Position numbers and translations under genes: made by a program. Under the pieces are notes generated by a model. It was not told where the DNA came from. It did no database searches and saw nothing but the letters and a program-made list of their open reading frames with translations. Shown here piece by piece: positions 1 to 64,000 of a stretch of DNA of 64,000 nt. Source of the DNA: Thermoleophilaceae bacterium. GTDB lineage: Bacteria; Actinomycetota; Thermoleophilia; Solirubrobacterales; Thermoleophilaceae. Position 1 is the first letter of the stretch. The number at the start of each line of letters is the position of its first letter. Location of the stretch: the NCBI GenBank assembly GCA_040901445.1, contig JBBDYQ010000002.1, positions 372,001 to 436,000 of the forward strand, in the 5' to 3' direction.

Positions 1-120
1 GACACGGACCAGGCGGGCGACCGCGACGCCGTCGCGCGCGATCTCAACATCCTCCCCGGCTTCCACGCGCGCAAGCAGCTTCGAGAGATCGGTCTTTGCT
101 TGGCCGACGTTGACTCGCAT
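1..120 (-). CDS. Phd/YefM-type antitoxin, N-terminal part (cut by window start)
   Basis: The visible 40 residues begin MRVNVGQAKTDLSKLLARVE and continue EDVEIARDGVAVARLV, the standard start of prevent-host-death antitoxins (N-terminal DNA-binding half of the Phd/YefM fold). Such proteins bind an operator upstream of their own gene and neutralise a partner toxin, usually a PIN or RelE/Doc protein, which would lie beyond the left edge. The ATG at 120 sits just after a TTGGCC/TACGCT promoter and a 16-bp palindrome. The gene lies next to a tRNA-Arg fragment at 213-253. The toxin is not visible, so pairing is inferred. Confidence 0.75.
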   Translation of the reverse strand, partial: MRVNVGQAKTDLSKLLARVEAGEDVEIARDGVAVARLVRV

Positions 121-126
121 GACGCG

Positions 127-156
127 AGCGTAGCAAGGCTGGCCAAGGTTGGCCAA
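127..156 (-). promoter_or_regulatory. Promoter and palindromic operator of the Phd antitoxin gene
   Basis: A perfect inverted repeat TGGCCAA-GG-TTGGCCA lies at 140-155. On the minus strand a -35-like TTGGCC (156-151) and a -10-like TACGCT (132-127) are 18 bp apart, so the palindrome covers the -35 box. Transcription would start at or near the ATG at 120, giving a leaderless mRNA. This fits autorepression by the Phd protein; binding is inferred. Confidence 0.5.
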
Positions 157-211
157 GCACTCTCAGCCGAGTGGCGATTCGCGTTCCCAGGTCCACAGCT
201 GAAGCGAAGAA

Positions 212-318
<107 letters not shown>

Positions 319-846
319 TCACAACCCGGAATCGGCATCCAACGGGAGACGGATGCGCGACGGCGAGTACGGCTGGCTGTTGCGGGTCCCGGCGCGCGAC
401 GACGGCCCGTCATCGACGGTGCGTGGGGCCGTGTGTGGACCGACGTCTCACCGCGCCCCGCGCACTGAGACGACGCGTTCTGTGGCGCGCCGCTCACGTC
501 CGATTTGAGGGGTCCGCTGGCTTTCCAGCGGCTCGGAGCGGGACGGTTGGGCCGTCGCGGGTGCGACGGGCGGCGGGGGATCGCACGCGAGGGGGTCGCG
601 GCCGGCCTGATCACCGGAATCCGCGCTGGCCAGGGCGCGACCCGATCGAGTGGCAGCCCGCCTCCCCACGGCCCCCGCGGGCCGCGTTGCTTCTGTCCGC
701 CTCCTCCGCCGCCGTCCTCCCCCTCGTCCTCGCCTCGCTCGTCCGGCGGCGGCTCCGACAGCAGGCGTAGGAGCTTGGCGAATCCGATTGCCGCGCCCAC
801 GGATACCGCGAGGTGCAGGCCGACCAGACCCCAGATGCCCACGTCC

Positions 847-2517
847 TCAGGCACGGTTGCCGGCCTGAGCGGCGACGGAGCGGCGGATGTCCTTGAGCGG
901 CTCGACCGAGCGCACGGGCGGGATGACATCGAAGTTGTGGGGCGGGGGCGGCGAGGGGGTGAACCACTCGAGGGTGTTCGCTTTCCATGGGTCGTTGCCG
1001 GCCCTCGTACCGCGCCTGAGGCTGCGGAGGACGTTACAGACCGTGACGAGGACTCCGACGGCGAGGACGAACGCACCGACGGTCGAGATGAGGTTCATGA
1101 GGCCCCAGCCCGAGCTCACCGGATAGTGGTAGATGCGCCGCGGCATGCCGGACAGGCCGAGGCTGTGCTGGATAAGGAAGGTCAGGTTGAAGCCCGCGAA
1201 TGTGAGCCAGAACGAGAGCTTCCCGAGACGCTCGGAGAGCATCCGCCCGGTGATCTTCGGGAACCAGTAGTAGACAGCCGCGAAGATCGCATTCACCGAG
1301 CCCGCCACGAGGACGTAGTGGAAGTGGGCGACGACGAAGTAGGTGTCGTGCACCTGGAAGTCGATCGGGTACACGGCCAGCATGACCCCGGTGATTCCGC
1401 CCATGGTGAACAGGGCAAGGAAGCCGGCGGCGAAGTAGAGCGGCGTCTTGAACACGATCGAGCCGCGCCACAGGGTGGCGATCCAATTCAGGACCTTGAT
1501 CCCGGTGGGTATGGCCACCGCCATCGAGGTGATCATGAATGTGATCAGGACCGCGTTGCCCACCGGCACGGTGAACATGTGGTGCACCCACACCAGCATC
1601 GAGATGAAGGCGATGCCGAAGGTGGAGGCGGCGATGGCCTTGTAGCCGAAGATCGGCTTGCGCGCGAAGACCGGCAGCACCTCCGAGATCACGCCGAAGC
1701 CGGGCAGGATCATGATGTAGACCTCGGGGTGTCCGAAGAACCAGAAGAGGTGCTGGTAGAGGATCGGGTCGCCGCCGCAGGCCGTGTCGAAGAAGCAGGT
1801 GCCGTAGTGGCGATCGGTCAGCTGCATAGTGGCCGCGGCCGCGATCGTGGGCAGGGCGACGATCAGCATCAGCGACTGTGCCAGCACCGACCAGCAGAAC
1901 AGCGGCAGCCGCCCCCAGCCCATCCCCGGCGCGCGCATGTTGACGATCGTGGCCACCAGGTTGATGGCCCCCAGCAGAGAGGACAGGCCGGTCAGGTGAA
2001 TCAGGAGGATCCAGGCGTCCTGGCCGTTGCCCGGGATGTAGTCGCCGGTGGCCAGCGGCGTGTAGGCGGTCCAGCCGGCCGCCGGGGGAGAGAAGAACAG
2101 CGAGCAATAGAACACCACGCCACCGGCCAGCAGCAACCACAGCGAGAGCGCGTTGAGGCGCGGGAACGCCATGTCGCGCGCGCCGATCATCAGCGGTACG
2201 ACGTAGTTGGCAAAGCCGGCCCAGACCGGCACAACGAAGAGGAAGACCATCGTCGAGCCGTGCATGGTCATGATCGCGTTGTAGGTGCGGGGGTCGATCA
2301 GCGTGTTGTCGGGAGCCCCCAGCTGCAGCCGCAGCAGCAGCGCCTCGGTGCCGCCGAGCACGAAGAACGCGAACGTGGCGACCAGGTACATCGCGCCGAT
2401 CCGCTTGTGATCGGTGGTTGTGAGCCAGGCCAGCCAGCCGGCCGGGTCGGGCCGGCGGCCGCGGACGGCGATCTCGGGTACCGAACTCCGCGTAGCCGCA
2501 GCTTGCGAGGGGCCCAC
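847..2517 (-). CDS. ctaD: Cytochrome c oxidase subunit I (heme-copper oxidase, A1 type)
   Basis: Catalytic subunit of an aa3-type terminal oxidase: it reduces O2 to water and pumps protons across the cytoplasmic membrane. The 556-residue protein has the family's normal length and about 12 hydrophobic segments. Heme a ligands are H86 (MHGSTM) and H400, the heme a3 ligand is H398 (VAHFHYV), and the CuB ligands are H263 plus H312/H313 (WVHHMF). The GHPEVY motif at 262-267 supplies the A1-type Glu and the cross-linked Tyr; K341 in PTGIKV marks the K channel. No subunit II or III gene is nearby, so subunit I is an orphan here. Upstream genes are fdxA and a hypothetical gene. Confidence 0.96.
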   Translation of the reverse strand: MGPSQAAATRSSVPEIAVRGRRPDPAGWLAWLTTTDHKRIGAMYLVATFAFFVLGGTEALLLRLQLGAPDNTLIDPRTYNAIMTMHGSTMVFLFVVPVWAGFANYVVPLMIGARDMAFPRLNALSLWLLLAGGVVFYCSLFFSPPAAGWTAYTPLATGDYIPGNGQDAWILLIHLTGLSSLLGAINLVATIVNMRAPGMGWGRLPLFCWSVLAQSLMLIVALPTIAAAATMQLTDRHYGTCFFDTACGGDPILYQHLFWFFGHPEVYIMILPGFGVISEVLPVFARKPIFGYKAIAASTFGIAFISMLVWVHHMFTVPVGNAVLITFMITSMAVAIPTGIKVLNWIATLWRGSIVFKTPLYFAAGFLALFTMGGITGVMLAVYPIDFQVHDTYFVVAHFHYVLVAGSVNAIFAAVYYWFPKITGRMLSERLGKLSFWLTFAGFNLTFLIQHSLGLSGMPRRIYHYPVSSGWGLMNLISTVGAFVLAVGVLVTVCNVLRSLRRGTRAGNDPWKANTLEWFTPSPPPPHNFDVIPPVRSVEPLKDIRRSVAAQAGNRA

Positions 2518-2595
2518 GTTCAGCTCCTCGCCGTATAGAAGGTCGCGCTGACGGCGCGCCGCGCCAAGCAGTCCAGGGAGGTGCGCACCGCCGAG

Positions 2596-3042
2596 TCAGG
2601 CGGCCGTGGGGTCGAGCGGGTGGCGCGGCGCCGGCAGACGGGCGACTCGGACTGAGCGGCGCCCGAGCCACGCGTCGAGAACCCGGGTGACCTCGTCGAG
2701 CCCGCGACGTCGGCAGAGATCACTCAATGCACGCGCCCCGGCAGCTGGCTCGGGCCCCGCAAGCGCCTGGAGCGCGGATAGGGCCGCGCGTGACTCCGCC
2801 AAGGTGACACCGGGAAGGTGGGCGCACCAGCGAGCGTGCCAGGCAACCGCCACCGGCTGGAAGCGCTCCGGCTCACAAGCGAGCAGCCCCAAGCAGACCA
2901 GCATCCCGTGATCGAGAGACCCGCGGAGGACCGCGCTTGGGAGTCGTCGACGCGAGTTCGACTCCGAGCGTGGCGCCGTTTCCGGCGTCGCGCACATCAA
3001 AGACGAGGATGATCCGGAGCGACCGGCGCGGGGACCTGTCAC
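2596..3042 (-). CDS. Hypothetical protein between fdxA and ctaD
   Basis: The frame begins at a GTG overlapping the fdxA stop and gives 148 residues. The first 45 residues are Ser/Arg-rich and unconvincing. The rest (MLVCLGLLACEPERFQPVAV, then helical Leu/Ala/Arg-rich sequence with ALAGPEPAAGARALSDL) reads like a compact all-helical cytoplasmic domain, so the true start may be internal. I do not recognise the family. Coupling to fdxA suggests co-transcription. Confidence 0.55.
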   Translation of the reverse strand: MTGPRAGRSGSSSSLMCATPETAPRSESNSRRRLPSAVLRGSLDHGMLVCLGLLACEPERFQPVAVAWHARWCAHLPGVTLAESRAALSALQALAGPEPAAGARALSDLCRRRGLDEVTRVLDAWLGRRSVRVARLPAPRHPLDPTAA

Positions 3043-3308
3043 GGGTTCTTCTCCTTGTAGTAGGCAGCGTTGATGTCAATGAAGCGCTCCCACTGGGGCG
3101 GCACCATGTCCTCGGGAGTGATGGCGTCGACGGGACAGGCCTCGACGCAGGCGTCGCAGTCGATGCACTCCTCGGGGTCGATGTAGAGCATCTCGACCTG
3201 GTCGTAGTCGGGCTCGTCGGGCGTGGGATGAATGCAGTCGACGGGGCAGACCTCGACGCAGGAGTTGTCCTTGGTGCCGATGCAGGGCTCGTTGATCACG
3301 TACGCCAC
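3039..3308 (-). CDS. fdxA: 7Fe ferredoxin (3Fe-4S plus 4Fe-4S)
   Basis: An 89-residue electron carrier. Cysteines are C9-x7-C17-x3-C21-x3-C25 and C48-x2-C51-x2-C54-x3-C58. The widened first motif (CIGTKDNSCVEVCPVDC) is typical of FdxA ferredoxins holding one [3Fe-4S] and one [4Fe-4S] cluster. I chose the GTG at 3308 because GAGGAGG lies just upstream and the product then starts at the conserved AYVINEPC. It is divergent from a SufR-like regulator, with a large inverted repeat between the two starts, so expression probably responds to Fe-S or redox state. Confidence 0.95.
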   Translation of the reverse strand: MAYVINEPCIGTKDNSCVEVCPVDCIHPTPDEPDYDQVEMLYIDPEECIDCDACVEACPVDAITPEDMVPPQWERFIDINAAYYKEKNP

Positions 3309-3327
3309 GCTGAGCCTCCTCGCGCTG

Positions 3328-3392
3328 TTTTTCACAATCGGAGTGGGAAAATACCAGAGTTCGCTTGTTTCTCCTAGTCCGACTGTGTAAAA
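3328..3392. promoter_or_regulatory. Divergent promoter region with long inverted repeat (fdxA / SufR-like gene)
   Basis: Two 15-bp arms face each other: TTTTTCACAATCGGA at 3328-3342 and TCCGACTGTGTAAAA at 3378-3392. The reverse complement of the second matches the first at 13 of 15 positions, with 35 bp between. The pair fills the space between the fdxA start (3308, minus) and the regulator start (3403, plus). It is the obvious operator candidate for the regulator encoded at 3403; direct binding is inferred. Confidence 0.55.
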
Positions 3393-3402
3393 CTGCGTCG
3401 CG

Positions 3403-4101
3403 ATGGACCTACCGACCCGCGGCGGCCACCACGGCGTGCTGGCACAGCCCACCCGCGCGCGGCTCTTCTCGCTCCTCCACGAGCTCAAGCGACCGGCGAG
3501 CACGAACGAGCTGGCTGACCATCTCGGCCTACATCCAAACGGGGTGCGCGCACACCTCGAGCGGCTGCACGAGGAGAACCTCGTCCTTCGCACGCCGACG
3601 CCCCGCCCCCGCGGCCGCCCCCGCGACGAATGGTCGATAGCGCCCGACGTGCGCGTTGAGGGCGAACCGCCGAGCGCATACGGCGAACTCGCCCGCTGGC
3701 TCGCCCGAGCGATCCCCGCCCGCCAGAGCCGCCTCCGCGACGTGGAGGCAGCCGGCCGCGAGATCGGCCGCGAGCTCGCCCCGAAGGAGGCGGCATCACC
3801 CGCGCCGGCGCTCCGCAGCGCCCTGGCCGCACTCGGCTTCCAACCCGAGCTGGAGGTGGGAGAGGGCACGCTCGTCTGCACCCTGCAGAACTGCCCCTAC
3901 CGCGACGCGGTCCGGGACAACCAGCAAGTCGTCTGCACACTCCACCGCGGAATCACCCGCGGTCTGCTCGATGTGCTCGATCCCGAGTCGAAGCTGACCA
4001 GCTTCGTGCCCCGCGACCCCGACGCCGCCGGGTGCCTCATCGAGGTCCGCGGCCTCTCAGGCTCCGACCCGCCCGCAGCCGCCGCGGATGAGAACGGGTG
4101 A
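3403..4101 (+). CDS. ArsR/SufR-like HTH regulator with C-terminal cysteine cluster
   Basis: A 232-residue regulator. Residues 13-62 form a winged HTH (LAQPTRARLFSLLHELKRPA, then STNELADHLGLHPNGVRAHL). A C-terminal sensor part has C159-x4-C164-x13-C178 with a nearby His, resembling the cluster-binding cysteines of SufR, the Fe-S biogenesis repressor. No suf operon is nearby; the divergent gene is the ferredoxin fdxA. I infer a redox or Fe-S-sensing regulator acting on fdxA and itself. An ordinary ArsR-family regulator is the alternative. Confidence 0.75.
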   Translation: MDLPTRGGHHGVLAQPTRARLFSLLHELKRPASTNELADHLGLHPNGVRAHLERLHEENLVLRTPTPRPRGRPRDEWSIAPDVRVEGEPPSAYGELARWLARAIPARQSRLRDVEAAGREIGRELAPKEAASPAPALRSALAALGFQPELEVGEGTLVCTLQNCPYRDAVRDNQQVVCTLHRGITRGLLDVLDPESKLTSFVPRDPDAAGCLIEVRGLSGSDPPAAAADENG

Positions 4102-4107
4102 CCTGCG

Positions 4108-4311
4108 ATGCTCGGCCTGACCATCGCGGGCGCTACGTCTCAGCCCCACCGGCGCTGCCGTAAGGTCGCGGCTCCGGACGGGTTGCGCCCCAGCGACCTG
4201 CTGGGCGTGTTCTTCGCGCTCGCGATCGGGTTCCTGCTCGTCGCCTCCGTCGTCACACGTGTGGTCATCCTGGCCGCACAGGCTCTCCCCCACGGTCGCC
4301 CGAGGATCTGA
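4108..4311 (+). CDS. Small single-helix membrane protein
   Basis: A 67-residue frame starting six bases after the regulator stop. A basic N-terminal region is followed by DGLRPSDLLGVFFALAIGFL and more hydrophobic residues, one clear transmembrane helix, ending HGRPRI. It lies tightly between the regulator and the hemerythrin gene. No family is recognised. Confidence 0.45.
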   Translation: MLGLTIAGATSQPHRRCRKVAAPDGLRPSDLLGVFFALAIGFLLVASVVTRVVILAAQALPHGRPRI

Positions 4312-4315
4312 GGCC

Positions 4316-4756
4316 ATGAGGCGCACGTCCGCCCTGGAGCCGCTCTCTCGAGATCATCATCAGGCGCTTTACATCGCGCAGACGCTGCGTCGCGCAAACA
4401 CCGGCACGGCGCCGCAAGCGCGGGACGCGTTTCTGGCTTTCTGGCGTGCAGAGGGACGCCATCACTTCCGCTACGAGGAAGAGATCCTGCTCCCGGCGTA
4501 CGCAGGTCATGGCGATGCGCACCACCCGCTCGTGGTGCGCGTCCTGGTCGAGCACGTGCTGATCCGCCATCGCGCGCACCGGTTCGAGGAGGCACGGGAA
4601 GGGTCGCTCGATGAGCTGCAGCAACTGGGCGTGCAGCTCGCGGCCCACGTCCGGCTCGAGGAGCGAGAGTTGTTTCCGCTGATCGAGGAGGCACTGCCGC
4701 CGGCGGAGCTCGAACGCGTGGCGGCCGCGCTCGCCGAGGCAGAGGCTCGCGGCTGA
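4316..4756 (+). CDS. Hemerythrin-like (HHE) domain protein
   Basis: A 146-residue four-helix HHE domain. Candidate di-iron ligands lie in LSRDHHQAL, RHHFRYEEEILLP, IRHRAHRFEE and AAHVRLEERELFPLIE. Such proteins bind O2, NO or iron and often act in oxidative or nitrosative stress. ATG 4316 gives a start directly before the conserved first helix; a longer frame from 4259 reads through the previous gene. It follows the SufR-like gene and probably shares its transcript. Confidence 0.88.
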   Translation: MRRTSALEPLSRDHHQALYIAQTLRRANTGTAPQARDAFLAFWRAEGRHHFRYEEEILLPAYAGHGDAHHPLVVRVLVEHVLIRHRAHRFEEAREGSLDELQQLGVQLAAHVRLEERELFPLIEEALPPAELERVAAALAEAEARG

Positions 4757-4938
4757 CCATGGACGATCTGTGGCTCAGTATCCGCTGAGGATGCACGTAC
4801 CAATGGACGGTGGCGCGCTTCGCGCAGCCGCACTCGACCCGTCGAGCAGGTTTCGACGCAGCCGACGCCGCCGCCTGCGCGCAGCGGCGCAGGTGAGCCG
4901 CGCGCGTTGACTGCCCTCGAACGCGCGGATCGATCCCC

Positions 4939-5286
4939 TCATGCGGCTCGCGGACCGTGGGCGTCGGCGACCGTTGCGAGCAGCAAGGTCGAGTGGGCGT
5001 AGGCGCCACCGGCTCGCATCTCGCCAGCCACCCAAACCGCCTCCATCAGCTCCTCCTCGGTGGCGCCAGTGCGAAGGGCGGCCTTGGTGTGGCCTTGGAT
5101 GCAGTACGGGCATTGCGTGACGTGGGCGGCAGCGACGGCGATCAGCTGCTTGGTCTTCTTGTCGAGCGCCCCGTCGGCGAACACCTGCCTGCTGAACTCC
5201 TGAAAGGCGTCGTGGATGCCGGGAGCCAACTGCTTGCGCCGTTCGGCGGTCTCGGCGTTGGCGGGCGGGTAGAGAGGCTGAGTCAT
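4939..5286 (-). CDS. Carboxymuconolactone decarboxylase / AhpD-like protein
   Basis: A 115-residue CMD-fold protein with the active CxxC-x3-H signature CPYCIQGHTKAAL at about 69-81 and the helix EEELMEAVWVAGEMRAGGA. AhpD-like members act as thiol-disulfide peroxidase partners. The ATG at 5286 gives the usual length; longer frames upstream lack similarity. It is a monocistronic minus-strand gene with a GTAAGGACC element at 5361-5369 upstream. Confidence 0.88.
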   Translation of the reverse strand: MTQPLYPPANAETAERRKQLAPGIHDAFQEFSRQVFADGALDKKTKQLIAVAAAHVTQCPYCIQGHTKAALRTGATEEELMEAVWVAGEMRAGGAYAHSTLLLATVADAHGPRAA

Positions 5287-5392
5287 GGCGTCGTCTCCTC
5301 TTGAGCTCCAAAGCGTGCGTGACCGTCTGTCCATCACTCTGTATGCGTCACCGGCCTGTAGGTCCTTACGGGCCGCGGAGAGCCGCTGCCCC

Positions 5393-6238
5393 TCACTCCA
5401 GGTCGAGTACGTCGCCCTCGCGGCCCAGCTCGACCCGACCCCGCCCGCCATGCTTGGCCCAGCGTTCGGACGCCTCACTGCCGAGAGCCTCGAGGAACGC
5501 GTCGTCGTGCCAGGGGTCGTGGTGCATGAGCAGCAGTCGCTGAGCGTCGCAGCGACGGGCGAACGCGAGCGCGTCAGGGAGGCTCGAATGGCCCCATCCG
5601 CGGTGCGCGGGGTACTCACTCTCGGTGTACTGGCAGTCGTGGAGCAGGAGGGACGCGCCGTCGGCGAGCCCGTGTCCGGAGAGCCAGTCCGTCGGCGTGC
5701 TTGCGAGGTTGTTCCCGAGCGCGGGTTCGTGGTCGGGCAGGTAGCAAAGGCTGGTTCCGTTCTCGCTCAGCCTGAAGCCGAGTGTGGGGCCGCGGTGCGA
5801 AACCAGGGAGGCGCTCAGCTCCAGCCCGTCGATGCGCCAAGGCTCCGACGGGACGTCCCGGAATGTGACCCGGGCCGGGAGCTCCCCGATCTCGATCGGC
5901 GACAGCGGATTGGATATGTAGCGGGCGAGGCGCCTGCGCAGCGCCCGCCCGCCCGCCGGGGGGCCCCAGACGGTTATCTCGGTGTCGGGGTCGAAGAAGG
6001 GGGCGAAGAACATCAGACCTTGGATGTGGTCGAGATGCAGGTGGGTGAGGAGCACGTGCAACCGCCGGCACCGCCCGGCAAGCGCCGCCCCCAGCTCGCG
6101 GATTCCGGTACCCGCGTCGAGGACGAACTCCGATTCCCCGGTGCTGACTTGCACGCAGGAGGTGTTGCCGCCGAAACGCTGGGTCGCCGGTCCCGGGACC
6201 GGAACCGAGCCACGGACACCCCAGAGCTTGGCGCGCAT
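5393..6238 (-). CDS. Metallo-beta-lactamase-fold hydrolase
   Basis: A 281-residue protein with the MBL metal motif THLHLDHIQG at about 65-74, later metal ligands in SLVSHRG and LLLHDCQY, and LLLMHHDPWHDD near the C terminus. The N terminus (MRAKLWGVRGSVPVPGP) is typical of the PhnP/RNase Z-like hydrolase branch that cleaves phosphodiesters. Its start overlaps the stop of the upstream PAS gene, so the two are co-translated. The substrate cannot be told from sequence. Confidence 0.88.
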   Translation of the reverse strand: MRAKLWGVRGSVPVPGPATQRFGGNTSCVQVSTGESEFVLDAGTGIRELGAALAGRCRRLHVLLTHLHLDHIQGLMFFAPFFDPDTEITVWGPPAGGRALRRRLARYISNPLSPIEIGELPARVTFRDVPSEPWRIDGLELSASLVSHRGPTLGFRLSENGTSLCYLPDHEPALGNNLASTPTDWLSGHGLADGASLLLHDCQYTESEYPAHRGWGHSSLPDALAFARRCDAQRLLLMHHDPWHDDAFLEALGSEASERWAKHGGRGRVELGREGDVLDLE

Positions 6239-6675
6239 CAGCTCGTGCCGTCAGCATCGTCCGGAGCGACCCAGAAGAAGACCATGGCACCGTGATACCC
6301 GGCGGGCCCGAGCAGCGGGAGCGCGCCGGCCTCTACCTCAAGCCGCCCGCGCTCGCCCCGGACTCTGAAGCGGCCATACGCGGGTCGGCCCTCCCGTACC
6401 GCCACCGCCAGTGGGAGTTCATCGACCGCCAGCGGGTTCCCATGCTCGTCGCTTGGCCCGTACTTGGCGTTCCACTGCCGGCGGCTCATGGTCCCGATTT
6501 CCTCGAACGGACTGCCTACGACCTCCGCCGCGGAGTCGTTGTAGAAGACGATCCGGCCCTCGACGTCGACAAGGAGTGCGGGCAGGGAGACGATCGAGAC
6601 GAGGTTGCGCGCCAGGATCAGCTCGAGCGGCTGCTCTCGGTCCTCGCGTTGGCTCTCATGTCCTTGCCTCATCAC
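6238..6675 (-). CDS. PAS-domain protein
   Basis: A 145-residue single PAS sensor domain: ALLVDVEGRIVFYNDSAAEVVGS at about 33-55, then EIGTMSRRQWNAKYGPSDEH and a beta-sheet end with GAMVFFWV. There is no kinase, GGDEF or HTH part. The translational overlap with the MBL hydrolase suggests it senses a signal (redox, light or ligand) for that enzyme; this is inference. Confidence 0.8.
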   Translation of the reverse strand: MMRQGHESQREDREQPLELILARNLVSIVSLPALLVDVEGRIVFYNDSAAEVVGSPFEEIGTMSRRQWNAKYGPSDEHGNPLAVDELPLAVAVREGRPAYGRFRVRGERGRLEVEAGALPLLGPAGYHGAMVFFWVAPDDADGTS

Positions 6676-6736
6676 CTGTTAGCTCGCTTTCGCCGCCTGG
6701 TCTTACCTCTGGCCGGGCCGGGGCGGGAGTGGAACA

Positions 6737-7219
6737 TCACCCGGCCAACGAGCTAAAGCCCCCGACGATGGCTCCGTACGCGATGTGCGCGGCGAGGCTC
6801 ACGAGCGGCGTCTGGGGCCCGTAGTTGAGCATCAGGAAGCCCGGCGGCTCGAGCAGCGCGACCGAGGTGGCGGCCGTGGACGGTGTGCCCATGCGCGGGT
6901 GGATGAGCGGGAGCAGCGTGTTCACGAGCGCGGTCCCGGAGAAGAGGCCGTGCGCGAGCCCGAAGGCCGCTCCGAGCCACCATCCGGCGCGGCCGATCGC
7001 GAGGAAGATCAGGTAGTAGATGAGCGCGAACGTGAGCCCGGCGAGGAAGTGGAGCATGTAGCCGAGTGCCTTGGCGCGGGTCCGGTCGCTCGAGAAGGCG
7101 GTGCCGAGCAGGAACGGGAGGTCGATGCGCGTCAGGTTGGCCTCGTTCGCCGCCCGCAACGCGGTCGTCAGGACGAGCGTTCCGGCGAAGCCGCCCGCGA
7201 CCGCGCCCCAGAGGCTCAC
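6737..7219 (-). CDS. Four-helix integral membrane protein
   Basis: 160 residues with about four transmembrane segments (GAVAGGFAGTLVLTTALRAA; YMLHFLAGLTFALIYYLIFLA; WWLGAAFGLAHGLFSG; LVSLAAHIAYGAIVGGF). No named family is recognised. Its start overlaps the end of the thioesterase gene, so it is the last gene of the GH15-thioesterase-membrane protein operon. Confidence 0.75.
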   Translation of the reverse strand: MSLWGAVAGGFAGTLVLTTALRAANEANLTRIDLPFLLGTAFSSDRTRAKALGYMLHFLAGLTFALIYYLIFLAIGRAGWWLGAAFGLAHGLFSGTALVNTLLPLIHPRMGTPSTAATSVALLEPPGFLMLNYGPQTPLVSLAAHIAYGAIVGGFSSLAG

Positions 7220-7698
7220 CGTTCCCGGCGTCCCCGCCCGGCGATGATCTGCCGGCGCTCGGCCAGGCGGTTGGCGCGCCGCAGCTGCGCCTCACGTTCG
7301 CGCCGCTCGTCCGTCGGGGACTTTGCGGCGAACGGGGGTACGGCCGCGGGCCGCCCCTGCTCGTCGATCGCGACCATCGTCAGATACGCCGAGCTGGTGT
7401 GGCGTCTCTCGCCGGTGAACGGATTCTCAGCCTCGACGCGGACGCCCACCTCGATCGACGTGCGCCAGACCGCGTTCACGCTCGCGGTCAGAGTCAGCAG
7501 CTCGCCGACATAGACGGGGTGCAGGAACGTCACGCGATCGACGGCCGCGGTGACGACCCGTTGGCGGGCATGTCTGATTGCAGCAAGACCAGCCGCCTCG
7601 TCGCACAGCTTCATCACCGTGCCGCCGTGGATGTGACCCGCGTTGTTGGAGTCGGTCACGTCCATCCATTTCACGAGGGTGGCGCGCGCTTCGCTCAT
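7216..7698 (-). CDS. Acyl-CoA thioesterase (hotdog fold)
   Basis: 160 residues. The hotdog signature is DVTDSNNAGHIHGGTVMKLC followed by DEAAGLAA, with the catalytic Asn/Asp region typical of YciA/BFIT-type acyl-CoA hydrolases, then VTFLHPVYVGELLTL. The ATG at 7698 overlaps the GH15 stop (ATGA). The role is hydrolysis of fatty acyl-CoA in the cytoplasm; chain specificity is unknown. Confidence 0.9.
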   Translation of the reverse strand: MSEARATLVKWMDVTDSNNAGHIHGGTVMKLCDEAAGLAAIRHARQRVVTAAVDRVTFLHPVYVGELLTLTASVNAVWRTSIEVGVRVEAENPFTGERRHTSSAYLTMVAIDEQGRPAAVPPFAAKSPTDERREREAQLRRANRLAERRQIIAGRGRRER

Positions 7699-9530
7699 CT
7701 GTCGCTCCGTTCGCCGATCATGCTCTGTGAAACGTCTTGGTTGCCCGCCGCTGCGATCGCGAGCGCAGCGCTGATCAGCGCCAGGTGGCTGAGTCCCTGC
7801 GGAACATTGCCGAGAAAGGCACCGGTGGTTGGGTCCATCTCCTCGGCATAGAGACCGACGTCGTTGGCCAGCCCGACGAGCTCGTCCATCAGCTTCACGG
7901 CGTCGTCGACTCGTCCGGTGCGGGCGAGCGACTCGACGAGCCAGAACGAACACGCCATGAAGGCACCCTCGGGGCCCGCGACGCCGTCCTCGCCGCTGTA
8001 GCGGCGCACGAAGGGCCCGTGCGCCAGCTCGCGCCGCAGCGCGTCGATCGTGCCGACCCAGCGCTCGGACTTCGCGTGTCCGTAGGAGAAGAGGACGCCG
8101 AGCAGCAGGCTCGCATCGAGCTCGCTGGAGTCGGCGGAGCGGACGTAGCTTCGCTTCCACTCGGAGAAGCAGCGCGTCTCTACGAACACGCGGATCGCCT
8201 CCGCCTCGTTGCGCCAGCGCTTCGCATGGCGATCGGGGATCAGGCGCCTGTCGGCGAGCTTGAGTGCGCGGTCGAGCGCGATCCAGCACATCATCTTCGA
8301 CTGGGTGAAGTGCCTCTCCTCGCTTCGCACCTCCCAGATCCCCGCGTCCGGTTGCCGCCAGATGTCGCAGACGAGATCGGCCACCTCGGCGAGCCGGCGA
8401 GCGACGTCGCGGTCGATTCGATGACCCGTGGTCGCGTAGAGCCATGCGGTCTGGAGCAGCTCGCCGTAGGTATCGAGCTGGTTCTGGGCTGCCGCGGCGT
8501 TGCCCACACGCACCGGGCGCGACCCGCGGTAGCCGTCGAGGGGGAGCGTCCGCTCGGGCGCGTGCGCGCCCCCATCGAGCCTGTAGAGGACCCGTAGACG
8601 AGGGTGGGTGAGCTGGGAGGCGTGCATCAGCCACCAGAAGTAAGCCCGCGCCTCCGGCGCGCAGCTCAGCCCCAGCAGCGCGTTCAGCATGAACGCCGAG
8701 TCGCGAACCCAGCTGAAGCGATAGTCCCAGTTGCGCCCGCCGCCGACATCCTCCGGCAGCGAGGTGGTCGCGGCCGCTGCGAGTGCTCCCGATGGGGCAT
8801 GGACGAGGAGCTTGAGCGCGAGCGCGCTGCGGATCACCGACTCACGCCAAGGCCCCGGGTAAGTCAGGTCATCGCTCCAGCGCCGCCATATCGAGCTAGT
8901 CGCCTCGAGTCGCGACTCCAGCTCGTCACGGGCGGCGATTACGAGCGGCTCCTGGTGCGTGGCGCACAGAGCGATCAGGGCCCGCTTCCCCTCACGCGCC
9001 TCGAACCGCCCGCAGATCACGCCACCCCCGGCCTCAGGCACCCCCGCGTCGAAGGAGCAGACGGCCAGAGCGTCGCCCCCGGCCGTGGCGACCGGCACCC
9101 CGGCGCGCCAACCCATGCGGGTCTTGACACCGGCGTAGCCGAATCGAGGCTCGACGCTCCACGACATGGGCACGTGGCCGGCGAGGCCCTCGACGCGGCG
9201 CGAGAGCTCGCGCAGCGGTCCCAAGCCGCCGGCGGTCAGCGTCATCGCGTCGGTGACGCGCACCCTGCCGGTGTCCGTCGCGAAGGTCGTCTCCAGCACG
9301 TTGGTCCCGGGCACGTAGCGGCGCTCGGTCGTATAGGGCGACTGGGGTGAGAGCGCGAACCGCCCGCCGCGCTCCGCGTCGAGGATGGCACCGAAGGCAC
9401 TTGGGGAGTCGAGCTCGGGCAGCGGGAGCCAGTCGACCGAGCCATCGCCGGCGACGAGGGCGACGGTGCGTCCGTCACCGATCGCCGCGTATGAGCCGAT
9501 GGGCGCGTAGCCGCCGAATCGCCGCAACAT
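7695..9530 (-). CDS. GH15 family glycoside hydrolase (glucoamylase/trehalase type)
   Basis: A 611-residue GH15 enzyme: an N-terminal trehalase-like beta domain (GSYAAIGDGRTVALVAGDGS, VDWLPLPELDS) and an (alpha/alpha)6 barrel with GGGRNWDYRFSWVRDSAF at about 265, DAGIWEVR (general acid region) and YAEEMDPTTGAFLGNVPQGL (second catalytic Glu region). Actinobacterial members of this clade often hydrolyse trehalose. There is no signal peptide, so it is cytoplasmic. It leads the operon with the thioesterase and membrane protein. Confidence 0.92.
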   Translation of the reverse strand: MLRRFGGYAPIGSYAAIGDGRTVALVAGDGSVDWLPLPELDSPSAFGAILDAERGGRFALSPQSPYTTERRYVPGTNVLETTFATDTGRVRVTDAMTLTAGGLGPLRELSRRVEGLAGHVPMSWSVEPRFGYAGVKTRMGWRAGVPVATAGGDALAVCSFDAGVPEAGGGVICGRFEAREGKRALIALCATHQEPLVIAARDELESRLEATSSIWRRWSDDLTYPGPWRESVIRSALALKLLVHAPSGALAAAATTSLPEDVGGGRNWDYRFSWVRDSAFMLNALLGLSCAPEARAYFWWLMHASQLTHPRLRVLYRLDGGAHAPERTLPLDGYRGSRPVRVGNAAAAQNQLDTYGELLQTAWLYATTGHRIDRDVARRLAEVADLVCDIWRQPDAGIWEVRSEERHFTQSKMMCWIALDRALKLADRRLIPDRHAKRWRNEAEAIRVFVETRCFSEWKRSYVRSADSSELDASLLLGVLFSYGHAKSERWVGTIDALRRELAHGPFVRRYSGEDGVAGPEGAFMACSFWLVESLARTGRVDDAVKLMDELVGLANDVGLYAEEMDPTTGAFLGNVPQGLSHLALISAALAIAAAGNQDVSQSMIGERSDR

Positions 9531-9565
9531 GCGCGCTCGCGGTCAGACGCCGTGGTCTGTCGGCT

Positions 9566-9733
9566 TCATCGTGTTGGTCCAGGTGTCGTGCGGGCACGTC
9601 GCGAGAATGTGGTCCGACGCGAAATGTGCGGCCGTTTGCGCAGATGATCGAGGCAGAGCCCGGCAGAGCAGGCGCGACACAGCGCGACCGCCGGTCGATC
9701 GACGCCTCGTTCGGAACATGAATAGCACTGCAT
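9566..9733 (-). CDS. Small Cys-rich DUF2180-like protein
   Basis: 55 residues from ATG 9733. The N-terminal half is MQCYSCSERGVDRPAVALCR, then ACSAGLCLDHL: two CxxC pairs plus a CLDH zinc ligand set, as in DUF2180 family proteins. The basic tail (RRTTFSRRARTTPGPTR) is short. Function is unknown; it probably binds zinc. It lies directly downstream of the FAD enzyme gene, one base away. Confidence 0.7.
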   Translation of the reverse strand: MQCYSCSERGVDRPAVALCRACSAGLCLDHLRKRPHISRRTTFSRRARTTPGPTR

Positions 9734-9734
9734 G

Positions 9735-11057
9735 TCAGAAACTCCTTCCGTGGGTGGGTCTCGGGCTCGGACGGGCTTCGGCGCGATCAGTGAGAACAGG
9801 TAGGCCCTCCGGAATGACGCCTTCGAGTTCTGTATCGATGGCGATCGCGTGCGCGTCATGCGGCATGACGTCATAGGCCTCACCGAGCTGACGGCTGAGA
9901 TAGGGCGCGAGATGCCGGCCGGCCAGCTTGGTAGGCGGCCACCACAGGGCTCGTCCGGAGATGGTGGAGTCGTCCCCTGCCGTCCCGCTGATGTCGGAGC
10001 GCAGATAGCGCGGCGGCCCGCCGGTGAGCAGCACCCCCCTCAGGATCGGCCGAAATGGCCGCGGGTCGATGTCGATCCCGACGGATGCCGCGATCGCCTC
10101 GGCGACGGCATCGGCCTGCTGGGCAGCCAGGCCACCCTGCTTGACGGGAAAGCTGGTCGCGTCCCCGGCGACGAACACATCTTGGAGGTCGGGAACGCGG
10201 CCGTGGGCCTGGGCCGGGATGAACCCGTCGCGGTCACAGGGAAGGCCGCGCAGGCGCGGGCCGGCGAGTCGTGGCTCGGTCACGACGCGGTCGACCTCGA
10301 TGCTCCGGTCGCCCGGAGACATGTCGAGCCATCCGGGACGCCGCATTTCGGCGTAGCTGGCCGTGTGGAGCATCACTCCGTTTGCCTCGAGGAGGTGTCG
10401 GATCGCCGCGCTGGCGCGGGGTCCGAAGATCGCCAGCGGCTCCTCCTCAGGCGTGATCAGGCTGAGCTGGACCTCGAAACGATTCATCGCGGCGCGGTCC
10501 GCGGCCGTCATCAGCGCCAGGTCGTAGAGCGGCAACGGCCAGCTCGGCCCAGCCGGCCTGACGAAGGCGAGCTTGGACACGCGACCGTGGTGGAGATGGT
10601 CGAGCAGCAAACGGAAGTGGGGGCCGTCGCGACCTCCGCGATACACCAACGGGTACGACCCGTCCCGATGGGTCAACGAAGCTGGGGCCCCCCGCTCCGG
10701 ACGAGCGCCCAGCGCGACGACGAGCCTGTCATAGGCAAGGCGCGCGCCGCCCCGGGTGACCGCCACCTTCCGCCCACCCTCGACATGGTCCAGCCTCTCG
10801 CGAAGCCAGCGGGCATGGAACTCGGCCGCGATCCGCTCCAGCCTGATACCGCGAAAGCGTTTCCGCTTGAACGGCTGTTCCACAGACATCGACCGGTTCA
10901 AGAACCGCATTTCGGGTGCCAGGATGGTGATGTCGACGCGGTCGCCGGCCATCGCCCGCAGCGCCAGCAGCGTCTCCAGGCCCGCAACCCCCGCGCCTGC
11001 AATGAGCACCCGCGGGCGGCGTGGGCGGCGTGGGCGGCGGACGCCCTCGCCGCTCAC
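9735..11057 (-). CDS. FAD-dependent pyridine nucleotide-disulfide / sulfide:quinone-type oxidoreductase
   Basis: 440 residues starting at a GTG that overlaps the transaldolase stop (GTGA). The FAD motif VLIAGAGVAGLETLLALRAM is near residue 14 after an Arg-rich leader, and VFVAGDATSFPVKQGGLAAQ is the second FAD-binding motif. No CxxC disulfide is visible, so it resembles the sulfide:quinone oxidoreductase/type II NADH dehydrogenase branch. It is downstream of tal and the ferredoxin reductase in one overlapping operon; electron partners are unknown. Confidence 0.85.
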   Translation of the reverse strand: MSGEGVRRPRRPRRPRVLIAGAGVAGLETLLALRAMAGDRVDITILAPEMRFLNRSMSVEQPFKRKRFRGIRLERIAAEFHARWLRERLDHVEGGRKVAVTRGGARLAYDRLVVALGARPERGAPASLTHRDGSYPLVYRGGRDGPHFRLLLDHLHHGRVSKLAFVRPAGPSWPLPLYDLALMTAADRAAMNRFEVQLSLITPEEEPLAIFGPRASAAIRHLLEANGVMLHTASYAEMRRPGWLDMSPGDRSIEVDRVVTEPRLAGPRLRGLPCDRDGFIPAQAHGRVPDLQDVFVAGDATSFPVKQGGLAAQQADAVAEAIAASVGIDIDPRPFRPILRGVLLTGGPPRYLRSDISGTAGDDSTISGRALWWPPTKLAGRHLAPYLSRQLGEAYDVMPHDAHAIAIDTELEGVIPEGLPVLTDRAEARPSPRPTHGRSF

Positions 11058-12151
11058 GGCGTTGCGATCAGCGAGTGGAGCTTGGACTCGATGCAGCTCA
11101 GCAGCTGGTCGTAGGAGTCGCAGAAGGCCTTCACACCGTCGCGCTCGAGCTCGCTCGTGATCGTCTCCAAATCGAGGCCTTCCGCCGCGGCGTCCGAGAG
11201 GACGGCGCTCGCCGCGCCGGGGTCGGAGTCGAGGGCCCGCTCGACGTTGCCGTGCTCCGCGAACGCGCGCAGGGTCTGTTCGGGCATCGTGTTGATCACG
11301 CCCGGGGCGATCAGCTGCTCGACGTAGAGGACGTCGGAGTAGCTGGGGTCCTTTGTCCCGGTGCTGGCCCATAACGGTCGCTGGGGCGCTGCGCCGGCGT
11401 CCTGCAAGGCCTCCCAGCGCTCGCCCGCGAAGCGCTGCAGGTAGCGCCCGTACGCGACGTGGGCGTTGGCGATCGCGACCCGGCCGCGAAGCGACGAGTT
11501 CGGGGGCAGCGCGGCGTCCGCTCTGGCATCGACGCGGGAGACGAAGAACGAGGCCACCGAGGTGATGCCTGCGATCGGATCGCCGGCGGCGGCCCGCCGC
11601 TCGAGACCGCGCAGGTACGCCTCGATCACCTCTTCGTAGCGCTGGACAGAGAAGAGCAGCGTCACGTTGACGTTGACACCGGCCGCGGTCAGCTCCTCGA
11701 TGGCACGGACACCCGCGAGAGTCGCCGGCACCTTGATCAGGACGTTGGGCAGGTCGAGCCGCCGCCAGAGGTCGACCGCCTGGGCGATCGTCGCCTCGGC
11801 ATCGTCGGCGAGGTCGGGAGTGCACTCGAAGGAGATGAAGCCGTCACCGCCGCCGGTGCGCTCGTGGACGGGACGCAGGATCGCGGCCGCGCGGCGGACG
11901 TCCTCGAGGGCCACGGCGAAGAAGAGCTCCCGGAGATCGCTGATGCCGTCCGCGACCAGCGAGCGCAGCTGGTCGTCGTATCGGTCCGAGCCGGTGATCG
12001 CCTTGGCGAAGATCGTCGGATTGGAGGTCGCACCGCTGACGGCGTACTTCTCGACGAGCTTCGCGAACTCGCCGCTGTCGAGCAGATCGCGCGAGAGCGT
12101 GTCGAGCCAGATCGACACGCCGGCGTCGTGCAGTTCTCGGAGACGGTTCAC
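11054..12151 (-). CDS. tal: Transaldolase (copy 1)
   Basis: 365 residues, the normal length of the actinobacterial TalB-like class. Signatures are SGATSNPTIFAKAI near 40, the Schiff-base lysine in NVLIKVPAT near 140, and VNVTLLFSVQRYEEVIEAYL. It transfers dihydroxyacetone between sugar phosphates in the non-oxidative pentose phosphate pathway. The stop overlaps the next gene's start and its own start overlaps the ferredoxin reductase stop, so the three are translationally coupled. A second copy is at 56497; no transketolase or zwf is nearby. Confidence 0.95.
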   Translation of the reverse strand: MNRLRELHDAGVSIWLDTLSRDLLDSGEFAKLVEKYAVSGATSNPTIFAKAITGSDRYDDQLRSLVADGISDLRELFFAVALEDVRRAAAILRPVHERTGGGDGFISFECTPDLADDAEATIAQAVDLWRRLDLPNVLIKVPATLAGVRAIEELTAAGVNVNVTLLFSVQRYEEVIEAYLRGLERRAAAGDPIAGITSVASFFVSRVDARADAALPPNSSLRGRVAIANAHVAYGRYLQRFAGERWEALQDAGAAPQRPLWASTGTKDPSYSDVLYVEQLIAPGVINTMPEQTLRAFAEHGNVERALDSDPGAASAVLSDAAAEGLDLETITSELERDGVKAFCDSYDQLLSCIESKLHSLIATP

Positions 12152-13392
12152 TTCGCCGCCCCTTCCTGATGAGGGGCGAGCTCTCCGAGCGGCACGTCGA
12201 TGTCGGCAAGGCCCCGGTCATCGACCTTGACGCGATCGCGGATCAGGCGCTGGATCGGGTCGGTGACGTCCCAGACGTTGACGTTCATGCCGGCAACGAC
12301 GTGGTCTTCGACCAGCCAGAAGGCGATGAACTCCCGGCTTGCGGGGTCGCCGCGGAAGACGACCCGGTCCCAGGCGCGCGCGAAGCCGGAGTACTCCATC
12401 CCGACGTCGTACTGATCGGAGAAGAAGTAGGGGAGGCGGTCGTAGGCCTCTGCGCCGCCGAGCATGTTGCGGGCGGCCGCCGGTCCCTGGTTGAGCGCGT
12501 TGGCCCAGTGTTCGATGCGGATCCGCTCGCCGTAGAAGGGATGGTGGGCGTTGGCGACGTCGCCGGCGGCGAAGACGGCGGGAGCGCTGCTGCGAAGCTG
12601 CTCGTCGACGAGGATCCCGTTGTCGACGGACAGTTCCGCCCGTGCCGCAAGCTCCGTGCGCGGCTCGACACCGATCCCGACCACGACGAAGTCGCACTCG
12701 AGCTCGCGCCCGTCGCTGGTGCGGACGCGCTCGACAGCGGCGTCTCCCTCGAAGGCCTCTACTCCGGTGCCCAGCAGCAGCTGTATGCCATGGTCGGCGT
12801 GGATGTCGCGGTAGACGGCGCCCACCTCGGCGCCGAGCACGCGCTCCAGCGGAACGGCGGCCGGATCCAGCACGGTGACCTCGAGGCCGCGCTGGCGAGC
12901 GGAGGCGGCCACCTCGGCTCCGATCCACCCGGCCCCGACCACGACGACCGCCCCCCCGCGGTCGAGCCTCTCGCGCAGGGCGTCCGAGTCCTCGACGCTG
13001 CGCAGATAGAGCACTCCGTCGAGCTCGCCACCGGGGACCGCAAGCCGTCGCGGCTCGGCCCCGGTGGTGAGCAAGAGCCGGTCGTAGCGCAGCCGCTCGC
13101 CGTGATCGAGCCCAACCTCGCTGCTCGAGGTGTCCAGGCTCACGACCCGGCGACCGAGCTGCAGCTCGATGTCATGCTGGGCGTAGAAGCCCTCCTCGTG
13201 GACGTAGATCTTCTCGCGCCCGGCATCCCCGCGGAGGTACTCCTTCGACAGCGGCGGGCGTTCGTAGGGGCGCTCGTGCTCGGCGCCGATGAGCACCAGG
13301 CGCCCGTCGAAGCCCTCGGCGCGCAGGGTCTCCGCGGCCTTGGCACCGGCCAGGCTGGCACCGACGATGACGAAGGTCTGCTTTGGGGTCAT
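12148..13392 (-). CDS. NAD(P)H-dependent ferredoxin reductase (rubredoxin/putidaredoxin reductase type)
   Basis: 414 residues with two dinucleotide motifs, VIVGASLAGAKAAETLR at about 8 (FAD) and VVVVGAGWIGAEVAASARQR at about 147 (NAD), the RPPLSKEYLRG segment, and VFAAGDVANAHHPFYG. It has the layout of oxygenase-coupled ferredoxin reductases and no redox disulfide. It leads the operon with tal and the FAD enzyme. The 7Fe ferredoxin at 3039 could be a partner, but that is speculation. Confidence 0.93.
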   Translation of the reverse strand: MTPKQTFVIVGASLAGAKAAETLRAEGFDGRLVLIGAEHERPYERPPLSKEYLRGDAGREKIYVHEEGFYAQHDIELQLGRRVVSLDTSSSEVGLDHGERLRYDRLLLTTGAEPRRLAVPGGELDGVLYLRSVEDSDALRERLDRGGAVVVVGAGWIGAEVAASARQRGLEVTVLDPAAVPLERVLGAEVGAVYRDIHADHGIQLLLGTGVEAFEGDAAVERVRTSDGRELECDFVVVGIGVEPRTELAARAELSVDNGILVDEQLRSSAPAVFAAGDVANAHHPFYGERIRIEHWANALNQGPAAARNMLGGAEAYDRLPYFFSDQYDVGMEYSGFARAWDRVVFRGDPASREFIAFWLVEDHVVAGMNVNVWDVTDPIQRLIRDRVKVDDRGLADIDVPLGELAPHQEGAAK

Positions 13393-13574
13393 GTGGGCAT
13401 CCTCCTGGTCACGGTCGTCGAGCGGGGTGTGGAGTTCATGTAGTTCTTAGCGACGCCGGAGCGCGATCTCTTACGTGTTGGCCCAGCCGTACCGTCGTGC
13501 TGCGGATGCCCCGGAGGGACATCCTCAAAGACGGGCGAGTGGCGTGCCGGTGCTGCCGCATCCCGCCGTCCGGT

Positions 13575-13940
13575 TCAGCCGTCACGCAGCAGCTCCGCGA
13601 GTACGACCGCGTTGTTGTGCTCGCGATCGCGAGCTGCGTAGACGAGCGTCACCGGCCCGCTGCGTGCGCGGCCGCGCAACTCTTCGACGCGCTCGCGCTG
13701 GCGGTTCAGCTCCTTGCGATAACGGGTGCCAAACTCGTCGAATCGCTCGGGGATGTGGTCGAACCAGCGGCGCAGCTCGTCGCCGGGCGCGAGCTCGCGC
13801 GCCCACTCGTCCAGCTGGGCGCGCTCGCGGGACACGCCGCGTGGCCAGATGTGGTCGATCAACACCCGGTAGCCGTCGTCGATCTCGGCCACGTCGTAGA
13901 TGCGCTTCGCCCGCACATATACGGCCACCGGATCATGCAC
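13575..13940 (-). CDS. DUF488 family protein (YeaO-like)
   Basis: 121 residues with the DUF488 hallmarks: RAKRIYDVAEIDDGYRVLID near the N terminus, HIWPRGVSRE, ELRRWFDHIPERFDEF and VTLVYAARDREHNNAVVL at the end. Function is unknown. Its start overlaps the end of the ComA-like gene by a few bases, so it is the last gene of a three-gene operon with prpD. Nothing is recognised at 13393-13574 apart from a CTAAGAAC element near 13443-13450. Confidence 0.88.
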   Translation of the reverse strand: MHDPVAVYVRAKRIYDVAEIDDGYRVLIDHIWPRGVSRERAQLDEWARELAPGDELRRWFDHIPERFDEFGTRYRKELNRQRERVEELRGRARSGPVTLVYAARDREHNNAVVLAELLRDG

Positions 13941-14781
13941 CCGAGTATGTGACGACGCGGCCCCAGAGGCTCTTGGTGCCCCAGATCCCGCGGCGCAGAC
14001 ACTCCAGCTGGACGATCTGGCTGTGATCGACGAAGAGGTTGACCTCGGGCCCGTAGTTCTTGATGTACCAGCCGAAGACCTCGGGATCCGCGGCCTCGAA
14101 CATGACCTTCTCCAGGCCCAGCTCGCGGGCGATCGCGGCGACCACGTCCGTGCGCCAGGTCGTGACTTCCTCGGTGATTCCCTCAGACTCGATCATGATC
14201 ATGTACGCGCCCGCGTCCAGGCAACGGCGGGCGAGGTCGATGGCGAAGCCCACGTCGCGGGTGCCCTCCTGCTCGAGCTCCTCCGGCGTGGTTGCTCCGC
14301 CGGCGCCGAACTGGATCCCTACCTCGGGCTTGGCCTTGAGCCCTGCACGCTGGACGCGCTCGACCAGACGGATGATGTCGTCGCTGGGAATGCTGATGAA
14401 GCCGGCCGAGACCTCCAGGATGTCGAAGCCCAGGCGCGCGACCTCGTCGATGTAGAGGTCGACCGCATCGGGGCCCTGGGTCAGGACGTGCTCGATGAAC
14501 CCGCCGGTGGAGACCAGGACACCGTGCTCGTGCGCGACCTCGATGAGCTCGCGCAGCGGCCGCTCGGGCATCAGCGTGAACGAACCGCCCGCGAACTTGA
14601 GCGCGTCCACGTGCTCGCCCATCGTCTCGAGCACGTCGCGGAGATAGCGGGGGCCCATCACCGAGTAGTAGGGGCCGCGGATCTCGGTGACCCCGCGCGT
14701 CCGGGGCTTCGCCGGGCGCCCATTGGCGCGTAGGAAGGGAAAGGCAAGCTCGGCGGTCCGGGTCGGCGTCTGCGGGGTCAT
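13933..14781 (-). CDS. Phosphosulfolactate synthase (ComA)-like protein
   Basis: 282-residue TIM-barrel protein of the ComA family, which in methanogens adds sulfite to phosphoenolpyruvate in coenzyme M biosynthesis. Visible landmarks are VDALKFAGGSFTLMP, VSTGGFIEHVLTQGPDAVD, FDILEVSAGFISIP, GLKAKPEVGIQFGAGG and FVDHSQIVQLECLRRGIWG. Many bacterial homologues have uncertain roles. No ComB, ComC or ComDE homologue is nearby; the neighbours are MmgE/PrpD and DUF488. Fold assignment is firm, reaction is not. Confidence 0.85.
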   Translation of the reverse strand: MTPQTPTRTAELAFPFLRANGRPAKPRTRGVTEIRGPYYSVMGPRYLRDVLETMGEHVDALKFAGGSFTLMPERPLRELIEVAHEHGVLVSTGGFIEHVLTQGPDAVDLYIDEVARLGFDILEVSAGFISIPSDDIIRLVERVQRAGLKAKPEVGIQFGAGGATTPEELEQEGTRDVGFAIDLARRCLDAGAYMIMIESEGITEEVTTWRTDVVAAIARELGLEKVMFEAADPEVFGWYIKNYGPEVNLFVDHSQIVQLECLRRGIWGTKSLWGRVVTYSGA

Positions 14782-16232
14782 GTGCGTCTCCTTGCTGTCG
14801 ATTCGAAAGTCGGGGCGGTGGCCAGAAGCCGCGTCAGGTCGTCCACGGAGAGCTCATCCAGCTCCCCCACCGCGTCGCGAATCTGCCCGCGCAGGGTGGG
14901 TTCCACATGGGGGGCGGCGAGCCGGTCGAACTTCGCCGTGACCGCGTCCCAGCCCATCGGCCGGGTGTGAAAGCCCTCGTAGTCGTGCTGCTCGCGCTCG
15001 AGCGTGCGCCCGTCGCGCAGGCGCAGCCGCACACGAGCGCTGTGTTCCTCCGGGAAGCGCCGCGAAAGATTGGGATCCGGCCGCACCTCGACGCGCCGCA
15101 GCAGCGCCTGCACGTCGTCGGCGGCGATCCGCTCGGGCAGGTACTGCTCGGGCAGCACCTGCCCGTCGAGCAGCGCGACCGCGAGGAGGTACGGCAGCGA
15201 GTGGTCGGCCTCCTCCTTCGAGCGCACGCATCGCTTGTCGCCCTCCTCGCCGCCGCCGATGATGTCGAAGGCCACCTGGAAGGTGTCGAGTTCGATCCGC
15301 TCCACGTCGGCGCCTGTCACGCGATGCTCGGCGCGCAGCGCAAGCAGCGCCTCGATCGCCGACTGCGAGTGGATCTCGGCGTTGAATCGCTTGAGGATCG
15401 TCCGCCGCACCGACTCCAGGTCCTCGTCTTCCCAGTCGATCTCGAACGGCCCCGCGATCGCATCGATGAAGCCCTTGTTGCCCTCGAAGACCTCGCGCGG
15501 CCCGGTGACGCCGCGCATCGCCAGGAACGCCGCGTGCGTTGCGCCGAAGGCAGCGGCCGGATAGGCCAGGCCCTTCCAGTGCGACAGATCGCCGGTGCGC
15601 GTCACGCGCAATGCATTCAGCGAGGTGCCGGCGATCGCGATCGCGTCAGCGGTGCGCCGTTCGTCCAGGCCGAGCGCCCGCGCAGCGCCGGCGGCCACAG
15701 CGTAAGCACCCTGCGTGGTGTGGTCGAAGCCCTTCGCCCGCACGGGCGCCGCCTCGGACAGGCGGATCTGGACCTGATACGCGAGCGCGAGCGCCGTCAG
15801 GAGTGTGCGACCGTCAGCGTGCGCGTACTCGGCGGCGGCGAGCACCGGCGCGAGGTTGTCGCTCGGATGGCATGTCTCACCGGGGGCGAGATGGGAGTCG
15901 TTGAAGTCCAGGTAGCGGACGAGTGCGCCGTTGAAGAGAGCCGCCCGGTCGGGTGCGCTGCTGCCGCCGCCTATCAGCGTCGCCAGTGGCGCTCCGCCGA
16001 ACTCCTGCACCTGCTCACGAACCATTGCCACCGGCTCGCCGTCCATGGCACCGAGCCCTACGCCGAGCGAGTCCAACACGCGCAGCTTCAGCTGCTCGCG
16101 CGCCGGCTCGGAGATGTCGTCCCAGGCCGAGCGGCAGACGAACCGCGCGAGCTGGTCGACCCGGGTATCCCGGCGGCCGGCGACCTTCGCTCGAGGCCGG
16201 TTCAGCCGGCCATCGAAGCTCAGGTCTTGCAC
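14778..16232 (-). CDS. MmgE/PrpD family protein
   Basis: 484 residues, typical for the family that includes 2-methylcitrate dehydratase, cis-aconitate decarboxylase and iminodisuccinate epimerase. Features include ARFVCRSAWDDISEPARE, LKLRVLDSLGVGLGAMDGEP, GALVRYLDFNDSHLAPGETC with HPSDNLAPVLAAAEY, and HWKGLAYPAAAFGATHAAFL. No prpB or prpC lies beside it, so methylcitrate cycling is not supported. It overlaps the ComA-like gene by four bases. Its promoter probably lies near the GTAAGGACT element at 16282-16290. Confidence 0.9.
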   Translation of the reverse strand: MQDLSFDGRLNRPRAKVAGRRDTRVDQLARFVCRSAWDDISEPAREQLKLRVLDSLGVGLGAMDGEPVAMVREQVQEFGGAPLATLIGGGSSAPDRAALFNGALVRYLDFNDSHLAPGETCHPSDNLAPVLAAAEYAHADGRTLLTALALAYQVQIRLSEAAPVRAKGFDHTTQGAYAVAAGAARALGLDERRTADAIAIAGTSLNALRVTRTGDLSHWKGLAYPAAAFGATHAAFLAMRGVTGPREVFEGNKGFIDAIAGPFEIDWEDEDLESVRRTILKRFNAEIHSQSAIEALLALRAEHRVTGADVERIELDTFQVAFDIIGGGEEGDKRCVRSKEEADHSLPYLLAVALLDGQVLPEQYLPERIAADDVQALLRRVEVRPDPNLSRRFPEEHSARVRLRLRDGRTLEREQHDYEGFHTRPMGWDAVTAKFDRLAAPHVEPTLRGQIRDAVGELDELSVDDLTRLLATAPTFESTARRRT

Positions 16233-16351
16233 GGGATCACTTCCTTCTTGTCGCCTGTCTCTTTAGTGCGTCGCAGCGCAGAGTCCTTACGCCGCGGCGC
16301 GACGCCGGGCATTCGACGTATGAGATCGCCGCGCCGCGATGCTCATGCACC

Positions 16352-17269
16352 ATGACCCGACAGCCGCCCTCCGTTGCGTTCGTTCTCTCCGGCGGCGCCA
16401 GCCTCGGCGCGATCCAGGTCGGCATGCTGCACGCCCTCTTCGAGCGCGACCTCAAGCCGGACGTGATCGTCGCGACTTCCGCTGGAGCCATCAACGGCGC
16501 CTTCATCGCCAGCCGCCCGCAGACCACCGAGACGGCCGACGAGCTGGCGACGATCTGGCGCGGAGTACGGCGCGGGCAGGTCTTCCCCCTCAATCCGCTC
16601 AGCGGTCTGCTCGGCCTCCTCGGGTCGCGCGCCCACCTCGTTCCAGACTCGGGCCTGCGGCAGCTCGTGGCCAAGCACGTCGAGCGCTACCGCCTCGAGC
16701 GCCTGCCGGTCCCGCTACACGTCGTCGCAGTCGACGTCGTGACCGGGGAGGAGCTGCTGCTCTCCACCGGCCCGGTCGTCGACGCCGTGATGGCCAGCTC
16801 CGCCGTTCCCGCCGTCCTGCCGCCAGTTCCGTGGGGAGACCGCGAGCTGATCGACGGCGGCGTGGCCAACAACACGCCGATCTCGCATGCCATCAGCCTC
16901 GGAGCCCGCGAGATCTACGTCCTGCCGACAGGCCACGCGTGCGCGCTGGAGCGTCCGCCCGGCAGCGCACTCGGGATGGCGCTGCACGCCCTCAGCCTGC
17001 TCACCCACAGCCGCCTGATCGCCGAAATCGAGCTCCACAAGGCCGACGCGAAGCTGATCGTCCTTCCACCGCCGTGCCCCCTCTCGGTCGCACCCATCGA
17101 CTTCGGCCACGCTCCCGCGCTGATCGACCGCGCAGCACAGGACACGCGCGCGTTCCTCGACGGCGGCGGCGGCGAAAGACCCCCGATCCGCATGCGCATG
17201 CACCGCCACGTGGGGCAGGAGGTAAGAAGCCGCGCACCGGCGGCGCAAACTGAGCATGCGACCGGTTAG
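16352..17269 (+). CDS. Patatin-like phospholipase (copy 1)
   Basis: 305 residues. Patatin catalytic parts are all present: oxyanion loop FVLSGGASLGAIQVGML, nucleophile elbow GTSxG-like ATSAGAING near 43, and the DGG dyad in ELIDGGVANNTPISHAISLG. It is RssA-like and probably hydrolyses acyl esters of lipids at the membrane. I chose ATG 16352 (MTRQPPSVAFVL) because homologues start just before the glycine loop. The C terminus is basic and His-rich. A paralogue is at 61000. Confidence 0.93.
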   Translation: MTRQPPSVAFVLSGGASLGAIQVGMLHALFERDLKPDVIVATSAGAINGAFIASRPQTTETADELATIWRGVRRGQVFPLNPLSGLLGLLGSRAHLVPDSGLRQLVAKHVERYRLERLPVPLHVVAVDVVTGEELLLSTGPVVDAVMASSAVPAVLPPVPWGDRELIDGGVANNTPISHAISLGAREIYVLPTGHACALERPPGSALGMALHALSLLTHSRLIAEIELHKADAKLIVLPPPCPLSVAPIDFGHAPALIDRAAQDTRAFLDGGGGERPPIRMRMHRHVGQEVRSRAPAAQTEHATG

Positions 17270-17486
17270 GCGACAGCCGAGTCGGAGCTCGGATGCGGAG
17301 CCGGTGGTCCTCTGGCGCGCTAGCCGCCTGCGCAAGGCCGGTTTGAGCCCGCGACTCGCCGACGCAGTTGCCCAGGACTGCGCCTACGACCTCCACGCCA
17401 TCCTGGAGCTCGTGGACCGCGGCTGTCCCGCCGAGCTGGCGGTGCGCATCCTCGCCCCCATCGACGACCAGCGGCGGCCATGCTGA
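17256..17486 (+). CDS. Small conserved hypothetical protein after patatin
   Basis: 76 residues overlapping the patatin stop by 14 bases. After a basic leader it reads VVLWRASRLRKAGLSPRLAD, then AVAQDCAYDLHAILELVDRG and CPAELAVRILAPID, a compact helical domain with balanced composition. This is coding-like, but the function is unknown. Confidence 0.6.
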   Translation: MRPVRRQPSRSSDAEPVVLWRASRLRKAGLSPRLADAVAQDCAYDLHAILELVDRGCPAELAVRILAPIDDQRRPC

Positions 17487-17551
17487 TCGCGCGGCCGGGG
17501 CAGTCGATGAATGGCGGCGGCCGCCGTTTCGGTAGCGTCCCTCGCGCATCC

Positions 17552-18214
17552 ATGTCCGGCTCCGGTGTCCCCGCTACGGAAACGCATCTCGACCTTGAGT
17601 CGCAGGCGTGGCTGGATCGCCTCAGCCCACAAAGCCCCGAGCGGGAAGTAGCAATCGAGGCTTTGCACGCGCTACTCCTCAAAGGCGCCCGGTTCGAGGT
17701 CAACCGCCGCCGCCGGACGCAACCACACTTGCGCGGCGACGATCACGATGACCTCGCGCAGCAGAGCGCCGACGACGCGCTCGTCGCGGTCCTGAGCAAG
17801 CTCGATGACTTCCGCGGTGACAGCCGTTTCACCACCTGGGCCTACAAGTTCGCCCTGTTCGAGGCCGCGGTCAAGGTCCGCCGCCGCGCCTGGCAGGGAC
17901 GTGAGGTGCCGCTCAAGGACGAGAGCTGGGCTCCGATCGCCAGCGCTGACTCGACGCCCCACCAGGATGCCGAGACGAAAGAGCTCTTCGCGGCTCTACA
18001 GGAAGCGATCGAGAGTGACCTAAGTCCGCACCAGCGTGAGGTCTTCGTCGCCGCCACTCTCAACGACGTCCCCATCGACGTCTTGGCGGAACGACTCAAC
18101 ACGACCCGCGGAGCGCTGTATAAGACGATCCACGACGCCCGCCGCAAGCTGCGAGCGGCACTCGCCGCACGCGGGCTCGGGGGCGGCGCGCACACGGACA
18201 GCGCGACGCCATGA
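17552..18214 (+). CDS. ECF-type RNA polymerase sigma factor
   Basis: 220 residues from ATG 17552; an earlier in-frame ATG at 17480 overlaps the previous gene. Region 2 is DDLAQQSADDALVAVLSKLD and DFRGDSRFTTWAYKFALFEA; region 4 is LSPHQREVFVAATLNDVPID, then VLAERLNTTRGALYKTIHDA with RRKLRAAL. It should direct polymerase to a stress regulon. The next gene overlaps its stop (ATGA) and encodes a small Cys/His protein that is likely its anti-sigma factor. Confidence 0.93.
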   Translation: MSGSGVPATETHLDLESQAWLDRLSPQSPEREVAIEALHALLLKGARFEVNRRRRTQPHLRGDDHDDLAQQSADDALVAVLSKLDDFRGDSRFTTWAYKFALFEAAVKVRRRAWQGREVPLKDESWAPIASADSTPHQDAETKELFAALQEAIESDLSPHQREVFVAATLNDVPIDVLAERLNTTRGALYKTIHDARRKLRAALAARGLGGGAHTDSATP

Positions 18215-18462
18215 CACCAGCAAGCCAAGCAGACCGCGACCGGCTCCTGATGCGCCTCCTCGGGCCGGCGGGACCCGAGCTCGCTTGCGATCAGTGCTTC
18301 GAGCAGCTCGACCGCTACGTCGAGCTGGAACTCGCAGGAGCGCAAGCCGACGAGCAGATCCCGGGCATGCGCGCGCACCTCGAAGGCTGCTCAGCCTGCG
18401 ATGAAGACCACGAGAGCCTCCTTGCCTTTGTGGCTCAGCAGCACCCTCGCCGACCGACCTGA
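18211..18462 (+). CDS. Putative zinc-finger anti-sigma factor
   Basis: 83 residues. CDQCFEQLDRYVELELAG and MRAHLEGCSACDEDHESLLA give the H-x3-C-x2-C signature of ZAS-type anti-sigma domains. There is no transmembrane helix, so it would be a soluble redox- or metal-sensing anti-sigma. Translational coupling with the ECF sigma gene is the main functional clue. Confidence 0.75.
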   Translation: MTPASQADRDRLLMRLLGPAGPELACDQCFEQLDRYVELELAGAQADEQIPGMRAHLEGCSACDEDHESLLAFVAQQHPRRPT

Positions 18463-18562
18463 TCCATCTCCATCGCTCAGGAGCGTCCGAGCGACGAACT
18501 CGCAGCGTGCGAACCGCGAGCGAAGTCCCTGCAAACGCGCACGATGTTCCGAGTCCAGTAGC

Positions 18563-18709
18563 GCGCCCGAGAGGAGTCGAACCTCTGACCTTCGGTTCCG
18601 TAGCTCCTCGGGGAGCGGGCGAGTACGTCTGGAAAGCGGCCGTAGCGTAGCTGCTCGTCTGGTTGGAACGGATTGGTTTGGCTGAGTGTGGGACGAATTT
18701 CGGGACGAG
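18563..18709 (-). repeat. tRNA-Arg(ACG) 3'-half and attachment-site arm, copy 2
   Basis: 18603-18563 (minus) repeats the anticodon-loop-to-acceptor part of tRNA-Arg with one change in the T loop. The arm 18604-18709 includes GGCGAGTACGT, GTCTGGTTGGAACGGATTGG and two boxes GGGACGAA/GGGACGAG 12 bp apart. It is collinear with copy 3 over its whole length. The flanking 18463-18562 and 18710-18836 hold no gene I can support. Confidence 0.75.
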
Positions 18710-18836
18710 CTCAGCGGAGCTCGTGTCACGCGCGCGGATTGACGAGCTGATTACGTCGCTCGTAGGCGGCCCTCCACGCGGGCTTCGTGCGGTGTAACCA
18801 CGGCGCCAATGCCAACCTTCCCCCGTGGGGAGCCGG

Positions 18837-19334
18837 CTAGTCGCGGAAGCGCTCGAAGACGCGCGCCAGGGTCTCGACGTCCTTCTCGCGCACGCGGTCG
18901 AAGAAGAGCCGCTCGACGCCGTCGAAGTGCGTCTTCAACGCCGCGCGGAGCAGTTCGAGTCCCTCGTCGGTGAGGCACGCGTTCTTGGCCCGCGTGTCCA
19001 CTGCATTGGCCCGGCGCACGACGAGCCCGCGCCGCTCCAGCATGTCGAGGATCCGCGAGACCCGGCTCAGGCTGAGCCCGGCGGCGTCGGCGAGCGTGGT
19101 CAGGCGCAGCATGCGCCCCTCCGCCCGCGCCAGCCGCGAGAGCAGCTCGAGGCCGCTGATGCTCAGCTCGTGCTCGGCCTCGAGCTCCGCCTCGAGCGCG
19201 CGGGTGAGACGTTTGTGTGTCTCGAGCAGGCCGATCCACGCAGCGGCGTGTGTGTCCGACCAGCTGATGAGGCCATCGCGCCCCACGGGGTGCTTGCGCC
19301 GCTTGGCGGTCGTCGTTCTGTCGGGAGTGGCCAT
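18837..19334 (-). CDS. MarR family transcriptional regulator
   Basis: 165 residues. The winged HTH spans about 60-125: LSISGLELLSRLARAEGRML, RLTTLADAAGLSLSRVSRIL, DMLERRGLVVRRANAVDTRA with KNACLTDEG. The N terminus is basic. It is divergent from the yceI operon. An operator TTGC-N4-GCAA lies right before its own start, and two more flank the yceI -10 box, so it very likely represses both; the ligand is unknown. Confidence 0.93.
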   Translation of the reverse strand: MATPDRTTTAKRRKHPVGRDGLISWSDTHAAAWIGLLETHKRLTRALEAELEAEHELSISGLELLSRLARAEGRMLRLTTLADAAGLSLSRVSRILDMLERRGLVVRRANAVDTRAKNACLTDEGLELLRAALKTHFDGVERLFFDRVREKDVETLARVFERFRD

Positions 19335-19335
19335 G

Positions 19336-19353
19336 CTTGCTACGGCAAGTATA
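19336..19353 (-). promoter_or_regulatory. MarR operator overlapping the marR -10 box
   Basis: CTTGC-TACG-GCAAG (19336-19349) is a perfect 5-bp dyad starting two bases upstream of the ATG at 19334. On the minus strand TATACT (19353-19348) is a good -10 box, so the operator covers the start point and the mRNA is nearly leaderless. This supports autorepression. Confidence 0.65.
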
Positions 19354-19490
19354 TGTTCGGGGCGATGGGCCGGCCCGGGCGGCCGCCGTGGCGGACACGG
19401 ACGGGCTGCCCTCGAGCGTGCGCGCGCTGGTCGACGGCCGCCGACCCGGGGGCTGCGGCTGACCCGGCGGCCGCCGGCTCGCCGGGTTAG

Positions 19491-19534
19491 TTGCTAGCGC
19501 AAGCTTTCTGCTATATAGTTGTTTGCGGAAGCAA
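19491..19534 (+). promoter_or_regulatory. yceI promoter with two MarR-type operators
   Basis: The -35 TTGCTA (19491-19496) and -10 TATAGT (19514-19519) are separated by 17 bp. TTGC-TAGC-GCAA (19491-19502) overlaps the -35 box and TTGC-GGAA-GCAA (19523-19534) covers the start site. Both match the TTGC-N4-GCAA element in front of marR. AGGAGG (19546-19551) serves the ATG at 19557. Confidence 0.7.
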
Positions 19535-19556
19535 CTACTACTCCCAGGAGGCATCC

Positions 19557-20108
19557 ATGACCGACTCCACCACCACAACTGGCCTCGCGCAGGGCGTGTG
19601 GACCGTCGACCCGGCGCATTCGAGCGTCGAGTTCCAGGTCAAGCACATGGGCCTCGCCACCGTGAAGGGCTTCTTCTCCGATTTCCAGGGGTCCGTCGAG
19701 GTGGGCGAGGACGAGACGGTCGCGGCGTCCGGCAGCGTCCAGGCCGCCAGCGTCAACACGCGCGCCGCGCAGCGTGACGACCACCTGCGGTCGGCAGACT
19801 TCTTCGACGTCGAGAACCACCCGGAGCTGCGCTTCGAGTCGAAGGCGGTCGACCGGCTCGACGAGGAGACCTACCGGATCGTGGGCGACCTCACGATCCG
19901 CGGCGTGACGCGCGAGGTCGAGCTCCACGCGGTGACGCAGGGCGTCGATCAGGACCCGTGGGGCAACACCCGCGTCGGGCTCGAGGTGACCGGACAGATC
20001 GACCGCGAGGAGTTCGGGCTCACCTGGAACCAGGCCCTCGAGAGCGGCGGCGTGCTCGTCGGCAAGAAGGTCAAGGTCCTGCTCGGCCTGTCGGCCGTCA
20101 AGGCCTGA
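19557..20108 (+). CDS. YceI family protein (copy 1)
   Basis: 183 residues. Lipocalin-like YceI fold: GVWTVDPAHSSVEFQVKHMG, VKGFFSDFQGSVEV, then RAAQRDDHLRSADFFDVENH and DLTIRGVTREVELHA. Related proteins bind polyisoprenoids. No signal peptide is present. It is first gene of a MarR-controlled operon with a DUF981-like membrane protein. A paralogue is at 48125. Confidence 0.93.
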   Translation: MTDSTTTTGLAQGVWTVDPAHSSVEFQVKHMGLATVKGFFSDFQGSVEVGEDETVAASGSVQAASVNTRAAQRDDHLRSADFFDVENHPELRFESKAVDRLDEETYRIVGDLTIRGVTREVELHAVTQGVDQDPWGNTRVGLEVTGQIDREEFGLTWNQALESGGVLVGKKVKVLLGLSAVKA

Positions 20109-20140
20109 CCCACAACCTCCCCGGAAAGGAGAGAGATCCA

Positions 20141-20872
20141 ATGGACCCCGTTTACAACACCTTGATGGCCATCCCAGCCGGCCTCGCCCTCGTGATGCTG
20201 GTGGTGATGGGCAGGCGGCTCGCCCGCGACGAGACGGTGCACAGGCACGCGTGGGCCACGGCATTTGCCGGGCTTGGCTTCATCCTGACCCTGCTGGGCG
20301 CCGTCATGACGCTCACCTGGCCGCTGAGCGGGCCGACCGCCTTCGACAACATCGCCTTCGGCGAGCCGTCGCTGGCCCTGGGCGTCATCCTGCTGGCAGG
20401 CTCGTTCCTGCTCGGCGCGGACCGCTTCTGGCGTGACGCACCCGGCAGCGACGCCCCCGCGGAGCTCCGGCGCGAGTCGTGGCCGCGGCTGGCGACGCTG
20501 CTGCAGCCGCTGTCGTGGTTCGGCGCCGCGATGGGCCTCGCGCTGATCGCGATCGCCTTCGTCGGCCCGTTCTACGGGCCTTGGGAGGCGCCCCCGCAGG
20601 AGCCGATCTCCGGCGAGTTCGCCGACTCCCCGTGGCTGGAGAACACCTTCATCGCCCTGATGTATGCCGGCATGGGCGTCGGGGCAGTGCTGGTGCCTTT
20701 CGCGCTCGCCCGCCGCTCGCTCGAGAAGGCCGGTGGCCTGCTCAAGACGATCGGCGCCCTGTTCGCCGTTACCGGAACCGTCTGGGTGCTGTTCGGCGCG
20801 ATGAACTACTACACCCACATCGGCCTGACCATCAACACCTACGAGGAGCAGCAGGCGCAACAGGCGCCGTAG
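20141..20872 (+). CDS. DUF981-like multi-pass membrane protein
   Basis: 243 residues with about six to seven helices. The N-terminal MDPVYNTLMAIPAGLALVML, the segment TWPLSGPTAFDNIAFGEPSL and MNYYTHIGLTINTYEEQQAQ match my memory of the DUF981 family. It lies 32 bp after yceI with its own GGAAAGGAGAG ribosome site. Function is unknown; co-regulation by MarR with YceI suggests a lipid or quinone-related envelope role. Confidence 0.78.
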   Translation: MDPVYNTLMAIPAGLALVMLVVMGRRLARDETVHRHAWATAFAGLGFILTLLGAVMTLTWPLSGPTAFDNIAFGEPSLALGVILLAGSFLLGADRFWRDAPGSDAPAELRRESWPRLATLLQPLSWFGAAMGLALIAIAFVGPFYGPWEAPPQEPISGEFADSPWLENTFIALMYAGMGVGAVLVPFALARRSLEKAGGLLKTIGALFAVTGTVWVLFGAMNYYTHIGLTINTYEEQQAQQAP

Positions 20873-20885
20873 CTCCGGGATGCAC

Positions 20886-20921
20886 CGCAGGGGGCCGGGC
20901 TAGCGGAGCCGGTCCCCTGCG
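20886..20921. terminator. Hairpin between DUF981 and usp
   Basis: CGCAGGGG (20886-20893) pairs with CCCCTGCG (20914-20921), and the stem continues inward as GCCGG/CCGGT with one G-T pair, leaving a 10-base loop. It lies between convergent genes and contains the end of the usp frame. There is no U tract, as is common at high GC. Confidence 0.5.
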
Positions 20922-21790
20922 CGCGCCGGCACCAGCACCACCGGCCGCTCGGCGGCGTGCACCAGGCCTGCGCTCACAGAGCCGAGCAGGGCGCTGGTGA
21001 GCACGTTACGGCCGCGGGTACCCGTGACGACGAGGGCTGCGGCTCGTTCGCGACATACACGAGCGATCGTCTTGACCGCATCGCCCTCCTCCACGGCCAG
21101 GCTGACGTTGAGGTCGAGCTGCTGGCGACCCGGCTTCTTCCCGAGGGCGTCCACCGCTGCGGCGAAGAGCTCGTCGGCGAGCTTGGTATCGGGCCTCACG
21201 CCCTCGTCGCGGTCCCCGGCGGCGTGGACGAGCACCATGTCGCGCTCGAGCTGCGCGGCCAGCGCAGCGGCATGGCGCGCTGCCCGCAGGCTGTGCTCGG
21301 AGCCGTCGTAGCCGGCCACGACCGGCCCCGGCTCCTCAAGGGCGGCCTCCGGCGGCACCGCGACGACGGGGCAGGGCGCCCGTGCGGCGAGCTCGCTGGT
21401 CACGCTGCCGATCAGTGCGAGGTCGAGGCCCGCCCGGGCGGCCGTGCCGGTGACGACGAGGCGCGCGTCCCGTGCGGCGGCGAGCTGCAACAGGCCGGGC
21501 ACGGGTCGGTCCTCGGGCAGCGCCGTCGTGACGTCGCCGCCAACCCCGCGCGCGGTCTCCTCCACCAGCCGGCCCGCCGCTTGACGAGCGTGGCTCTCAA
21601 GGTCCTCGTCGTACATCGAGGCCGCAGCCATCTCCCGCAGCGGCCGGACGCCGATACCGTCCGGATCGAACACGTGCGCCAGGACGAGCGGCGCCCGGAG
21701 GTCGCGCGCCAACCACGACGACGCCGCGGCGGCATGGCGGGCCACGTCCGTGTCCTCGAGTGCGCAGATGACCGGCCGCAAGCTCTCCAT
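20900..21790 (-). CDS. Universal stress protein, tandem UspA domains
   Basis: 296 residues with two Usp domains. Each ends with an ATP-binding G-x2-G-x9-G-S/T type motif: VVTGTAARAGLDLALIGSVT near 120 and VVTGTRGRNVLTSALLGSVS near 265. The start ATG 21790 gives VICALEDTDVARHAAAASSW at the first beta strand. It is a cytoplasmic stress or dormancy protein, transcribed toward the yceI operon. Confidence 0.92.
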   Translation of the reverse strand: MESLRPVICALEDTDVARHAAAASSWLARDLRAPLVLAHVFDPDGIGVRPLREMAAASMYDEDLESHARQAAGRLVEETARGVGGDVTTALPEDRPVPGLLQLAAARDARLVVTGTAARAGLDLALIGSVTSELAARAPCPVVAVPPEAALEEPGPVVAGYDGSEHSLRAARHAAALAAQLERDMVLVHAAGDRDEGVRPDTKLADELFAAAVDALGKKPGRQQLDLNVSLAVEEGDAVKTIARVCRERAAALVVTGTRGRNVLTSALLGSVSAGLVHAAERPVVLVPARAGDRLR

Positions 21791-21869
21791 GGCCCGTAAG
21801 GTTGCCACCCTACGTGTCCGAGGACAGACCTGAGCTCGAGGGCGCCGGGACGGGCGGTGCGGGAACCTT

Positions 21870-22073
21870 GGGTGGGTCGCGTTCGCCGGCGCGGTGGCGG
21901 GGTTCGCGGCGTGCATGGTCGGCTGGCGGCTCGGGGGCGCGGCCGTCGGCAACGCCGAGATCATCACGAGCGCCGCGCTCGTCATCCGGTTTCTGCTCAT
22001 CACCGCGCCGCTTTCTGGTCACGCGCTCGCGCAGGCCGCTCACGGTCGGGGCCAGGAAGACGAGCCGCTCTAG
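21870..22073 (+). pseudogene. Remnant of an MnhG/PhaG-like cation antiporter subunit
   Basis: One frame reads WVAFAGAVAGFAACMVGWRL, then ITSAALVIRFLLITAPLSGH and ALAQAAHGRG before a stop at 22071. The FLLITAPxxxHALAxAAH ending is that of MnhG/PhaG subunits of Mrp-type Na+/H+ antiporters. No proper start precedes it and no mnhA-F genes are present, so this looks like a 3' fragment left by deletion. Confidence 0.45.
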
Positions 22074-22091
22074 CATCAACTCGGAGGGCCG

Positions 22092-23366
22092 CTACGGCGC
22101 GGAAAGCTGCTCGAGCTCAGCCAGGCGACGATGCGCAAGCGCCACCGCCATCGCCCCCTCCCCGACCGCGCCGGCGACTCGCTTCGTGCTTCCGCTGCGC
22201 ACGTCGCCGGCGGCGAAGAATCCCGGCACGCTCGTCTCCAGGGCGAATGGGTCGCGGCCCAGTGGCCAGTCCGGCGGTCGACGTCCGGCCTGCAGGAGAT
22301 CCGGGCCGGTGAGCACGTAGCCCCGAGCGTCCGTCTGCACGCCGGCGCGTTTGGTCCATCCGGTGCGTGGGTCAGCGCCGATGCAGACGAACATGGCGCG
22401 GGCGTCGTGGCGCTCGGTCCTGCCGCCCGCGTCGACGACCGTCACACCACTCAGGCGCCCGGCGTCGGCCTCCACCGCCGCGACCTGTGAGCCCACGCGC
22501 ACGTCGATGAGGGGACTCGCCTCGATGCGGTCCACGAGGTACGCGGACATCGACTTGGCGAGGTCCTCGCCGCGGACGAGCATCCTCACGCGCGCGCCCG
22601 CCTGCGCGAGGTTCAGAACGGCCTGGCCGGCCGAGTTGCCTGCCCCGACCACAACCACGTCGTCGCCGCCGCACTGCGCCGCCTCGCTGCGCCCGGCGTT
22701 GTAGTAGACGCCGCGCTCGAGCAGCTCCTCGAGGTCCGGAACATTCAGACGGCGCCACTCCATGCCGGGTGTCGCGATTGCGATCGTCGCCGTCACCGTC
22801 ACGTCGCCCGCAAGGTCGAACCGGAACTCGCCGTCGGACGCGACGTCATGGCCGACGACGCCGCGCAACATCACGAGATCGGTGCCGAAGCGCTCGGCCT
22901 GACGACCGGCGCGGCGTGCGAGCTCGGCGCCGCCGATGCCGCCCGGGAAGCCGAAGAAGTTCTCGATCAAGGACGTGTACGCCGCCTGGCCGCCGGGCAC
23001 CTCGCGCTCGACCAGCAGGGTCGACAGGCCGTCCGACGCCGCGTACACGGCCGCGGCCAGCCCGGCCGGCCCCGCCCCGACGATCGCGACGTCGTAGTGC
23101 GTGCGCGTCGGCAGCGTCTGCACCTGCCATGCGCGGGCAAGGTCCGCCGCGGTCGCGCCGGTGATGAGCTCCTCGCCGTCGATAACCACCGGCAGTGAGT
23201 CCACGGGCCCTGGTCCGTGCCGGCTGAGCATCCGCTCCGCGTCCCCCGAGCCCGCCTCGTACCACTCATACGGCTGCGCTATCCGCGTCAGGAAGTCCCG
23301 CACGCGGTAGTGAGCGGGATCCAGGCGATGCCCGATGACCGCGACGGTGGGCCGGGGCGGGCTCAT
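22092..23366 (-). CDS. Glutaredoxin-like domain fused to thioredoxin-reductase-like flavoprotein lacking CxxC
   Basis: 424 residues. Residues 1-85 look like a truncated thioredoxin/glutaredoxin fold (VAVIGHRLDPAHYRVRDFLT; ending SLPVVIDGEELITGATAADL). The rest is TrxB-like: FAD motif YDVAIVGAGPAGLAAAVYA, VPGGQAAYTSLIENFFGFPG, NADPH motif DVVVVGAGNSAGQAVLNLAQ and FFAAGDVRSGSTKRVAGAVG. Where TrxB has CATC this protein has YYNAGRSEAAQCGG, so the redox disulfide is missing. It likely belongs to the class fused to regulators or using another acceptor. Confidence 0.85.
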   Translation of the reverse strand: MSPPRPTVAVIGHRLDPAHYRVRDFLTRIAQPYEWYEAGSGDAERMLSRHGPGPVDSLPVVIDGEELITGATAADLARAWQVQTLPTRTHYDVAIVGAGPAGLAAAVYAASDGLSTLLVEREVPGGQAAYTSLIENFFGFPGGIGGAELARRAGRQAERFGTDLVMLRGVVGHDVASDGEFRFDLAGDVTVTATIAIATPGMEWRRLNVPDLEELLERGVYYNAGRSEAAQCGGDDVVVVGAGNSAGQAVLNLAQAGARVRMLVRGEDLAKSMSAYLVDRIEASPLIDVRVGSQVAAVEADAGRLSGVTVVDAGGRTERHDARAMFVCIGADPRTGWTKRAGVQTDARGYVLTGPDLLQAGRRPPDWPLGRDPFALETSVPGFFAAGDVRSGSTKRVAGAVGEGAMAVALAHRRLAELEQLSAP

Positions 23367-23393
23367 GCCAGCACCGTACAGCCGTCCACCCGG

Positions 23394-24239
23394 CTAGCCG
23401 AACCGCTCCCGCAGGCCAGGCGCTACCTCTTCGCCCAGCCGACGCACGAAACCGACCGGGTCCTCGGCCGGGACGCCTGCGAGAAGCGTCGTGAACCCCA
23501 GGTCCTCGATGACCGGCGCGAGCTCGTCCAGCCATCGCCCGGGCGAACCCTCGAGTCCCATCACGTTGACCGCGCGGACGATCTCGGCCGGCTCGCGCCC
23601 CGAGCGCTTCGCCGCCTCGTCAATCGTCCGCTGGTTCTCCCGCGCGACCTCTGCACTCATGTACTTGCCGCCGAGACTGGGCAGCCACCCGTCGGCGAGC
23701 CGCCCCGTGATGCGCAGCATGCGCGGCCCGTAGGCGCCGAGCCATATCCCGATCGGATGCGCGGGAGGCGGGCCCGGCTTCGCGCCCCGGACCGCGTAGT
23801 GCTCGCCTTCGATCCGAACCGAGCCCTCGCCCGCCCAGAACGCGCGCAGGACCCCGATCGCCTCCACGAGCGCGTCGACGGATTGCTTCGGCGTCCGGCG
23901 CGGGCCGCCCATCGCCTCGATCCCCTCCCAGAACGCTCCCGCACCCAGCCCGAGCTCGACCCGACCGCCGCTGAGAACGTCGAGCGAAGCGGCGGCCTTC
24001 GCGAGCATGGCCGGCTGACGGAGTGGCAGGTTGACGACGTCCGTGACGAGCGCCACTCGGTCCGTGCGGGCCGCGGCGTAGGACAAGAGCGTCCAGGTAT
24101 CCAGAAACCGGCGCTGGTACGGGTGATCCTGAACGCCGACGAGGTCGAGACCAGCCTGTTCGGCCGCAACGATCAGCTCGACGGTCGCCTGCACGTCACC
24201 CGCGTCGGGCACGACGAAAAGACCAACGCGGACGCGCAT
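23394..24239 (-). CDS. LLM-class flavin-dependent oxidoreductase
   Basis: 281 residues from ATG 24239. Luciferase-like TIM barrel: RVGLFVVPDAGDVQATVELI, VGVQDHPYQRRFLDTWTLLS, TDVVNLPLRQPAMLAKAAAS, LDVLSGGRVELGLGAGAF and WLPSLGG. These enzymes use FMN or F420. The divergent neighbour is an F420-type NADPH reductase, which favours F420. Confidence 0.9.
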   Translation of the reverse strand: MRVRVGLFVVPDAGDVQATVELIVAAEQAGLDLVGVQDHPYQRRFLDTWTLLSYAAARTDRVALVTDVVNLPLRQPAMLAKAAASLDVLSGGRVELGLGAGAFWEGIEAMGGPRRTPKQSVDALVEAIGVLRAFWAGEGSVRIEGEHYAVRGAKPGPPPAHPIGIWLGAYGPRMLRITGRLADGWLPSLGGKYMSAEVARENQRTIDEAAKRSGREPAEIVRAVNVMGLEGSPGRWLDELAPVIEDLGFTTLLAGVPAEDPVGFVRRLGEEVAPGLRERFG

Positions 24240-24334
24240 CGATCGAGCATACGCCCGCGAGACCGTGCCGCGATCAGGGCGTGTAGCGGTCGCGGCGCCG
24301 GGTAGGTCACGCACGACCCCTGAGGCGGAGGAAC

Positions 24335-24976
24335 ATGATGGAGATCACGATCATCGGAACAGGCAACATGGCGCGCGCGATCGGCACGCGCGCGATCGCC
24401 GGCGGACATGACGTCACGATCGTCGGCAAGGACGAGGCGAGCGCGCAGGAGGTCGTGTCGGAGCTCGCCGGGGCGTCGGGCGACGGTGGCGTGTCGGGCG
24501 CCGCCCAGGGAGATCCGGTCACGGGCGACGTGGTCGTCCTCGCGGTCTACTACTCCGATGCGCGCGACGCGGTCGAACAGCGGGCGAACGAGCTCACCGG
24601 CAAGATCGTTATCGACATCACGAACCCGGTGAACGAAAGTATGGATGCGCTCGTCGTGCCACCGGACGGCTCGGCGACGGACGAGCTTGCGAAACTCGCG
24701 CCCGAGGCGCGGTTCGTGAAAGCGTTCAACACGACGTTCGCGGGCACGCTCGTGGACGGCGAAGTGGCGGGCCAGCCGCTAGACGTACTGATCGCGGGCG
24801 ACGACGAGGACGCGAAGCAGGTGACCGCGGCACTGGCGCGCGACGGCGGCCTCAACCCGGTCGAGGTGGGCGGCCAGGCCCGGGCGCGAGAGCTCGAGGC
24901 GCTCGGCCTGCTCCACATGGGCGCGCAGGCGCAGCTCGGGACGAACTTCGCGAGCGCGGTCAAGATCGTCGCCTGA
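24335..24976 (+). CDS. NADPH-dependent F420 reductase-like protein
   Basis: 213 residues with an N-terminal Rossmann motif ITIIGTGNMARAIGTRAIAG, the conserved VIDITNPVN segment near 92, and VKAFNTTFAGTL, all typical of the F420-dependent NADP reductase family. It is preceded by GGAGG at about 24326. It may supply reduced F420 to the divergent LLM enzyme; some family members use only NADP. Confidence 0.85.
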   Translation: MMEITIIGTGNMARAIGTRAIAGGHDVTIVGKDEASAQEVVSELAGASGDGGVSGAAQGDPVTGDVVVLAVYYSDARDAVEQRANELTGKIVIDITNPVNESMDALVVPPDGSATDELAKLAPEARFVKAFNTTFAGTLVDGEVAGQPLDVLIAGDDEDAKQVTAALARDGGLNPVEVGGQARARELEALGLLHMGAQAQLGTNFASAVKIVA

Positions 24977-25031
24977 GCGCAGAGGTTTGCCCGCAGGCAT
25001 CCCGGGAACTGACGGCGTCGAGCGCGGACCG

Positions 25032-25357
25032 GTGGACCAATACGACTACGTCATCGTCGGGGCAGGCGGAGCACGACCTGATGGCCCACATCAAGTCGCG
25101 CCCCGAGATCGACCGGCCCGACATCCAGGTCGTGGTCACCCCCTTCACGCTCGACCTGTCCGGCGGGCTGGACGTGGCGGACTACCCCGGGATGTACGTG
25201 CTCGGGTACCAAATTCGCCCGACCACGCGCAGCTCGATCCACATCACCACGAGCGAGCACGGTGGCGCCCAGCGCGGTGCTGCTGGCCAGCGACCCGGGC
25301 GGCAACCTGTATGTGGGCCAGGTGCTCGGGCCCAACAGCGGCGACGTGATGCCCTGA
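25032..25357 (+). pseudogene. Decayed GMC oxidoreductase plus unknown fragment
   Basis: GTG 25032 opens VDQYDYVIVGAGG, a GMC-type FAD motif, and the frame then switches after about 13 codons. From 25069 another frame reads EHDLMAHIKSRPEIDRPDIQ, then TPFTLDLSGG and GYQIRPTTRSSIHITTSE, which resembles the C-terminal region of choline-dehydrogenase-like GMC enzymes. Hundreds of codons are missing between the pieces. A third frame (25262-25357) ends AVLLASDPGGNLYVGQVLG and is not recognised. The segment is a deletion scar. Confidence 0.55.
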
Positions 25358-25381
25358 GCCCGGTGGGTAGCGTCCCGCCAG

Positions 25382-26773
25382 GTGGCTACCCCGGACAAGG
25401 CAGAGGCGGCCCCTTCCCGGGCCGGCGAGGGACCGCTCAACCGCGCCATCAGCCGCAACGTCCTGTTGCTCCTGGTCGTCGGCGACGTCCTCGGGGCCGG
25501 TATCTACGCCCTGGTGGGCGAGGTCGGCGGGCGCGTCGGCGGTGCCATCTGGACGGCCTTCGCTCTATCGCTGGCCCTCGCGCTCTTCACCGCGTTTGCC
25601 TATGCGGAGCTCGTCACGAAGTATCCGCAGGCAGCGGGGGCGGCCCTCTACGTCAACAAGGCCTGGCGCAAGCCGCTCTTCACCTTCATGGTCGCCTTCA
25701 CGGTCATGGCCTCGGGCCTGACCTCGGCGGCGACGCTCTCGCGCGGGTTCGGCGGCGACTACCTCTCGGTCTTCATCGATGCGCCCGTCGTCCTGGTCGG
25801 CCTGATCTTCATCGTGGTGGTCGCCCTGATCAACTTCCGTGGCATCGCCGAGAGCGTCCGGCTCAACGTCGTCCTGACCTCGATCGAGTTGCTGGGGCTG
25901 GTCCTCGTCGTCGTGATCGGGCTGGCGGCGATCGGCGACGGCGGGGCGGGCATCGACGCGGGGCGCGCCCTCGACTTCGACGGTGACGAGACCGTCCTGG
26001 CCGCGATCCTGGGCGGTACGGGTCTCGCCTTCTTCGCCCTGATCGGCTTCGAGGACTCGGTCAACCTCGCGGAGGAGGCGCGCGACCCCGGCCGCGACTA
26101 TCCCCGCGCCCTGTTCGGCGGCCTGCTGATCGCCGGCACGATCTACCTGCTGGTAACGGTCGTGGCCTCGATCGCCGTCCCGACCGGTCGCCTCGCCGGC
26201 TCCTCGGGACCGCTGCTGGAGGTCGTCCAGATCGGCCCGCTGGGCATGTCGACCGAGGTCTTCTCGGCGATCGCCTTGTTCGCGCTCTCCAACGGCGCCC
26301 TGATCAACATGATCATGGCCTCGCGGATCGTCTACGGCATGGCCCGCGAGCGCATCCTGCCGCCGCAGCTGGGCCTCGTTCATCCCAGTCGTCGCACTCC
26401 GTGGGTCGCGATCGTGGCGACGACGGCGATCACGATGGTCCTGATCGCCTCCGGAGGCCTGAGCGACCTCGCCGACACCACCGTGCTGCTCCTGCTTGTG
26501 GTCTTCACCGCGGTCAACATCGCCGTGCTCGTCCTACGCCGCGATCCCGTCGCCCATTCCCACTTCCGCACGCCGACGGCGATCCCGGTGATCGGCGCCG
26601 TGGTCTCGGTTGCGCTGATGACGACCAAGGACGCCGACATCTTCCTCCGCGCCGGGGCCCTGCTCGCCTTCGGCCTCGCGCTGTGGGTCCTGAACTGGTG
26701 GCTGCACGGGCGCCACGTCGACCCCTACGAAACCGGACAGCTCGAGGTCGTCGAGCGGAGAGAGCTCGAGTAG
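25382..26773 (+). CDS. APC superfamily amino acid permease
   Basis: 463 residues, about 12 transmembrane segments. The first helix has VVGDVLGAGIYALVGEVGGR, the unwound substrate site typical of APC transporters; TAFAYAELVTKYPQAAGAAL and FFALIGFEDSVNLAEEARDP with RDYPRAL follow. It starts at GTG 25382. It is likely a cationic or small amino acid importer or exchanger; the substrate is not predictable. Confidence 0.9.
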   Translation: MATPDKAEAAPSRAGEGPLNRAISRNVLLLLVVGDVLGAGIYALVGEVGGRVGGAIWTAFALSLALALFTAFAYAELVTKYPQAAGAALYVNKAWRKPLFTFMVAFTVMASGLTSAATLSRGFGGDYLSVFIDAPVVLVGLIFIVVVALINFRGIAESVRLNVVLTSIELLGLVLVVVIGLAAIGDGGAGIDAGRALDFDGDETVLAAILGGTGLAFFALIGFEDSVNLAEEARDPGRDYPRALFGGLLIAGTIYLLVTVVASIAVPTGRLAGSSGPLLEVVQIGPLGMSTEVFSAIALFALSNGALINMIMASRIVYGMARERILPPQLGLVHPSRRTPWVAIVATTAITMVLIASGGLSDLADTTVLLLLVVFTAVNIAVLVLRRDPVAHSHFRTPTAIPVIGAVVSVALMTTKDADIFLRAGALLAFGLALWVLNWWLHGRHVDPYETGQLEVVERRELE

Positions 26774-26784
26774 CTGGGACCCTC

Positions 26785-26804
26785 GATATCCGCCCGGATA
26801 TCAT
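26785..26804 (+). promoter_or_regulatory. Palindromic operator/promoter of the XRE antitoxin
   Basis: GATATCCG-CC-CGGATATC (26785-26802) is a perfect 8-bp dyad. Its right half merges with a -10-like TATCAT (26799-26804), nine bases before the ATG at 26813, giving a leaderless or near-leaderless transcript. This is the expected layout for an autoregulated XRE antitoxin. Confidence 0.6.
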
Positions 26805-26812
26805 CAAGCACG

Positions 26813-27139
26813 ATGGACATCGCCAGGGAACTCCGCCGAGCGCGCCGCCGGGCCGGTCTCTCGCAGCGCGAGCTCGCCGCCCGTGCCGGCACGTCGCAGG
26901 CGACGATCTCGGCCTATGAGTCCGGGCGCAAGCGGCCGTCGATCCTGGTGCTGGAGCGACTCCTGCGCACGAGCGGCGCAGAGCTGCGGGTGGTGGATGC
27001 ACCGGGGCGCCGCAGCGTCGCGGATCTGGAGCGCAGCGGCCGCCGCCTGGCGGAGGTGCTGACGCTCGCCGAGGCGCTGCCCTACCGGCCGTCGCGCCGG
27101 CGGCGCTTCCCACGACTTCCGACCGGCACGGGCCGATGA
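26813..27139 (+). CDS. XRE-family HTH protein, antitoxin of HTH/nucleotidyltransferase pair
   Basis: 108 residues. Residues 3-58 are a clear Cro/C1 HTH (ELRRARRRAGLSQRELAARA, GTSQATISAYESGRKRPSIL). The C-terminal half is Arg-rich. Its stop overlaps the next start (ATGA). With the nucleotidyltransferase it resembles an AbiEii-like toxin-antitoxin system; it should repress its own promoter through the palindrome at 26785-26802. Confidence 0.85.
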   Translation: MDIARELRRARRRAGLSQRELAARAGTSQATISAYESGRKRPSILVLERLLRTSGAELRVVDAPGRRSVADLERSGRRLAEVLTLAEALPYRPSRRRRFPRLPTGTGR

Positions 27140-27681
27140 CTCTCGCCGAGCGGCTCGTCCTCCTGCACCGCACCTTCGCCGACGCCGGCATCCCGCACGC
27201 CTTCGGTGGCGCGATCGCACTCGCGTACTGGACGCTGGAGCCGCGCGGCACGCGCGACCTCGACGTGAACGTGTTCCTGCCCGCGGAAGCGGCCGCGGGC
27301 GTGCTCACGGCGCTGCCCTCCGGCGTGGACGTCCCCGCGTCGGCGCCGGCGGCGATCAGGCGCGACGGGCAGGTTCGCGTCTGGTGGGACGACACGCCCG
27401 TGGACCTGTTCTTCGACTATGCGCTGATCCACGGAGACGCCGCCCGCAATGCCCGCGACGTCCCCTTTGAAGGGACGACGATCCCTGTGCTCGGCCCGGT
27501 CGAGCTCGCGGTCTTCAAGGCGATGTTCGACCGTACCCGCGACTGGGCCGACATCGAGGCGATGCTCGCGGCCGCCAGCACCAGCCACGACGAGATCGCG
27601 GCCGCGCTCCGACCGATGGTCGGCGATGAAGATCCCCGCTGGGCGCGGCTCCGTGCCGCCGCCGACGGGGAGCGGACCTGA
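27136..27681 (+). CDS. Nucleotidyltransferase-fold protein, putative AbiEii-like toxin
   Basis: 181 residues. The minimal nucleotidyltransferase core is AFGGAIALAYWTLEPRGTRD followed by LDVNVFLP (GG and RDLDVN acidic pair), then VDLFFDYALIHGDAARNARD and VLGPVELAVFKAMFDRTRDW. Toxins of this fold modify tRNA or other substrates. The coupled XRE gene makes a type II or IV toxin-antitoxin pair most likely. It lies where a tetR gene has lost its 5' part. Confidence 0.75.
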   Translation: MTLAERLVLLHRTFADAGIPHAFGGAIALAYWTLEPRGTRDLDVNVFLPAEAAAGVLTALPSGVDVPASAPAAIRRDGQVRVWWDDTPVDLFFDYALIHGDAARNARDVPFEGTTIPVLGPVELAVFKAMFDRTRDWADIEAMLAAASTSHDEIAAALRPMVGDEDPRWARLRAAADGERT

Positions 27682-28054
27682 TCGCTGGCTCCAGGGCGAC
27701 GACCCGTACAACGATGCGCGGGCCGCGCTTGAGGGACTGGTCTCTGTCTATCTCCACCATGGACCGGTCCTCCGTGCGCTCGCCGACGCCTCAGGCGCCG
27801 ACGCGCAGGTCGAGCGTGCGTACCGCGGGCTCGTGGAGGACTTCATCGCCGCCACCGCCCGGCACATCCGAGAAGAGCAAGCTCGCGGACGCATCGGACC
27901 CCTCGTCGACGTCGACGAGACCGCCCGCGCGCTGACCTGGCTCGACGAGCGCTACCTCTCCGAAGCCCTCGGCCGCGCCCCCCAGGGCGACCCGCAACTG
28001 GTCGTCGAGGTGCTTCACAACATCTGGATCTCCACCCTCTATGGGAGGACCTGA
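27681..28054 (+). pseudogene. TetR family regulator, C-terminal domain only
   Basis: The frame ending at 28054 reads LQGDDPYNDARAALEGLVSV, YLHHGPVLRALADASGADAQ, then ATARHIREEQARGRIGPLVD and LVVEVLHNIWISTLYGRT. This is the ligand-binding half of an EthR-like TetR regulator. The HTH half is gone and the frame begins at the toxin stop, so the toxin-antitoxin pair replaced the 5' end. An att arm follows 31 bp later. Confidence 0.7.
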
Positions 28055-28084
28055 GCGGAGTCAGGCAGCGCGTTAGAAGCCTAC

Positions 28085-28144
28085 CCGCTCGTCTGGTTGC
28101 AGCGCGTTGGTTTGGCCGAGTGTGGGACGAGATTCGGGACAACG
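28085..28144 (-). repeat. Attachment-site arm, copy 4 (no tRNA half)
   Basis: CCGCTCGTCTGGTTGCAGCG, then GTTGGTTTGGCCGAGTGTGG and the paired boxes GGGACGAG/GGGACAAC match the arms of copies 2 and 3 closely, in the same orientation. The tRNA-Arg 3' half and the first part of the arm are missing, replaced by unrelated sequence at 28055-28084. It is probably a truncated or deleted junction. Confidence 0.6.
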
Positions 28145-28240
28145 CCTGCGCGCGAGGCCCGCAAGGGGCTCGTGGCTTGCCCACGCTCGTACTGCGCTAC
28201 CGGCGTAGCGCGCGGCCCGCTTCCGTTAGCCTGCTCCGCC

Positions 28241-29956
28241 GTGCGGGGCCTGAGGAAGCTGCTGGCGGGGATGGTGGTCGCTGCGGCCGCCCTCCCCGGC
28301 ACCGCGAGCGCCGCCCCGCCGGACGTGCGCGCGCAGATCGTCGGGGCCGTGGCGGCGCAGATCCCCGGCGCCGAGGTCCGCGGCTCCAGCTCCTCCCAGG
28401 AGCCCTTCGTGGGCGTACCGGCGATCCACGACCTGGCGGCCGGCCGCGCCGAGGTGATGCTCGACCCGGCGTTCTGGACGCAGATCGTGGGCAACCTGCT
28501 GGTGGACCGCACGGTCGTGCTGCCCAAGCCGGTCGACCTGGTCAAGCCGGAGATGTACCTGCCCACGGCGCCAATCGCCAATGGCCGTCATGTGTGGCCG
28601 CTGCGCCGCCATGAGATCGACCTCTCGGGCCTGCGCTACGAGTGGCAGGGACGGCAGAAGTCGCTGCGCGACTACATGCACTCCACCGAGACGGACATCA
28701 TCGCCTTCCTGCGCGACGGCGAGATCATCACCGACCTCTATGCCAACGGCTGGTCGAGCGAGGTTCGCCACCAACCCTGGTCAGTCACCAAGTCGTTCGT
28801 CTCAGCCGTGGTGGGCATCGCTCTCGACGAAGGCAGGGTGCGGTCGATCGAGGATCCAATCGACCGCTACATCGCGGAGCTGCGCGGCACCGCCTGGGAG
28901 GGCACCACCATCCGCAACCTGCTCGAGATGGAGTCCGGTGTGCACTGGGACGAGGACACGCCGGTGCTGGCGGTCAACACCCAGGTCCAGCAATGGGTGC
29001 AGGCCGCGCTCGACCTCTACACGAACGGCGCGCTGGGCCAGGGACGCAACGAGTTCCTGAAGTCGCTCCCGCGGGTCGCGCCCCAGGGCACCAAGTTCTC
29101 GTACAACAGCGGCAACACCCAGGTCCTCGCATGGCTGATCGAGACGGTCTACGGCAAGCCGTTCAACGAGGTGATCAGCGAGAAGCTATGGCAGCCGACC
29201 GGAATGGCCGGCGACGCGCGGATCCTCACCGACCGCGCCGGCGACGCGATCGCATCACAGGGTCTCTACGCCCGCGTGTTCGACCTCGCGCGATTCGGCG
29301 AGCTGTTCCGCAACGGCGGACGCACCCCGGACGGGCGCCAGGTCGTGCCCCGGAACTGGGTAGGCCAGTCGACCGCCATGACCGAGCTCTCGCAGCAGCG
29401 CTACGGCTTCCAGTGGTGGGCAGGCCCCACGCCCGGCTCCTACCAGGCGTCCGGCTTCCAGGGCCAGAAGATCTCCGTCTCCCCCGCCCACTGCATGACC
29501 GGCGTGCGCCTCAGCCACACCCTCGGCGCCGACCTCTCCGACGGCTTCGACGTGGAGATGGGCGCCGAGGAATGGATCACGGTGTACCGAGCCGTCGCCG
29601 ACCGCTTGGGCGCGTGCCCGCAGCCCGCCGCGCCCGCCGATGCACGTGCGCCCGGGCTGCGCGTGGCCGGCGGCTCCCGGCTCTCGCGGCGCGCCGCGCT
29701 ACGCCGGCGCGCGCTGCGGCTCGTGCTGCGGGCGAATGAGCGCACCCGCGCCACCGTGCGCGTCACCGGCGTGGGCCGGCACCGGCGCACGACGCTGGCT
29801 CGCCGCACGCTCACGCTGCCGGCACGCACCACGCGCGTGTCGGTGCGGCTGACGCGCGCCGGTCGCCGCCTGCTGCGGGCACGCGGCTCCACGCGCGTGC
29901 TGGTCACCGTCACCGGCGGCGGCGAGCGGGCGCGGCGAACGCGCGTCGTCCGCTGA
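28241..29956 (+). CDS. Secreted beta-lactamase-fold serine hydrolase
   Basis: 571 residues from GTG 28241. It has a signal peptide (RGLRKLLAGMVVAAAALPGT, cleaved near ASAA). The serine hydrolase core contains SVTK (S-x-x-K nucleophile) near 188, YNSGN (Y-x-N) near 289 and GFQWWAG near 390. The last 100 residues are a very Arg-rich beta domain common in exported proteins of this style of genome. Possible roles are esterase, DD-peptidase or lactonase-like. It starts the plus-strand half of the export locus. Confidence 0.9.
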   Translation: MRGLRKLLAGMVVAAAALPGTASAAPPDVRAQIVGAVAAQIPGAEVRGSSSSQEPFVGVPAIHDLAAGRAEVMLDPAFWTQIVGNLLVDRTVVLPKPVDLVKPEMYLPTAPIANGRHVWPLRRHEIDLSGLRYEWQGRQKSLRDYMHSTETDIIAFLRDGEIITDLYANGWSSEVRHQPWSVTKSFVSAVVGIALDEGRVRSIEDPIDRYIAELRGTAWEGTTIRNLLEMESGVHWDEDTPVLAVNTQVQQWVQAALDLYTNGALGQGRNEFLKSLPRVAPQGTKFSYNSGNTQVLAWLIETVYGKPFNEVISEKLWQPTGMAGDARILTDRAGDAIASQGLYARVFDLARFGELFRNGGRTPDGRQVVPRNWVGQSTAMTELSQQRYGFQWWAGPTPGSYQASGFQGQKISVSPAHCMTGVRLSHTLGADLSDGFDVEMGAEEWITVYRAVADRLGACPQPAAPADARAPGLRVAGGSRLSRRAALRRRALRLVLRANERTRATVRVTGVGRHRRTTLARRTLTLPARTTRVSVRLTRAGRRLLRARGSTRVLVTVTGGGERARRTRVVR

Positions 29957-30002
29957 GCGGGCGGCCCGCGCGCCTCGCGTCGCAGCGCATACGATCTCCT
30001 CT

Positions 30003-30614
30003 ATGACGGGCACCGCGGCGGCCCGGGTGGAGGGGCGTGGAGAGGCACGGCGGCGCGCCATCCTCGACGCGGCGCTGCGCATACTCGGCCGCGACGGTCC
30101 CGCCGGGCTCACGCACCGGCGCGTGGCGCGTGAGGCCAGCGTGCCGCTCGCGGCCACCACGTACTACTTCGAGTCGAAGGACGCCCTGCTCGAGGAGGCG
30201 CTGAAGCTGTTCGCCGGAGAGGAGGCCGCCCGCCTGCGCGCGCAGGCTGCGGCCATCGCCGAAGCCGGGCTGCTGACCCCCTCCGACCTCGCGTCCGCGC
30301 TGGCAGCCGTGCTCTCCGAGCAGCTGCGCTCCGAGGGGCACGAGACCGTCGCCAAGTTCCAGGTCTACCTGGAGGCCTCGCGACGACCGGAGCTGCGCGC
30401 CGCCGCCGAGCACTGGATCGCGTCGTTTGCTCGGCTGGCCGAGTCGGCACTGGCCCAGGCCGGCGCGCGAGATGCGCCGACTGCGGCTCGGCTGCTCGTC
30501 GCAGGCGTCGACGGTCTGATGCTCCAGCAGCTCGCCACGCGGGGACCCGCACCCGAGGTGGAACGCCTCACCGAGCACCTCGAAGCGCTGATCTCCGCTT
30601 TGCTCTCGGTGTGA
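30003..30614 (+). CDS. TetR family transcriptional regulator
   Basis: 203 residues with an N-terminal HTH (AILDAALRILGRDGPAGLTH, RRVAREASVPLAATTYYFES with KDALLEEALKLF). The C-terminal ligand domain is unremarkable. The 18-bp palindrome right after it, at the promoter of the beta-helix gene, is its likely operator. The ligand may derive from the polymer handled by the secreted enzymes. Confidence 0.92.
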   Translation: MTGTAAARVEGRGEARRRAILDAALRILGRDGPAGLTHRRVAREASVPLAATTYYFESKDALLEEALKLFAGEEAARLRAQAAAIAEAGLLTPSDLASALAAVLSEQLRSEGHETVAKFQVYLEASRRPELRAAAEHWIASFARLAESALAQAGARDAPTAARLLVAGVDGLMLQQLATRGPAPEVERLTEHLEALISALLSV

Positions 30615-30636
30615 ACCACTGGTACGCTCGTACCAG
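30600..30636 (+). promoter_or_regulatory. Promoter with perfect palindrome before the beta-helix gene
   Basis: TTGCTC (30600-30605) and TACGCT (30623-30628) are 17 bp apart. CTGGTACG-CT-CGTACCAG (30619-30636) is a perfect 8-bp dyad over the -10 box and ends at the ATG of 30637. The promoter lies inside the tetR 3' end. It is the best candidate site for the TetR protein encoded immediately upstream. Confidence 0.6.
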
Positions 30637-32220
30637 ATGCTGAGGAGAGGCTTCGTGACGGCGGGCGTGGCGGTGGCGCTGGCGCTGCCGGCGGCCGCGT
30701 CGGCCCATCCCGAGCGCCCGGTGCAGTTCCCGGACGGCTCCGGCGACTGGAGCAACTTTCGCAGCGACTTCCCGGAGTACCGGTCCCGCGGCCCGAGCCA
30801 GGTGGTGTGCAAGCCGGACTCGCGGCGGCGGATCGTGCGCTACTCCAACCGCCGCCTGCGCGCGAAGCTGCTGCGCGTCCTGCGCCGCTGCGAGTTCGAG
30901 CACATCCAGCAGGCGGTGAACGCGGCGAGCAACGGCGACCGCATCCTCATCCTCCCCGGGGTCTACCGCGAGGAGCCCAGTCGTGAAGTGCCCAACCCAG
31001 ATCCACGCTGCGAGGACATGTACGTCCAGGCCGACGGCAAGGAGGTGATGACGCCGAGCTACCAGTACGAGCTCACCTGCCCGAACTCGCGCAACCTGAT
31101 CGCCATCCTCGGTGACACGGACGGCGACGGCCGCTGCGACGCCAAGTGCAACCTCCAGATCGAGGGGCTCGGGCGGCGGGCGCGCGATGTGCTGGTCGAG
31201 GGCGACGTGCGCAAGACCAACGTCTTCAAGGCGGACCGCGCGGACGGCGTCTACTTCAAGAACCTCACGGCCCAGTACTCGGACTACAACAACTTCTACG
31301 TCCTGGAGACAGACGGCTTCCGCTTCGACCACATCGTGTCGCGCTGGTCGAACGAGTACGGCTTCCTCTCGTTCGTGTCTGACCACGGGATCTACGAGGA
31401 CCTCGAGGCGTACGGCGCCGGCGACGCGGGCGTGTACCCGGGCTCCGGCCCGCCTACGAACGGCGAGCGCTTCGGGATCATCATCCGGCGCGTCAACGCC
31501 TACGGGAACCTCCAGGGCAACTCGGGCTCTGCGGCCAGCGGCACGCTGTACGAGGACAACCGCTTCCATCACAACGGCGTGGGCATCGTGGTGGACTCCT
31601 TCTCCACCGGGCACCCCGGCTCGCCGCAGGACCACGTCACCTGGACCGGCAACGAGATCTACTCGAACAACGTCGACTTCTTCACGCCCGAGCTCGACGA
31701 GTACTGCAAGAAGCCCTATGTCGAGCGCGACCCGAAGATCGTCTGCCCGGCGATCATGGTCCCGATCGGCACCGGCCTGCTCATCGCGGGCGGCAACGAC
31801 AACCTGATCGAGGGCAACCGCATCTGGGACAACTGGCGCTACGGCGCGATGCTCTTCTTCGTCGAGGCGTTCTTCCGGGGGGAGCAGGATCCCGCGAAGA
31901 CCTTCGACACCTCGCACCGCAACGTCTACCGCGAGAACGTCATGGGGATCGCCCGGGACGGCTCGCGAGCGCCGAACGGCACCGACTTCTGGTGGGACGA
32001 GGCCGGCTCGGGCAACTGCTGGAGCGGCAACACACGCCACGGCGGCGCGCCGGCTACGGGGGACCCGTCGCCGCTGCCCGAATGCCCGGGCTCGGACATC
32101 GGGTTGCCGGTGCAGCCGCTCAAGCACGCGTTCCTCGTACCGTGCGCCACCTGGGACCCGCAGACCAACACGGACCCGCCGGGCTGCGACTGGTTCCGCC
32201 TGCCGCCCAAGCCCGAGTGA
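30637..32220 (+). CDS. Secreted right-handed parallel beta-helix protein
   Basis: 527 residues with a signal peptide (MLRRGFVTAGVAVALALPAA, cleaved near ASAHP). IQQAVNAASNGDRILILPGV with YRE at about 90-110 is the usual entry to a pectin-lyase-like beta helix. Repeated turns follow (DVLVEGDVRKTNVFKADRAD; GTLYEDNRFHHNGVGIVVDS; NDNLIEGNRIWDNWRYGAML). Eleven or so cysteines suggest an extracellular location. It may bind or cleave polysaccharide; catalytic residues are not evident. Confidence 0.85.
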   Translation: MLRRGFVTAGVAVALALPAAASAHPERPVQFPDGSGDWSNFRSDFPEYRSRGPSQVVCKPDSRRRIVRYSNRRLRAKLLRVLRRCEFEHIQQAVNAASNGDRILILPGVYREEPSREVPNPDPRCEDMYVQADGKEVMTPSYQYELTCPNSRNLIAILGDTDGDGRCDAKCNLQIEGLGRRARDVLVEGDVRKTNVFKADRADGVYFKNLTAQYSDYNNFYVLETDGFRFDHIVSRWSNEYGFLSFVSDHGIYEDLEAYGAGDAGVYPGSGPPTNGERFGIIIRRVNAYGNLQGNSGSAASGTLYEDNRFHHNGVGIVVDSFSTGHPGSPQDHVTWTGNEIYSNNVDFFTPELDEYCKKPYVERDPKIVCPAIMVPIGTGLLIAGGNDNLIEGNRIWDNWRYGAMLFFVEAFFRGEQDPAKTFDTSHRNVYRENVMGIARDGSRAPNGTDFWWDEAGSGNCWSGNTRHGGAPATGDPSPLPECPGSDIGLPVQPLKHAFLVPCATWDPQTNTDPPGCDWFRLPPKPE

Positions 32221-32672
32221 GGCAGGCGCTCGCCGCCGCCGCGCTGCTGGCGGCGCTCTGCGGCGCCGGCTGCGGAGGGGACGACGACGCCGCCGGGGGC
32301 GGCCCGCTGGACTGGTCCGGTGCACCGCGAGTGGCCACGCCGCCCACGTTGCCTGACGAGCGTGTGCTCACAGGCCGGGTGGCGAACGACTCGCTGGAGC
32401 CGGTGGAGCTGGACGTCGCCGACCTGCGCCTGCTCGATGAGAGCGGGGAACGCGTGCAGGGCCAGGCGGTGTTCCTCAGCGGCTACGTGCTGCCGCCCGA
32501 GCCGCGCAATCGTGGCCCGGTCGAGCTCCCCGAGGGAGAGCGCCGCCGGCTGGGGCAGCTCGTCCGCATCGAGCCGGGCGGCGAGGCGCCAATCAGCGTG
32601 GCGTGGCGGATCGCCGGTGGGCGCGAGCCCGTGCGGCTCGACTACGGCGACGGGACGCTCGCGCTGCCTTGA
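32217..32672 (+). CDS. Small lipoprotein
   Basis: 151 residues. GTG 32217 overlaps the beta-helix stop (GTGA). The signal peptide ends in a lipobox, LCGAGCGGDDD, so C19 would be lipidated. The mature part is a single beta domain (ERVLTGRVANDSLEPVELDV, ADLRLLDESGERV; ISVAWRIAGGREPVRLDYGD) that resembles an FxLYD/Ig-like ligand domain. It probably acts at the outer face of the membrane with the beta-helix protein. Confidence 0.75.
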   Translation: MRQALAAAALLAALCGAGCGGDDDAAGGGPLDWSGAPRVATPPTLPDERVLTGRVANDSLEPVELDVADLRLLDESGERVQGQAVFLSGYVLPPEPRNRGPVELPEGERRRLGQLVRIEPGGEAPISVAWRIAGGREPVRLDYGDGTLALP

Positions 32673-32700
32673 CAGCGGCGGTGTCGGCTAGCTTGCTCCC

Positions 32701-33309
32701 ATGGCCACCGCGGTCGCTGGACCCGAGGAGCTGATCGCCGGGGGCACCCGGCCGCCCGGCGACGTACCCGACGAGATCTTCGGCGCCGCGCTGGCGATCT
32801 TCCTCTCCCCGCGCCGTCTGGACATGCGAGCGCTGGCGCTCGAGCTCGGCATCGGCCGCGCCACGCTGTACCGGCGCGCCGGCAACCGCGACAACCTCTT
32901 GGGCGCCGTGGTCTGGTACCTCACGCGCCGCGCGCTGGCGCCGGCGATCGACGCCGCGGCCGGCCTGGAGGGGCGCGAGCGGGTGGTGGCGATCGTGGAC
33001 CGCTTCATGCGCTTCGTCCATGTCCAGCCCGCGCTCCACCGCTTCCTGGACGAGGAGCCGGAGGCCGCGCTGCGCATCCTGACCTCGAAGAACGGGCCGG
33101 TTGAAGGCGGCATCGTCGAGGCGCTGGAACGACTCCTCGCCGACGAGGAGGCGCGCGGCGCGCTGCGACTCACCATCGACCGCAGCACGCTTGCGTACGT
33201 CATCGTTCGGATCGGCGAGAGCTTTCTCTATGCGGACGTGATCGCCGACAATGAACCCGACGTCGCGCTCGCGGTCGACGTGATCGAGCGGTTGCTGCGT
33301 GCCAGCTAG
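32701..33309 (+). CDS. TetR/QsdR family regulator (copy 1)
   Basis: 202 residues. HTH LDMRALALELGIGRATLYRR, then the QsdR-type ligand domain with FLDEEPEAALRILTSKNGPV and LTIDRSTLAYVIVRIGESFL with YADVIADNEPDV. These motifs are almost identical in the regulator at 40091-40711. QsdR controls a lactonase in rhodococci; here the targets are probably the adjacent secreted-enzyme genes. It is convergent with GH31, five bases apart. Confidence 0.9.
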   Translation: MATAVAGPEELIAGGTRPPGDVPDEIFGAALAIFLSPRRLDMRALALELGIGRATLYRRAGNRDNLLGAVVWYLTRRALAPAIDAAAGLEGRERVVAIVDRFMRFVHVQPALHRFLDEEPEAALRILTSKNGPVEGGIVEALERLLADEEARGALRLTIDRSTLAYVIVRIGESFLYADVIADNEPDVALAVDVIERLLRAS

Positions 33310-33313
33310 GACA

Positions 33314-35572
33314 CTAGCCGCCGGGCACCGGGTCGGTCCCGCAGCGCTCGAACCACGGCAGGCGCCCGAGCGGGGCGGCCACGTCGTGGTAACCCGGTCC
33401 GGTGCGCTCCTCGCCGGTCTCGCCGTGGCGCCAACAGCCCTCGGGGAACCAGACGCGCCGGGAGATCGCGCCCTTCTCCACCACCGGGGCCACCAGCACG
33501 TCGTCTCCGAGCATCCACTGCTGATCCTGCGCCCGGGCCTCGGGCTCGCCCGGCGCGGCGAGCCACATCGGGCGCGTGATCGGCATGCCGGTCGTCTGCG
33601 CCTGCTCCCACAGCTCGCGCATGTAGGGCACCGCACGCTCGTGCAGCCCGGACAGCGCATTCCAGCGCTCCACACCGTGCTCGAACTCCCACGGCATCTG
33701 GGTGTCGTTGGTGCAGCAGGAGTTGTGGAGGCGGAAGAACGGCGTGAGCGCCGACCACTCCATCCAGCGGGTGAACAGCTCCTCGTCGAGCACGTCGGAG
33801 GTGAAGCTGTCGAAGTAGCCGCCGATGTCGGTGGTGAACCCGTAGGCGCCGCCGACGGCGCGGTTGAGCATGTCCGTGGCCAGCGACGGCAGGCCGAGTG
33901 AGCGCTGCCAGTCGCCGGTCTCGTCGCCGGGGAAGTTGGCGCTCTCGTATCCCTGGGAGCCGGGATGGCGGACGCCGCTCTCGTCGGCGTAGCCGGAGAA
34001 GCCCGAGCGCGTGTACATCCAGATCTCGCCGCGGTCCGGGTGCTCGCGCTCGTACGCATCGAGGATCCGGCGCGTGGTCCGGTGGAAGAGGATCGGATAG
34101 CGGTTGTGCATCTCCACGCCAATGGACCCGTCGTGGAAGCGCATGTCCTCGGTCACCTGCTCGCCGAAGTCCTGCATGAAGCCGTGGAAGCCGAGGTCCA
34201 GCTGGCGGCGGATCTTGTGCCGCTCCCACCAGTGCACCGTCGCCGGGTTGGTGAAGTCGAGCAGGCATGCCGGGCCGACGGCCACGCCGATGAACGGGAC
34301 GCCGCCGGGGGTGCGCGTGCAGTGGCCGCTCCGTACGGCGTGCATGAACGTGCCCTCGGGATCGAAGTTGCCGTCGTCGTTCACGTAGGCGCGCACATAG
34401 CCGACCGGGCGTATCCCGAGGTCCTCGAGCATCCGGTTGGTCTCACGCACCCAGTCGTCGCCGAGGCTGTCCCAGCTCTCGTAGGTGTACGCGTCGACCC
34501 GCACGCCCTCGGCCTGGATGCGCGCGATGTCCTCGCGGATCTTCCGGCGCTGGCTCTCGGGGTCGTCGGCGCCCTGCTGGACGTTGCGCTTGAGGTTGGG
34601 CCCCATCGCCCACTCGGGCGACACGGGATGCCGGCCCGTGATCTTCGTGAGCGACCGGATGGCCGTGGGCGCGTCCCCGACTGCCACGGTGTAGTCGAGC
34701 TCATCGGCGCGGACGGCCACCTGCCACGCGTCCGGCCGGTCCGCTGCCATGCGCCAGCGCGACACTTCCGTCTGGTTGAGCATGAAGCCGTACGGCCTGC
34801 TCGAGACGAAGACGTTCTGCACGTAGTAGGCCTGATGCGGGCCGTTGGGGAACAGGTAGCGGTCGCCACCGGCGCCGGGGATGAAGTCGACGAGGGGCTG
34901 GAGGGGGCCGGCGCCGAACGCCTCCTCCTCGACCCAGTTGTAGAAGTCCTCGCCGCGCTGGTCGATCGAGTTGTGCCGGCCGCCGAAGCCGTGGAAGGCC
35001 TCTCCCTCCTCGCTCCGGAAGGACTCCTGGAACGCGGCCACGACCTCGGTGTACGGCAGGTCGGCCCGCACGCGGAAGGCGGATCCCTCGTCGGGCGCGA
35101 CGGTCACCGTGAGCACGTGCGCGGGGCTGGTGGTGGCGACTTCGAGCTCCACGCGGTCGCCGGCGGCGCGCGCGTCCACGACCTCGGTGGCGGCGTGCAC
35201 GACCCCGGCGCGCACGCCGACCAGCATGTTCCCCGTCCAGAGGCCGCCCGGATGCTGGGTGGCCTTCTCGACGCCGAGCTGGAAGGACAGCGGCGCATAG
35301 TGCGCGTTCTCGGGGACGACCGGGAAGACCGACTCGTCCACGTTGGCCTCGGCGCCGGGCAGCGCGCCGTCGACGTGCTCGAGCACGGTGCCGCCGGAGG
35401 CGTCGACGAAGCTCAGCTTGAACGGCGCCCGCTGGACCACGGCGCGCGCCCCCTCGTCGTCGGTCACCACGATGTGCTCGGGCCCGATCTCCACGGCGGC
35501 GCCGGCCGCCTGCGGCGCGCCGAGTGCGAGCAGCGCGGCCAGCGCTGCGACGGCGATCCGGCGTCCTCCCAC
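33314..35572 (-). CDS. Secreted GH31 family glycoside hydrolase
   Basis: 752 residues from GTG 35572, with signal peptide (GGRRIAVAALAALLALGAPQ). The GH31 barrel has the nucleophile in GFMQDFGEQV, the acid/base Asp in the FPGDETGDWQR block, and DIGGYFDSF; a beta-sandwich precedes it. The DFGE form is shared with the YihQ sulfoquinovosidase clade, but that clade's sulfonate-binding loop is replaced by DAYTYESWDSLG. An alpha-glycosidase acting outside the cell is the safe call. It is the last gene of the minus-strand operon. Confidence 0.9.
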   Translation of the reverse strand: MGGRRIAVAALAALLALGAPQAAGAAVEIGPEHIVVTDDEGARAVVQRAPFKLSFVDASGGTVLEHVDGALPGAEANVDESVFPVVPENAHYAPLSFQLGVEKATQHPGGLWTGNMLVGVRAGVVHAATEVVDARAAGDRVELEVATTSPAHVLTVTVAPDEGSAFRVRADLPYTEVVAAFQESFRSEEGEAFHGFGGRHNSIDQRGEDFYNWVEEEAFGAGPLQPLVDFIPGAGGDRYLFPNGPHQAYYVQNVFVSSRPYGFMLNQTEVSRWRMAADRPDAWQVAVRADELDYTVAVGDAPTAIRSLTKITGRHPVSPEWAMGPNLKRNVQQGADDPESQRRKIREDIARIQAEGVRVDAYTYESWDSLGDDWVRETNRMLEDLGIRPVGYVRAYVNDDGNFDPEGTFMHAVRSGHCTRTPGGVPFIGVAVGPACLLDFTNPATVHWWERHKIRRQLDLGFHGFMQDFGEQVTEDMRFHDGSIGVEMHNRYPILFHRTTRRILDAYEREHPDRGEIWMYTRSGFSGYADESGVRHPGSQGYESANFPGDETGDWQRSLGLPSLATDMLNRAVGGAYGFTTDIGGYFDSFTSDVLDEELFTRWMEWSALTPFFRLHNSCCTNDTQMPWEFEHGVERWNALSGLHERAVPYMRELWEQAQTTGMPITRPMWLAAPGEPEARAQDQQWMLGDDVLVAPVVEKGAISRRVWFPEGCWRHGETGEERTGPGYHDVAAPLGRLPWFERCGTDPVPGG

Positions 35573-35694
35573 GAGCGAGACATTACGGGATCTGTCCCGA
35601 GGATGCAACGGCATCCGCCTTGGAAGGCGGCGGAGCCGGGGAAGCCGGCCCGGGGACGCACGCGAGCAGCTTGTACGTGAGGGCAGCCGGACGG

Positions 35695-37887
35695 TCACGG
35701 CGTCACCAGGAACCACTGCTCGCCGTCGCGGAAGCGCTCCCGGCCGTCCTTGAAGGTCGAGAGCACCAGATGCACGCGCTCGCCCGGCGTCGCGGGGGCC
35801 GTGAAGGTGATCGTGCGGCGCGCGCGCGAGCCCAGCGCCACCGCGACACGGAAGCCGCCCTCCTCGAGCACCGCGCCCGTGGGCGAGCCGCGCCGCAGCT
35901 GCCAGCGGACATCGACGTCCTCTCCGGCGAAGGTGTCGTTGAAGATCACCAGCTCCCGGTCCACACGGCGGCCGGCGCGGGCAGTGGTGGGCTGCGTGGG
36001 CGTCGGCCAGCGCCCCAGCGGGTCGCTGCGCTTGTGACGCTCCCAGTAGGCGGAATCCGCGACGAGCGTCGGGTGGAACCCCGCCTGGATGCGCTGGATC
36101 TGCGGGTTGCTCCACGGGTCGGGGAGGTTGTCCTCGCCGTAGAGCGGGACGGTGAGCTCCTCGGTGATGAGGTCGGTGCGGCGCACGCCGGGCACGACCG
36201 CCGGCCAGGCGGAGATCACCGCGTAGGGTCGGATGTCGGAGGCGTCCTTCTCGCGCATCTTCTGCGTGGCCGTGGCGAACCACGTGAAGCCCTGCGGGGT
36301 GGACGACAGCGGCCAGATGAACTCGCCGCGCCCGAACGGGCGATCGTCCCGCGGGTGCACGTCGTCGGTGTAGCCGGGCGCGATCATGCCGTTCTCGTCG
36401 AAGTAGTGCTGGTAGCTGGCGAAGTCCTCGTCGGGCAGCTCGTCGTAGGGCTCGGACGAGACGTCGATCGAAATCGGCCTCGTGCCGTCGTGGTCGCGGA
36501 TCGTGTCGTACAGCTCGCGCTCGAACTCGAGCGAGTCGCCGCTGTAGAGGTCCGGCTCGTTGGCCTGGCTCCAGCGCACCACCGAGGCGTGGTTGCGGTC
36601 GCGCACCACCAGGTCCTTGGTGTGCTCGACGAAGTTCTCCGGGGCCTCGTCGAACGCCTGGCGCGACTGCGAGCCGCGGATGCCCGTCTCCCCGACGATC
36701 ATCAGCCCCATCTCGTCGGCCACGTCGAGCATGTAGGGCGACGCCGGGATCTGGTGGATGCGCACGACGTTCATGTTCAGCCGCTGGTAGTTGTCCACCG
36801 CCTGCGGCCAGCCTCCGGTCGCCTCGGTCGGCGGCAGGAACCCCGGGAAGGTGTGGAACGCGTCGCCCTTGCCGCCATGATCGATCCGGTCGTAGCCGGC
36901 GCCGCCCAGGCTGTCGCCGCGGTGGTTCACGCGCACGCCGTTGAGCTCGTACCTGGTGCCGGCCTGGCGGAACTCGCGGAAGCCGAAGCGGACGCGGTGC
37001 GCTGCCTCGCCGGCACGGAGCTCGAGCTCGTGCAGCTGCGCGCGGTAGCCCTTGCGGTACGGCACGTTGGGCCACCAGTACGACTCCCTCCCCAGGCCCC
37101 AGCGCACGGGGCCGACCGTGACCGTGCGGGTCTCGCCCGCCGCCAGCGTCACGGTCCGCGCGGGCAGCGCCGGGTAGGCGAGGTCGCCGCCGCCCAGCGC
37201 GCCCTGCAGCTCCACCGTCTCGGCGGAGGACCCGCCGTTGCGCAGCCACACGTCCACCGCGAGCTCGTCGCGCTGCACCGAGGTCCGCACGAAGGCGTCG
37301 TCGATGAAGATCGCCGGGTGCACGGTGAGGCGCGCCCAGCCGAAGATCCCCTGTGCCGTGGACTCGGACCACTCCACGCCGGTGGGAACGAGGTACGTCG
37401 GCCCGATGTAGCCGGGCAGTATGGGCGTGTCCTTGCCGAGACCGGTGACGAGCCCCTGCCGGCCCTTGACGTGGATTCGCAGCTGGTGCGTGTCGCCGGG
37501 CGTGACGTGACCCGTGAGGTCCCACATCTGCCCGGTGTAAGAGGTGGTCTGCGTCCCGAGCTCGCGTCCGTCGACGAAGACGGTGGCCTGGTGGTTGACC
37601 GCTCCCAGCTCGAGGCGGACGACGTTCCCAGCGGCGCCCTGCGGGACCACGATCTGCCGCGAGTAGGTGGCCTCCGGGACGTCGAAGCCCTGCTTGTACC
37701 AGCCGCCGCCAGGCACCTGGATGGTCGTGGCGGCGCCGTTCTCCGGAGCGAAGTCCCAGGTGCCCGCGAGATCCACGGTCTCGAGCGGCCGCGGCCCGGA
37801 CACACCGCTGAGGTCCGGCGCGGCGACCGCGCCGGGTGCGATGGCCAGGCCCGCTGCCACGACGGTCGCTGCGAGCGCGCTCCTCAT
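35695..37887 (-). CDS. Secreted GH2 family glycoside hydrolase B
   Basis: 730 residues with signal peptide (MRSALAATVVAAGLAIAPGA). GH2 sugar-binding domain (DLAGTWDFAPENGAATTIQV; VFVDGRELGTQTTSYTGQMW), Ig-like domain and barrel. The acid/base Glu is in WSQANEPDLYSGD, near residue 460; the probable nucleophile is in FGRGEFIWPL. It overlaps gene A by ATGA and is collinear with it throughout, so the pair arose by tandem duplication. It acts on beta-linked sugars; the sugar is unknown. Confidence 0.9.
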   Translation of the reverse strand: MRSALAATVVAAGLAIAPGAVAAPDLSGVSGPRPLETVDLAGTWDFAPENGAATTIQVPGGGWYKQGFDVPEATYSRQIVVPQGAAGNVVRLELGAVNHQATVFVDGRELGTQTTSYTGQMWDLTGHVTPGDTHQLRIHVKGRQGLVTGLGKDTPILPGYIGPTYLVPTGVEWSESTAQGIFGWARLTVHPAIFIDDAFVRTSVQRDELAVDVWLRNGGSSAETVELQGALGGGDLAYPALPARTVTLAAGETRTVTVGPVRWGLGRESYWWPNVPYRKGYRAQLHELELRAGEAAHRVRFGFREFRQAGTRYELNGVRVNHRGDSLGGAGYDRIDHGGKGDAFHTFPGFLPPTEATGGWPQAVDNYQRLNMNVVRIHQIPASPYMLDVADEMGLMIVGETGIRGSQSRQAFDEAPENFVEHTKDLVVRDRNHASVVRWSQANEPDLYSGDSLEFERELYDTIRDHDGTRPISIDVSSEPYDELPDEDFASYQHYFDENGMIAPGYTDDVHPRDDRPFGRGEFIWPLSSTPQGFTWFATATQKMREKDASDIRPYAVISAWPAVVPGVRRTDLITEELTVPLYGEDNLPDPWSNPQIQRIQAGFHPTLVADSAYWERHKRSDPLGRWPTPTQPTTARAGRRVDRELVIFNDTFAGEDVDVRWQLRRGSPTGAVLEEGGFRVAVALGSRARRTITFTAPATPGERVHLVLSTFKDGRERFRDGEQWFLVTP

Positions 37888-40094
37888 GGCGCCACCACGA
37901 ACCACTGATCCTCCTCCCTGAACAGCTCGCCGTGTCCGGGCTTCGACGCCGACAGCACCAGGAACGCCCGGTCGCCGGCTGCCGGTGCGGTGAAGTCGAT
38001 CTCCCGGCGCACGCACTCGCCGAGCGGCACGGCCGCGGTGAACCCGCCCTCGTCGAGGACCAGGCCGTCCCCACTTCCCAGCCGCAGCTCCCAGCTCACG
38101 TCCACCTGGCGGCCCGAGAAGGTGTCGTTGAAGACCACCAGCTCGCGGCTCACCTGCGCGCCGGCGCGCAGGACGCCGGGCGTGGCCGGCCAGCGACCCA
38201 GAGGGCCCGACAGCTTCTGCTCCTCCCAGTAGCCGGCGTCGGCCACGAGCACCGGATGGAAGGCGTGTTGGTTGCGGCGCACCTGCTCGTTCGACCAGGG
38301 GTCGGGCAGGTTGTCCTCACCGTAGAGCGGAGGCAGGTTGTTGTCGGCGAGGTAGGAGGTGCGCCGCACGCCGGGGATCGCGGACCCCCAGGCGCCCGCC
38401 AGCGAGTACGGACGGACGTCGGAGGCGTCCTTCTCCCGCATCTTCTCCACCGTCGTGGCGAACCACATGAAGCCCTGCGGCGTGTTGTTGAGCGGCCAGA
38501 TGAACTCACCGCGCCCGAACGGCCGGTCGTCGCGGGGATGGACGTCGTCGGTCCAGCCACCGATCGTGCCGTCCGCGTTGACGTAGTGCTGGTAGACGGA
38601 GAAGTTGCCGTCCGGCATGTCCTCATAGGTCTGCGACGTCACGTCGACGCTGACCGGCCGCGTGCCGTCGGCGGCCATCACCACGTCGTAGAGGTCACGC
38701 TGGAAGCTCGGCGGCTCACCGCGGCCGTTGGCATCCGGCTCGTTGGACTGGCTCCAGCGCACGACGGCCGGGTGGTTGCGCTCGGCCACGACCAGGTCGC
38801 GCATGTGGGCGAGCATGTTCTCGCGGCCGGCCTTGAAGTCCTGCTTGCTCTCCGAGCCGCGGATGGCGCTCTCGCTGATCAGCATCAGCCCCATCTCGTC
38901 CGCGACGTCGAGCATGTACGGCGACGCCGGCACCTGGTGGATGCGCACGACGTTGTAGTTCAGGCGCTGGTAGTTGTCCACGGCCTGCGGCCAGCCGGGG
39001 TTGCCTTCGCCCGGCGGCAGGAAGCCCGGGAAGGTGTGGAAGGCATCGCCCTGCCCGCCGTGATCGATGCGGTCGAAGATCGCGCCCGTCAGGCTGTCGC
39101 CGCGATGGTTCACCCGCACGCCGTTCAGCTCGTACGTGGTCCCCACCTGGCGGAACTCGCGGAACCCGAAGCGGTAGCGTGCCCGGCTGCCGCCCGCCTG
39201 CAGGCGCAGGTCGTGCAGCTGCGCCCGGTAGCCACGGCGGTACGGGACGTTCGGCCACCACCACGACTCGCGGCCCAGGCCCCACGCCACCGGGCCGATC
39301 GTCACCTTCGCGGTGCTCCCGGCGGGCACGGTGACCGTCCGTGACGGCAGGGACGGGTACGCGAAGCCGCCGCCGGTGAGCGCCCCAGTCAGCTCGACGG
39401 CCTGCGGGCTCGAGCTGCCGTTGCGGATCCAGACGTCGTACTCGAGCTCGTCGCGCTCCACGGACGTGCGCACGAAGGCGCCGGCGATGTGCACCGCGGG
39501 GTAGACGCGCAGCCGCGCGGAGCGGAAGATCCCCTGGGCTATGCCCTCCGACCAGCTGCCGCCGTCCGGAACCAGGTAGCCGGCGCCGAGCGCGCCGGTG
39601 GGGACGCCGGGGAGCGTGGGCGTGGCCGGCCTGCCGTCATCGGCGATGAGCGCCTCGCGGCCGAGCACCTCGATCGCCAGCTCATGCGTGCCGCCCGGCC
39701 GCACGCGGCCGCTCAGCTCGTGCGACTGCGACGTGAACGAGGTGGTCTGCGTGCCGACCCGGCGTCCGTCGACGAAGACGGTGGCACGGTGGTTCACCGC
39801 GCCGAGATCGAGCACGGTGACCTGGTTCTCAGCGACGTCCGGAACGGTGATCGTCCGCCGGTACACCGCCCGCTTGACGGTGCGGTGGCCCTGCTTGACC
39901 CAGCCGCCTCCCGGCACCTCGATGGTGGTCGGCCGGCCCCCGGCGGGCTCGAACGTCCATCGCCCGGCGAGGTCGACCTCGGCGAGGGCGTCGGGGCCGG
40001 AGACGCCGTCGAGGTCGGGGGCGGCGAGCGCGGCGCCCGGCGCTGCAAGCGTGGCAAGCGCCGCAGCGGCGGCGACGATGCGCGACCGCCTCAT
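37884..40094 (-). CDS. Secreted GH2 family glycoside hydrolase A
   Basis: 736 residues with signal peptide (MRRSRIVAAAAALATLAAPG). Domain order matches gene B: VDLAGRWTFEPAGGRPTTIE, then Ig-like part, RYRFGFREFRQVGTTYELNG, VRVNHRGDSLTG, acid/base in WSQSNEPDANGRGE and PFGRGEFIWPLNNTPQGF. It starts inside the stop of the QsdR gene (ATGA), so regulator and enzymes are translated together. Confidence 0.9.
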   Translation of the reverse strand: MRRSRIVAAAAALATLAAPGAALAAPDLDGVSGPDALAEVDLAGRWTFEPAGGRPTTIEVPGGGWVKQGHRTVKRAVYRRTITVPDVAENQVTVLDLGAVNHRATVFVDGRRVGTQTTSFTSQSHELSGRVRPGGTHELAIEVLGREALIADDGRPATPTLPGVPTGALGAGYLVPDGGSWSEGIAQGIFRSARLRVYPAVHIAGAFVRTSVERDELEYDVWIRNGSSSPQAVELTGALTGGGFAYPSLPSRTVTVPAGSTAKVTIGPVAWGLGRESWWWPNVPYRRGYRAQLHDLRLQAGGSRARYRFGFREFRQVGTTYELNGVRVNHRGDSLTGAIFDRIDHGGQGDAFHTFPGFLPPGEGNPGWPQAVDNYQRLNYNVVRIHQVPASPYMLDVADEMGLMLISESAIRGSESKQDFKAGRENMLAHMRDLVVAERNHPAVVRWSQSNEPDANGRGEPPSFQRDLYDVVMAADGTRPVSVDVTSQTYEDMPDGNFSVYQHYVNADGTIGGWTDDVHPRDDRPFGRGEFIWPLNNTPQGFMWFATTVEKMREKDASDVRPYSLAGAWGSAIPGVRRTSYLADNNLPPLYGEDNLPDPWSNEQVRRNQHAFHPVLVADAGYWEEQKLSGPLGRWPATPGVLRAGAQVSRELVVFNDTFSGRQVDVSWELRLGSGDGLVLDEGGFTAAVPLGECVRREIDFTAPAAGDRAFLVLSASKPGHGELFREEDQWFVVAP

Positions 40095-40711
40095 GTGACC
40101 ACGGGCCTCCCCGGCGCGATCAGCCGGGTCATGACCTCGAGCGCCTGCTCGACGTCGGGCTCGCTGTCGGCGATCACGTCCGCGTAGAGGAAGCTCTCGC
40201 CGATGCGGACGATCACGTAGGCGAGCGTGGCGCTGTCGATGGTCAGCTCGAGGCCCCCGATGCGCTGCTCCTCCTCCAGCAGGCGTCGCTGAGCCTCGAC
40301 GATGCCGCGCTGGACCGGGCCGTTCTTCGACGTGAGGATGCGCAGGGCCGCCTCGGGCTCCTCGTCGAGGAAGCGGCGGAACGATGCCTCGTCACACACG
40401 AACGCCATGAAGCGACCGGCCACGGCGAGCACGCGCTCGGCGCCGCGGAGCGTCACGGTGCGCTCGAGCGCATCCACCAGCGCCCGGCGGGTGAGGTACC
40501 AGATGACCTCGCCCAGCAGCCAGTCGCGCCCACCGGCCTTGCGGTAGAGCGTCGCGCGGCCGATGCCGAGCTGCAGAGCCAATGCCCGCATGTCGAGTCG
40601 CCGGCCCGCGAGGAAGGTCGCGAGCGCCGCCTCGAAGATCGCCGGGGGCACGGAGTCCGGCCGCTCCCCTCCGCCCTCGACGATGGGCGGCGCGGCCAGC
40701 TGCTCGGTCAC
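40091..40711 (-). CDS. TetR/QsdR family regulator (copy 2)
   Basis: 206 residues from GTG 40711, which overlaps the stop of the ADC-like gene. HTH LDMRALALQLGIGRATLYRK; ligand domain FLDEEPEAALRILTSKNGPV and LTIDSATLAYVIVRIGESFL with YADVIADSEPDV. It is a close paralogue of the regulator at 32701. It is embedded in the operon it probably controls, between the secreted ADC-like protein and the GH2 pair. Confidence 0.9.
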   Translation of the reverse strand: MTEQLAAPPIVEGGGERPDSVPPAIFEAALATFLAGRRLDMRALALQLGIGRATLYRKAGGRDWLLGEVIWYLTRRALVDALERTVTLRGAERVLAVAGRFMAFVCDEASFRRFLDEEPEAALRILTSKNGPVQRGIVEAQRRLLEEEQRIGGLELTIDSATLAYVIVRIGESFLYADVIADSEPDVEQALEVMTRLIAPGRPVVT

Positions 40712-41619
40712 CGCACGGCGGCCGGCGGGCGAAGCCCCGGCGGGGGCTCCTGGATGGTGCTGCCCTCGAGTCCGCACTGCAGCGACTTGCCGTAGAAGTC
40801 GGCGGCGCCGCGGAAGTGCTCGAGCATGCCGGGGACCTCGACGGCCACGGGTGCGAGCGCCATCCAGTTGCCGTTGGTCAGCAACGGGTTGGCCGACTGG
40901 TCGATGGTGACCTCGACCATGCCGACGCGGGAGTCCCACTCCTGCGTCGCGCCCTCGACCTCCTCGGTCTGGACCTCCTTCACGAACGGCCCGACATCGG
41001 CGACGGGCTCGTAGGTCCAGCTCTTGCCGCGGTACAGGGCGCCCTCACCGGCGAGCCAGTGCGCGCGCCAGGGCTCGGCCTCGAGCGCCGCGGCCACGGC
41101 GGCGTCGTCCTTGCGCCACCTGAGCGTGATGAGCGGCTCGCCGAGCTGGGTGACCTGGCCGAACGCGGTGTCGCCCTGCTCCTCGAGCACGATCCTGTCC
41201 GCGAGGATCTTCGGGTAGCCCGTGGCCCGGGAGACGGCGTAGAGCGCGACGTTGTCGACGGCGGTGGCGTTGTTGAACCAGCCGTTGCGGTCGCAGAAGC
41301 GCGCCCGGAGGTCCACCCAGGTCTCCATCACCCCGCCGACGGAGTGCAGCTTGATGTCCATCAGGGGGCGCTCGGGGTCGGTCTCGCCGGTGGGCGGCTC
41401 GGCGGGATGGATCGGCGCGCCGAAGAGCGAGTTGTAGAGCCCGAGGTCGGCCGGCTCCAGCACGAGGTTCAGAGAGTCCAGCGACGTGACCCGGATCTTC
41501 GCGTTCTCGCCCGGATCGATGGGCAGCGGCGACTGCGCCGTCGCCGGACCCGCCATCGCGCCCCCCAGCGCGATCGTGAGCGCGACGACGTGCAACACCT
41601 TCCCGAACCTGGTCCGCAT
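40708..41619 (-). CDS. Secreted acetoacetate-decarboxylase-fold-like protein
   Basis: 303 residues with signal peptide (MRTRFGKVLHVVALTIALGG, cleaved near ATAQ). The sequence VDNVALYAVSRATGYPKILA, then DRIVLEEQGDTAFGQVTQLG recalls the G-x-PK-xLA block of acetoacetate decarboxylase-like proteins. I cannot confirm the catalytic lysine context. It is the first gene of the minus-strand enzyme operon, preceded by AAGGGAGGAG. Function is unknown; export is well supported. Confidence 0.6.
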   Translation of the reverse strand: MRTRFGKVLHVVALTIALGGAMAGPATAQSPLPIDPGENAKIRVTSLDSLNLVLEPADLGLYNSLFGAPIHPAEPPTGETDPERPLMDIKLHSVGGVMETWVDLRARFCDRNGWFNNATAVDNVALYAVSRATGYPKILADRIVLEEQGDTAFGQVTQLGEPLITLRWRKDDAAVAAALEAEPWRAHWLAGEGALYRGKSWTYEPVADVGPFVKEVQTEEVEGATQEWDSRVGMVEVTIDQSANPLLTNGNWMALAPVAVEVPGMLEHFRGAADFYGKSLQCGLEGSTIQEPPPGLRPPAAVR

Positions 41620-41715
41620 CACGGCGTCTCCTCCCTTTAGCCATCCGCATCTGCTGCCGTCCTGTCCTGTGAGACACTCTAGCATGTGTGCCACCGCCCG
41701 CCCCGCTCGGGCGTG

Positions 41716-41746
41716 TTGCAGGACCGGCGAGACAGATGCTAATCTG
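41716..41746 (+). promoter_or_regulatory. Promoter of the beta-propeller gene with small dyad
   Basis: TTGCAG (41716-41721) and TAATCT (41740-41745) are 18 bp apart. A dyad CAGAT-GCTA-ATCTG (41733-41746) overlaps the -10 box. The region separates divergent secreted-enzyme genes (ADC-like at 41619 and propeller at 41792), so one regulator could act on both. Confidence 0.45.
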
Positions 41747-41791
41747 CCTCGTCGTATGAGCGGGCGGCGAACCGAAGGAAGCAGACGGGGC

Positions 41792-43321
41792 ATGCGCAGA
41801 CTTGCTGCCGTCCTGGTGCCGGCCGTCCTGGCGGCGGTCCCGGGACCGGCCGTCGCGGACGCCTCAGCCACGGCGGCGCAGTGCGCCGGCCCGGCGCCCG
41901 GCGGCGAGTGGCCAGTCTTCGGCCAGGACTTGCGCAACTCGCGCGCGCAGCCCGGCGAGCACACGATCAACGCCTCCAACGCCAGCTCCCTCGAGCCCCA
42001 CTTCATCTTCAACACGGAGGAACACGGCGCGGGCGTGGTGCACGCCACGCCCGTCATCGCCGACGGCTGCATCTACTTCGGCACCGGAGCCGCGCCTCCG
42101 CGTGGCCAGCCGCCCGAGGAGGCCACCAACAGCGCGTGGATGCACGCGCTCAATGCCGAGAGCGGTGACGTCGTGTGGCAGCGGAAGCTCGACGTGAACG
42201 ACCCCGGGCTGCTCTGTAGCGGGATCAACGGCTCCACGCCGGTGGTCGGCGGCCGCGTCTTCGCTGTGGTCAGCCAGTCCGGCCGACCGTACGCCGTGGC
42301 GCTCGACCAGCAGACCGGCGAGGTGCTGTGGCGCAGCGTCATCGACGAGACGCCGCAGGTGTACAACTGCGGCGGCCCGGTGGTCTTCGACGGCCTCGTG
42401 CTCGCTCCCTTCACCGGCGACCAGACCGGCCCGGCCAACAGGGGCGGCTATGCGATCTTCAACGCGGAGACCGGCGAGCAGCTCGCCAAGCAGTACACGA
42501 TCCCCGACGATGACTTCGAGGCGGGGTACAAGGGCGGCGGCATCTGGACCACGCCCGCGGTGGACGCCGAGCGGAAGTACGCCTACGCGGGCACCGCCAA
42601 CCCCGACGCCGGCAGCCCCGAGCACCCCCGCACGAACTCGATCGTGAAGATCGACCTCCACCGCGGGCGCGAGACGTTCGGGCAGATCGTCGCCTCGTAC
42701 AAGGGCAACCCGGACCGCTACGTCCAAGGTCTGGAGGAGACGCCCTTCCCGTGCGACCCCGACCACCGCCTGTCGCCGTACATCCGGTCCGTGCTGTGCG
42801 CGCAGATGGACCTCGACTTCGGAGCCTCGCCGAACCTGTTCGAGGGCCCGGACGGCGGGCTGCGCGTGGGCGCGGCCCAGAAGTCGGGCGTGTTCCACGT
42901 GGCCAACGCAGACTCGATGGAGCGGGTGTGGACGACGATCATCTCTCCGCCGGTCTTCTACGGAAACGGCTCGACCGCGGCAACCGACGGCGAGTCGCTG
43001 TTCGTGGCGCCCAGCCCGCCGGGCCACATCTTCCGGCTCGACGCCGACACGGGCGGCTACCGCTGGCTGATGCCGCTTCTCGACGCCATCCACTACCAGG
43101 CCGTGACGTACGCCAACGGCCTGGTCTTCGTCAACGACGCCAAGGGCTTCCTGCACGTGTTCGCGGCCGACACTGGAGTGCTCGTCGCGCTGCGCTCGAT
43201 CGGCGCCGACACCGGCAAGCTCTTCTACGCCGAGGAGAGCAGCGGCTCAACGGCCGTGGCGCGGAACACCGTCTACACCGCCGCTTCGAACTTCCTCGTC
43301 GCCTACCGCCCCAGGCCGTAG
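41792..43321 (+). CDS. Secreted PQQ-type beta-propeller protein
   Basis: 509 residues from ATG 41792, with signal peptide (MRRLAAVLVPAVLAAVPGPA). Repeats with the PQQ-enzyme tryptophan docking pattern occur along its length: NAESGDVVWQRKLDV, DQQTGEVLWRSVI, DADTGGYRWLMPL, DSMERVWTTI. EWPVFGQDLRNSRAQPGEHT is the usual N-terminal strand. It may be a quinoprotein-like polyvinyl-alcohol or alcohol dehydrogenase relative; a PQQ site cannot be verified. An ATG at 41756 is an alternative start. Confidence 0.85.
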   Translation: MRRLAAVLVPAVLAAVPGPAVADASATAAQCAGPAPGGEWPVFGQDLRNSRAQPGEHTINASNASSLEPHFIFNTEEHGAGVVHATPVIADGCIYFGTGAAPPRGQPPEEATNSAWMHALNAESGDVVWQRKLDVNDPGLLCSGINGSTPVVGGRVFAVVSQSGRPYAVALDQQTGEVLWRSVIDETPQVYNCGGPVVFDGLVLAPFTGDQTGPANRGGYAIFNAETGEQLAKQYTIPDDDFEAGYKGGGIWTTPAVDAERKYAYAGTANPDAGSPEHPRTNSIVKIDLHRGRETFGQIVASYKGNPDRYVQGLEETPFPCDPDHRLSPYIRSVLCAQMDLDFGASPNLFEGPDGGLRVGAAQKSGVFHVANADSMERVWTTIISPPVFYGNGSTAATDGESLFVAPSPPGHIFRLDADTGGYRWLMPLLDAIHYQAVTYANGLVFVNDAKGFLHVFAADTGVLVALRSIGADTGKLFYAEESSGSTAVARNTVYTAASNFLVAYRPRP

Positions 43322-43531
43322 ACGCCGCGCCCAGTGCTCGCGTGCTGAGGCGTTGGTTCCACATATGGCTCGGGCTGGTACCGACGACATCGGCCCGCTC
43401 GTCGACGGCAGAGGCGCTCGGCCCGGCGCCTCACTTTCAAGCGGGGCCCAGCCTGCCGCGAGTTCCGCCTCGTCGACACCCGCTGCAGCACGTTGCCTGA
43501 CGGAGGGATTCCCGGAGGCGGAAGCCCTCTT

Positions 43532-43569
43532 TGTCTCATGTCCCGAGACATGAGACAGAGTGCTAGTCT
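43532..43569 (+). promoter_or_regulatory. Large perfect palindrome and promoter of HTH/nucleotidyltransferase pair
   Basis: TGTCTCATGTC-CCGA-GACATGAGACA (43532-43557) is a perfect 11-bp dyad. An extended -10 box TGCTAGTCT (43561-43569) follows and the ATG is at 43576. The operator covers the -35 and spacer, the expected layout for an antitoxin that represses its own operon. The preceding 43322-43531 holds nothing I can identify. Confidence 0.65.
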
Positions 43570-43575
43570 CTTCCC

Positions 43576-44094
43576 ATGCTCAATGGCCAGGATGTCGTCG
43601 TGCTCCTAAAGCTTGCCGGCCATGGCGAGGATTGGACCGTCCGTTCGCTTGCGGCCGATCTTGGAATTCCGCACGCAGGAGTCCACCGCTCGCTACAGCG
43701 CCTCGCCACGGCGGGCCTTTACGACCTCGACCGCCGCCGAACGAACCTCAGCCAGGCGGAGGAGTTTCTAGTTCATGCGGTGAAGTATCTGTTTCCCCCC
43801 GAACCGGGCGGCGAGACACGCGGGATGCCTACCGCCTGGGCGGCTTCACCACTCGCGGACGAACTGGCACCGCAGAATGGCCTGCCCCCTGTCTGGCCGG
43901 ATCCCAAAGGTCGCCAGCGCGGCATCGCGGTTGTTCCGCTTCACCGGACTGCGCCGACGCTCGCACGCCGCGATCCCGCCCTGGCCGAACGTTTGGCTCT
44001 GATCGACGCCATCCGCATGGGCGACGCCCGTCTCCGGGGGATCGCCGGCAAGCTGCTGGTAGAACGACTCGCCCGATCGTCGCAAGCCACGTGA
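43576..44094 (+). CDS. HTH protein, putative antitoxin
   Basis: 172 residues. A winged HTH lies at 8-55 (VVVLLKLAGHGEDWTVRSLA, ADLGIPHAGVHRSLQRLATA), then AEEFLVHAVKYLFPPEPGGE and a Pro-rich link. It is coupled to a nucleotidyltransferase gene through a GTGA overlap. This arrangement, MarR/AbiEi-like HTH then nucleotidyltransferase, is a widespread toxin-antitoxin pair. The sequence is unrelated to the XRE antitoxin at 26813. Confidence 0.78.
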   Translation: MLNGQDVVVLLKLAGHGEDWTVRSLAADLGIPHAGVHRSLQRLATAGLYDLDRRRTNLSQAEEFLVHAVKYLFPPEPGGETRGMPTAWAASPLADELAPQNGLPPVWPDPKGRQRGIAVVPLHRTAPTLARRDPALAERLALIDAIRMGDARLRGIAGKLLVERLARSSQAT

Positions 44095-44780
44095 GCATCG
44101 CGCTCCTTGAGCTTGCCGCCGACGCGCTCGGTGAACTGATCGAAGATGTCGTCTTCGTCGGCGGAGCGACCTTGACGTTGTGGATCACTGACCCCGGTGC
44201 GCCGCCGCTTCGCCCGACCAAAGACGTCGACGTCGTGGTCGAGGTGACGACACGCACCGCCTTCCACGAGTTTGAGCGGCGACTCCGTTCTCACAGCTTC
44301 TCCGAGGACCAGGAGGACGGTGTGGTCTGTCGGTGGCGACACCCCAATGGGCTCATCCTCGATGCCATGCCCTCCGACCCGAGCATCCTCGGTTTCGCGA
44401 ACCAATGGCAGGGCCAAGCCATCCCCCACGCGGCGTCTTGCAACCTTCCGTCGGGTGTTGCCATCCGCGCCGCATCTCCGCCGTATCTCCTGGCCACGAA
44501 GATCGAAGCATTCAAGGGGCGGGGAAGGGGTGACTATCTGGGAAGCCGAGACTTCGCCGACATCATCGCGCTCGTCGACGGGCGCGAGGAGCTCATCGAC
44601 GAGGTCGGCGCGGCGCTGCCGGACGTGCAGACCTACCTCGCAGCCGAACTTCGTGAACTCCTTGGCGACCCGCGATTCCCTGACGGAATCTTCGCCGCCC
44701 TCCGACCGGATGCGGCAAGCCAAGCGCGGGCCGAAACAGTCATTCTGCCCCGCCTGCGCGCTCTTGGCGCGTCGCGTTGA
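44091..44780 (+). CDS. Nucleotidyltransferase-fold protein, putative AbiEii-like toxin
   Basis: 229 residues from GTG 44091. Core motif VVFVGGATLTLWITDPGAPP then LRPTKDVDVVVEV (GG plus DVDV acidic pair), then ILGFANQWQGQAI, SPPYLLATKIEAFKGRGRGD and SRDFADIIALVDGREELIDE. Closest in layout to AbiEii/DUF1814 toxins. The next feature, 54 bp downstream, is the tRNA-Arg fragment copy 3. Confidence 0.8.
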   Translation: MSIALLELAADALGELIEDVVFVGGATLTLWITDPGAPPLRPTKDVDVVVEVTTRTAFHEFERRLRSHSFSEDQEDGVVCRWRHPNGLILDAMPSDPSILGFANQWQGQAIPHAASCNLPSGVAIRAASPPYLLATKIEAFKGRGRGDYLGSRDFADIIALVDGREELIDEVGAALPDVQTYLAAELRELLGDPRFPDGIFAALRPDAASQARAETVILPRLRALGASR

Positions 44781-44832
44781 TTGCTGCCGGAGGCATCGGC
44801 GAGGCTCGCCAATGGATCTACAACGAAATGAG

Positions 44833-44980
<148 letters not shown>

Positions 44981-45026
44981 GTCCTGGGTCAGCCCGGCTT
45001 CCCGAGCTTCGCCCCAGCATTAGTCG

Positions 45027-47792
45027 CTAGTCGCTAGCGGCTAGTCGGGACCCTGGAACCCGGCCGAGCTGGTTACGCGATGTGATCTCGAGCTTGGTGA
45101 AGACCTTGTGCAGGTGGTATTCGACCGTGCGCGGGCTGATGAACAGCTGGGCGCCGATGTCGCGGTTGGAGAGCCCGTCGCGCGCGAGTCGGGCGATCTG
45201 CGCCTCCTGGGGTGTGAGGACGTCGCTGGTGTCCGCGCTGCGCCGGCGGGCGGTCTCGCCGGTGGCCAGGAGCTCGCGTTCGCTGCGCCCGGCGAACGCC
45301 TCGGCACCAATGCGGCTGAACGTGTCGTGGGCGGCTCGAAGTTGCTCGCGGGCGTCCACGCGGCGGTTCTCGCGACGCAGCCACTCGCCGTACACGAGCT
45401 GGGCGCGAGCGAGATGAACGGCGATTCGGCTGCGGCCGAGCCGTTCGATCGCCTCGCGGTAGAGAAGCTCGCCTGCTTCGCCGTCGGTAAGCAGCGCCTC
45501 TGACCGGGCCCGAACGCCGAGCGCCCAGTCCGTGCCGCTCGCACGTGTACGTTCTTCGAGTTGGCGCAGGGCCTCAGATGCGACGTCGTGGGCGTCGGTT
45601 CGGGCGCCCGCCTCGACCAGCTCGACAAGCGCCCAGCCGTAGAAACCGAGATCCTCGTACGTGCACGCGCGCTGCGCGGCGGCGAGGGCGTCCTGGTAGC
45701 GGCCGAGGCCGTTGTAGAGGACGGCTGTCGCGTAGTGGGCCAAGCCGATCGCTCTTCCCTCGCCCCTGGCGGTCGCGTCTTGGATGGCCGACTCGATGGC
45801 ACGCAGCGCGGTCGCCTCCTCGCCGCGCCAAGCGAGGAGCACCAGCGACGCATACCTCAGCGGCGCGCTCCCGGTTCCCTCGGTGATCGCATCGGCCTCC
45901 TCGATCAGCGCCGCCGCAGCGACGAACTCTCCGGCGTGCAAGTGAACGCAGGCGCGGTAACTCAGCGCGATCGGAAGGACGGCAAGCGCACCAGCCTCAC
46001 GAGCGAAGCTGACCGCGCGACTTGCCAGCTCATGCCAGGTCTCGTCCTCCCACAATTCAGGCGCGAGGGGTTCCGGTGTGACGGGGCAGCCAGTCCACAG
46101 CCACCGCAGCTCGTCGTCACCGCCGGCCTTCCTTTCGGCCAATGCATGCAGCGCTCCCTTGAGCGCTGGCACGGCCTCCCCGTATGGCGCGGTGAATCGC
46201 TTCGCCAGCCCGTCCAGGAGTAGGTCGACTGGACGCGGCGGGCGCGGTCCGGGCGGCGCCGCGCGGGCCGCCTCCGCCACTTGCCCAACGCCGCCGGCGC
46301 TGCTCTCACGGCCGGCGAAGATCACGGCTCCGAACGCGTCCAGATAAGTCTCACGCGCGGCCGCGGCGTCAAGCGGTTCGAACCGTTTGGCGGCGTCCAG
46401 CAGCAATGGCGAGACATCACTTCCGCGCTTTTGGGCGAACTCGATCTGGCCCCGAAGTCGCTGTAGGCGCGCGCGCCGAACCTCGTCGAGCGGGGCAAGC
46501 TCGGCGCCCGCGAGCAGCGCTTGCGCCGCTTCCGGCGCGCCTGCATCCAGCTTGGCCTGCGCGGCCGCGAGCGCTCGCGCGGCACGACGTGCAGGATCGG
46601 GAGTCAACTCGGCTGCCCGCCCCAGAAACGCGGCGGCGGCTGCGAGGCCACCGCGACCCCGCGCCCGGTCGGCGCAGCGCTCCAGCTCGCCGGCAACCTC
46701 CTCCTCGAGACCAGCCGCCGCCTGCGAACGGTGCCACGCCCGTCGATCGGGGTCAGCCTCGGGATCGGTCGCCTCCGCCAGCGCGCGATGCACCTGCCGA
46801 CGGTCGTGTAGGGCTGCCGCCCGGTAGACCGCCGACCGTACCAGCGGATGCTGGAACCGCACGCGGGCACCGAGCTCGATCAGGCCGGCGGCCTCGGCCG
46901 GCGCGACCGCGTCCGCTCCGACCCCCAGCCGCTCGGCAGCACGCCAGAGCAGGGTTACATCACCGATCGGCTCCGCCGCCGCCGTCAGCACCAGGCGCTG
47001 CGAATCGGGCGGTAGCGATTCAAACCGGCGCAGGAAGCTCTGCTCGATCCGGCCCACCAACGGCCCCGCGCCGGGAAGGGCGAACCCGCCCGCCAGCTCC
47101 GCTGGCGTCAAGCCACGTGGCAGTTCCAGCAGCGCGAGTGGGTTGCCGCGTGCCTCGGCGATGATCCGGTCCCGGACCGGCTCGTCCACCGGTCCGCGCA
47201 GCGCCGAGGCGAGCAACGTCCGTGCATCGCCGTCACCAACGCCCTCGACGACGAGCTCCGGTAGTCCGCTGAGCTCCTCGCCGGGGTCGCGGGTCACGAA
47301 CAGGACCGCGACTGACTCGGCCAGCAGCCGGCGCGCGACGAACGCGAGCGCCAGCGCCGAAACCTCGTCCAGCCACTGCGCATCGTCGACCACGCAGAGC
47401 AGCGGCCGCTCCTCGGCCACCTCCGACAGCAGGCTCAGCACCGCCAAACCGACCACGAACCGATCGGGCGCTTCCCCGTCGCTCAGCCCAAACGCCACCC
47501 GCAGCGCCTCGCGCTGCGGAGCCGGCAGGTGCTCCAGCCGGCCGAGCAGCGGCGCACACAGTTGCTGAAGCGCGGCGAACGGAAGCTCCATCTCCGACTC
47601 GACCCCCACAGCCCGAACGAGCCGAAGGTCTGGAGCCGACCCGATCGCGTAGTCGAGCAGAGCGGTCTTGCCCACGCCCGCCTCGCCGCGGAGCACGAGC
47701 ACGCGGCTCTCACCGGTGCGCACCGCGGCCAGCAGCCGGGCGAGCGCCGCGCACTCTGCCTCGCGTCCCCTCAGGGTGGTCTGGGTGGCCAT
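45027..47792 (-). CDS. LAL-type LuxR family ATP-binding transcriptional regulator
   Basis: 921 residues, standard for the large LAL class. The N-terminal P-loop is LRGEAGVGKTALLDYAIGSA near 35, Walker B-like LLCVVDDAQWLDEVSALALA near 130. A long TPR-like helical middle follows, with C-terminal LuxR HTH LTPQEAQIARLARDGLSNRD then IGAQLFISPRTVEYHLHKVF. It is probably an inducer-sensing activator. No adjacent pathway points to its regulon; it stands alone beside the att site. Confidence 0.94.
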   Translation of the reverse strand: MATQTTLRGREAECAALARLLAAVRTGESRVLVLRGEAGVGKTALLDYAIGSAPDLRLVRAVGVESEMELPFAALQQLCAPLLGRLEHLPAPQREALRVAFGLSDGEAPDRFVVGLAVLSLLSEVAEERPLLCVVDDAQWLDEVSALALAFVARRLLAESVAVLFVTRDPGEELSGLPELVVEGVGDGDARTLLASALRGPVDEPVRDRIIAEARGNPLALLELPRGLTPAELAGGFALPGAGPLVGRIEQSFLRRFESLPPDSQRLVLTAAAEPIGDVTLLWRAAERLGVGADAVAPAEAAGLIELGARVRFQHPLVRSAVYRAAALHDRRQVHRALAEATDPEADPDRRAWHRSQAAAGLEEEVAGELERCADRARGRGGLAAAAAFLGRAAELTPDPARRAARALAAAQAKLDAGAPEAAQALLAGAELAPLDEVRRARLQRLRGQIEFAQKRGSDVSPLLLDAAKRFEPLDAAAARETYLDAFGAVIFAGRESSAGGVGQVAEAARAAPPGPRPPRPVDLLLDGLAKRFTAPYGEAVPALKGALHALAERKAGGDDELRWLWTGCPVTPEPLAPELWEDETWHELASRAVSFAREAGALAVLPIALSYRACVHLHAGEFVAAAALIEEADAITEGTGSAPLRYASLVLLAWRGEEATALRAIESAIQDATARGEGRAIGLAHYATAVLYNGLGRYQDALAAAQRACTYEDLGFYGWALVELVEAGARTDAHDVASEALRQLEERTRASGTDWALGVRARSEALLTDGEAGELLYREAIERLGRSRIAVHLARAQLVYGEWLRRENRRVDAREQLRAAHDTFSRIGAEAFAGRSERELLATGETARRRSADTSDVLTPQEAQIARLARDGLSNRDIGAQLFISPRTVEYHLHKVFTKLEITSRNQLGRVPGSRLAASD

Positions 47793-47860
47793 CCGCGCGA
47801 CGCCAAAGCTACACGCAGGGCTTTTGGCTGGCGCTGCGACTTGCGACTCAGGCTGGCGCC

Positions 47861-48079
47861 TTGGCCGATGCGAGGACGCTCCGCCTCCGGGACCTCACGG
47901 TAAGGCCCACACCCATGGGCGAGTTCCGCGACTTCGACGGGGCGCTCCAGATCGGACAGACTTTGGCGGAGTCGCGGGCCGCGGTCGAGACGTATCCGGC
48001 CCCGTTGGGGACCGCCACCTCCCCCTCAAGCAAGCGTCGCCAGCTGCAAGTCGGACAACTTCGGACTAGCTGGAGCTGA
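47861..48079 (+). pseudogene. Probable fragment of a YceI-family gene
   Basis: Within this frame, MGEFRDFDGALQIGQTLAES followed by RAAVE (from 47915) aligns well with RGEFKQFDGTLEIGEEVSTS of the intact YceI at 48125. Nothing YceI-like precedes or follows it, and the sequence then turns Ser/Arg-rich. It is read on the opposite strand to the intact gene, 100-200 bp away, so an inverted partial duplicate is likely. Confidence 0.4.
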
Positions 48080-48124
48080 CGCCGGGCGGTCTAGAAGCGC
48101 CGAAGCCGACGACCCTCGCGGCCG

Positions 48125-48676
48125 CTATGCATGTTTGGTGGCGGAGAGTTCGAGCGCGAGCGTGACCTTGTCGGCGACGACCAGATTGCCGCTGCCCAGC
48201 GCCTGCTGGAGCTTCATCCCGTAGTCGCCTCGTGAGAGCTGGCCGGTGATTCCGAGCCCAACGCGCTCGTGGCCCCAGGGGTCCCGCTCGGTTCCGCCCA
48301 CCTCCGCGTGCAAGACGATCTCGTTGCTGACACCGTGGATGGTCAGCCGACCAGTGACTCGGAACTCCTCGTCGTCGAGGGGCTCAATCTTCGTGGACTC
48401 AAACGCGATCTCGGGAAACTGTGCGGCGTCGAAGAAGTCGGGCGAGCGCAGATGGTCATCACGGTCGGTCTCGCGGGTGTCGATCGAGGCGACCTTGACG
48501 GTGCCGTAGGCCTTCGACGTCGACACCTCCTCGCCGATCTCGAGCGTGCCGTCGAACTGCTTGAACTCGCCGCGGACGGTGGAGATTCCCAAGTGCTTGA
48601 TGGCAAAGCCGACGTAGGAATGGGCCGGATCCACGACCCATGTTCCGGTGGGTATCAGGGTGATGCCAGCGGTCAT
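48125..48676 (-). CDS. YceI family protein (copy 2)
   Basis: 183 residues, same length as copy 1. TGTWVVDPAHSYVGFAIKHL, STVRGEFKQFDGTLEIGEEV, DTRETDRDDHLRSPDFFDAA and GRLTIHGVSNEIVLHAEVGG. The start ATG 48676 follows AAGGAGG. No TTGC-N4-GCAA operator is visible upstream, so it is probably not under the MarR regulator that controls copy 1. Confidence 0.93.
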   Translation of the reverse strand: MTAGITLIPTGTWVVDPAHSYVGFAIKHLGISTVRGEFKQFDGTLEIGEEVSTSKAYGTVKVASIDTRETDRDDHLRSPDFFDAAQFPEIAFESTKIEPLDDEEFRVTGRLTIHGVSNEIVLHAEVGGTERDPWGHERVGLGITGQLSRGDYGMKLQQALGSGNLVVADKVTLALELSATKHA

Positions 48677-48890
48677 TCGTAAAACCTCCTTGATGTTCAT
48701 CGATTCCGCGGGAAACGCAGCCAGAACGGGAACAGGCTCGTTGAGGAGCATGCGATTTGCCGCTCGTCAGGGAGCGTGGCCGCCCACCTCGATCGTTGCC
48801 GAGTCCCTCAACGCGCGCGAGCGCTTCTGGCTATCGCGACATAGGGGAGACCTATCTACAGCGGCCGTACCGTGGCGAACATCGTCGACG

Positions 48891-49049
48891 ATGTCCGTCC
48901 GCCTCACCACCAAGGTCAGGGAGAACCCGTTACGGCGTGCCTACGCGGCCTACGGACAGAACAGCCGCGTCGGGAAGATCCTCGAGATCCACGACGAGAC
49001 CCCCGGCCGGATCCACGTCGTCCTCATCCGGCGGGCGATCGGGTTCTGA
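48891..49049 (+). CDS. Small hypothetical protein coupled to rraA
   Basis: 52 residues: MSVRLTTKVRENPLRRAYAA, YGQNSRVGKILEIHDETPGR, IHVVLIRRAIGF. The stop overlaps the rraA start (TGATG). Composition is balanced and beta-rich at the end, so it may be real; it could also be the 3' end of a degraded gene. No family is recognised. Confidence 0.4.
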   Translation: MSVRLTTKVRENPLRRAYAAYGQNSRVGKILEIHDETPGRIHVVLIRRAIGF

Positions 49050-49711
49050 TGCTGCGCGAGGCAGTCGAGGGCCTCCGCTGCGCGGACATCGTCGACGCGA
49101 TCGGCCGCCTGCACCGGCACCGCTGCCACATCCTCGACCTGGTGACCCCGACCCCCGGCCGTGTTCTGTTCGGGCCGGCCGTGACGATCTCGTACTTCCC
49201 GCGTTGCTCGGCTGCGCTCGACCCCGAGCGCTACAACCTCGCGGAGCTCTTCTACGACGCGGTCGGTGACTCGCCCGCCGGCAAGGTCCTGGTGCTGGCG
49301 AGCAACGGCTACACCGACGCGTCGATGGGCGGCGGCACCAAGCTCGCGCGGCTCCAGCACCACGGGCTCGCGGGGGTGCTCACCGACGGCAGGCTGCGCG
49401 ACTTCGCCGAGCTCCGCGAGTACGACTTCGCGGCGTACTGTGCCGGCGAGGCGACCCGCTGGGGAGGGGATCTCGTCACCCCGCATCAGGCGAACGTGCC
49501 GGTGGTGCTGCGCGGCGTCGGCGTGATGCCCGGCGGATACGTGTTCGCAGACGACTCGGGTGCGGCCGTGATCCCGGCGGCCGAAGTCGAGCAGGTAATC
49601 GAGGGCGCACGCGTCGTGCAGCGAGAGGACGCGAGTTCTCGCGAGAGGATCGCGACCGAGCGACTCGGCCGGGCGGCAACCAGGGACTCGCACGGGCGCG
49701 ACCGCCGATAG
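49049..49711 (+). CDS. RraA family protein
   Basis: 220 residues with the RraA/HMG-aldolase fold: LRCADIVDAIGRLHRHRCHI, LFGPAVTISYFPR, the glycine-rich GGGTKLARLQHHGLAGVLTD with GRLRDFAELRE, and PGGYVFADDSGAAVIPAAEV. The family includes RNase E regulators and 4-hydroxy-4-methyl-2-oxoglutarate aldolases. GxR-D residues of the aldolase site (GRLRD) are present, so an aldolase or decarboxylase role is plausible. Confidence 0.88.
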   Translation: MLREAVEGLRCADIVDAIGRLHRHRCHILDLVTPTPGRVLFGPAVTISYFPRCSAALDPERYNLAELFYDAVGDSPAGKVLVLASNGYTDASMGGGTKLARLQHHGLAGVLTDGRLRDFAELREYDFAAYCAGEATRWGGDLVTPHQANVPVVLRGVGVMPGGYVFADDSGAAVIPAAEVEQVIEGARVVQREDASSRERIATERLGRAATRDSHGRDRR

Positions 49712-49890
49712 GGCACGCGACCCCGAGGATTGACATGACGCTCCGCGATTCCCTCGAACGGCGTCCCCGCATCGCGGTCATCTAGTAAGGCGCCGGCGGC
49801 AACGTGCACGGTCATGGTCAGCGGCTGGCTAGGCCGGCCGCTGGCGCAGGAGCGTCGATCCAATCAACCCCAGGGTCGGGCGCCGACGTG

Positions 49891-50376
49891 TTACACAGTG
49901 TTGACGTCCTGGATCTGGTTGACGGCGACAGCCTCGAGCACGAGTCCGAAGGCGATCCCGAGCGCGATCGCGGCAATTGCGTTCGGGCGCCTACCGAGCA
50001 GCGACGTTGCGAGCGTTACGACAACCACGCCGAGGATCGCGGAGTTCAGCAGGTGCCAGATCAGCCCGAGTGCAACGGCCCAGAGCTCGAAGCTGCCGTG
50101 GAACCACTGCATTCCGAACAGGACGCTCGGAATAGGGGTGACGGTTGTCCAGAAGCTCGAGTCGATGCCCGGTGCTGCTGTGGGCTCCTGGGCGATCGCG
50201 CCGACCACCATCTGCCAGAGGGCCATGACCATCCCCGCGGCGACGCCGCCGATCGCCCCGGCCCTCAGCAGTGCACCGCCGATGCTCCTCGTGTCCGCAG
50301 CGCGAGGCGAGCCGCTGGCGTTGGTGACTGTGCGTCCCGCGCCGGGACCGGTGAGGACAGGCTTGTTGAGGGACAT
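49891..50376 (-). CDS. Four-helix membrane protein with cupin-like N-terminal leader
   Basis: 161 residues. Four hydrophobic segments (GGALLRAGAIGGVAAGMVMA; FELWAVALGLIWHLLNSAIL; VVVVTLATSLLG; AIAAIALGIAFGLVLEAVAV). The first 18 residues MSLNKPVLTGPGAGRTVT almost repeat the start of the cupin at 57656-58087, and the DNA around both starts is similar. No family is recognised. It may have acquired its start region by recombination. Confidence 0.7.
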   Translation of the reverse strand: MSLNKPVLTGPGAGRTVTNASGSPRAADTRSIGGALLRAGAIGGVAAGMVMALWQMVVGAIAQEPTAAPGIDSSFWTTVTPIPSVLFGMQWFHGSFELWAVALGLIWHLLNSAILGVVVVTLATSLLGRRPNAIAAIALGIAFGLVLEAVAVNQIQDVNTV

Positions 50377-50397
50377 GCGATTGCCTTCGTGTTTGGG

Positions 50398-50958
50398 CTA
50401 TTCCTTGCGAAGGTCCTCCGCTGCTTCTGGCTCGGCGGCTGGGTCGAGGGCTTCGGCGAGCAACGCGCGGATGGCAGTCTCAGTACGCCCGTGGTTGCCC
50501 TCGCCGATCTGCGTGTAGCGAATCTGGCCGGCGCCATCGATGAGGTACAGCGTCGGCCAGTACCGGTTTCCGTATGCGTTCCATGCGATGAAGTCGTTGT
50601 CGAGGCCGACGGGATATTCGAGCGCCTGCTCCCGCACGGCACGCTCGACGTTCTGAACGGACCGCTCGAATTCGAACTCGGGAGTGTGGACGCCGATGAC
50701 CGTGAAGTCGGGCTGGTACTGACTGTGGATCCGGCGCAGAAATGGGAGGGTGCGCTGGCAGTTCACGCACGCGAAGGTCCAGAACTCGAGCAGGACGACG
50801 CGGTCGCGAAGGGCCGCGAGCCTCAGAGGCTCGCCGTCCGACGTGTTGAACCACGGATCGACGCCGCCCAGTTCGGGGGCGCGGCCGAGGACGTCCAACC
50901 TACGCGCGGCATCCTCCTCCATCGGTGCGCGAGAGGTGTTTCGCGGAAGGAAGGTCAT
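50398..50958 (-). CDS. Thioredoxin-like (TlpA/redoxin) protein
   Basis: 186 residues. Redoxin fold with LRDRVVLLEFWTFACVNCQR and TLPFLRRIHSQYQ, active site CVNC near 66, and YWPTLYLIDGAGQIRYTQIG carrying the cis-Pro. It is DipZ/TlpA-C-terminal-like. No signal peptide is evident, so it may be cytoplasmic. It lies directly upstream of the four-helix membrane protein on the same strand. Confidence 0.9.
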   Translation of the reverse strand: MTFLPRNTSRAPMEEDAARRLDVLGRAPELGGVDPWFNTSDGEPLRLAALRDRVVLLEFWTFACVNCQRTLPFLRRIHSQYQPDFTVIGVHTPEFEFERSVQNVERAVREQALEYPVGLDNDFIAWNAYGNRYWPTLYLIDGAGQIRYTQIGEGNHGRTETAIRALLAEALDPAAEPEAAEDLRKE

Positions 50959-51172
50959 AACTCGGTTGATGGTGGCGGGCGGATGAGGTCACGGCGATCG
51001 CGTTGGGTGATCGCAAAATCACGTGCACCGATTGCCATCGCGACGCGGTCGGCGCCCTCGAGCTGCTCCCAGCTGCCTGACGACCCGGCGTAGGCCCGGG
51101 CAAGAAGACGAAGCTATTGAGCGATGCCGATTGCGTTCGAACCAGCCCGGATCCAGGCAGTAGGTTGATCCT

Positions 51173-51526
51173 ATGCAAGGCTTGGAGGATGTCGAGGTCG
51201 TTGACGGCGAGCCGGTTGCGGCCTCCCTGATCCCGCGAGCGGTGACGGCCGGCGAGCTGCTCTACGACGACGGGGCGACGCAGACGTTCGATGTAAACGG
51301 GGACACGAGCTACGTCGAGGCGGACGGTCGCCCCACGCAGGGCGAGTGGTACGTCGACGAGGATGGACATTTCTGCTCGTTCTGGCCGCCGACCTATCGA
51401 GCTTGTTACGACCTGCTCTGGATCCTCGAGGGCGATGAGATCGTCGGGCTGAGCTTCACCTCGCTGGGTCGGGGCACGCGATTCGACGGTCGATACACGA
51501 CGCTGGGTCGCGGGGCCCGCCCGTGA
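51173..51526 (+). CDS. Hypothetical protein with W/C-rich beta domain
   Basis: 117 residues. A beta-rich domain with TAGELLYDDGATQTFDVNGD, QGEWYVDEDGHFCSFWPPTY, RACYDLLWILEGDEIVGLSF and a closing RFDGRYTTLGRG. Two cysteines are spaced by 10. It looks like a small ligand-binding or lipocalin-like fold. The family is not recognised. Confidence 0.65.
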   Translation: MQGLEDVEVVDGEPVAASLIPRAVTAGELLYDDGATQTFDVNGDTSYVEADGRPTQGEWYVDEDGHFCSFWPPTYRACYDLLWILEGDEIVGLSFTSLGRGTRFDGRYTTLGRGARP

Positions 51527-51568
51527 CGCTGCTTACCTAGTGGCCTCCGAGCGCGCCACGCTCGTCGC

Positions 51569-52102
51569 GTGAACACCTCGGCCTCAAGCGCCCTGCCCGC
51601 GGTCGGAGAGCGTGATCACGTCACCGGCTCGAGCAGCCCCAAGCTGACGCTCGTGGAGTATGGGGATTTCGGATGCCCGTACTGCTTCCAAGCCAGTCGA
51701 CCGGTGAAGTCACTCCTGGACCGCTTCGACGGCCTCCGCCTCGCCTGGCGCCACTTCCCCGTGCCTCAGCTCCATCCTCGAGCGGACCTCGCCGCGGAGC
51801 TCTCCGAGCTCGCCGGCGTGCGCGGGAAGTTCTGGGACGCACATTCGCTTCTGCTGACACCGCACCGGCGGTTCTCACACGACGACCTGCTCTCCGTGGC
51901 AGGGCGACTCGGGCTGGATCCGGCGGAGACCCAGGCGGCCCTCCGCGAGCACACGTTTCGAGAGCGCGTCCTCGCCGACATCGAGGGCGGCAGGCGAGCT
52001 GGGGTCCACGCGACGCCGACCTTCTTCGTGGATGGCGAGCGCCTTGAGCGACCCTGGCGCGAACTCGCGCAGATTGTGGCGGCCAGGCTCGCAGCGGCCT
52101 AA
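51569..52102 (+). CDS. DsbA-family thioredoxin-fold protein
   Basis: 177 residues from GTG 51569. Active site CPYC in VEYGDFGCPYCFQASRPVKS near 37, helical insert with RFSHDDLLSVAGRLGLDPAE, and GVHATPTFFVDGERLERPW with cis-Pro. No signal peptide is seen. It resembles cytoplasmic actinobacterial DsbA-like oxidoreductases and is probably involved in thiol stress together with the redoxin at 50398. Confidence 0.9.
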   Translation: MNTSASSALPAVGERDHVTGSSSPKLTLVEYGDFGCPYCFQASRPVKSLLDRFDGLRLAWRHFPVPQLHPRADLAAELSELAGVRGKFWDAHSLLLTPHRRFSHDDLLSVAGRLGLDPAETQAALREHTFRERVLADIEGGRRAGVHATPTFFVDGERLERPWRELAQIVAARLAAA

Positions 52103-52188
52103 CCGCCCGGCCCCGCTGCGCCACTTACGAGATTTCCGGGTCGGTGATCAACCCCGCCGATCAGCGCTGGCTCGCGGCTCAGGGGCGA

Positions 52189-53415
52189 TCAGCCGGCGGC
52201 GGAGGCTGTCGGGGACTCGGGGACCTCTAGCCTGGAGCTCTCGCGCGTCAGCAGGCTTCGGCCGGTCTCGTGATCGAAGAGGTGTAGCTGAGACGTGTCG
52301 ACCCAGAGCTGGGCCTCCTGTCCCTGCTTGATTGCGCTGGCCGCAGCGAGGCGAGCGACGACCTGAATCCCCTCAGCTGAAGAAGCAACGCCCGGTTCGT
52401 CTGCGAGCTCTTCCAACTCACTTGACGAGAGCCGCGGCGAGTCGACAGTGAAGTGAGCGTAGGAATCGGATCCGAGGGCCTCGAGGACCTCGATCTTGGT
52501 CTTGAAGATGTGACCCGTCGCTGGAAGTGTCACCAGCATCGCGTCCTCGAAGTGCTCGGGACGGATGCCGACGATCACACCGCGGCGGCCACCGCCGTCG
52601 CCGGCCTCGAGGCGCCGGCACATTTCCCCTGCAAGGCGCAGATCCCCGATCGGTGTCCGCAGCCGATCTCCGTCGCGCTGGCCCGGTAGGAAGTTCATCG
52701 CGGGGGAGCCAATGAAGCCCGCGACGAACAAACTGACCGGGTGCTCATACACATCGGCGGGTGTTCCCACCTGCTGGATCCGCCCGGCCCGCATGACAGC
52801 GATTCGGTCGCCGAGCGTCACCGCCTCGACCTGGTCGTGCGTGACGTAGATCGTCGTCGTCCCAAGCCGCTCATGAAGGCGCGAGAGTGCGGTTCGCGAC
52901 TGCACCCTCAGCTTGGCATCGAGGTTGGATAGGGGCTCGTCCATCAGGAACGCCTTGGGGTCGCGGACGATCGCGCGACCCATCGCAACCCGTTGGCGCT
53001 GCCCACCGGACAGGTTGGCCGGCTTGCGGTCGAGCTGAGGCTCGATATCCAGCACCCTCGCCGCCTCTTCCACCTCCCGGGCGATCTCCCTGCGAGGCAC
53101 GCCCGCCAGCTTCAGGGCGAAGCCCATGTTCTCCCGCACGGTCATGTGCGGATACAGCGCGTAGTTCTGGAACACCATCGCGATGTCCCGATCCCGCGGT
53201 GCGAGATCGTTCACTATGCCGTCGCCGATCCGGATGACGCCCTCGGTGACGTCCTCCAGCCCGGCGATCATTCGCAATGCCGTCGACTTGCCGGAGCCGG
53301 AAGGGCCGACCAGGATCATGAACTCTCCATCCGCAATCGCGAGGTTCATGTCCGTGACCGCCTCTACGCCGTCGGCGTAGCGCTTGGTCACGTGTTCGAA
53401 AACTATGCTCGCCAC
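52189..53415 (-). CDS. ABC transporter ATP-binding protein, MalK/UgpC/MsiK type
   Basis: 408 residues. Walker A VGPSGSGKSTALRMIAGLED near 37, signature LSGGQRQRVAMGRAIVRDPK near 135, Walker B AFLMDEPLSNLDAKL, switch His VTHDQVEA. The C-terminal OB/TOBE domain (about 235-400) is typical of carbohydrate importer ATPases. No permease or binding protein is adjacent, so it probably serves distant sugar transporters, as MsiK does in streptomycetes. Confidence 0.93.
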   Translation of the reverse strand: MASIVFEHVTKRYADGVEAVTDMNLAIADGEFMILVGPSGSGKSTALRMIAGLEDVTEGVIRIGDGIVNDLAPRDRDIAMVFQNYALYPHMTVRENMGFALKLAGVPRREIAREVEEAARVLDIEPQLDRKPANLSGGQRQRVAMGRAIVRDPKAFLMDEPLSNLDAKLRVQSRTALSRLHERLGTTTIYVTHDQVEAVTLGDRIAVMRAGRIQQVGTPADVYEHPVSLFVAGFIGSPAMNFLPGQRDGDRLRTPIGDLRLAGEMCRRLEAGDGGGRRGVIVGIRPEHFEDAMLVTLPATGHIFKTKIEVLEALGSDSYAHFTVDSPRLSSSELEELADEPGVASSAEGIQVVARLAAASAIKQGQEAQLWVDTSQLHLFDHETGRSLLTRESSRLEVPESPTASAAG

Positions 53416-53647
53416 GCCGACCCCTTCTTGCGCGCAACGGGTCGCGCGCGTCGGCTGCGCCGGACGGCCGCAAGGCGCCGCCTGCGGCGGACCTGATTTC
53501 TCATGCGTGTGCGGCTGAGGCGCGGCATCCTCACCTGCAGTGTGCGGCTGTGAGTCCCCGGTTCAACACCTCGTCGTGATCGACGAATCGGCGCGGACGA
53601 TCAGGCGTGAGCTCTTTGAGTCGTCGGCGCTGGACGTGCTGGTGGGC

Positions 53648-54424
53648 TCAGCCTGCCATCGGCCCGAAGTCCTCGACCCGGATCCTTTTCGACTCGTGGC
53701 CAAGCTGGACGAGCAGGCCGGCCGCTCGGCCGACGAATGCGGTCGGGCCGCAGACGAAGATCCTTGGACGTCGTGCGGGGGCGGGCCCAATCGCCTTCAG
53801 CATGTCAGCGTCGAGGCGCCGGGCGAACCCCCTCCACGCGGCGGGTGGATCGCGCGTGAACGTGTGATGCACTGCGAGTCCGTCGCCTGCCGCCAGCCGC
53901 ATGAGCTCGCTGCGATAGAGGACTTCGGCGGGCGAGCCTGTGGAGATGAGCAAGCGCGCGTCGACCGTGCTCGACTTGGCCGCGCGATGGCGCAGCATCG
54001 CCATCAACGGCACAAGGCCGGAGCCGTCCGCGACAAGCAGCAGCGGTCCGCCATCGTCGATGCGCCAGGTGAACGCGCCGCCGATGGGACCGCGCAGCTC
54101 CAACTCGTCTGCGACGCGAAGCGCCCCCGTCAGGTGAGACGAAACCTCCCCGTCATCGATCCGCTCCACCGTCAACGCCACCTTCGCCCTCTCCGGCGCC
54201 GACGCGATCGCATACGAGCGCTCGGCCTGGTAGCCGTCCGCCGCGGTGAGCCGAACGTCGACGTTCTGGCCGGCAACATGCCCCGCCCACCCCGGCACGT
54301 CCAGCACGATGGTCTTGGCCCTTGCGGTCTCCTCGATGAGGCGGCTGACGGTTGCGACTTGCCACCCTCTCGGTGCTCGAGTCACGCTTGGTCGCGTCAA
54401 GAGTTGCCGCTCTTCCCACGACAC
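53648..54424 (-). CDS. FAD-binding oxidoreductase, ferredoxin-NADP reductase type (copy 1)
   Basis: 258 residues. FAD-binding barrel with QAERSYAIASAPE (RxYS-like motif) near 75, then NADP domain with GGPLLLVADGSGLVPLMAML and RPRIFVCGPTAFVGRAAGLL. No 2Fe-2S domain follows. It is downstream of the SPW-repeat gene, six bases away. Paralogues are at 58518 and, as a fragment, at 54907. The 53416-53647 gap holds only a GC-rich hairpin-like stretch. Confidence 0.9.
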   Translation of the reverse strand: MSWEERQLLTRPSVTRAPRGWQVATVSRLIEETARAKTIVLDVPGWAGHVAGQNVDVRLTAADGYQAERSYAIASAPERAKVALTVERIDDGEVSSHLTGALRVADELELRGPIGGAFTWRIDDGGPLLLVADGSGLVPLMAMLRHRAAKSSTVDARLLISTGSPAEVLYRSELMRLAAGDGLAVHHTFTRDPPAAWRGFARRLDADMLKAIGPAPARRPRIFVCGPTAFVGRAAGLLVQLGHESKRIRVEDFGPMAG

Positions 54425-54430
54425 TTGGGC

Positions 54431-54850
54431 TCAGACAGCGGGCTGTTGCGGAGCGATGCGCCCGGCCGACATCAGATCGGGCTCGAAGCGGGTCAGCAGC
54501 GTTGCGCCCAATCCGCCGGCACCGATCACGACGTAGAGCACGGTCGCGGCCGTGTCGTCGGTGAAGCCGAGCACGAACGGTGCGAGGATCAGGACGATCG
54601 TCGCACCGATGTCCGCGACGCCGTGCAGGACCGGCGGCAGGATCGGGATGATGCCGGTTGACCAGTTCGTGCCGATCGCCAGCAGGGTTGCGGCGCCGCC
54701 CAGGACGAGCATCAACACGGTCGCGGTGTCGTCGTGGAAGTCAACCACGAGCGGCACCGCGATCAGGGCTGCCGCCAGGAGGTAGTCGAGCGTCCCGTGC
54801 ACGCGCGGCGAGATCGGGCCGCGGCGCAGGAAGCGGAGCAGGTATTGCAT
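54431..54850 (-). CDS. SPW-repeat membrane protein
   Basis: 139 residues with four helices in two repeats: RVHGTLDYLLAAALIAVPLV then VDFHDDTATVLMLVLGGAAT; VLHGVADIGATIVLILAPFV then LGFTDDTAATVLYVVIGAGG. This HG-x-D, FxDD pattern is that of the SPW repeat family. Function is unknown. It leads the transcript into the FAD reductase at 53648. Confidence 0.8.
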   Translation of the reverse strand: MQYLLRFLRRGPISPRVHGTLDYLLAAALIAVPLVVDFHDDTATVLMLVLGGAATLLAIGTNWSTGIIPILPPVLHGVADIGATIVLILAPFVLGFTDDTAATVLYVVIGAGGLGATLLTRFEPDLMSAGRIAPQQPAV

Positions 54851-54906
54851 GCGTGTCCTTTCCCGATGGTTGGTACGAACGAAGCGAACCGCACGCTCGG
54901 GAGGCA

Positions 54907-55050
54907 TCAAGACGCGCCGGCGATCGCGTGATCGCCGGCGACGTGTCCGAGCCAGCCGGGCACGTCGAGGACCAGCGTCTTCGCGCGGGCCGTCTCGACG
55001 AGCACGTCGGTGACGGCGGCGAGTCGCCACGCGATCCGTACCGGCGCCAC
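54907..55050 (-). pseudogene. Truncated FAD-binding oxidoreductase (third copy)
   Basis: 47 residues from a GTG right after the sulfite-oxidase-like stop: RIAWRLAAVTDVLVETARAK, TLVLDVPGWLGHVAGDHAIA, then a stop. This equals the first 45 residues of the reductases at 53648 and 58518. Everything after the GHVAG motif is missing, so the natural electron-transfer partner of the sulfite-oxidase-like gene has been lost from its place. Confidence 0.75.
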
Positions 55051-55052
55051 GA

Positions 55053-55676
55053 TCAGTCCCCCGAATAGCGCTGCTCTTTCCAGGGATCGCCGTAGTTGTG
55101 GTAGCCGTAGGCCTCCCAGAAGCCGGGCTCGTCGTCGTCGCGCAGCTCGAGGCCGCGGACCCACTTCGCGCTCTTCCAGAAGTACAGATGCGGGACCAGC
55201 AGCCGCGCCGGGCCGCCGTGCTCGGGCTCGAGCGGCTCGCCCCCGTACTCGTAGGCGATCCACCCCCGGCCATCGGTCAGATCCTCGAGCGGCAGGTTGG
55301 TCGTATAGCCGCCGTCACACCACGCGGTGACGTAGCCGGCGTCGGTGTCAACGCCTTCGAGCAATGTGTCGATCGACACCCCGGTCCAGGTGGTGTCGAG
55401 CTTGGACCACTTGGTGACGCAGTGGATGTCGGCGGTGACCGTTTCCCGCGGCAGCGCGACGAACTCCTCCCACGGCCACGACACCGGCTCCTCCACGGCG
55501 CCATTGATCGTAAAGCTCCACTCGTCCAGCGGCGTGCGCGGCGTCGGTCCGGCGGACAACACCGGAAAGTCGCGTGTGACGTACTGACCCGGCGGCACGC
55601 GCGCGGGATCGACATCCACCCGGCGGCCGCGGAAACCTCGTGAGGACGGTGGCATGGGCTGAACATGGCGCCGCAT
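55053..55676 (-). CDS. Sulfite-oxidase-like molybdopterin oxidoreductase
   Basis: 207 residues of the YedY/sulfite oxidase molybdopterin fold: DEWSFTINGAVEEPVSWPWE, the cofactor cysteine in TVTADIHCVTKWSKLDTTW, PLEDLTDGRGWIAYEYGGEP, and GPARLLVPHLYFWKSAKWVR. No Tat signal is seen, so it is cytoplasmic. In related genomes this gene is usually followed by an FAD reductase and a DUF6510-type gene; here the reductase is truncated. ATG 55655 is an alternative start. Confidence 0.9.
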   Translation of the reverse strand: MRRHVQPMPPSSRGFRGRRVDVDPARVPPGQYVTRDFPVLSAGPTPRTPLDEWSFTINGAVEEPVSWPWEEFVALPRETVTADIHCVTKWSKLDTTWTGVSIDTLLEGVDTDAGYVTAWCDGGYTTNLPLEDLTDGRGWIAYEYGGEPLEPEHGGPARLLVPHLYFWKSAKWVRGLELRDDDEPGFWEAYGYHNYGDPWKEQRYSGD

Positions 55677-55748
55677 CGGGCGACCGGCAAGCGGAGCTCG
55701 CGATCAACCGATAGGCGATCGCGCTTGGACTAGAACATCGGTGACGCG

Positions 55749-56168
55749 TCAGGTTGACCGTCGCGCGCCGCCAAGGGCCGCGAGCAGGTCATCGCAGGCG
55801 CGCTCGCACCGGCGGCACTCCTCGGCGGACAGACGGCAGTGCTCATGGTGATGCGCGTGACGCTCACACTCGGCGGCGCAGGCGCGACACGCGGTCAGGC
55901 ATGCCTCAAGCGCCGTGAGCTGCACGTCCGCATCAGGGTCGGTCTGGCGGCTGAGGATGCGCCCGGCGTCAACGCACGCGTCGGCGCAGTCGAGGCAGAG
56001 CCGGATGCAGCGAGCCAGCGCTTCGATATCGGGCTCGGCGAGGCACGCGTCGGCGCAGATCGTGCACGTCGCGGCGCACGCGGCGCACTCGTCGATGCAC
56101 GCCGCGAGCGTGGCGACGTCGGCGATGAGTGCACGCCGATGTGTTCCGAGGATCTCTTCGACGCTCAT
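55749..56168 (-). CDS. Csp-like four-helix Cys-rich (copper-storage type) protein
   Basis: 139 residues with about 19 cysteines spaced along helices: CIDECAACAATCTICADACL, CIRLCLDCADACVDAG, CLTACRACAAECERHAHHHE and CRLSAEECRRCERACDDLL. This is the pattern of four-helix copper storage proteins and DUF326 relatives. No signal peptide, so it is a cytosolic form that could bind many Cu(I) ions. No copper exporter is adjacent. Confidence 0.88.
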   Translation of the reverse strand: MSVEEILGTHRRALIADVATLAACIDECAACAATCTICADACLAEPDIEALARCIRLCLDCADACVDAGRILSRQTDPDADVQLTALEACLTACRACAAECERHAHHHEHCRLSAEECRRCERACDDLLAALGGARRST

Positions 56169-56496
56169 GTTCTCTCCTTTGGTTGGATGCGCTGCTTCCA
56201 GACGATCGCGCACGTGCCGCGGCAAAGGCAGCGGCGGCCGCCAAGGAATGGCTGAGCGCCTTCACCCACGACGCCACGAGTCCGACCCTGAAAGCTCGCG
56301 TTCGTGCCCACGGGGTTGTTCTACCTCTCCCCCCGCGCGAGCCGATCGCGGCTGCTTTCGCGCTGATAGGCCGTCGCACTTGAGCGCCGCGGGCGAAACG
56401 TCCGGAGCCTGGTCCGTATCGGCCCATCGCTTGTTCTTGTTGCGCCCGAGAGGACGGGGCCGATCCTCCCATGGACACGCCCCGTTGGGAGACTGC

Positions 56497-57573
56497 ATGA
56501 AACCGACTGCGAAGCTACATGAGCTTGGACAGAGCCTGTGGCTGGACAACATCACTCGAGAGATGCTCGACTCTGGGCAGCTGGAGCGCTACATCGATGA
56601 GCTCTCGGTCAGCGGCCTGACCTCCAACCCGTCGATATTCGACAAGGCGATCAAGTCGGGCGCTTACGACAGTGAGATCCAGCAGAAGGCGGCCGAGACA
56701 GCCGACCGCGAGCGGCTGTTCTTCGGGCTGGCGATCGAGGACCTTCGGCGCGCGGCGGACCTGCTTGCGCCTATCCATGACAGGACAGCAGGGATTGATG
56801 GCTGGGTCTCGCTCGAGGTCTCGCCACTGCTGGCCTACGACACGCCCCGCAGCGTGCGTGCCGCGGTAGACCTGCACGCGCGCGCCGAACGGGAGAACCT
56901 GTTCATCAAGATCCCTGGCACCGACCAGGGGCTACCGGCGGTCGAGGACACGATCTTCGCGGGTGTGCCCGTGAACGTCACCCTGCTGTTCTCGAGCGAG
57001 CAATACCTCGCTGCCGCCGATGCCTACATGGGCGGGATCGAGCGCCGGATCCAGGCCGGGCTGGATCCGGGTGTCGCCTCGGTCGCGTCCGTCTTCATGT
57101 CACGCTGGGACGCCGCGGTTCTCGACCGAGCGCCCGAGGACCTGCGCGGCCAGCTCGCGCTGGCCATAGGGCTGAAGACCTATCAGGCCTATCGCCGGAT
57201 GATGGACTCAGACCGCTGGCAGCGACTGGCAAACGCGGGCGCTCGCGTGCAGCGGCTCTTGTGGGCGAGCACCAGCACCAAGGACCCGAACCTCTCGGAC
57301 ACGCTCTACGTGGAGGGACTGAGCGCGCCCCACACGATCAACACGATGCCCGAATCGACGCTGCTCGCCGTGGATGATCACGGCCACATCGGAGAGCCGA
57401 TGCGAGCCGACGGCGGCGATGCGCAGACCACGCTGGCGCAGTTCGAGTCCGTGGGCATCGACATCGAGGCTTTGGGCGCCACTCTTCAGTCCGATGGAGC
57501 CGAAAAGTTCGTCCAGTCCTGGCATGAGCTGATGAAGCGGATCGACGATCAGGTCGCGGCGCTGGGAACGTGA
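56497..57573 (+). CDS. tal: Transaldolase (copy 2)
   Basis: 358 residues. SGLTSNPSIFDKAIKSGAYD near 37, Schiff-base lysine in NLFIKIPGTDQGLPAVEDTI near 135, VNVTLLFSSEQYLAAADAYM, and STSTKDPNLSDTLYVEGLSA. It is clearly paralogous to the copy at 11054 but diverged. It is monocistronic and ends in a strong hairpin. The 56169-56496 stretch upstream holds its promoter region but no gene. Confidence 0.94.
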   Translation: MKPTAKLHELGQSLWLDNITREMLDSGQLERYIDELSVSGLTSNPSIFDKAIKSGAYDSEIQQKAAETADRERLFFGLAIEDLRRAADLLAPIHDRTAGIDGWVSLEVSPLLAYDTPRSVRAAVDLHARAERENLFIKIPGTDQGLPAVEDTIFAGVPVNVTLLFSSEQYLAAADAYMGGIERRIQAGLDPGVASVASVFMSRWDAAVLDRAPEDLRGQLALAIGLKTYQAYRRMMDSDRWQRLANAGARVQRLLWASTSTKDPNLSDTLYVEGLSAPHTINTMPESTLLAVDDHGHIGEPMRADGGDAQTTLAQFESVGIDIEALGATLQSDGAEKFVQSWHELMKRIDDQVAALGT

Positions 57574-57611
57574 CCGCTCCGCTGGGCGCCGGCGCAGCCC
57601 ATGAGGGGCCG

Positions 57612-57645
57612 GGGGAGGGGCGCCGCGCGGACGGCGCCCCTCCCC
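57612..57645. terminator. Strong bidirectional hairpin between tal and cupin
   Basis: GGGGAGGGGCGCCG (57612-57625) and CGGCGCCCCTCCCC (57632-57645) form a perfect 14-bp stem with a 6-base loop. It sits between the convergent genes tal (ends 57573) and the cupin (ends 57656), so it can end both transcripts. Confidence 0.8.
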
Positions 57646-57655
57646 GACCGCGCGA

Positions 57656-58087
57656 TCACATCGACGGCGCGGTCTCGTGCAGGACGATGCCGAAGCGATC
57701 GGCGTCGGCGTCGGCGTCGTCGCGGGGCACCAGGAAGTACTCGGCGCCCGCCGGCTGCAGCCCGACCAGCAGCCGCGCCTCGTCGCTGCGCACCGTCAGT
57801 CCGTGCGGGAGATCCTTGGGAAGCGCGGCATAGGACCCGGCTTCCACGTCGATCTCCTGGTCGCCGACAGTCGCGGTGATCGAGCCGGCGAGCACGTAGA
57901 CCGTCTCGTCCTCGCGGGTGTGGGTGTGGATCGGCGGCTCGTCGCCGGGGCGCACATGCCATTCGACGACAGCCCACTCGCCGCCGGTTTGCTCGCCGGC
58001 GATCTTGAGCTCGGCGCTCGTGCCGCTGCTCTTTGTGACCGTGCGTCCGGCGCCGGGGCCAGACAGGACGGGTTCGGTGAGGGACAT
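57656..58087 (-). CDS. Cupin-domain protein
   Basis: 143 residues. Cupin motif 1 EWHVRPGDEPPIHTHTREDE with TVYVLAG near 45-70 (metal His/Glu), motif 2 LPKDLPHGLTVRSDEARLLV. It is a small metal-binding beta barrel, perhaps an isomerase or dioxygenase. ATG 58087 gives the leader MSLTEPVLSGPGAGRTVT, shared with the membrane protein at 49891. Confidence 0.88.
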   Translation of the reverse strand: MSLTEPVLSGPGAGRTVTKSSGTSAELKIAGEQTGGEWAVVEWHVRPGDEPPIHTHTREDETVYVLAGSITATVGDQEIDVEAGSYAALPKDLPHGLTVRSDEARLLVGLQPAGAEYFLVPRDDADADADRFGIVLHETAPSM

Positions 58088-58243
58088 GCGACCTTCCTTC
58101 TTCGTTCGGGGTCGATACATCGCTTGCGTTCGACACGCCCAACGATCCGATACGCGGGTGCCCGGGACAACATCGTTCTCCGACCGCTCGATAGGCCGAG
58201 GTGATCAGGACGGCGCACGCGAGTCCTCGTCATCTCGTACTCC

Positions 58244-58516
58244 TCAATTGTTCGTGGTGGGCATTTCGAGTCGCCAGGTGCCTTCCAGGTGGAGGATGTG
58301 GCGGTCCGGCAGCGTCGCGACGCTGAGCGCGATCGCATCGCAGGACGAGCAGCGGAGGACGAGACCCGCCCCTCGGTAAAGGCGATGGGCCCCGACTGGC
58401 CGCACGGCGCCGCATGCCTGGCATCCGTGCGGCGTGGCCGTCAACTCGCCGCCGAAGAGCTCATACAGAAGACCGCCAAGCGCGTTGCCGTCGACCCATT
58501 GCGCGACTTCGTTCAT
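58244..58516 (-). CDS. DUF6510-like zinc-ribbon protein
   Basis: 90 residues. WVDGNALGGLLYELFGGELT, then a zinc ribbon C-x2-C (HGCQACGAVR) and C-x2-C (LVLRCSSCDAIALSVATL). The family usually accompanies a sulfite-oxidase-like enzyme and its FAD reductase. Here it follows the FAD reductase by one base, but the oxidase is absent and lies 3 kb away at 55053. Confidence 0.78.
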   Translation of the reverse strand: MNEVAQWVDGNALGGLLYELFGGELTATPHGCQACGAVRPVGAHRLYRGAGLVLRCSSCDAIALSVATLPDRHILHLEGTWRLEMPTTNN

Positions 58517-58517
58517 C

Positions 58518-59255
58518 TCATCCTCCTGTGGGGCCGAATCGCTCGGCGTGGATCGTGGTCGGTTCGTGGCCGAGCCCGACGAGCAGGTCGGCCGCCCGCT
58601 CCACGAATGCCGTCGGACCGCAGACGAAGGTCCGCGGTCGCGCACTCGGAGCCGGTCCCACCGTGCTGAGCATCTCCGCGTCGAGGCGCCGGGCGAAGCC
58701 GGTCCAGCCCGGCGGCCGATCGCGCGTGAGCGCGTGGTGGATCGCGAGTCCGTCACCGTGAGCCAGCGCCTCGAGCTCCTCGCGGTAGAGGACGTCTCCG
58801 AGCGAACGCGCGGAGACGAGCAGCCGCACGTCGACCGCGCTCGAGCGGGCGGCGCGATGCCGGAGCATCGCCATCAGCGGCACGAGCCCCGACCCGCCGG
58901 CGACGAGCAGCAGCGGACCGCCGTCGTCCGTGCGCCAGGTGAAGTGCCCACCGATCGGTCCGCGCAGCTCGATCTCGTCGCCGACACGAAGCTCACCCGT
59001 CAGGTACGGGGAGACCTCACCGTCATCGATCCGCTCGACGGTCAGCGCGAGTCTTCCGTCCTCGGGTGCCGAAGCGATCGAATACGAGCGCTGTGCCTGG
59101 TAGCCGTCCTCTGCGGTCAACCGCACGTCGACGTGCTGGCCGGCGGCATGTCCCGGCCAGCCAGGCACTTCGAACCAGATCGTCTTGGCGTGGGGCGTCT
59201 CGGCGACCAGGCTCGTGACCGTCGCGAGCCGCCATCCGATCGGTTCGCGAGCCAC
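58518..59255 (-). CDS. FAD-binding oxidoreductase, ferredoxin-NADP reductase type (copy 2)
   Basis: 245 residues from GTG 59255. The same domain order as 53648: QAQRSYSIASAPEDGRLALT (RxYS FAD motif), GELRVGDEIELRGPIGGHFT, GGPLLLVAGGSGLVPLMAML and RPRTFVCGPTAFVERAADLL. Translationally close to DUF6510 and to the DksA-like gene upstream. It may have become the functional reductase for the sulfite-oxidase-like protein. Confidence 0.92.
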   Translation of the reverse strand: MAREPIGWRLATVTSLVAETPHAKTIWFEVPGWPGHAAGQHVDVRLTAEDGYQAQRSYSIASAPEDGRLALTVERIDDGEVSPYLTGELRVGDEIELRGPIGGHFTWRTDDGGPLLLVAGGSGLVPLMAMLRHRAARSSAVDVRLLVSARSLGDVLYREELEALAHGDGLAIHHALTRDRPPGWTGFARRLDAEMLSTVGPAPSARPRTFVCGPTAFVERAADLLVGLGHEPTTIHAERFGPTGG

Positions 59256-59256
59256 C

Positions 59257-59619
59257 TCAGTCGTCGCCCCGCTCCTTCAGGTGTCCGCTGTCGACGAGCC
59301 TCTGCTCCTCGAGTGTGCGTTCCACGGTCGGAACAGCCTCGAGCCGCTCGTCGGGGATCGGCTTGCCGCTCTCCACCGAGAGGCCGTAGCTTCCGGCGGC
59401 CAGTCGAGCCTCGGCGCGCTCGAGGGCGGCGAGGTGCTCGTCAAGGTGCTCGGCCTGACCCGCGTCGAACTCGTCCTGGTAGAGCTCCTCGGAGCTCTCG
59501 TCACCCGGTTCGCTGTGCGCGAGGCTCCCCTCGGGCGTCTTTTTGCCGAGGATGGCGATCGCCCGCTCGATCCGTAGACGTTCGACTACGAGCAGTTGGC
59601 GAGCGCGGTCTGGATCCAT
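59257..59619 (-). CDS. DksA/TraR-like protein without zinc cysteines
   Basis: 120 residues. A coiled-coil helical hairpin (VVERLRIERAIAILGKK; LDEHLAALERAEARLAAGSY) followed by the DksA/TraR C-terminal block GSYGLSVESGKPIPDERLEA with VPTVERTLEEQ. In usual members this block reads YG-x-C-x2-C-G and ends C-x2-C; all four cysteines are replaced here. It may still bind RNA polymerase in a zinc-independent way. Confidence 0.8.
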   Translation of the reverse strand: MDPDRARQLLVVERLRIERAIAILGKKTPEGSLAHSEPGDESSEELYQDEFDAGQAEHLDEHLAALERAEARLAAGSYGLSVESGKPIPDERLEAVPTVERTLEEQRLVDSGHLKERGDD

Positions 59620-59811
59620 AAGTCGCTCAAGCGTAGGCGCGCATTTTCACGCGCTCAAACGGAAAGGCCGATCACTCGGCAGCGCAGCGCTATCGCCCAC
59701 CGCGCTCGGGTGTGCGCTGGGTGCCGGCTAGGGATGCGACTAGGGACCACTCGGATGCGATCGCCGCGGCCGCGCGACAAGCTTCGCGCATCGACGGAAG
59801 GGAATGGGACC

Positions 59812-60744
59812 TTGGAGCTTCGACACCTCAGATACTTCGTGGCGGTCGCGGAGGAGCTGCATTTCCGCCGGGCCGCTGAGCGGTTGCACGTCGCCCAGCC
59901 TGCTGTCAGCGAGCAGATCCGCAAGCTTGAGGACGAGCTGGGCGTGCAGCTGTTGAACCGCAGCAACCGCAGCGTCTCACTGACCGAGGCCGGCGGGGCC
60001 ATGCTCACGGAGGCGCGCACCGTGCTGCAGCAGGCGGAGGCAGCGCGACACGCAGCGCAACACGCGCGTGACGTCGCCACGAGCCGTTTGCGGATCGGCT
60101 ACATGCCGGCATCACTCCCCGCGAGCGTGCCGCGCGCGCTGCAGCGCCTTGCCGCCACGACCTCGCGCGTGGACAGCAGCCTCGAACCGGGGTCGGGCCT
60201 CGGGCTGATCGAGGCGGTCCGCGGGAAGCGGCTGGATGCCGCGGTCGTCTCGCTCCCGGCTCCGACAGCCGGGCTCAGGACCACACCGCTCGCTGACCAG
60301 CGCGCGATAGCGGCGATACCGCTGCGCCCCGGTCAGGCCGTGGGGTCCGAGATTCGTCTCGACCAGGTGGCCCCGGAGCGACTCCTCGTCTTGCCGCGAG
60401 ATGCCAATCGCCCCTTCTACGACGCGGTGATAGCGACGTGCCGCGACGCAGGGCTGTCGCCGACGCTCGTCGAGATGCCGGACGGGGACGTCGAGCGGGC
60501 ACTGCTCACCGTCGCATCCGGAGCGGGGATGGCGCTGTTCCCCGAGTCGGTCGCCGAGCGCTATGCCGCCCCCGGCGTCCGCTTCGTGCCGCTCGGCGGC
60601 CACCAGCCCGTAGTCGCGACGGCCGTGGTGACCCGCCATGACACCACCCACATGCCGACCGCCAGCTTCCTGAACGTCCTCTCGCGAGCGGCGAAGCCGC
60701 GGACGCTCGTGCCCGCTCAGACACCCATCACCGCGGCAGCGTGA
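59812..60744 (+). CDS. LysR family transcriptional regulator
   Basis: 310 residues. N-terminal HTH LRHLRYFVAVAEELHFRRAA, ERLHVAQPAVSEQIRKLEDE with LGVQLLNRSNRSVSLTEAGG; then a type 2 periplasmic-binding-like effector domain. Family alignment supports TTG 59812 (MELRHLRYF) with GGAAGGGAA upstream; ATG 59755 gives 19 extra residues. It lies divergently from the DksA-like operon and may regulate it. Confidence 0.92.
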   Translation: MELRHLRYFVAVAEELHFRRAAERLHVAQPAVSEQIRKLEDELGVQLLNRSNRSVSLTEAGGAMLTEARTVLQQAEAARHAAQHARDVATSRLRIGYMPASLPASVPRALQRLAATTSRVDSSLEPGSGLGLIEAVRGKRLDAAVVSLPAPTAGLRTTPLADQRAIAAIPLRPGQAVGSEIRLDQVAPERLLVLPRDANRPFYDAVIATCRDAGLSPTLVEMPDGDVERALLTVASGAGMALFPESVAERYAAPGVRFVPLGGHQPVVATAVVTRHDTTHMPTASFLNVLSRAAKPRTLVPAQTPITAAA

Positions 60745-60775
60745 GCTGCGGCTGACCGACCGCGTCAACGACTCC

Positions 60776-61012
60776 ATGGAGATCCCGGCCATGAAGACCT
60801 GGAATGAGAAGCGACTGGTCGACGAGGTGATCGACGCGTATGTCGACTGGCGCGAGGAATGCGCCGAGGTGCAGGATGCCTACCGGCGCTGGACGCAGGC
60901 ATCGGTTGCTGATGCCGAGCTCGCGTTCTCGGGGTATCGCGCCGCGCTCGACCGCGAAGAGAGCGCCTCGCGCGCCTATGCAGCCTGCGTCGCGCAGCCA
61001 TGGCCAAGGTGA
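60776..61012 (+). CDS. Small helical hypothetical protein before patatin
   Basis: 78 residues: KTWNEKRLVDEVIDAYVDWR, EECAEVQDAYRRWTQASVAD, AELAFSGYRAALDREESASR. An amphipathic all-helical protein with strongly coding-like composition. It overlaps the patatin start by 13 bases. Function is unknown. An alternative ATG is at 60791. Confidence 0.65.
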   Translation: MEIPAMKTWNEKRLVDEVIDAYVDWREECAEVQDAYRRWTQASVADAELAFSGYRAALDREESASRAYAACVAQPWPR

Positions 61013-61953
61013 CACGACTGACCGCTGGGTCCGCCCGAGCGTCGGCGCGGCGCCGGAGGAGTCCCCACACGGCGTTCGTCCTCTCGGGCGGCGCGAGTCT
61101 CGGCGCGCTTCAGGTCGGGATGCTGCGGGCGATGTACGAGCGAGGGATCGTCGCCGACCTGATGATCGGTACTTCGGTAGGGGCTCTGAACGCCGCGTTC
61201 GTGGCGTCTCGTCCGCAGAGGGTCGCAACGGCGAAGGAGCTCGCGCGCGTCTGGCGGAGCTTGCAGCGCGACGACCTCTTTCCGGTCAGTGCGCGCACGC
61301 TTGTCAATGGGCTGTGCGGACGCTGCGACCACCTCATTCCCGATCGGGGGCTGCGCCGGCTCGTGGCTCAGCACATCGAGTTCGACGACATCGCCGAGGC
61401 GCCGATTCCGCTGCACGTCGTCGCTTTCGATGTGAGCGAGGGTCGCGAGGTCCTTCTCTCGAAGGGACCCGCGCTGGATGTGATCGCGGCGACGGCCGCG
61501 ATTCCGGGTGTGTTGCCGTCCGTGCGCATGGGCGACCGGCACCTGATCGACGGTGGCGTGGTCAACAACACTCCGATCTCGCACGCGATCGCCCTTGGCG
61601 CTGAGCGGATCTACGTGCTTCCCACGCAGGAGCGGCAACCGGCGCCCGATGCCGCTCCTCGTGGTGCGTTCGCCGCCGGGATCAACGGTCTGACGTTGCT
61701 CATGGACCGTCGTCTGGAGCTCGACGTGGCTCGCTACTCGAGCGAGGCCGAGCTGATCGTCCTGCCCGCCCCGAACCCGCTTCGCGTGCAGCCGATCGAC
61801 TTCGAGCATTCGAGCCGCCTCATCCGCGATGCGTTAACGGCCGCCCACGCGCTTCTGGCTCGAACCGGCACGTCCTCCACCCCTGGCGCCTACTCGGGCC
61901 CGATCGCACGACGCGCTTCAACAGAGTTGGCCGGCGAGACGGCTTCCCTCTGA
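61000..61953 (+). CDS. Patatin-like phospholipase (copy 2)
   Basis: 317 residues. Oxyanion loop FVLSGGASLGALQVGMLRAM, nucleophile elbow GTSVGALNAAF near 54, DGG in HLIDGGVVNNTPISHAIALG near 185. The protein is the same type as the one at 16352 with a longer Ser/Arg-rich N terminus. It is coupled to the small gene at 60776. Confidence 0.93.
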   Translation: MAKVTRLTAGSARASARRRRSPHTAFVLSGGASLGALQVGMLRAMYERGIVADLMIGTSVGALNAAFVASRPQRVATAKELARVWRSLQRDDLFPVSARTLVNGLCGRCDHLIPDRGLRRLVAQHIEFDDIAEAPIPLHVVAFDVSEGREVLLSKGPALDVIAATAAIPGVLPSVRMGDRHLIDGGVVNNTPISHAIALGAERIYVLPTQERQPAPDAAPRGAFAAGINGLTLLMDRRLELDVARYSSEAELIVLPAPNPLRVQPIDFEHSSRLIRDALTAAHALLARTGTSSTPGAYSGPIARRASTELAGETASL

Positions 61954-61993
61954 CGCCGCGGCGGGAGGAACCGTGGTGCAGTGATCTCGACGA

Positions 61994-62491
61994 TCACGCC
62001 CTGCCGGTGAGCTGGACGCGGAGCATCCACTGCTGCTCCTCGAGCGCACGAACGACGTCGATCAGGACGTCCTGCGAGGCCGGGTCGGCCTCCCCGAGTC
62101 GGTCTAGGCGCGTGCGCGCGAGCTCGCTGACCGTGGCGATCCGATTCGTCAGCTGCCGCACCACGACATGGTCCTCGAGCGGCGCCTGTACAACAGGTGT
62201 CAGCGGCGAGCGAGCCGCTACGACGTTCGCCTGCCCGTCGGGCACGTAGCCGAGCGCGACCGCGCGCTCGGCGACGGTGTCTGCGAGCTCCCGCCAGGAA
62301 TCGACCAGCTCGTCGAGGTGCAGGTGCAGAGGCCGAAACAGCGGGCCGATCACTGCCCAGTGCAGTTGCTTGCCGATGAGCGACAGGTCGATGAGCTCGT
62401 GCAGCGTTGCTTCGAGCTCATGAGCGACCTGCTCACGCTCGTGCGGCTCGTCGAGGGCCGGCAGATGGGTCGACGTTGCAACTGAAGCCAT
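61994..62491 (-). CDS. dps: Dps-family DNA-binding ferritin-like protein
   Basis: 165 residues. Dps inter-subunit ferroxidase residues occur in DLSLIGKQLHWAVIGPLFRP (His) and LHLDELVDSWRELADTVAER (Asp/Glu). Length and five-helix pattern match Dps. It would store iron and protect DNA from peroxide. A CGATAGG-type element lies at 62609 upstream. Most of 62492-62769 holds nothing else I can identify. Confidence 0.9.
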   Translation of the reverse strand: MASVATSTHLPALDEPHEREQVAHELEATLHELIDLSLIGKQLHWAVIGPLFRPLHLHLDELVDSWRELADTVAERAVALGYVPDGQANVVAARSPLTPVVQAPLEDHVVVRQLTNRIATVSELARTRLDRLGEADPASQDVLIDVVRALEEQQWMLRVQLTGRA

Positions 62492-62769
62492 GTTGTTTTG
62501 TCTCCTTCGCGCGCTAGTAGATCGATTGGCAGGCGAGCGCCGTGATTCGTGACGAGCGTTAGCCTGCGATTTGCCCGCTCCGGAGGTTGCTGTGCGGCGT
62601 GCCGTTGGCGATAGGAAAGGCTGATCGACTGAGCGTTACGGGATGTTGTGCCGGACTGCGCGTGCGGTTTGCTTGACGGCGTGAAATGGAGGTCGATCAA
62701 CAACCGGACGGGGAACACTCGTGACCCGACATGCAGTGCGGGCGAGGGCTCGATGCAGGGAGGAGCCGG

Positions 62770-63723
62770 ATGAAGGCGATCGTGGTGACGGACGAGGCTG
62801 CGGGAACGGCCGGGATGACGCTGGTGGAACGGCCCGAGCCGCCGGCGGCGATTAACGACGTCGTCGTTGAGGTTCGTGCGTCGGGATTCGTCCCGACTGA
62901 GCTGGCGTGGCCCTCGACCTGGACCGATCGCCTCGGGCGGGTCCGGACGCCGTCGATCCCTGGGCACGAGCTGGCCGGGGTGGTCAGCGCCCTCGGCTAT
63001 GGCACGACGGGGCTGTCGGTGGGACAGCGGGTGTTCGGCCTCGCGGACTGGCATCGCGACGGCACCCTGGCGGAGTATGTGGCCGTCGAGGCACGCAACC
63101 TCGCGCCGCTCCCGGGCGACGTCGACTTCACGGTGGGCGCGAGCCTGCCGATCTCGGGGCTGACCGCGTGGCAGGGACTGTTCGAGCACGGCCGCCTTCA
63201 GGCGGGGCAGAGCGTGCTCGTCCACGGCGCGGCCGGCGCAGTCGGGACGATGGTGACGCAGCTCGCGCGTGAGTTCGGTGGGTACGTCATCGGCACCGGG
63301 CGCGCTGCCGACCGTCAGAAGGCGCTCGACTTCGGCGCGCAGGAGTTCGTCGACCTTGAGAACGACGCGCTGGAAGACGTCGGCGGAGTCGATGTGGTTT
63401 TCGATGTCATCGGCGGCGACATCCAGAAGCGGTCCGCGGGTCTGGTTCGAGCCGGAGGGACGCTGGTGTCCATCGTCGGGCCGCCCGAGGCGCGGCCCGC
63501 GGACGGCCTGGCGGTCGACTTCGTTGTCGAGGCCGATCGTGCCCAACTGAGTGAGATCGTCCGGCGGGTGCGGGACGGACGACTGCGGACGAACATCGGC
63601 AACGTCTCGACCCTCGACGACGCCGTCGCCGCCTTGAACCCGACCGAGCGGAGCAAGGGGAAGACGATCATCCGCGTCCCGGCCTCCGCGGCGCGCTCAG
63701 CGGACGCGAGGAGCGATCGATGA
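62770..63723 (+). CDS. Zinc-free MDR-family quinone oxidoreductase / alcohol dehydrogenase
   Basis: 317 residues. GroES-like N-terminal domain with [20 protein letters not shown], Rossmann motif [20 protein letters not shown] near 158 and [20 protein letters not shown]. Cysteines that bind zinc in classical alcohol dehydrogenases are absent, so it belongs to the NADPH:quinone reductase group. ATG 62770 follows GGAG. Its stop overlaps the msrA start. Confidence 0.9.
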
Positions 63724-64000
63724 CCGAGACGACCGAGACGGCGATCCTGGCGGGCGGCTGCTTCTGGGGGATGCAGGACCTGCTGCGCAAGCGCCCCAGC
63801 GTCATCTCGACGCGCGTCGGATACACCGGCGGCGATGTCCCCAACGCGACCTATCGCCACCACGGCACGCACGCCGAGGCGATCGAGATCGTCTTCGACC
63901 CCAAGCGGATCTCCTACCGCGACATCCTCGAGTTCTTCTTCCAGATCCACGACCCGACGACGAGGAATCGCCAGGGCAACGACGTCGGCGCCAGCTACCG
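63720..64000 (+). CDS. msrA: Peptide methionine sulfoxide reductase A, N-terminal part (cut by window end)
   Basis: 94 residues visible: the catalytic Cys in [20 protein letters not shown], then [20 protein letters not shown] and [20 protein letters not shown], then [20 protein letters not shown]. MsrA reduces methionine-S-sulfoxide in proteins. It is co-translated with the quinone oxidoreductase gene (ATGA) and fits the oxidative-stress theme of the right end. Confidence 0.95.

Follow-up and report, generated by a model that had tools for sequence, protein, structure and literature searches.

The gene cluster described here occupies positions 28241–43321 of the window, the whole 64,000-nucleotide stretch of Thermoleophilaceae DNA that was analyzed. 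The host is a soil-type actinobacterium, and the cluster presents two facing strings of exported sugar-cutting and probably sugar-oxidizing enzymes. Its eleven genes and two candidate operator sites are as follows.

28241–29956, plus strand: class-C serine hydrolase, exported (PF00144, E 3.5e-33; motifs SVTK at 181 and YNSGN at 288)
30003–30614, plus strand: TetR regulator (TetR_C_31) of module B (PF17940/PF00440)
30637–32220, plus strand: beta-helix protein of module B, exported (TIGR03805/PF13229)
32217–32672, plus strand: small lipoprotein-like exported partner of the beta-helix protein
32701–33309, plus strand: QsdR1, QsdR-type TetR regulator (PF18598, E 2.1e-34)
33314–35572, minus strand: GH31 glycosidase, exported (PF01055/PF21365)
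35576–35599: operator-like dyad CGAGACATTACGGGATCTGTCCCG directly upstream of GH31, a weak candidate matching the 41728 dyad at 16 of 24 positions
35695–37887, minus strand: GH2a glycosidase, exported (PF02836/PF02837; NEP and GEF motifs)
37884–40094, minus strand: GH2b glycosidase, exported (PF02836, E 8e-14; PF02837 slightly below cut-off)
40091–40711, minus strand: QsdR2, QsdR-type TetR regulator (PF18598, E 9.3e-37)
40708–41619, minus strand: acetoacetate-decarboxylase-like (ADC-like) protein, exported (PF06314, 28.4 bits; GYPK lysine motif)
41728–41751: inverted repeat CGAGACAGAT-GCTA-ATCTGCCTCG, candidate QsdR operator, in the divergent ADC/propeller gap
41792–43321, plus strand: PQQ-dehydrogenase-type beta-propeller, exported (PF13360/PF01011)

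The plus-strand string, from the serine hydrolase gene to QsdR1, faces a minus-strand string in the order ADC-like/QsdR2/GH2b/GH2a/GH31. The propeller gene diverges from the ADC-like gene, and placing its start at the ATG at 41792 restores a signal peptide. A sequence-only reading of this DNA had listed eight exported products and no transporter, with one QsdR-type regulator ending the plus-strand arm and the other inside the GH operon. These gene identities and coordinates are borne out and the catalytic residues are intact; signal-peptide-like N-termini, judged by eye, are present on all eight products, the coordinates agree with the placement of both regulators, and there is no transporter among the genes at 28241–43321. 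The overlapping stops and starts are likewise real, spanning four bases each at the ADC/QsdR2 (GTGA), QsdR2/GH2b (ATGA), and GH2b/GH2a (ATGA) junctions, and on this basis QsdR2 is predicted to be translationally coupled to the ADC-like and GH2b genes. Nucleotidyltransferase-type genes flank the cluster on both sides.

The GH31 protein retains the catalytic Asp pair of the GH31 barrel, in the motifs QDFGE (467) and TDIGGY (581), and alignment identifies YihQ (5aed) as its best solved relative. A sulfoquinovosidase identity was rejected, as the YihQ stretch GKRVMWNW, whose KRVMW segment presumably supplies the sulfonate-binding Arg and Trp, is replaced in the window protein. The two GH2 proteins are 64% identical to each other. 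They possess the TIM-barrel domain, the Asn-Glu acid/base pair (NEP), and a nucleophile Glu in a GEF motif assigned from position and conservation. The serine hydrolase is of the beta-lactamase/6-aminohexanoate-dimer hydrolase class C type, with 8rlj, 4gb7, and NylB as its closest solved relatives.

The propeller carries the quinoprotein-type motifs GGGxW, GTANP, DLDFG, and QKSG, the W, N, D, and QK of which are invariant in four homologues. The best 26 Foldseek matches of its predicted model (pTM 0.83) are all quinoprotein (PQQ) dehydrogenases. Profile matches include TIGR03075 (E 3.9e-22), BamB models, and the "empty quinoprotein" family TIGR04528 (E 2e-16); given the last of these, the propeller may carry no PQQ. 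The ADC-like protein scores just below the PF06314 cut-off (28.4 against 29.8 bits), and the Pfam ADC domain finds no match in two of its relatives, P0001 and P0003. A sequence search of solved structures returned no relative of the ADC-like protein, and no relatives were found on plasmids. The best 23 Foldseek matches of its model, which is of low confidence (mean pLDDT 49.5), all belong to the ADC family, and the match to ADCs reaches a Foldseek probability of 1.0. The GxPK lysine, the putative equivalent of the Schiff-base Lys115 of ADC, is invariant across four ADC-like proteins.

Both regulators contain the TetR_C_36 (PF18598) domain and resemble the QsdR crystal structure 4za6 in sequence, QsdR2 matching it with an E-value of 5.8e-19. 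The two had been called near-identical; they have in common only 128 of 201 aligned residues (64%). A recent duplication is ruled out by this identity and by a regulator tree including other genera, on which the two do not pair exclusively. Instead, they form one clade (support 98/95) with regulators from four other genomes (G018, G225, G589, and G014). Lactonase-like metallo-hydrolases are encoded near the clade regulator in G018 and, in G006, close to QsdR relatives that are more distant. An MBL-fold gene lies near the clade regulator in G014, where the cassette enzymes described below are absent. Other QsdR-family genes lie near those for lipases, tannase-like proteins, and class-C hydrolases. 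The QsdR of Rhodococcus erythropolis is reported to respond to the lactone ring (PMC6262395). The dyad at 41728 has no convincing counterpart in the cassettes L154, L090, L127, and L128, and an operator conserved across cassettes was therefore rejected.

Searches of other genomes divide the cluster into two parts. The expectation that the ADC-like/QsdR/GH gene set would recur holds for a four-gene core, not for the full eleven-gene set, which is present in no other genome examined. The core, contained in module A (33314–43321 plus QsdR1), consists of a QsdR-type TetR regulator, one or more exported glycosidases, an exported PQQ-dehydrogenase-like propeller, and an exported ADC-like protein. 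In G225, which belongs to another class, genes for QsdR (64% identity), GH31 (57%), the propeller (54%), and an ADC-like protein follow one another on one strand in an operon-like string; the two GH31 proteins are sisters on the tree (support 99/96). The sister genome G018 encodes GH31, propeller (40%), and QsdR (64%) on one contig, and on a second an ADC-like protein (43–46%) together with a penicillin-amidase, a GH92, and a GH5 bearing PF18564, a C-terminal domain that we understand to occur in endoglycoceramidases. In G589, from another family, a propeller is found with a GH29 fucosidase, a distant ADC-like protein, and QsdR (58%). Here GH29 replaces GH31, and the GH29, ADC-like, and QsdR genes overlap by four bases, the ADC-like/QsdR overlap being as in the window. 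Since the core is found again in distant relatives, the degradation unit is real, though undescribed; we read module A as a conserved and probably mobile cassette. In the open-access literature no publication was found that brings these families together, and papers on Thermoleophilia glycosidases offered no pointers either.

Two components, the GH2 pair and the serine hydrolase, were added to this cassette locally. No match to the GH2 pair was found in 201 genomes of the order at E 1e-60 or in 396 phylum-wide genomes at E 1e-50. Its relatives, at 47–50% identity, are scattered over other phyla and distant Actinobacteria. The pair is thus unlikely to be an ancestral part of the cassette, and its distribution suggests horizontal acquisition. 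Among 40 genomes searched for serine hydrolase homologues, G150 has a relative (59%) adjoining a GH31. Most GH31 relatives within the order have no cassette around them, and a search of named genomes returned no close GH31 relatives.

The TetR, beta-helix, and lipoprotein genes (module B, 30003–32672) form a unit of their own, and the cluster as a whole is composite. The beta-helix gene, one of four copies in this genome, is a paralogue of a syntenic family gene. In members of the family a beta-helix/lipoprotein pair lies next to ppdK and dgt, and module B is its second copy. The TetR-beta-helix-lipoprotein order is repeated in G079 (L108), and the lipoprotein-like partner adjoins beta-helix homologues there and in L110, L111, L114, and L115. 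With the syntenic home of module B near ppdK and dgt, the whole cluster as one conserved unit was rejected. A single system is not borne out for the whole span, as the module B genes recur alone elsewhere.

With exported enzymes whose catalytic motifs are intact, the breakdown of glycosides by secreted proteins suggests itself, and the recurring core supports this reading in part. As first proposed for the entire cluster it was too broad, given the independence of module B and the local character of the GH2 pair and serine hydrolase. "Carbohydrate-degrading" may in turn be too narrow a label, since the core includes a quinoprotein and an ADC-fold protein, and lactonase-like, amidase, and GH5-PF18564 genes occur in sister loci. 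We tentatively propose, at somewhat less than an even chance, that module A is a QsdR-controlled cassette for extracytoplasmic glycoside breakdown with quinoprotein oxidation and an ADC step. Outside the membrane, the exported glycosidases (GH31 and two GH2 in this locus; GH29, GH92, or GH5 in others) would liberate a sugar, an alcohol aglycone, or both. The quinoprotein-type propeller could then oxidize the hydroxyl compound so produced, yielding a lactone, aldehyde, or ketone, and the ADC-fold protein would act on a keto product via its lysine. Entry of a small lactone- or keto-like product into the cell would release the QsdR-type repressors from the dyad between the ADC-like and propeller genes, and possibly also from the one before GH31, switching on both facing operons. 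The reaction order, oxidation step, ligand, operator, and single common substrate are all inferred. Counting against this model are the empty-quinoprotein match of the propeller, the low-confidence ADC-like model and the two relatives with no Pfam ADC match, the G014 regulator that lacks the enzymes, the absence of the dyad from the other cassettes, the fact that most GH31 relatives in the order have no cassette, and the lack of a transporter. The wider proposition is of an undescribed oxidative route operating outside the actinobacterial cell. A glycosidase and a quinoprotein would generate a lactone or keto compound from a sugar or aglycone, an exported ADC-fold enzyme would process it, and QsdR-type repressors would sense it, the cassette having spread between classes with exchangeable glycosidases. 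We regard this as doubtful.

Another account is ordinary polymer scavenging, in which oligosaccharides of plant or microbial origin are trimmed by the glycosidases and taken up through transporters encoded elsewhere, the propeller is a BamB-like or empty-quinoprotein scaffold, and the ADC-like protein binds without catalysis. GH2 relatives lie near hemicellulose and cellulose genes (GH5 in Streptomyces, L066; GH127 in Verrucomicrobia, L061; GH39-like, L067), and the BamB and empty-quinoprotein profile matches fit a scaffold; the invariant quinoprotein residues, the exclusively PQQ-dehydrogenase fold matches, and the invariant GxPK lysine argue against it, and we consider it rather improbable. 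Less probable still is a unit for glycolipids or acylated or terpenoid glycosides, whose glycosidases and esterase/amidase-type enzymes would strip an amphiphilic glycoside for aglycone oxidation, with QsdR sensing an amphiphilic product. The GH5-PF18564, penicillin-amidase, and GH92 genes of G018 point this way, as do the class-C serine hydrolase of the window, the hydrolases near other QsdR-family genes, and a same-clade GH31 in G076 with genes for a GMC oxidoreductase and an aldehyde dehydrogenase immediately before it. However, the window itself and the G225 and G589 cassettes lack a lipid-specific enzyme, and GH29, GH31, and GH2 fit many substrates. An island of unrelated exported enzymes, loose or brought together by chance, could explain the uniqueness of the full set, the independence of module B, and the nucleotidyltransferase-type genes on either side. 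Yet the four core genes reappear in another class, with an orthologous GH31 and a common regulator clade. For module A the G225 string largely refutes such an island; it may still apply to the serine hydrolase and module B, but as an account of the cluster we regard it as very improbable.

If the proposed cassette works as described, the QsdR family of lactone sensors, familiar from quorum quenching, would gain a link to sugar oxidation outside the cell, and a role would be suggested for exported ADC-fold proteins. The four-gene core also offers a marker for loci of this kind among the poorly cultivated Actinobacteria of soil. Should the quinoprotein be empty and the ADC-like protein inert, the locus would still represent a conserved CAZyme cluster type, undocumented as far as we found in the open-access literature.

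The closest regulatory parallel considered is the qsd cluster of R. erythropolis (4za6; PMC6262395), which shares with the window the PF18598 family, similarity to the QsdR structure, and a regulator located beside the enzyme genes. Only in the G018 and G006 loci does the likeness extend to lactonase-like metallo-hydrolases close to related regulators. In contrast to qsd, the window lacks a lactonase and an acyl-CoA ligase, encodes exported glycosidases, a quinoprotein, and an ADC-like protein instead, and has two regulators, one within an operon. Polysaccharide utilization loci (PULs) and CAZyme gene clusters similarly unite, at one locus, several exported glycosidases and a regulator dedicated to them, but the window has no transporter or SusC/D, and its core includes a quinoprotein and an ADC-fold protein. 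Compared with YihQ and other GH31 enzymes, the window GH31 keeps both catalytic Asp residues but is exported and does not conserve the GKRVMWNW stretch of YihQ. The propeller has the fold and motifs of PQQ alcohol and sorbose dehydrogenases (1kv9, 4mh1), but is shorter, lacks a haem domain, and its PQQ binding is putative. The ADC superfamily (3bh2; MppR, 4jmc; Streptomyces aldolase-dehydratase, 4zbt) is the only family returned at high probability in the fold search of the low-confidence model and has a comparable GxPK lysine motif, whereas the window protein is exported, longer, and below the Pfam cut-off in sequence; its activity may differ from that of ADC, as it does in MppR and the Streptomyces aldolase-dehydratase.

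Gene calling with codon usage, followed by domain scans, bore out the gene list of the sequence-only reading, which had taken 28241-43321 as a candidate extracellular carbohydrate-degrading system under paired QsdR regulators. The cluster is laid out as follows:

28241-33309, plus strand: plus arm, with genes for a serine hydrolase, TetR, beta-helix protein, lipoprotein-like protein and QsdR1
41619-33314, minus strand: minus arm, facing the plus arm, with genes for an exported acetoacetate-decarboxylase-like (ADC-like) protein, QsdR2, GH2b, GH2a and GH31
41728-41751: inverted repeat of 24 bases in the gap between the ADC-like and propeller genes

A 4-base gap separates the ends of QsdR1 and GH31, and the overlapping junctions described earlier in the minus arm number three, each of 4 bases. 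The ADC-like gene is divergent from that of the exported PQQ-dehydrogenase-type β-propeller, whose start is best set at ATG 41792. At 0.713, the cluster's G+C slightly exceeds that of the window sequence on its left (0.696) and on its right (0.682). An HTH gene and a nucleotidyltransferase-like gene, the latter without a Pfam match, lie to the left (26813-27681) and an AbiEii-family gene (PF08843) to the right (44091-44780); the nucleotidyltransferase-type genes are possible island borders. Further right, two look-alike gene pairs with similar N-termini (49891-50376/57656-58087 and 53648-54307/58518-59255; by eye, flavodoxin-reductase-like FAD domains) suggest a local segmental duplication. 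Two genes appear transaldolase-like by eye (11054-12151 and 56563-57573).

Recurring cassettes were reached via regulator relatives in 232 genomes of the order and a 296-genome phylum sample, with gene calls made here. In G225, a phylum-sample member of another class, QsdR, GH31 (57% identity), propeller (54%) and ADC-like (PF06314, E 3.8e-4, below cut-off) genes are consecutive on one strand. The sister genome G018 carries a GH31 3′ end (57%), lactonase-like hydrolase, propeller, QsdR, SDR and GH5 with PF18564 on one contig, and ADC-like with penicillin-amidase, GH92 and GH5 on another. G589, from another family, has a propeller gene, then genes for a GH29 fucosidase, a distant ADC-like protein (one BLAST comparison, E 5e-6) and QsdR, the last three with 4-base overlaps. 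The regulators of these genomes form a clade with QsdR1, QsdR2 and that of G014 (support 98/95), and the window GH31 branches as sister to that of G225 (99/96). Together, these gene sets and trees are good evidence that the cassette is a functional one and its glycosidase exchangeable. At the G014 locus the regulator adjoins an MBL-fold gene and the cassette is absent. Recurrence, the check suggested for the gene set, holds for the QsdR/GH31/propeller/ADC-like core, but not for GH2: its relatives are scattered (Streptomyces, Planotetraspora, Winogradskya, Verrucomicrobia, Myxococcales and others), and the cassette was not found in the neighborhoods examined. Full-length GH31 relatives (42–51%) occur in a minority of 201 order genomes, with mostly unrelated neighbors.

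The whole span is not one conserved unit, as the TetR/beta-helix/lipoprotein genes recur on their own. Beta-helix homologs are common (33/121 genomes; four copies in the own genome), and five loci repeat the pairing with the lipoprotein-like gene. Four of these (contig C22 of the own genome, G031, G070 and contig C10 of G079) are close to dgt, and to ppdK where the contig extends, both recognized by sequence inspection; locus L108 of G079 repeats the window's gene order of TetR, beta-helix, lipoprotein. As read from these gene orders, 30003-32672 is a separate module. Within the window's family, loci L110, L111 and L115 keep the pair near ppdK and dgt, followed in L110 by dnaG- and rpoD-like genes. 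The serine hydrolase search covered 39 other genomes and found relatives in 4, in one of them (G150) beside a GH31.

QsdR1 and QsdR2, previously called near-identical, share 128/201 residues (64%); few of the 232 order genomes searched hold a close relative. The best other matches to the 41728-41751 repeat in the 64 kb are three of 16/24, one directly preceding GH31 (35576-35599). As candidate QsdR control sites these two repeats are suggestive only, since inverted repeats of equal quality are frequent in the G+C-rich window (122 overlapping matches) and the motif is absent from the other cassettes compared. At loci L129, L160, L158, L155 and L161, genes next to other QsdR-family regulators encode exported tannase-like (DUF6351), lipase-like or class-C serine hydrolases, a hint of wider control of secreted hydrolases by this TetR family.

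Catalytic motifs are retained: both Asp motifs in GH31, NEP and GEF in GH2a and GH2b (64% identical), and SVTK and YN in the serine hydrolase, whose nearest matches are class-C-related hydrolases and NylB. YihQ is the closest solved protein to GH31 by sequence; its KRVMW stretch is missing from the window protein in the alignment. A second exported GH31 (51% identical) in the own genome lies near an exported GH3 (PF00933/PF01915; L036, C9:97000-116900), a locus with neither QsdR nor ADC-like genes. The propeller is a probable quinoprotein. It matches both the PQQ-enzyme and empty-quinoprotein NCBIfam models, and a fold search with its predicted structure (pLDDT 76.8, pTM 0.83) places 26 quinoprotein dehydrogenase chains on top, with BamB next. 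The ADC-like protein falls narrowly below the Pfam cut-off and its model is poor (pLDDT 49.5); the top 23 fold matches all belong to the ADC family, with a clear drop afterwards, and an E..V..R...R..GxPK pattern is common to four ADC-like proteins.

Beyond gene content, export and motif integrity, we infer the mechanism. Degradation of glycolipids or terpenoid glycosides is retained as a rival, favored by accessory genes in the sister loci and by a GMC oxidoreductase and an aldehyde dehydrogenase preceding a related GH31 in genome G076. The simplest option is that an oxidized sugar or aglycone, a lactone or ketone, would be both the common signal and the substrate of the ADC-fold protein. This oxidized-product reading draws on the exported glycosidase and probable quinoprotein in the core, and on the lactone response of QsdR, reported for the R. 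erythropolis regulator with homoserine lactone (PMC6262395).
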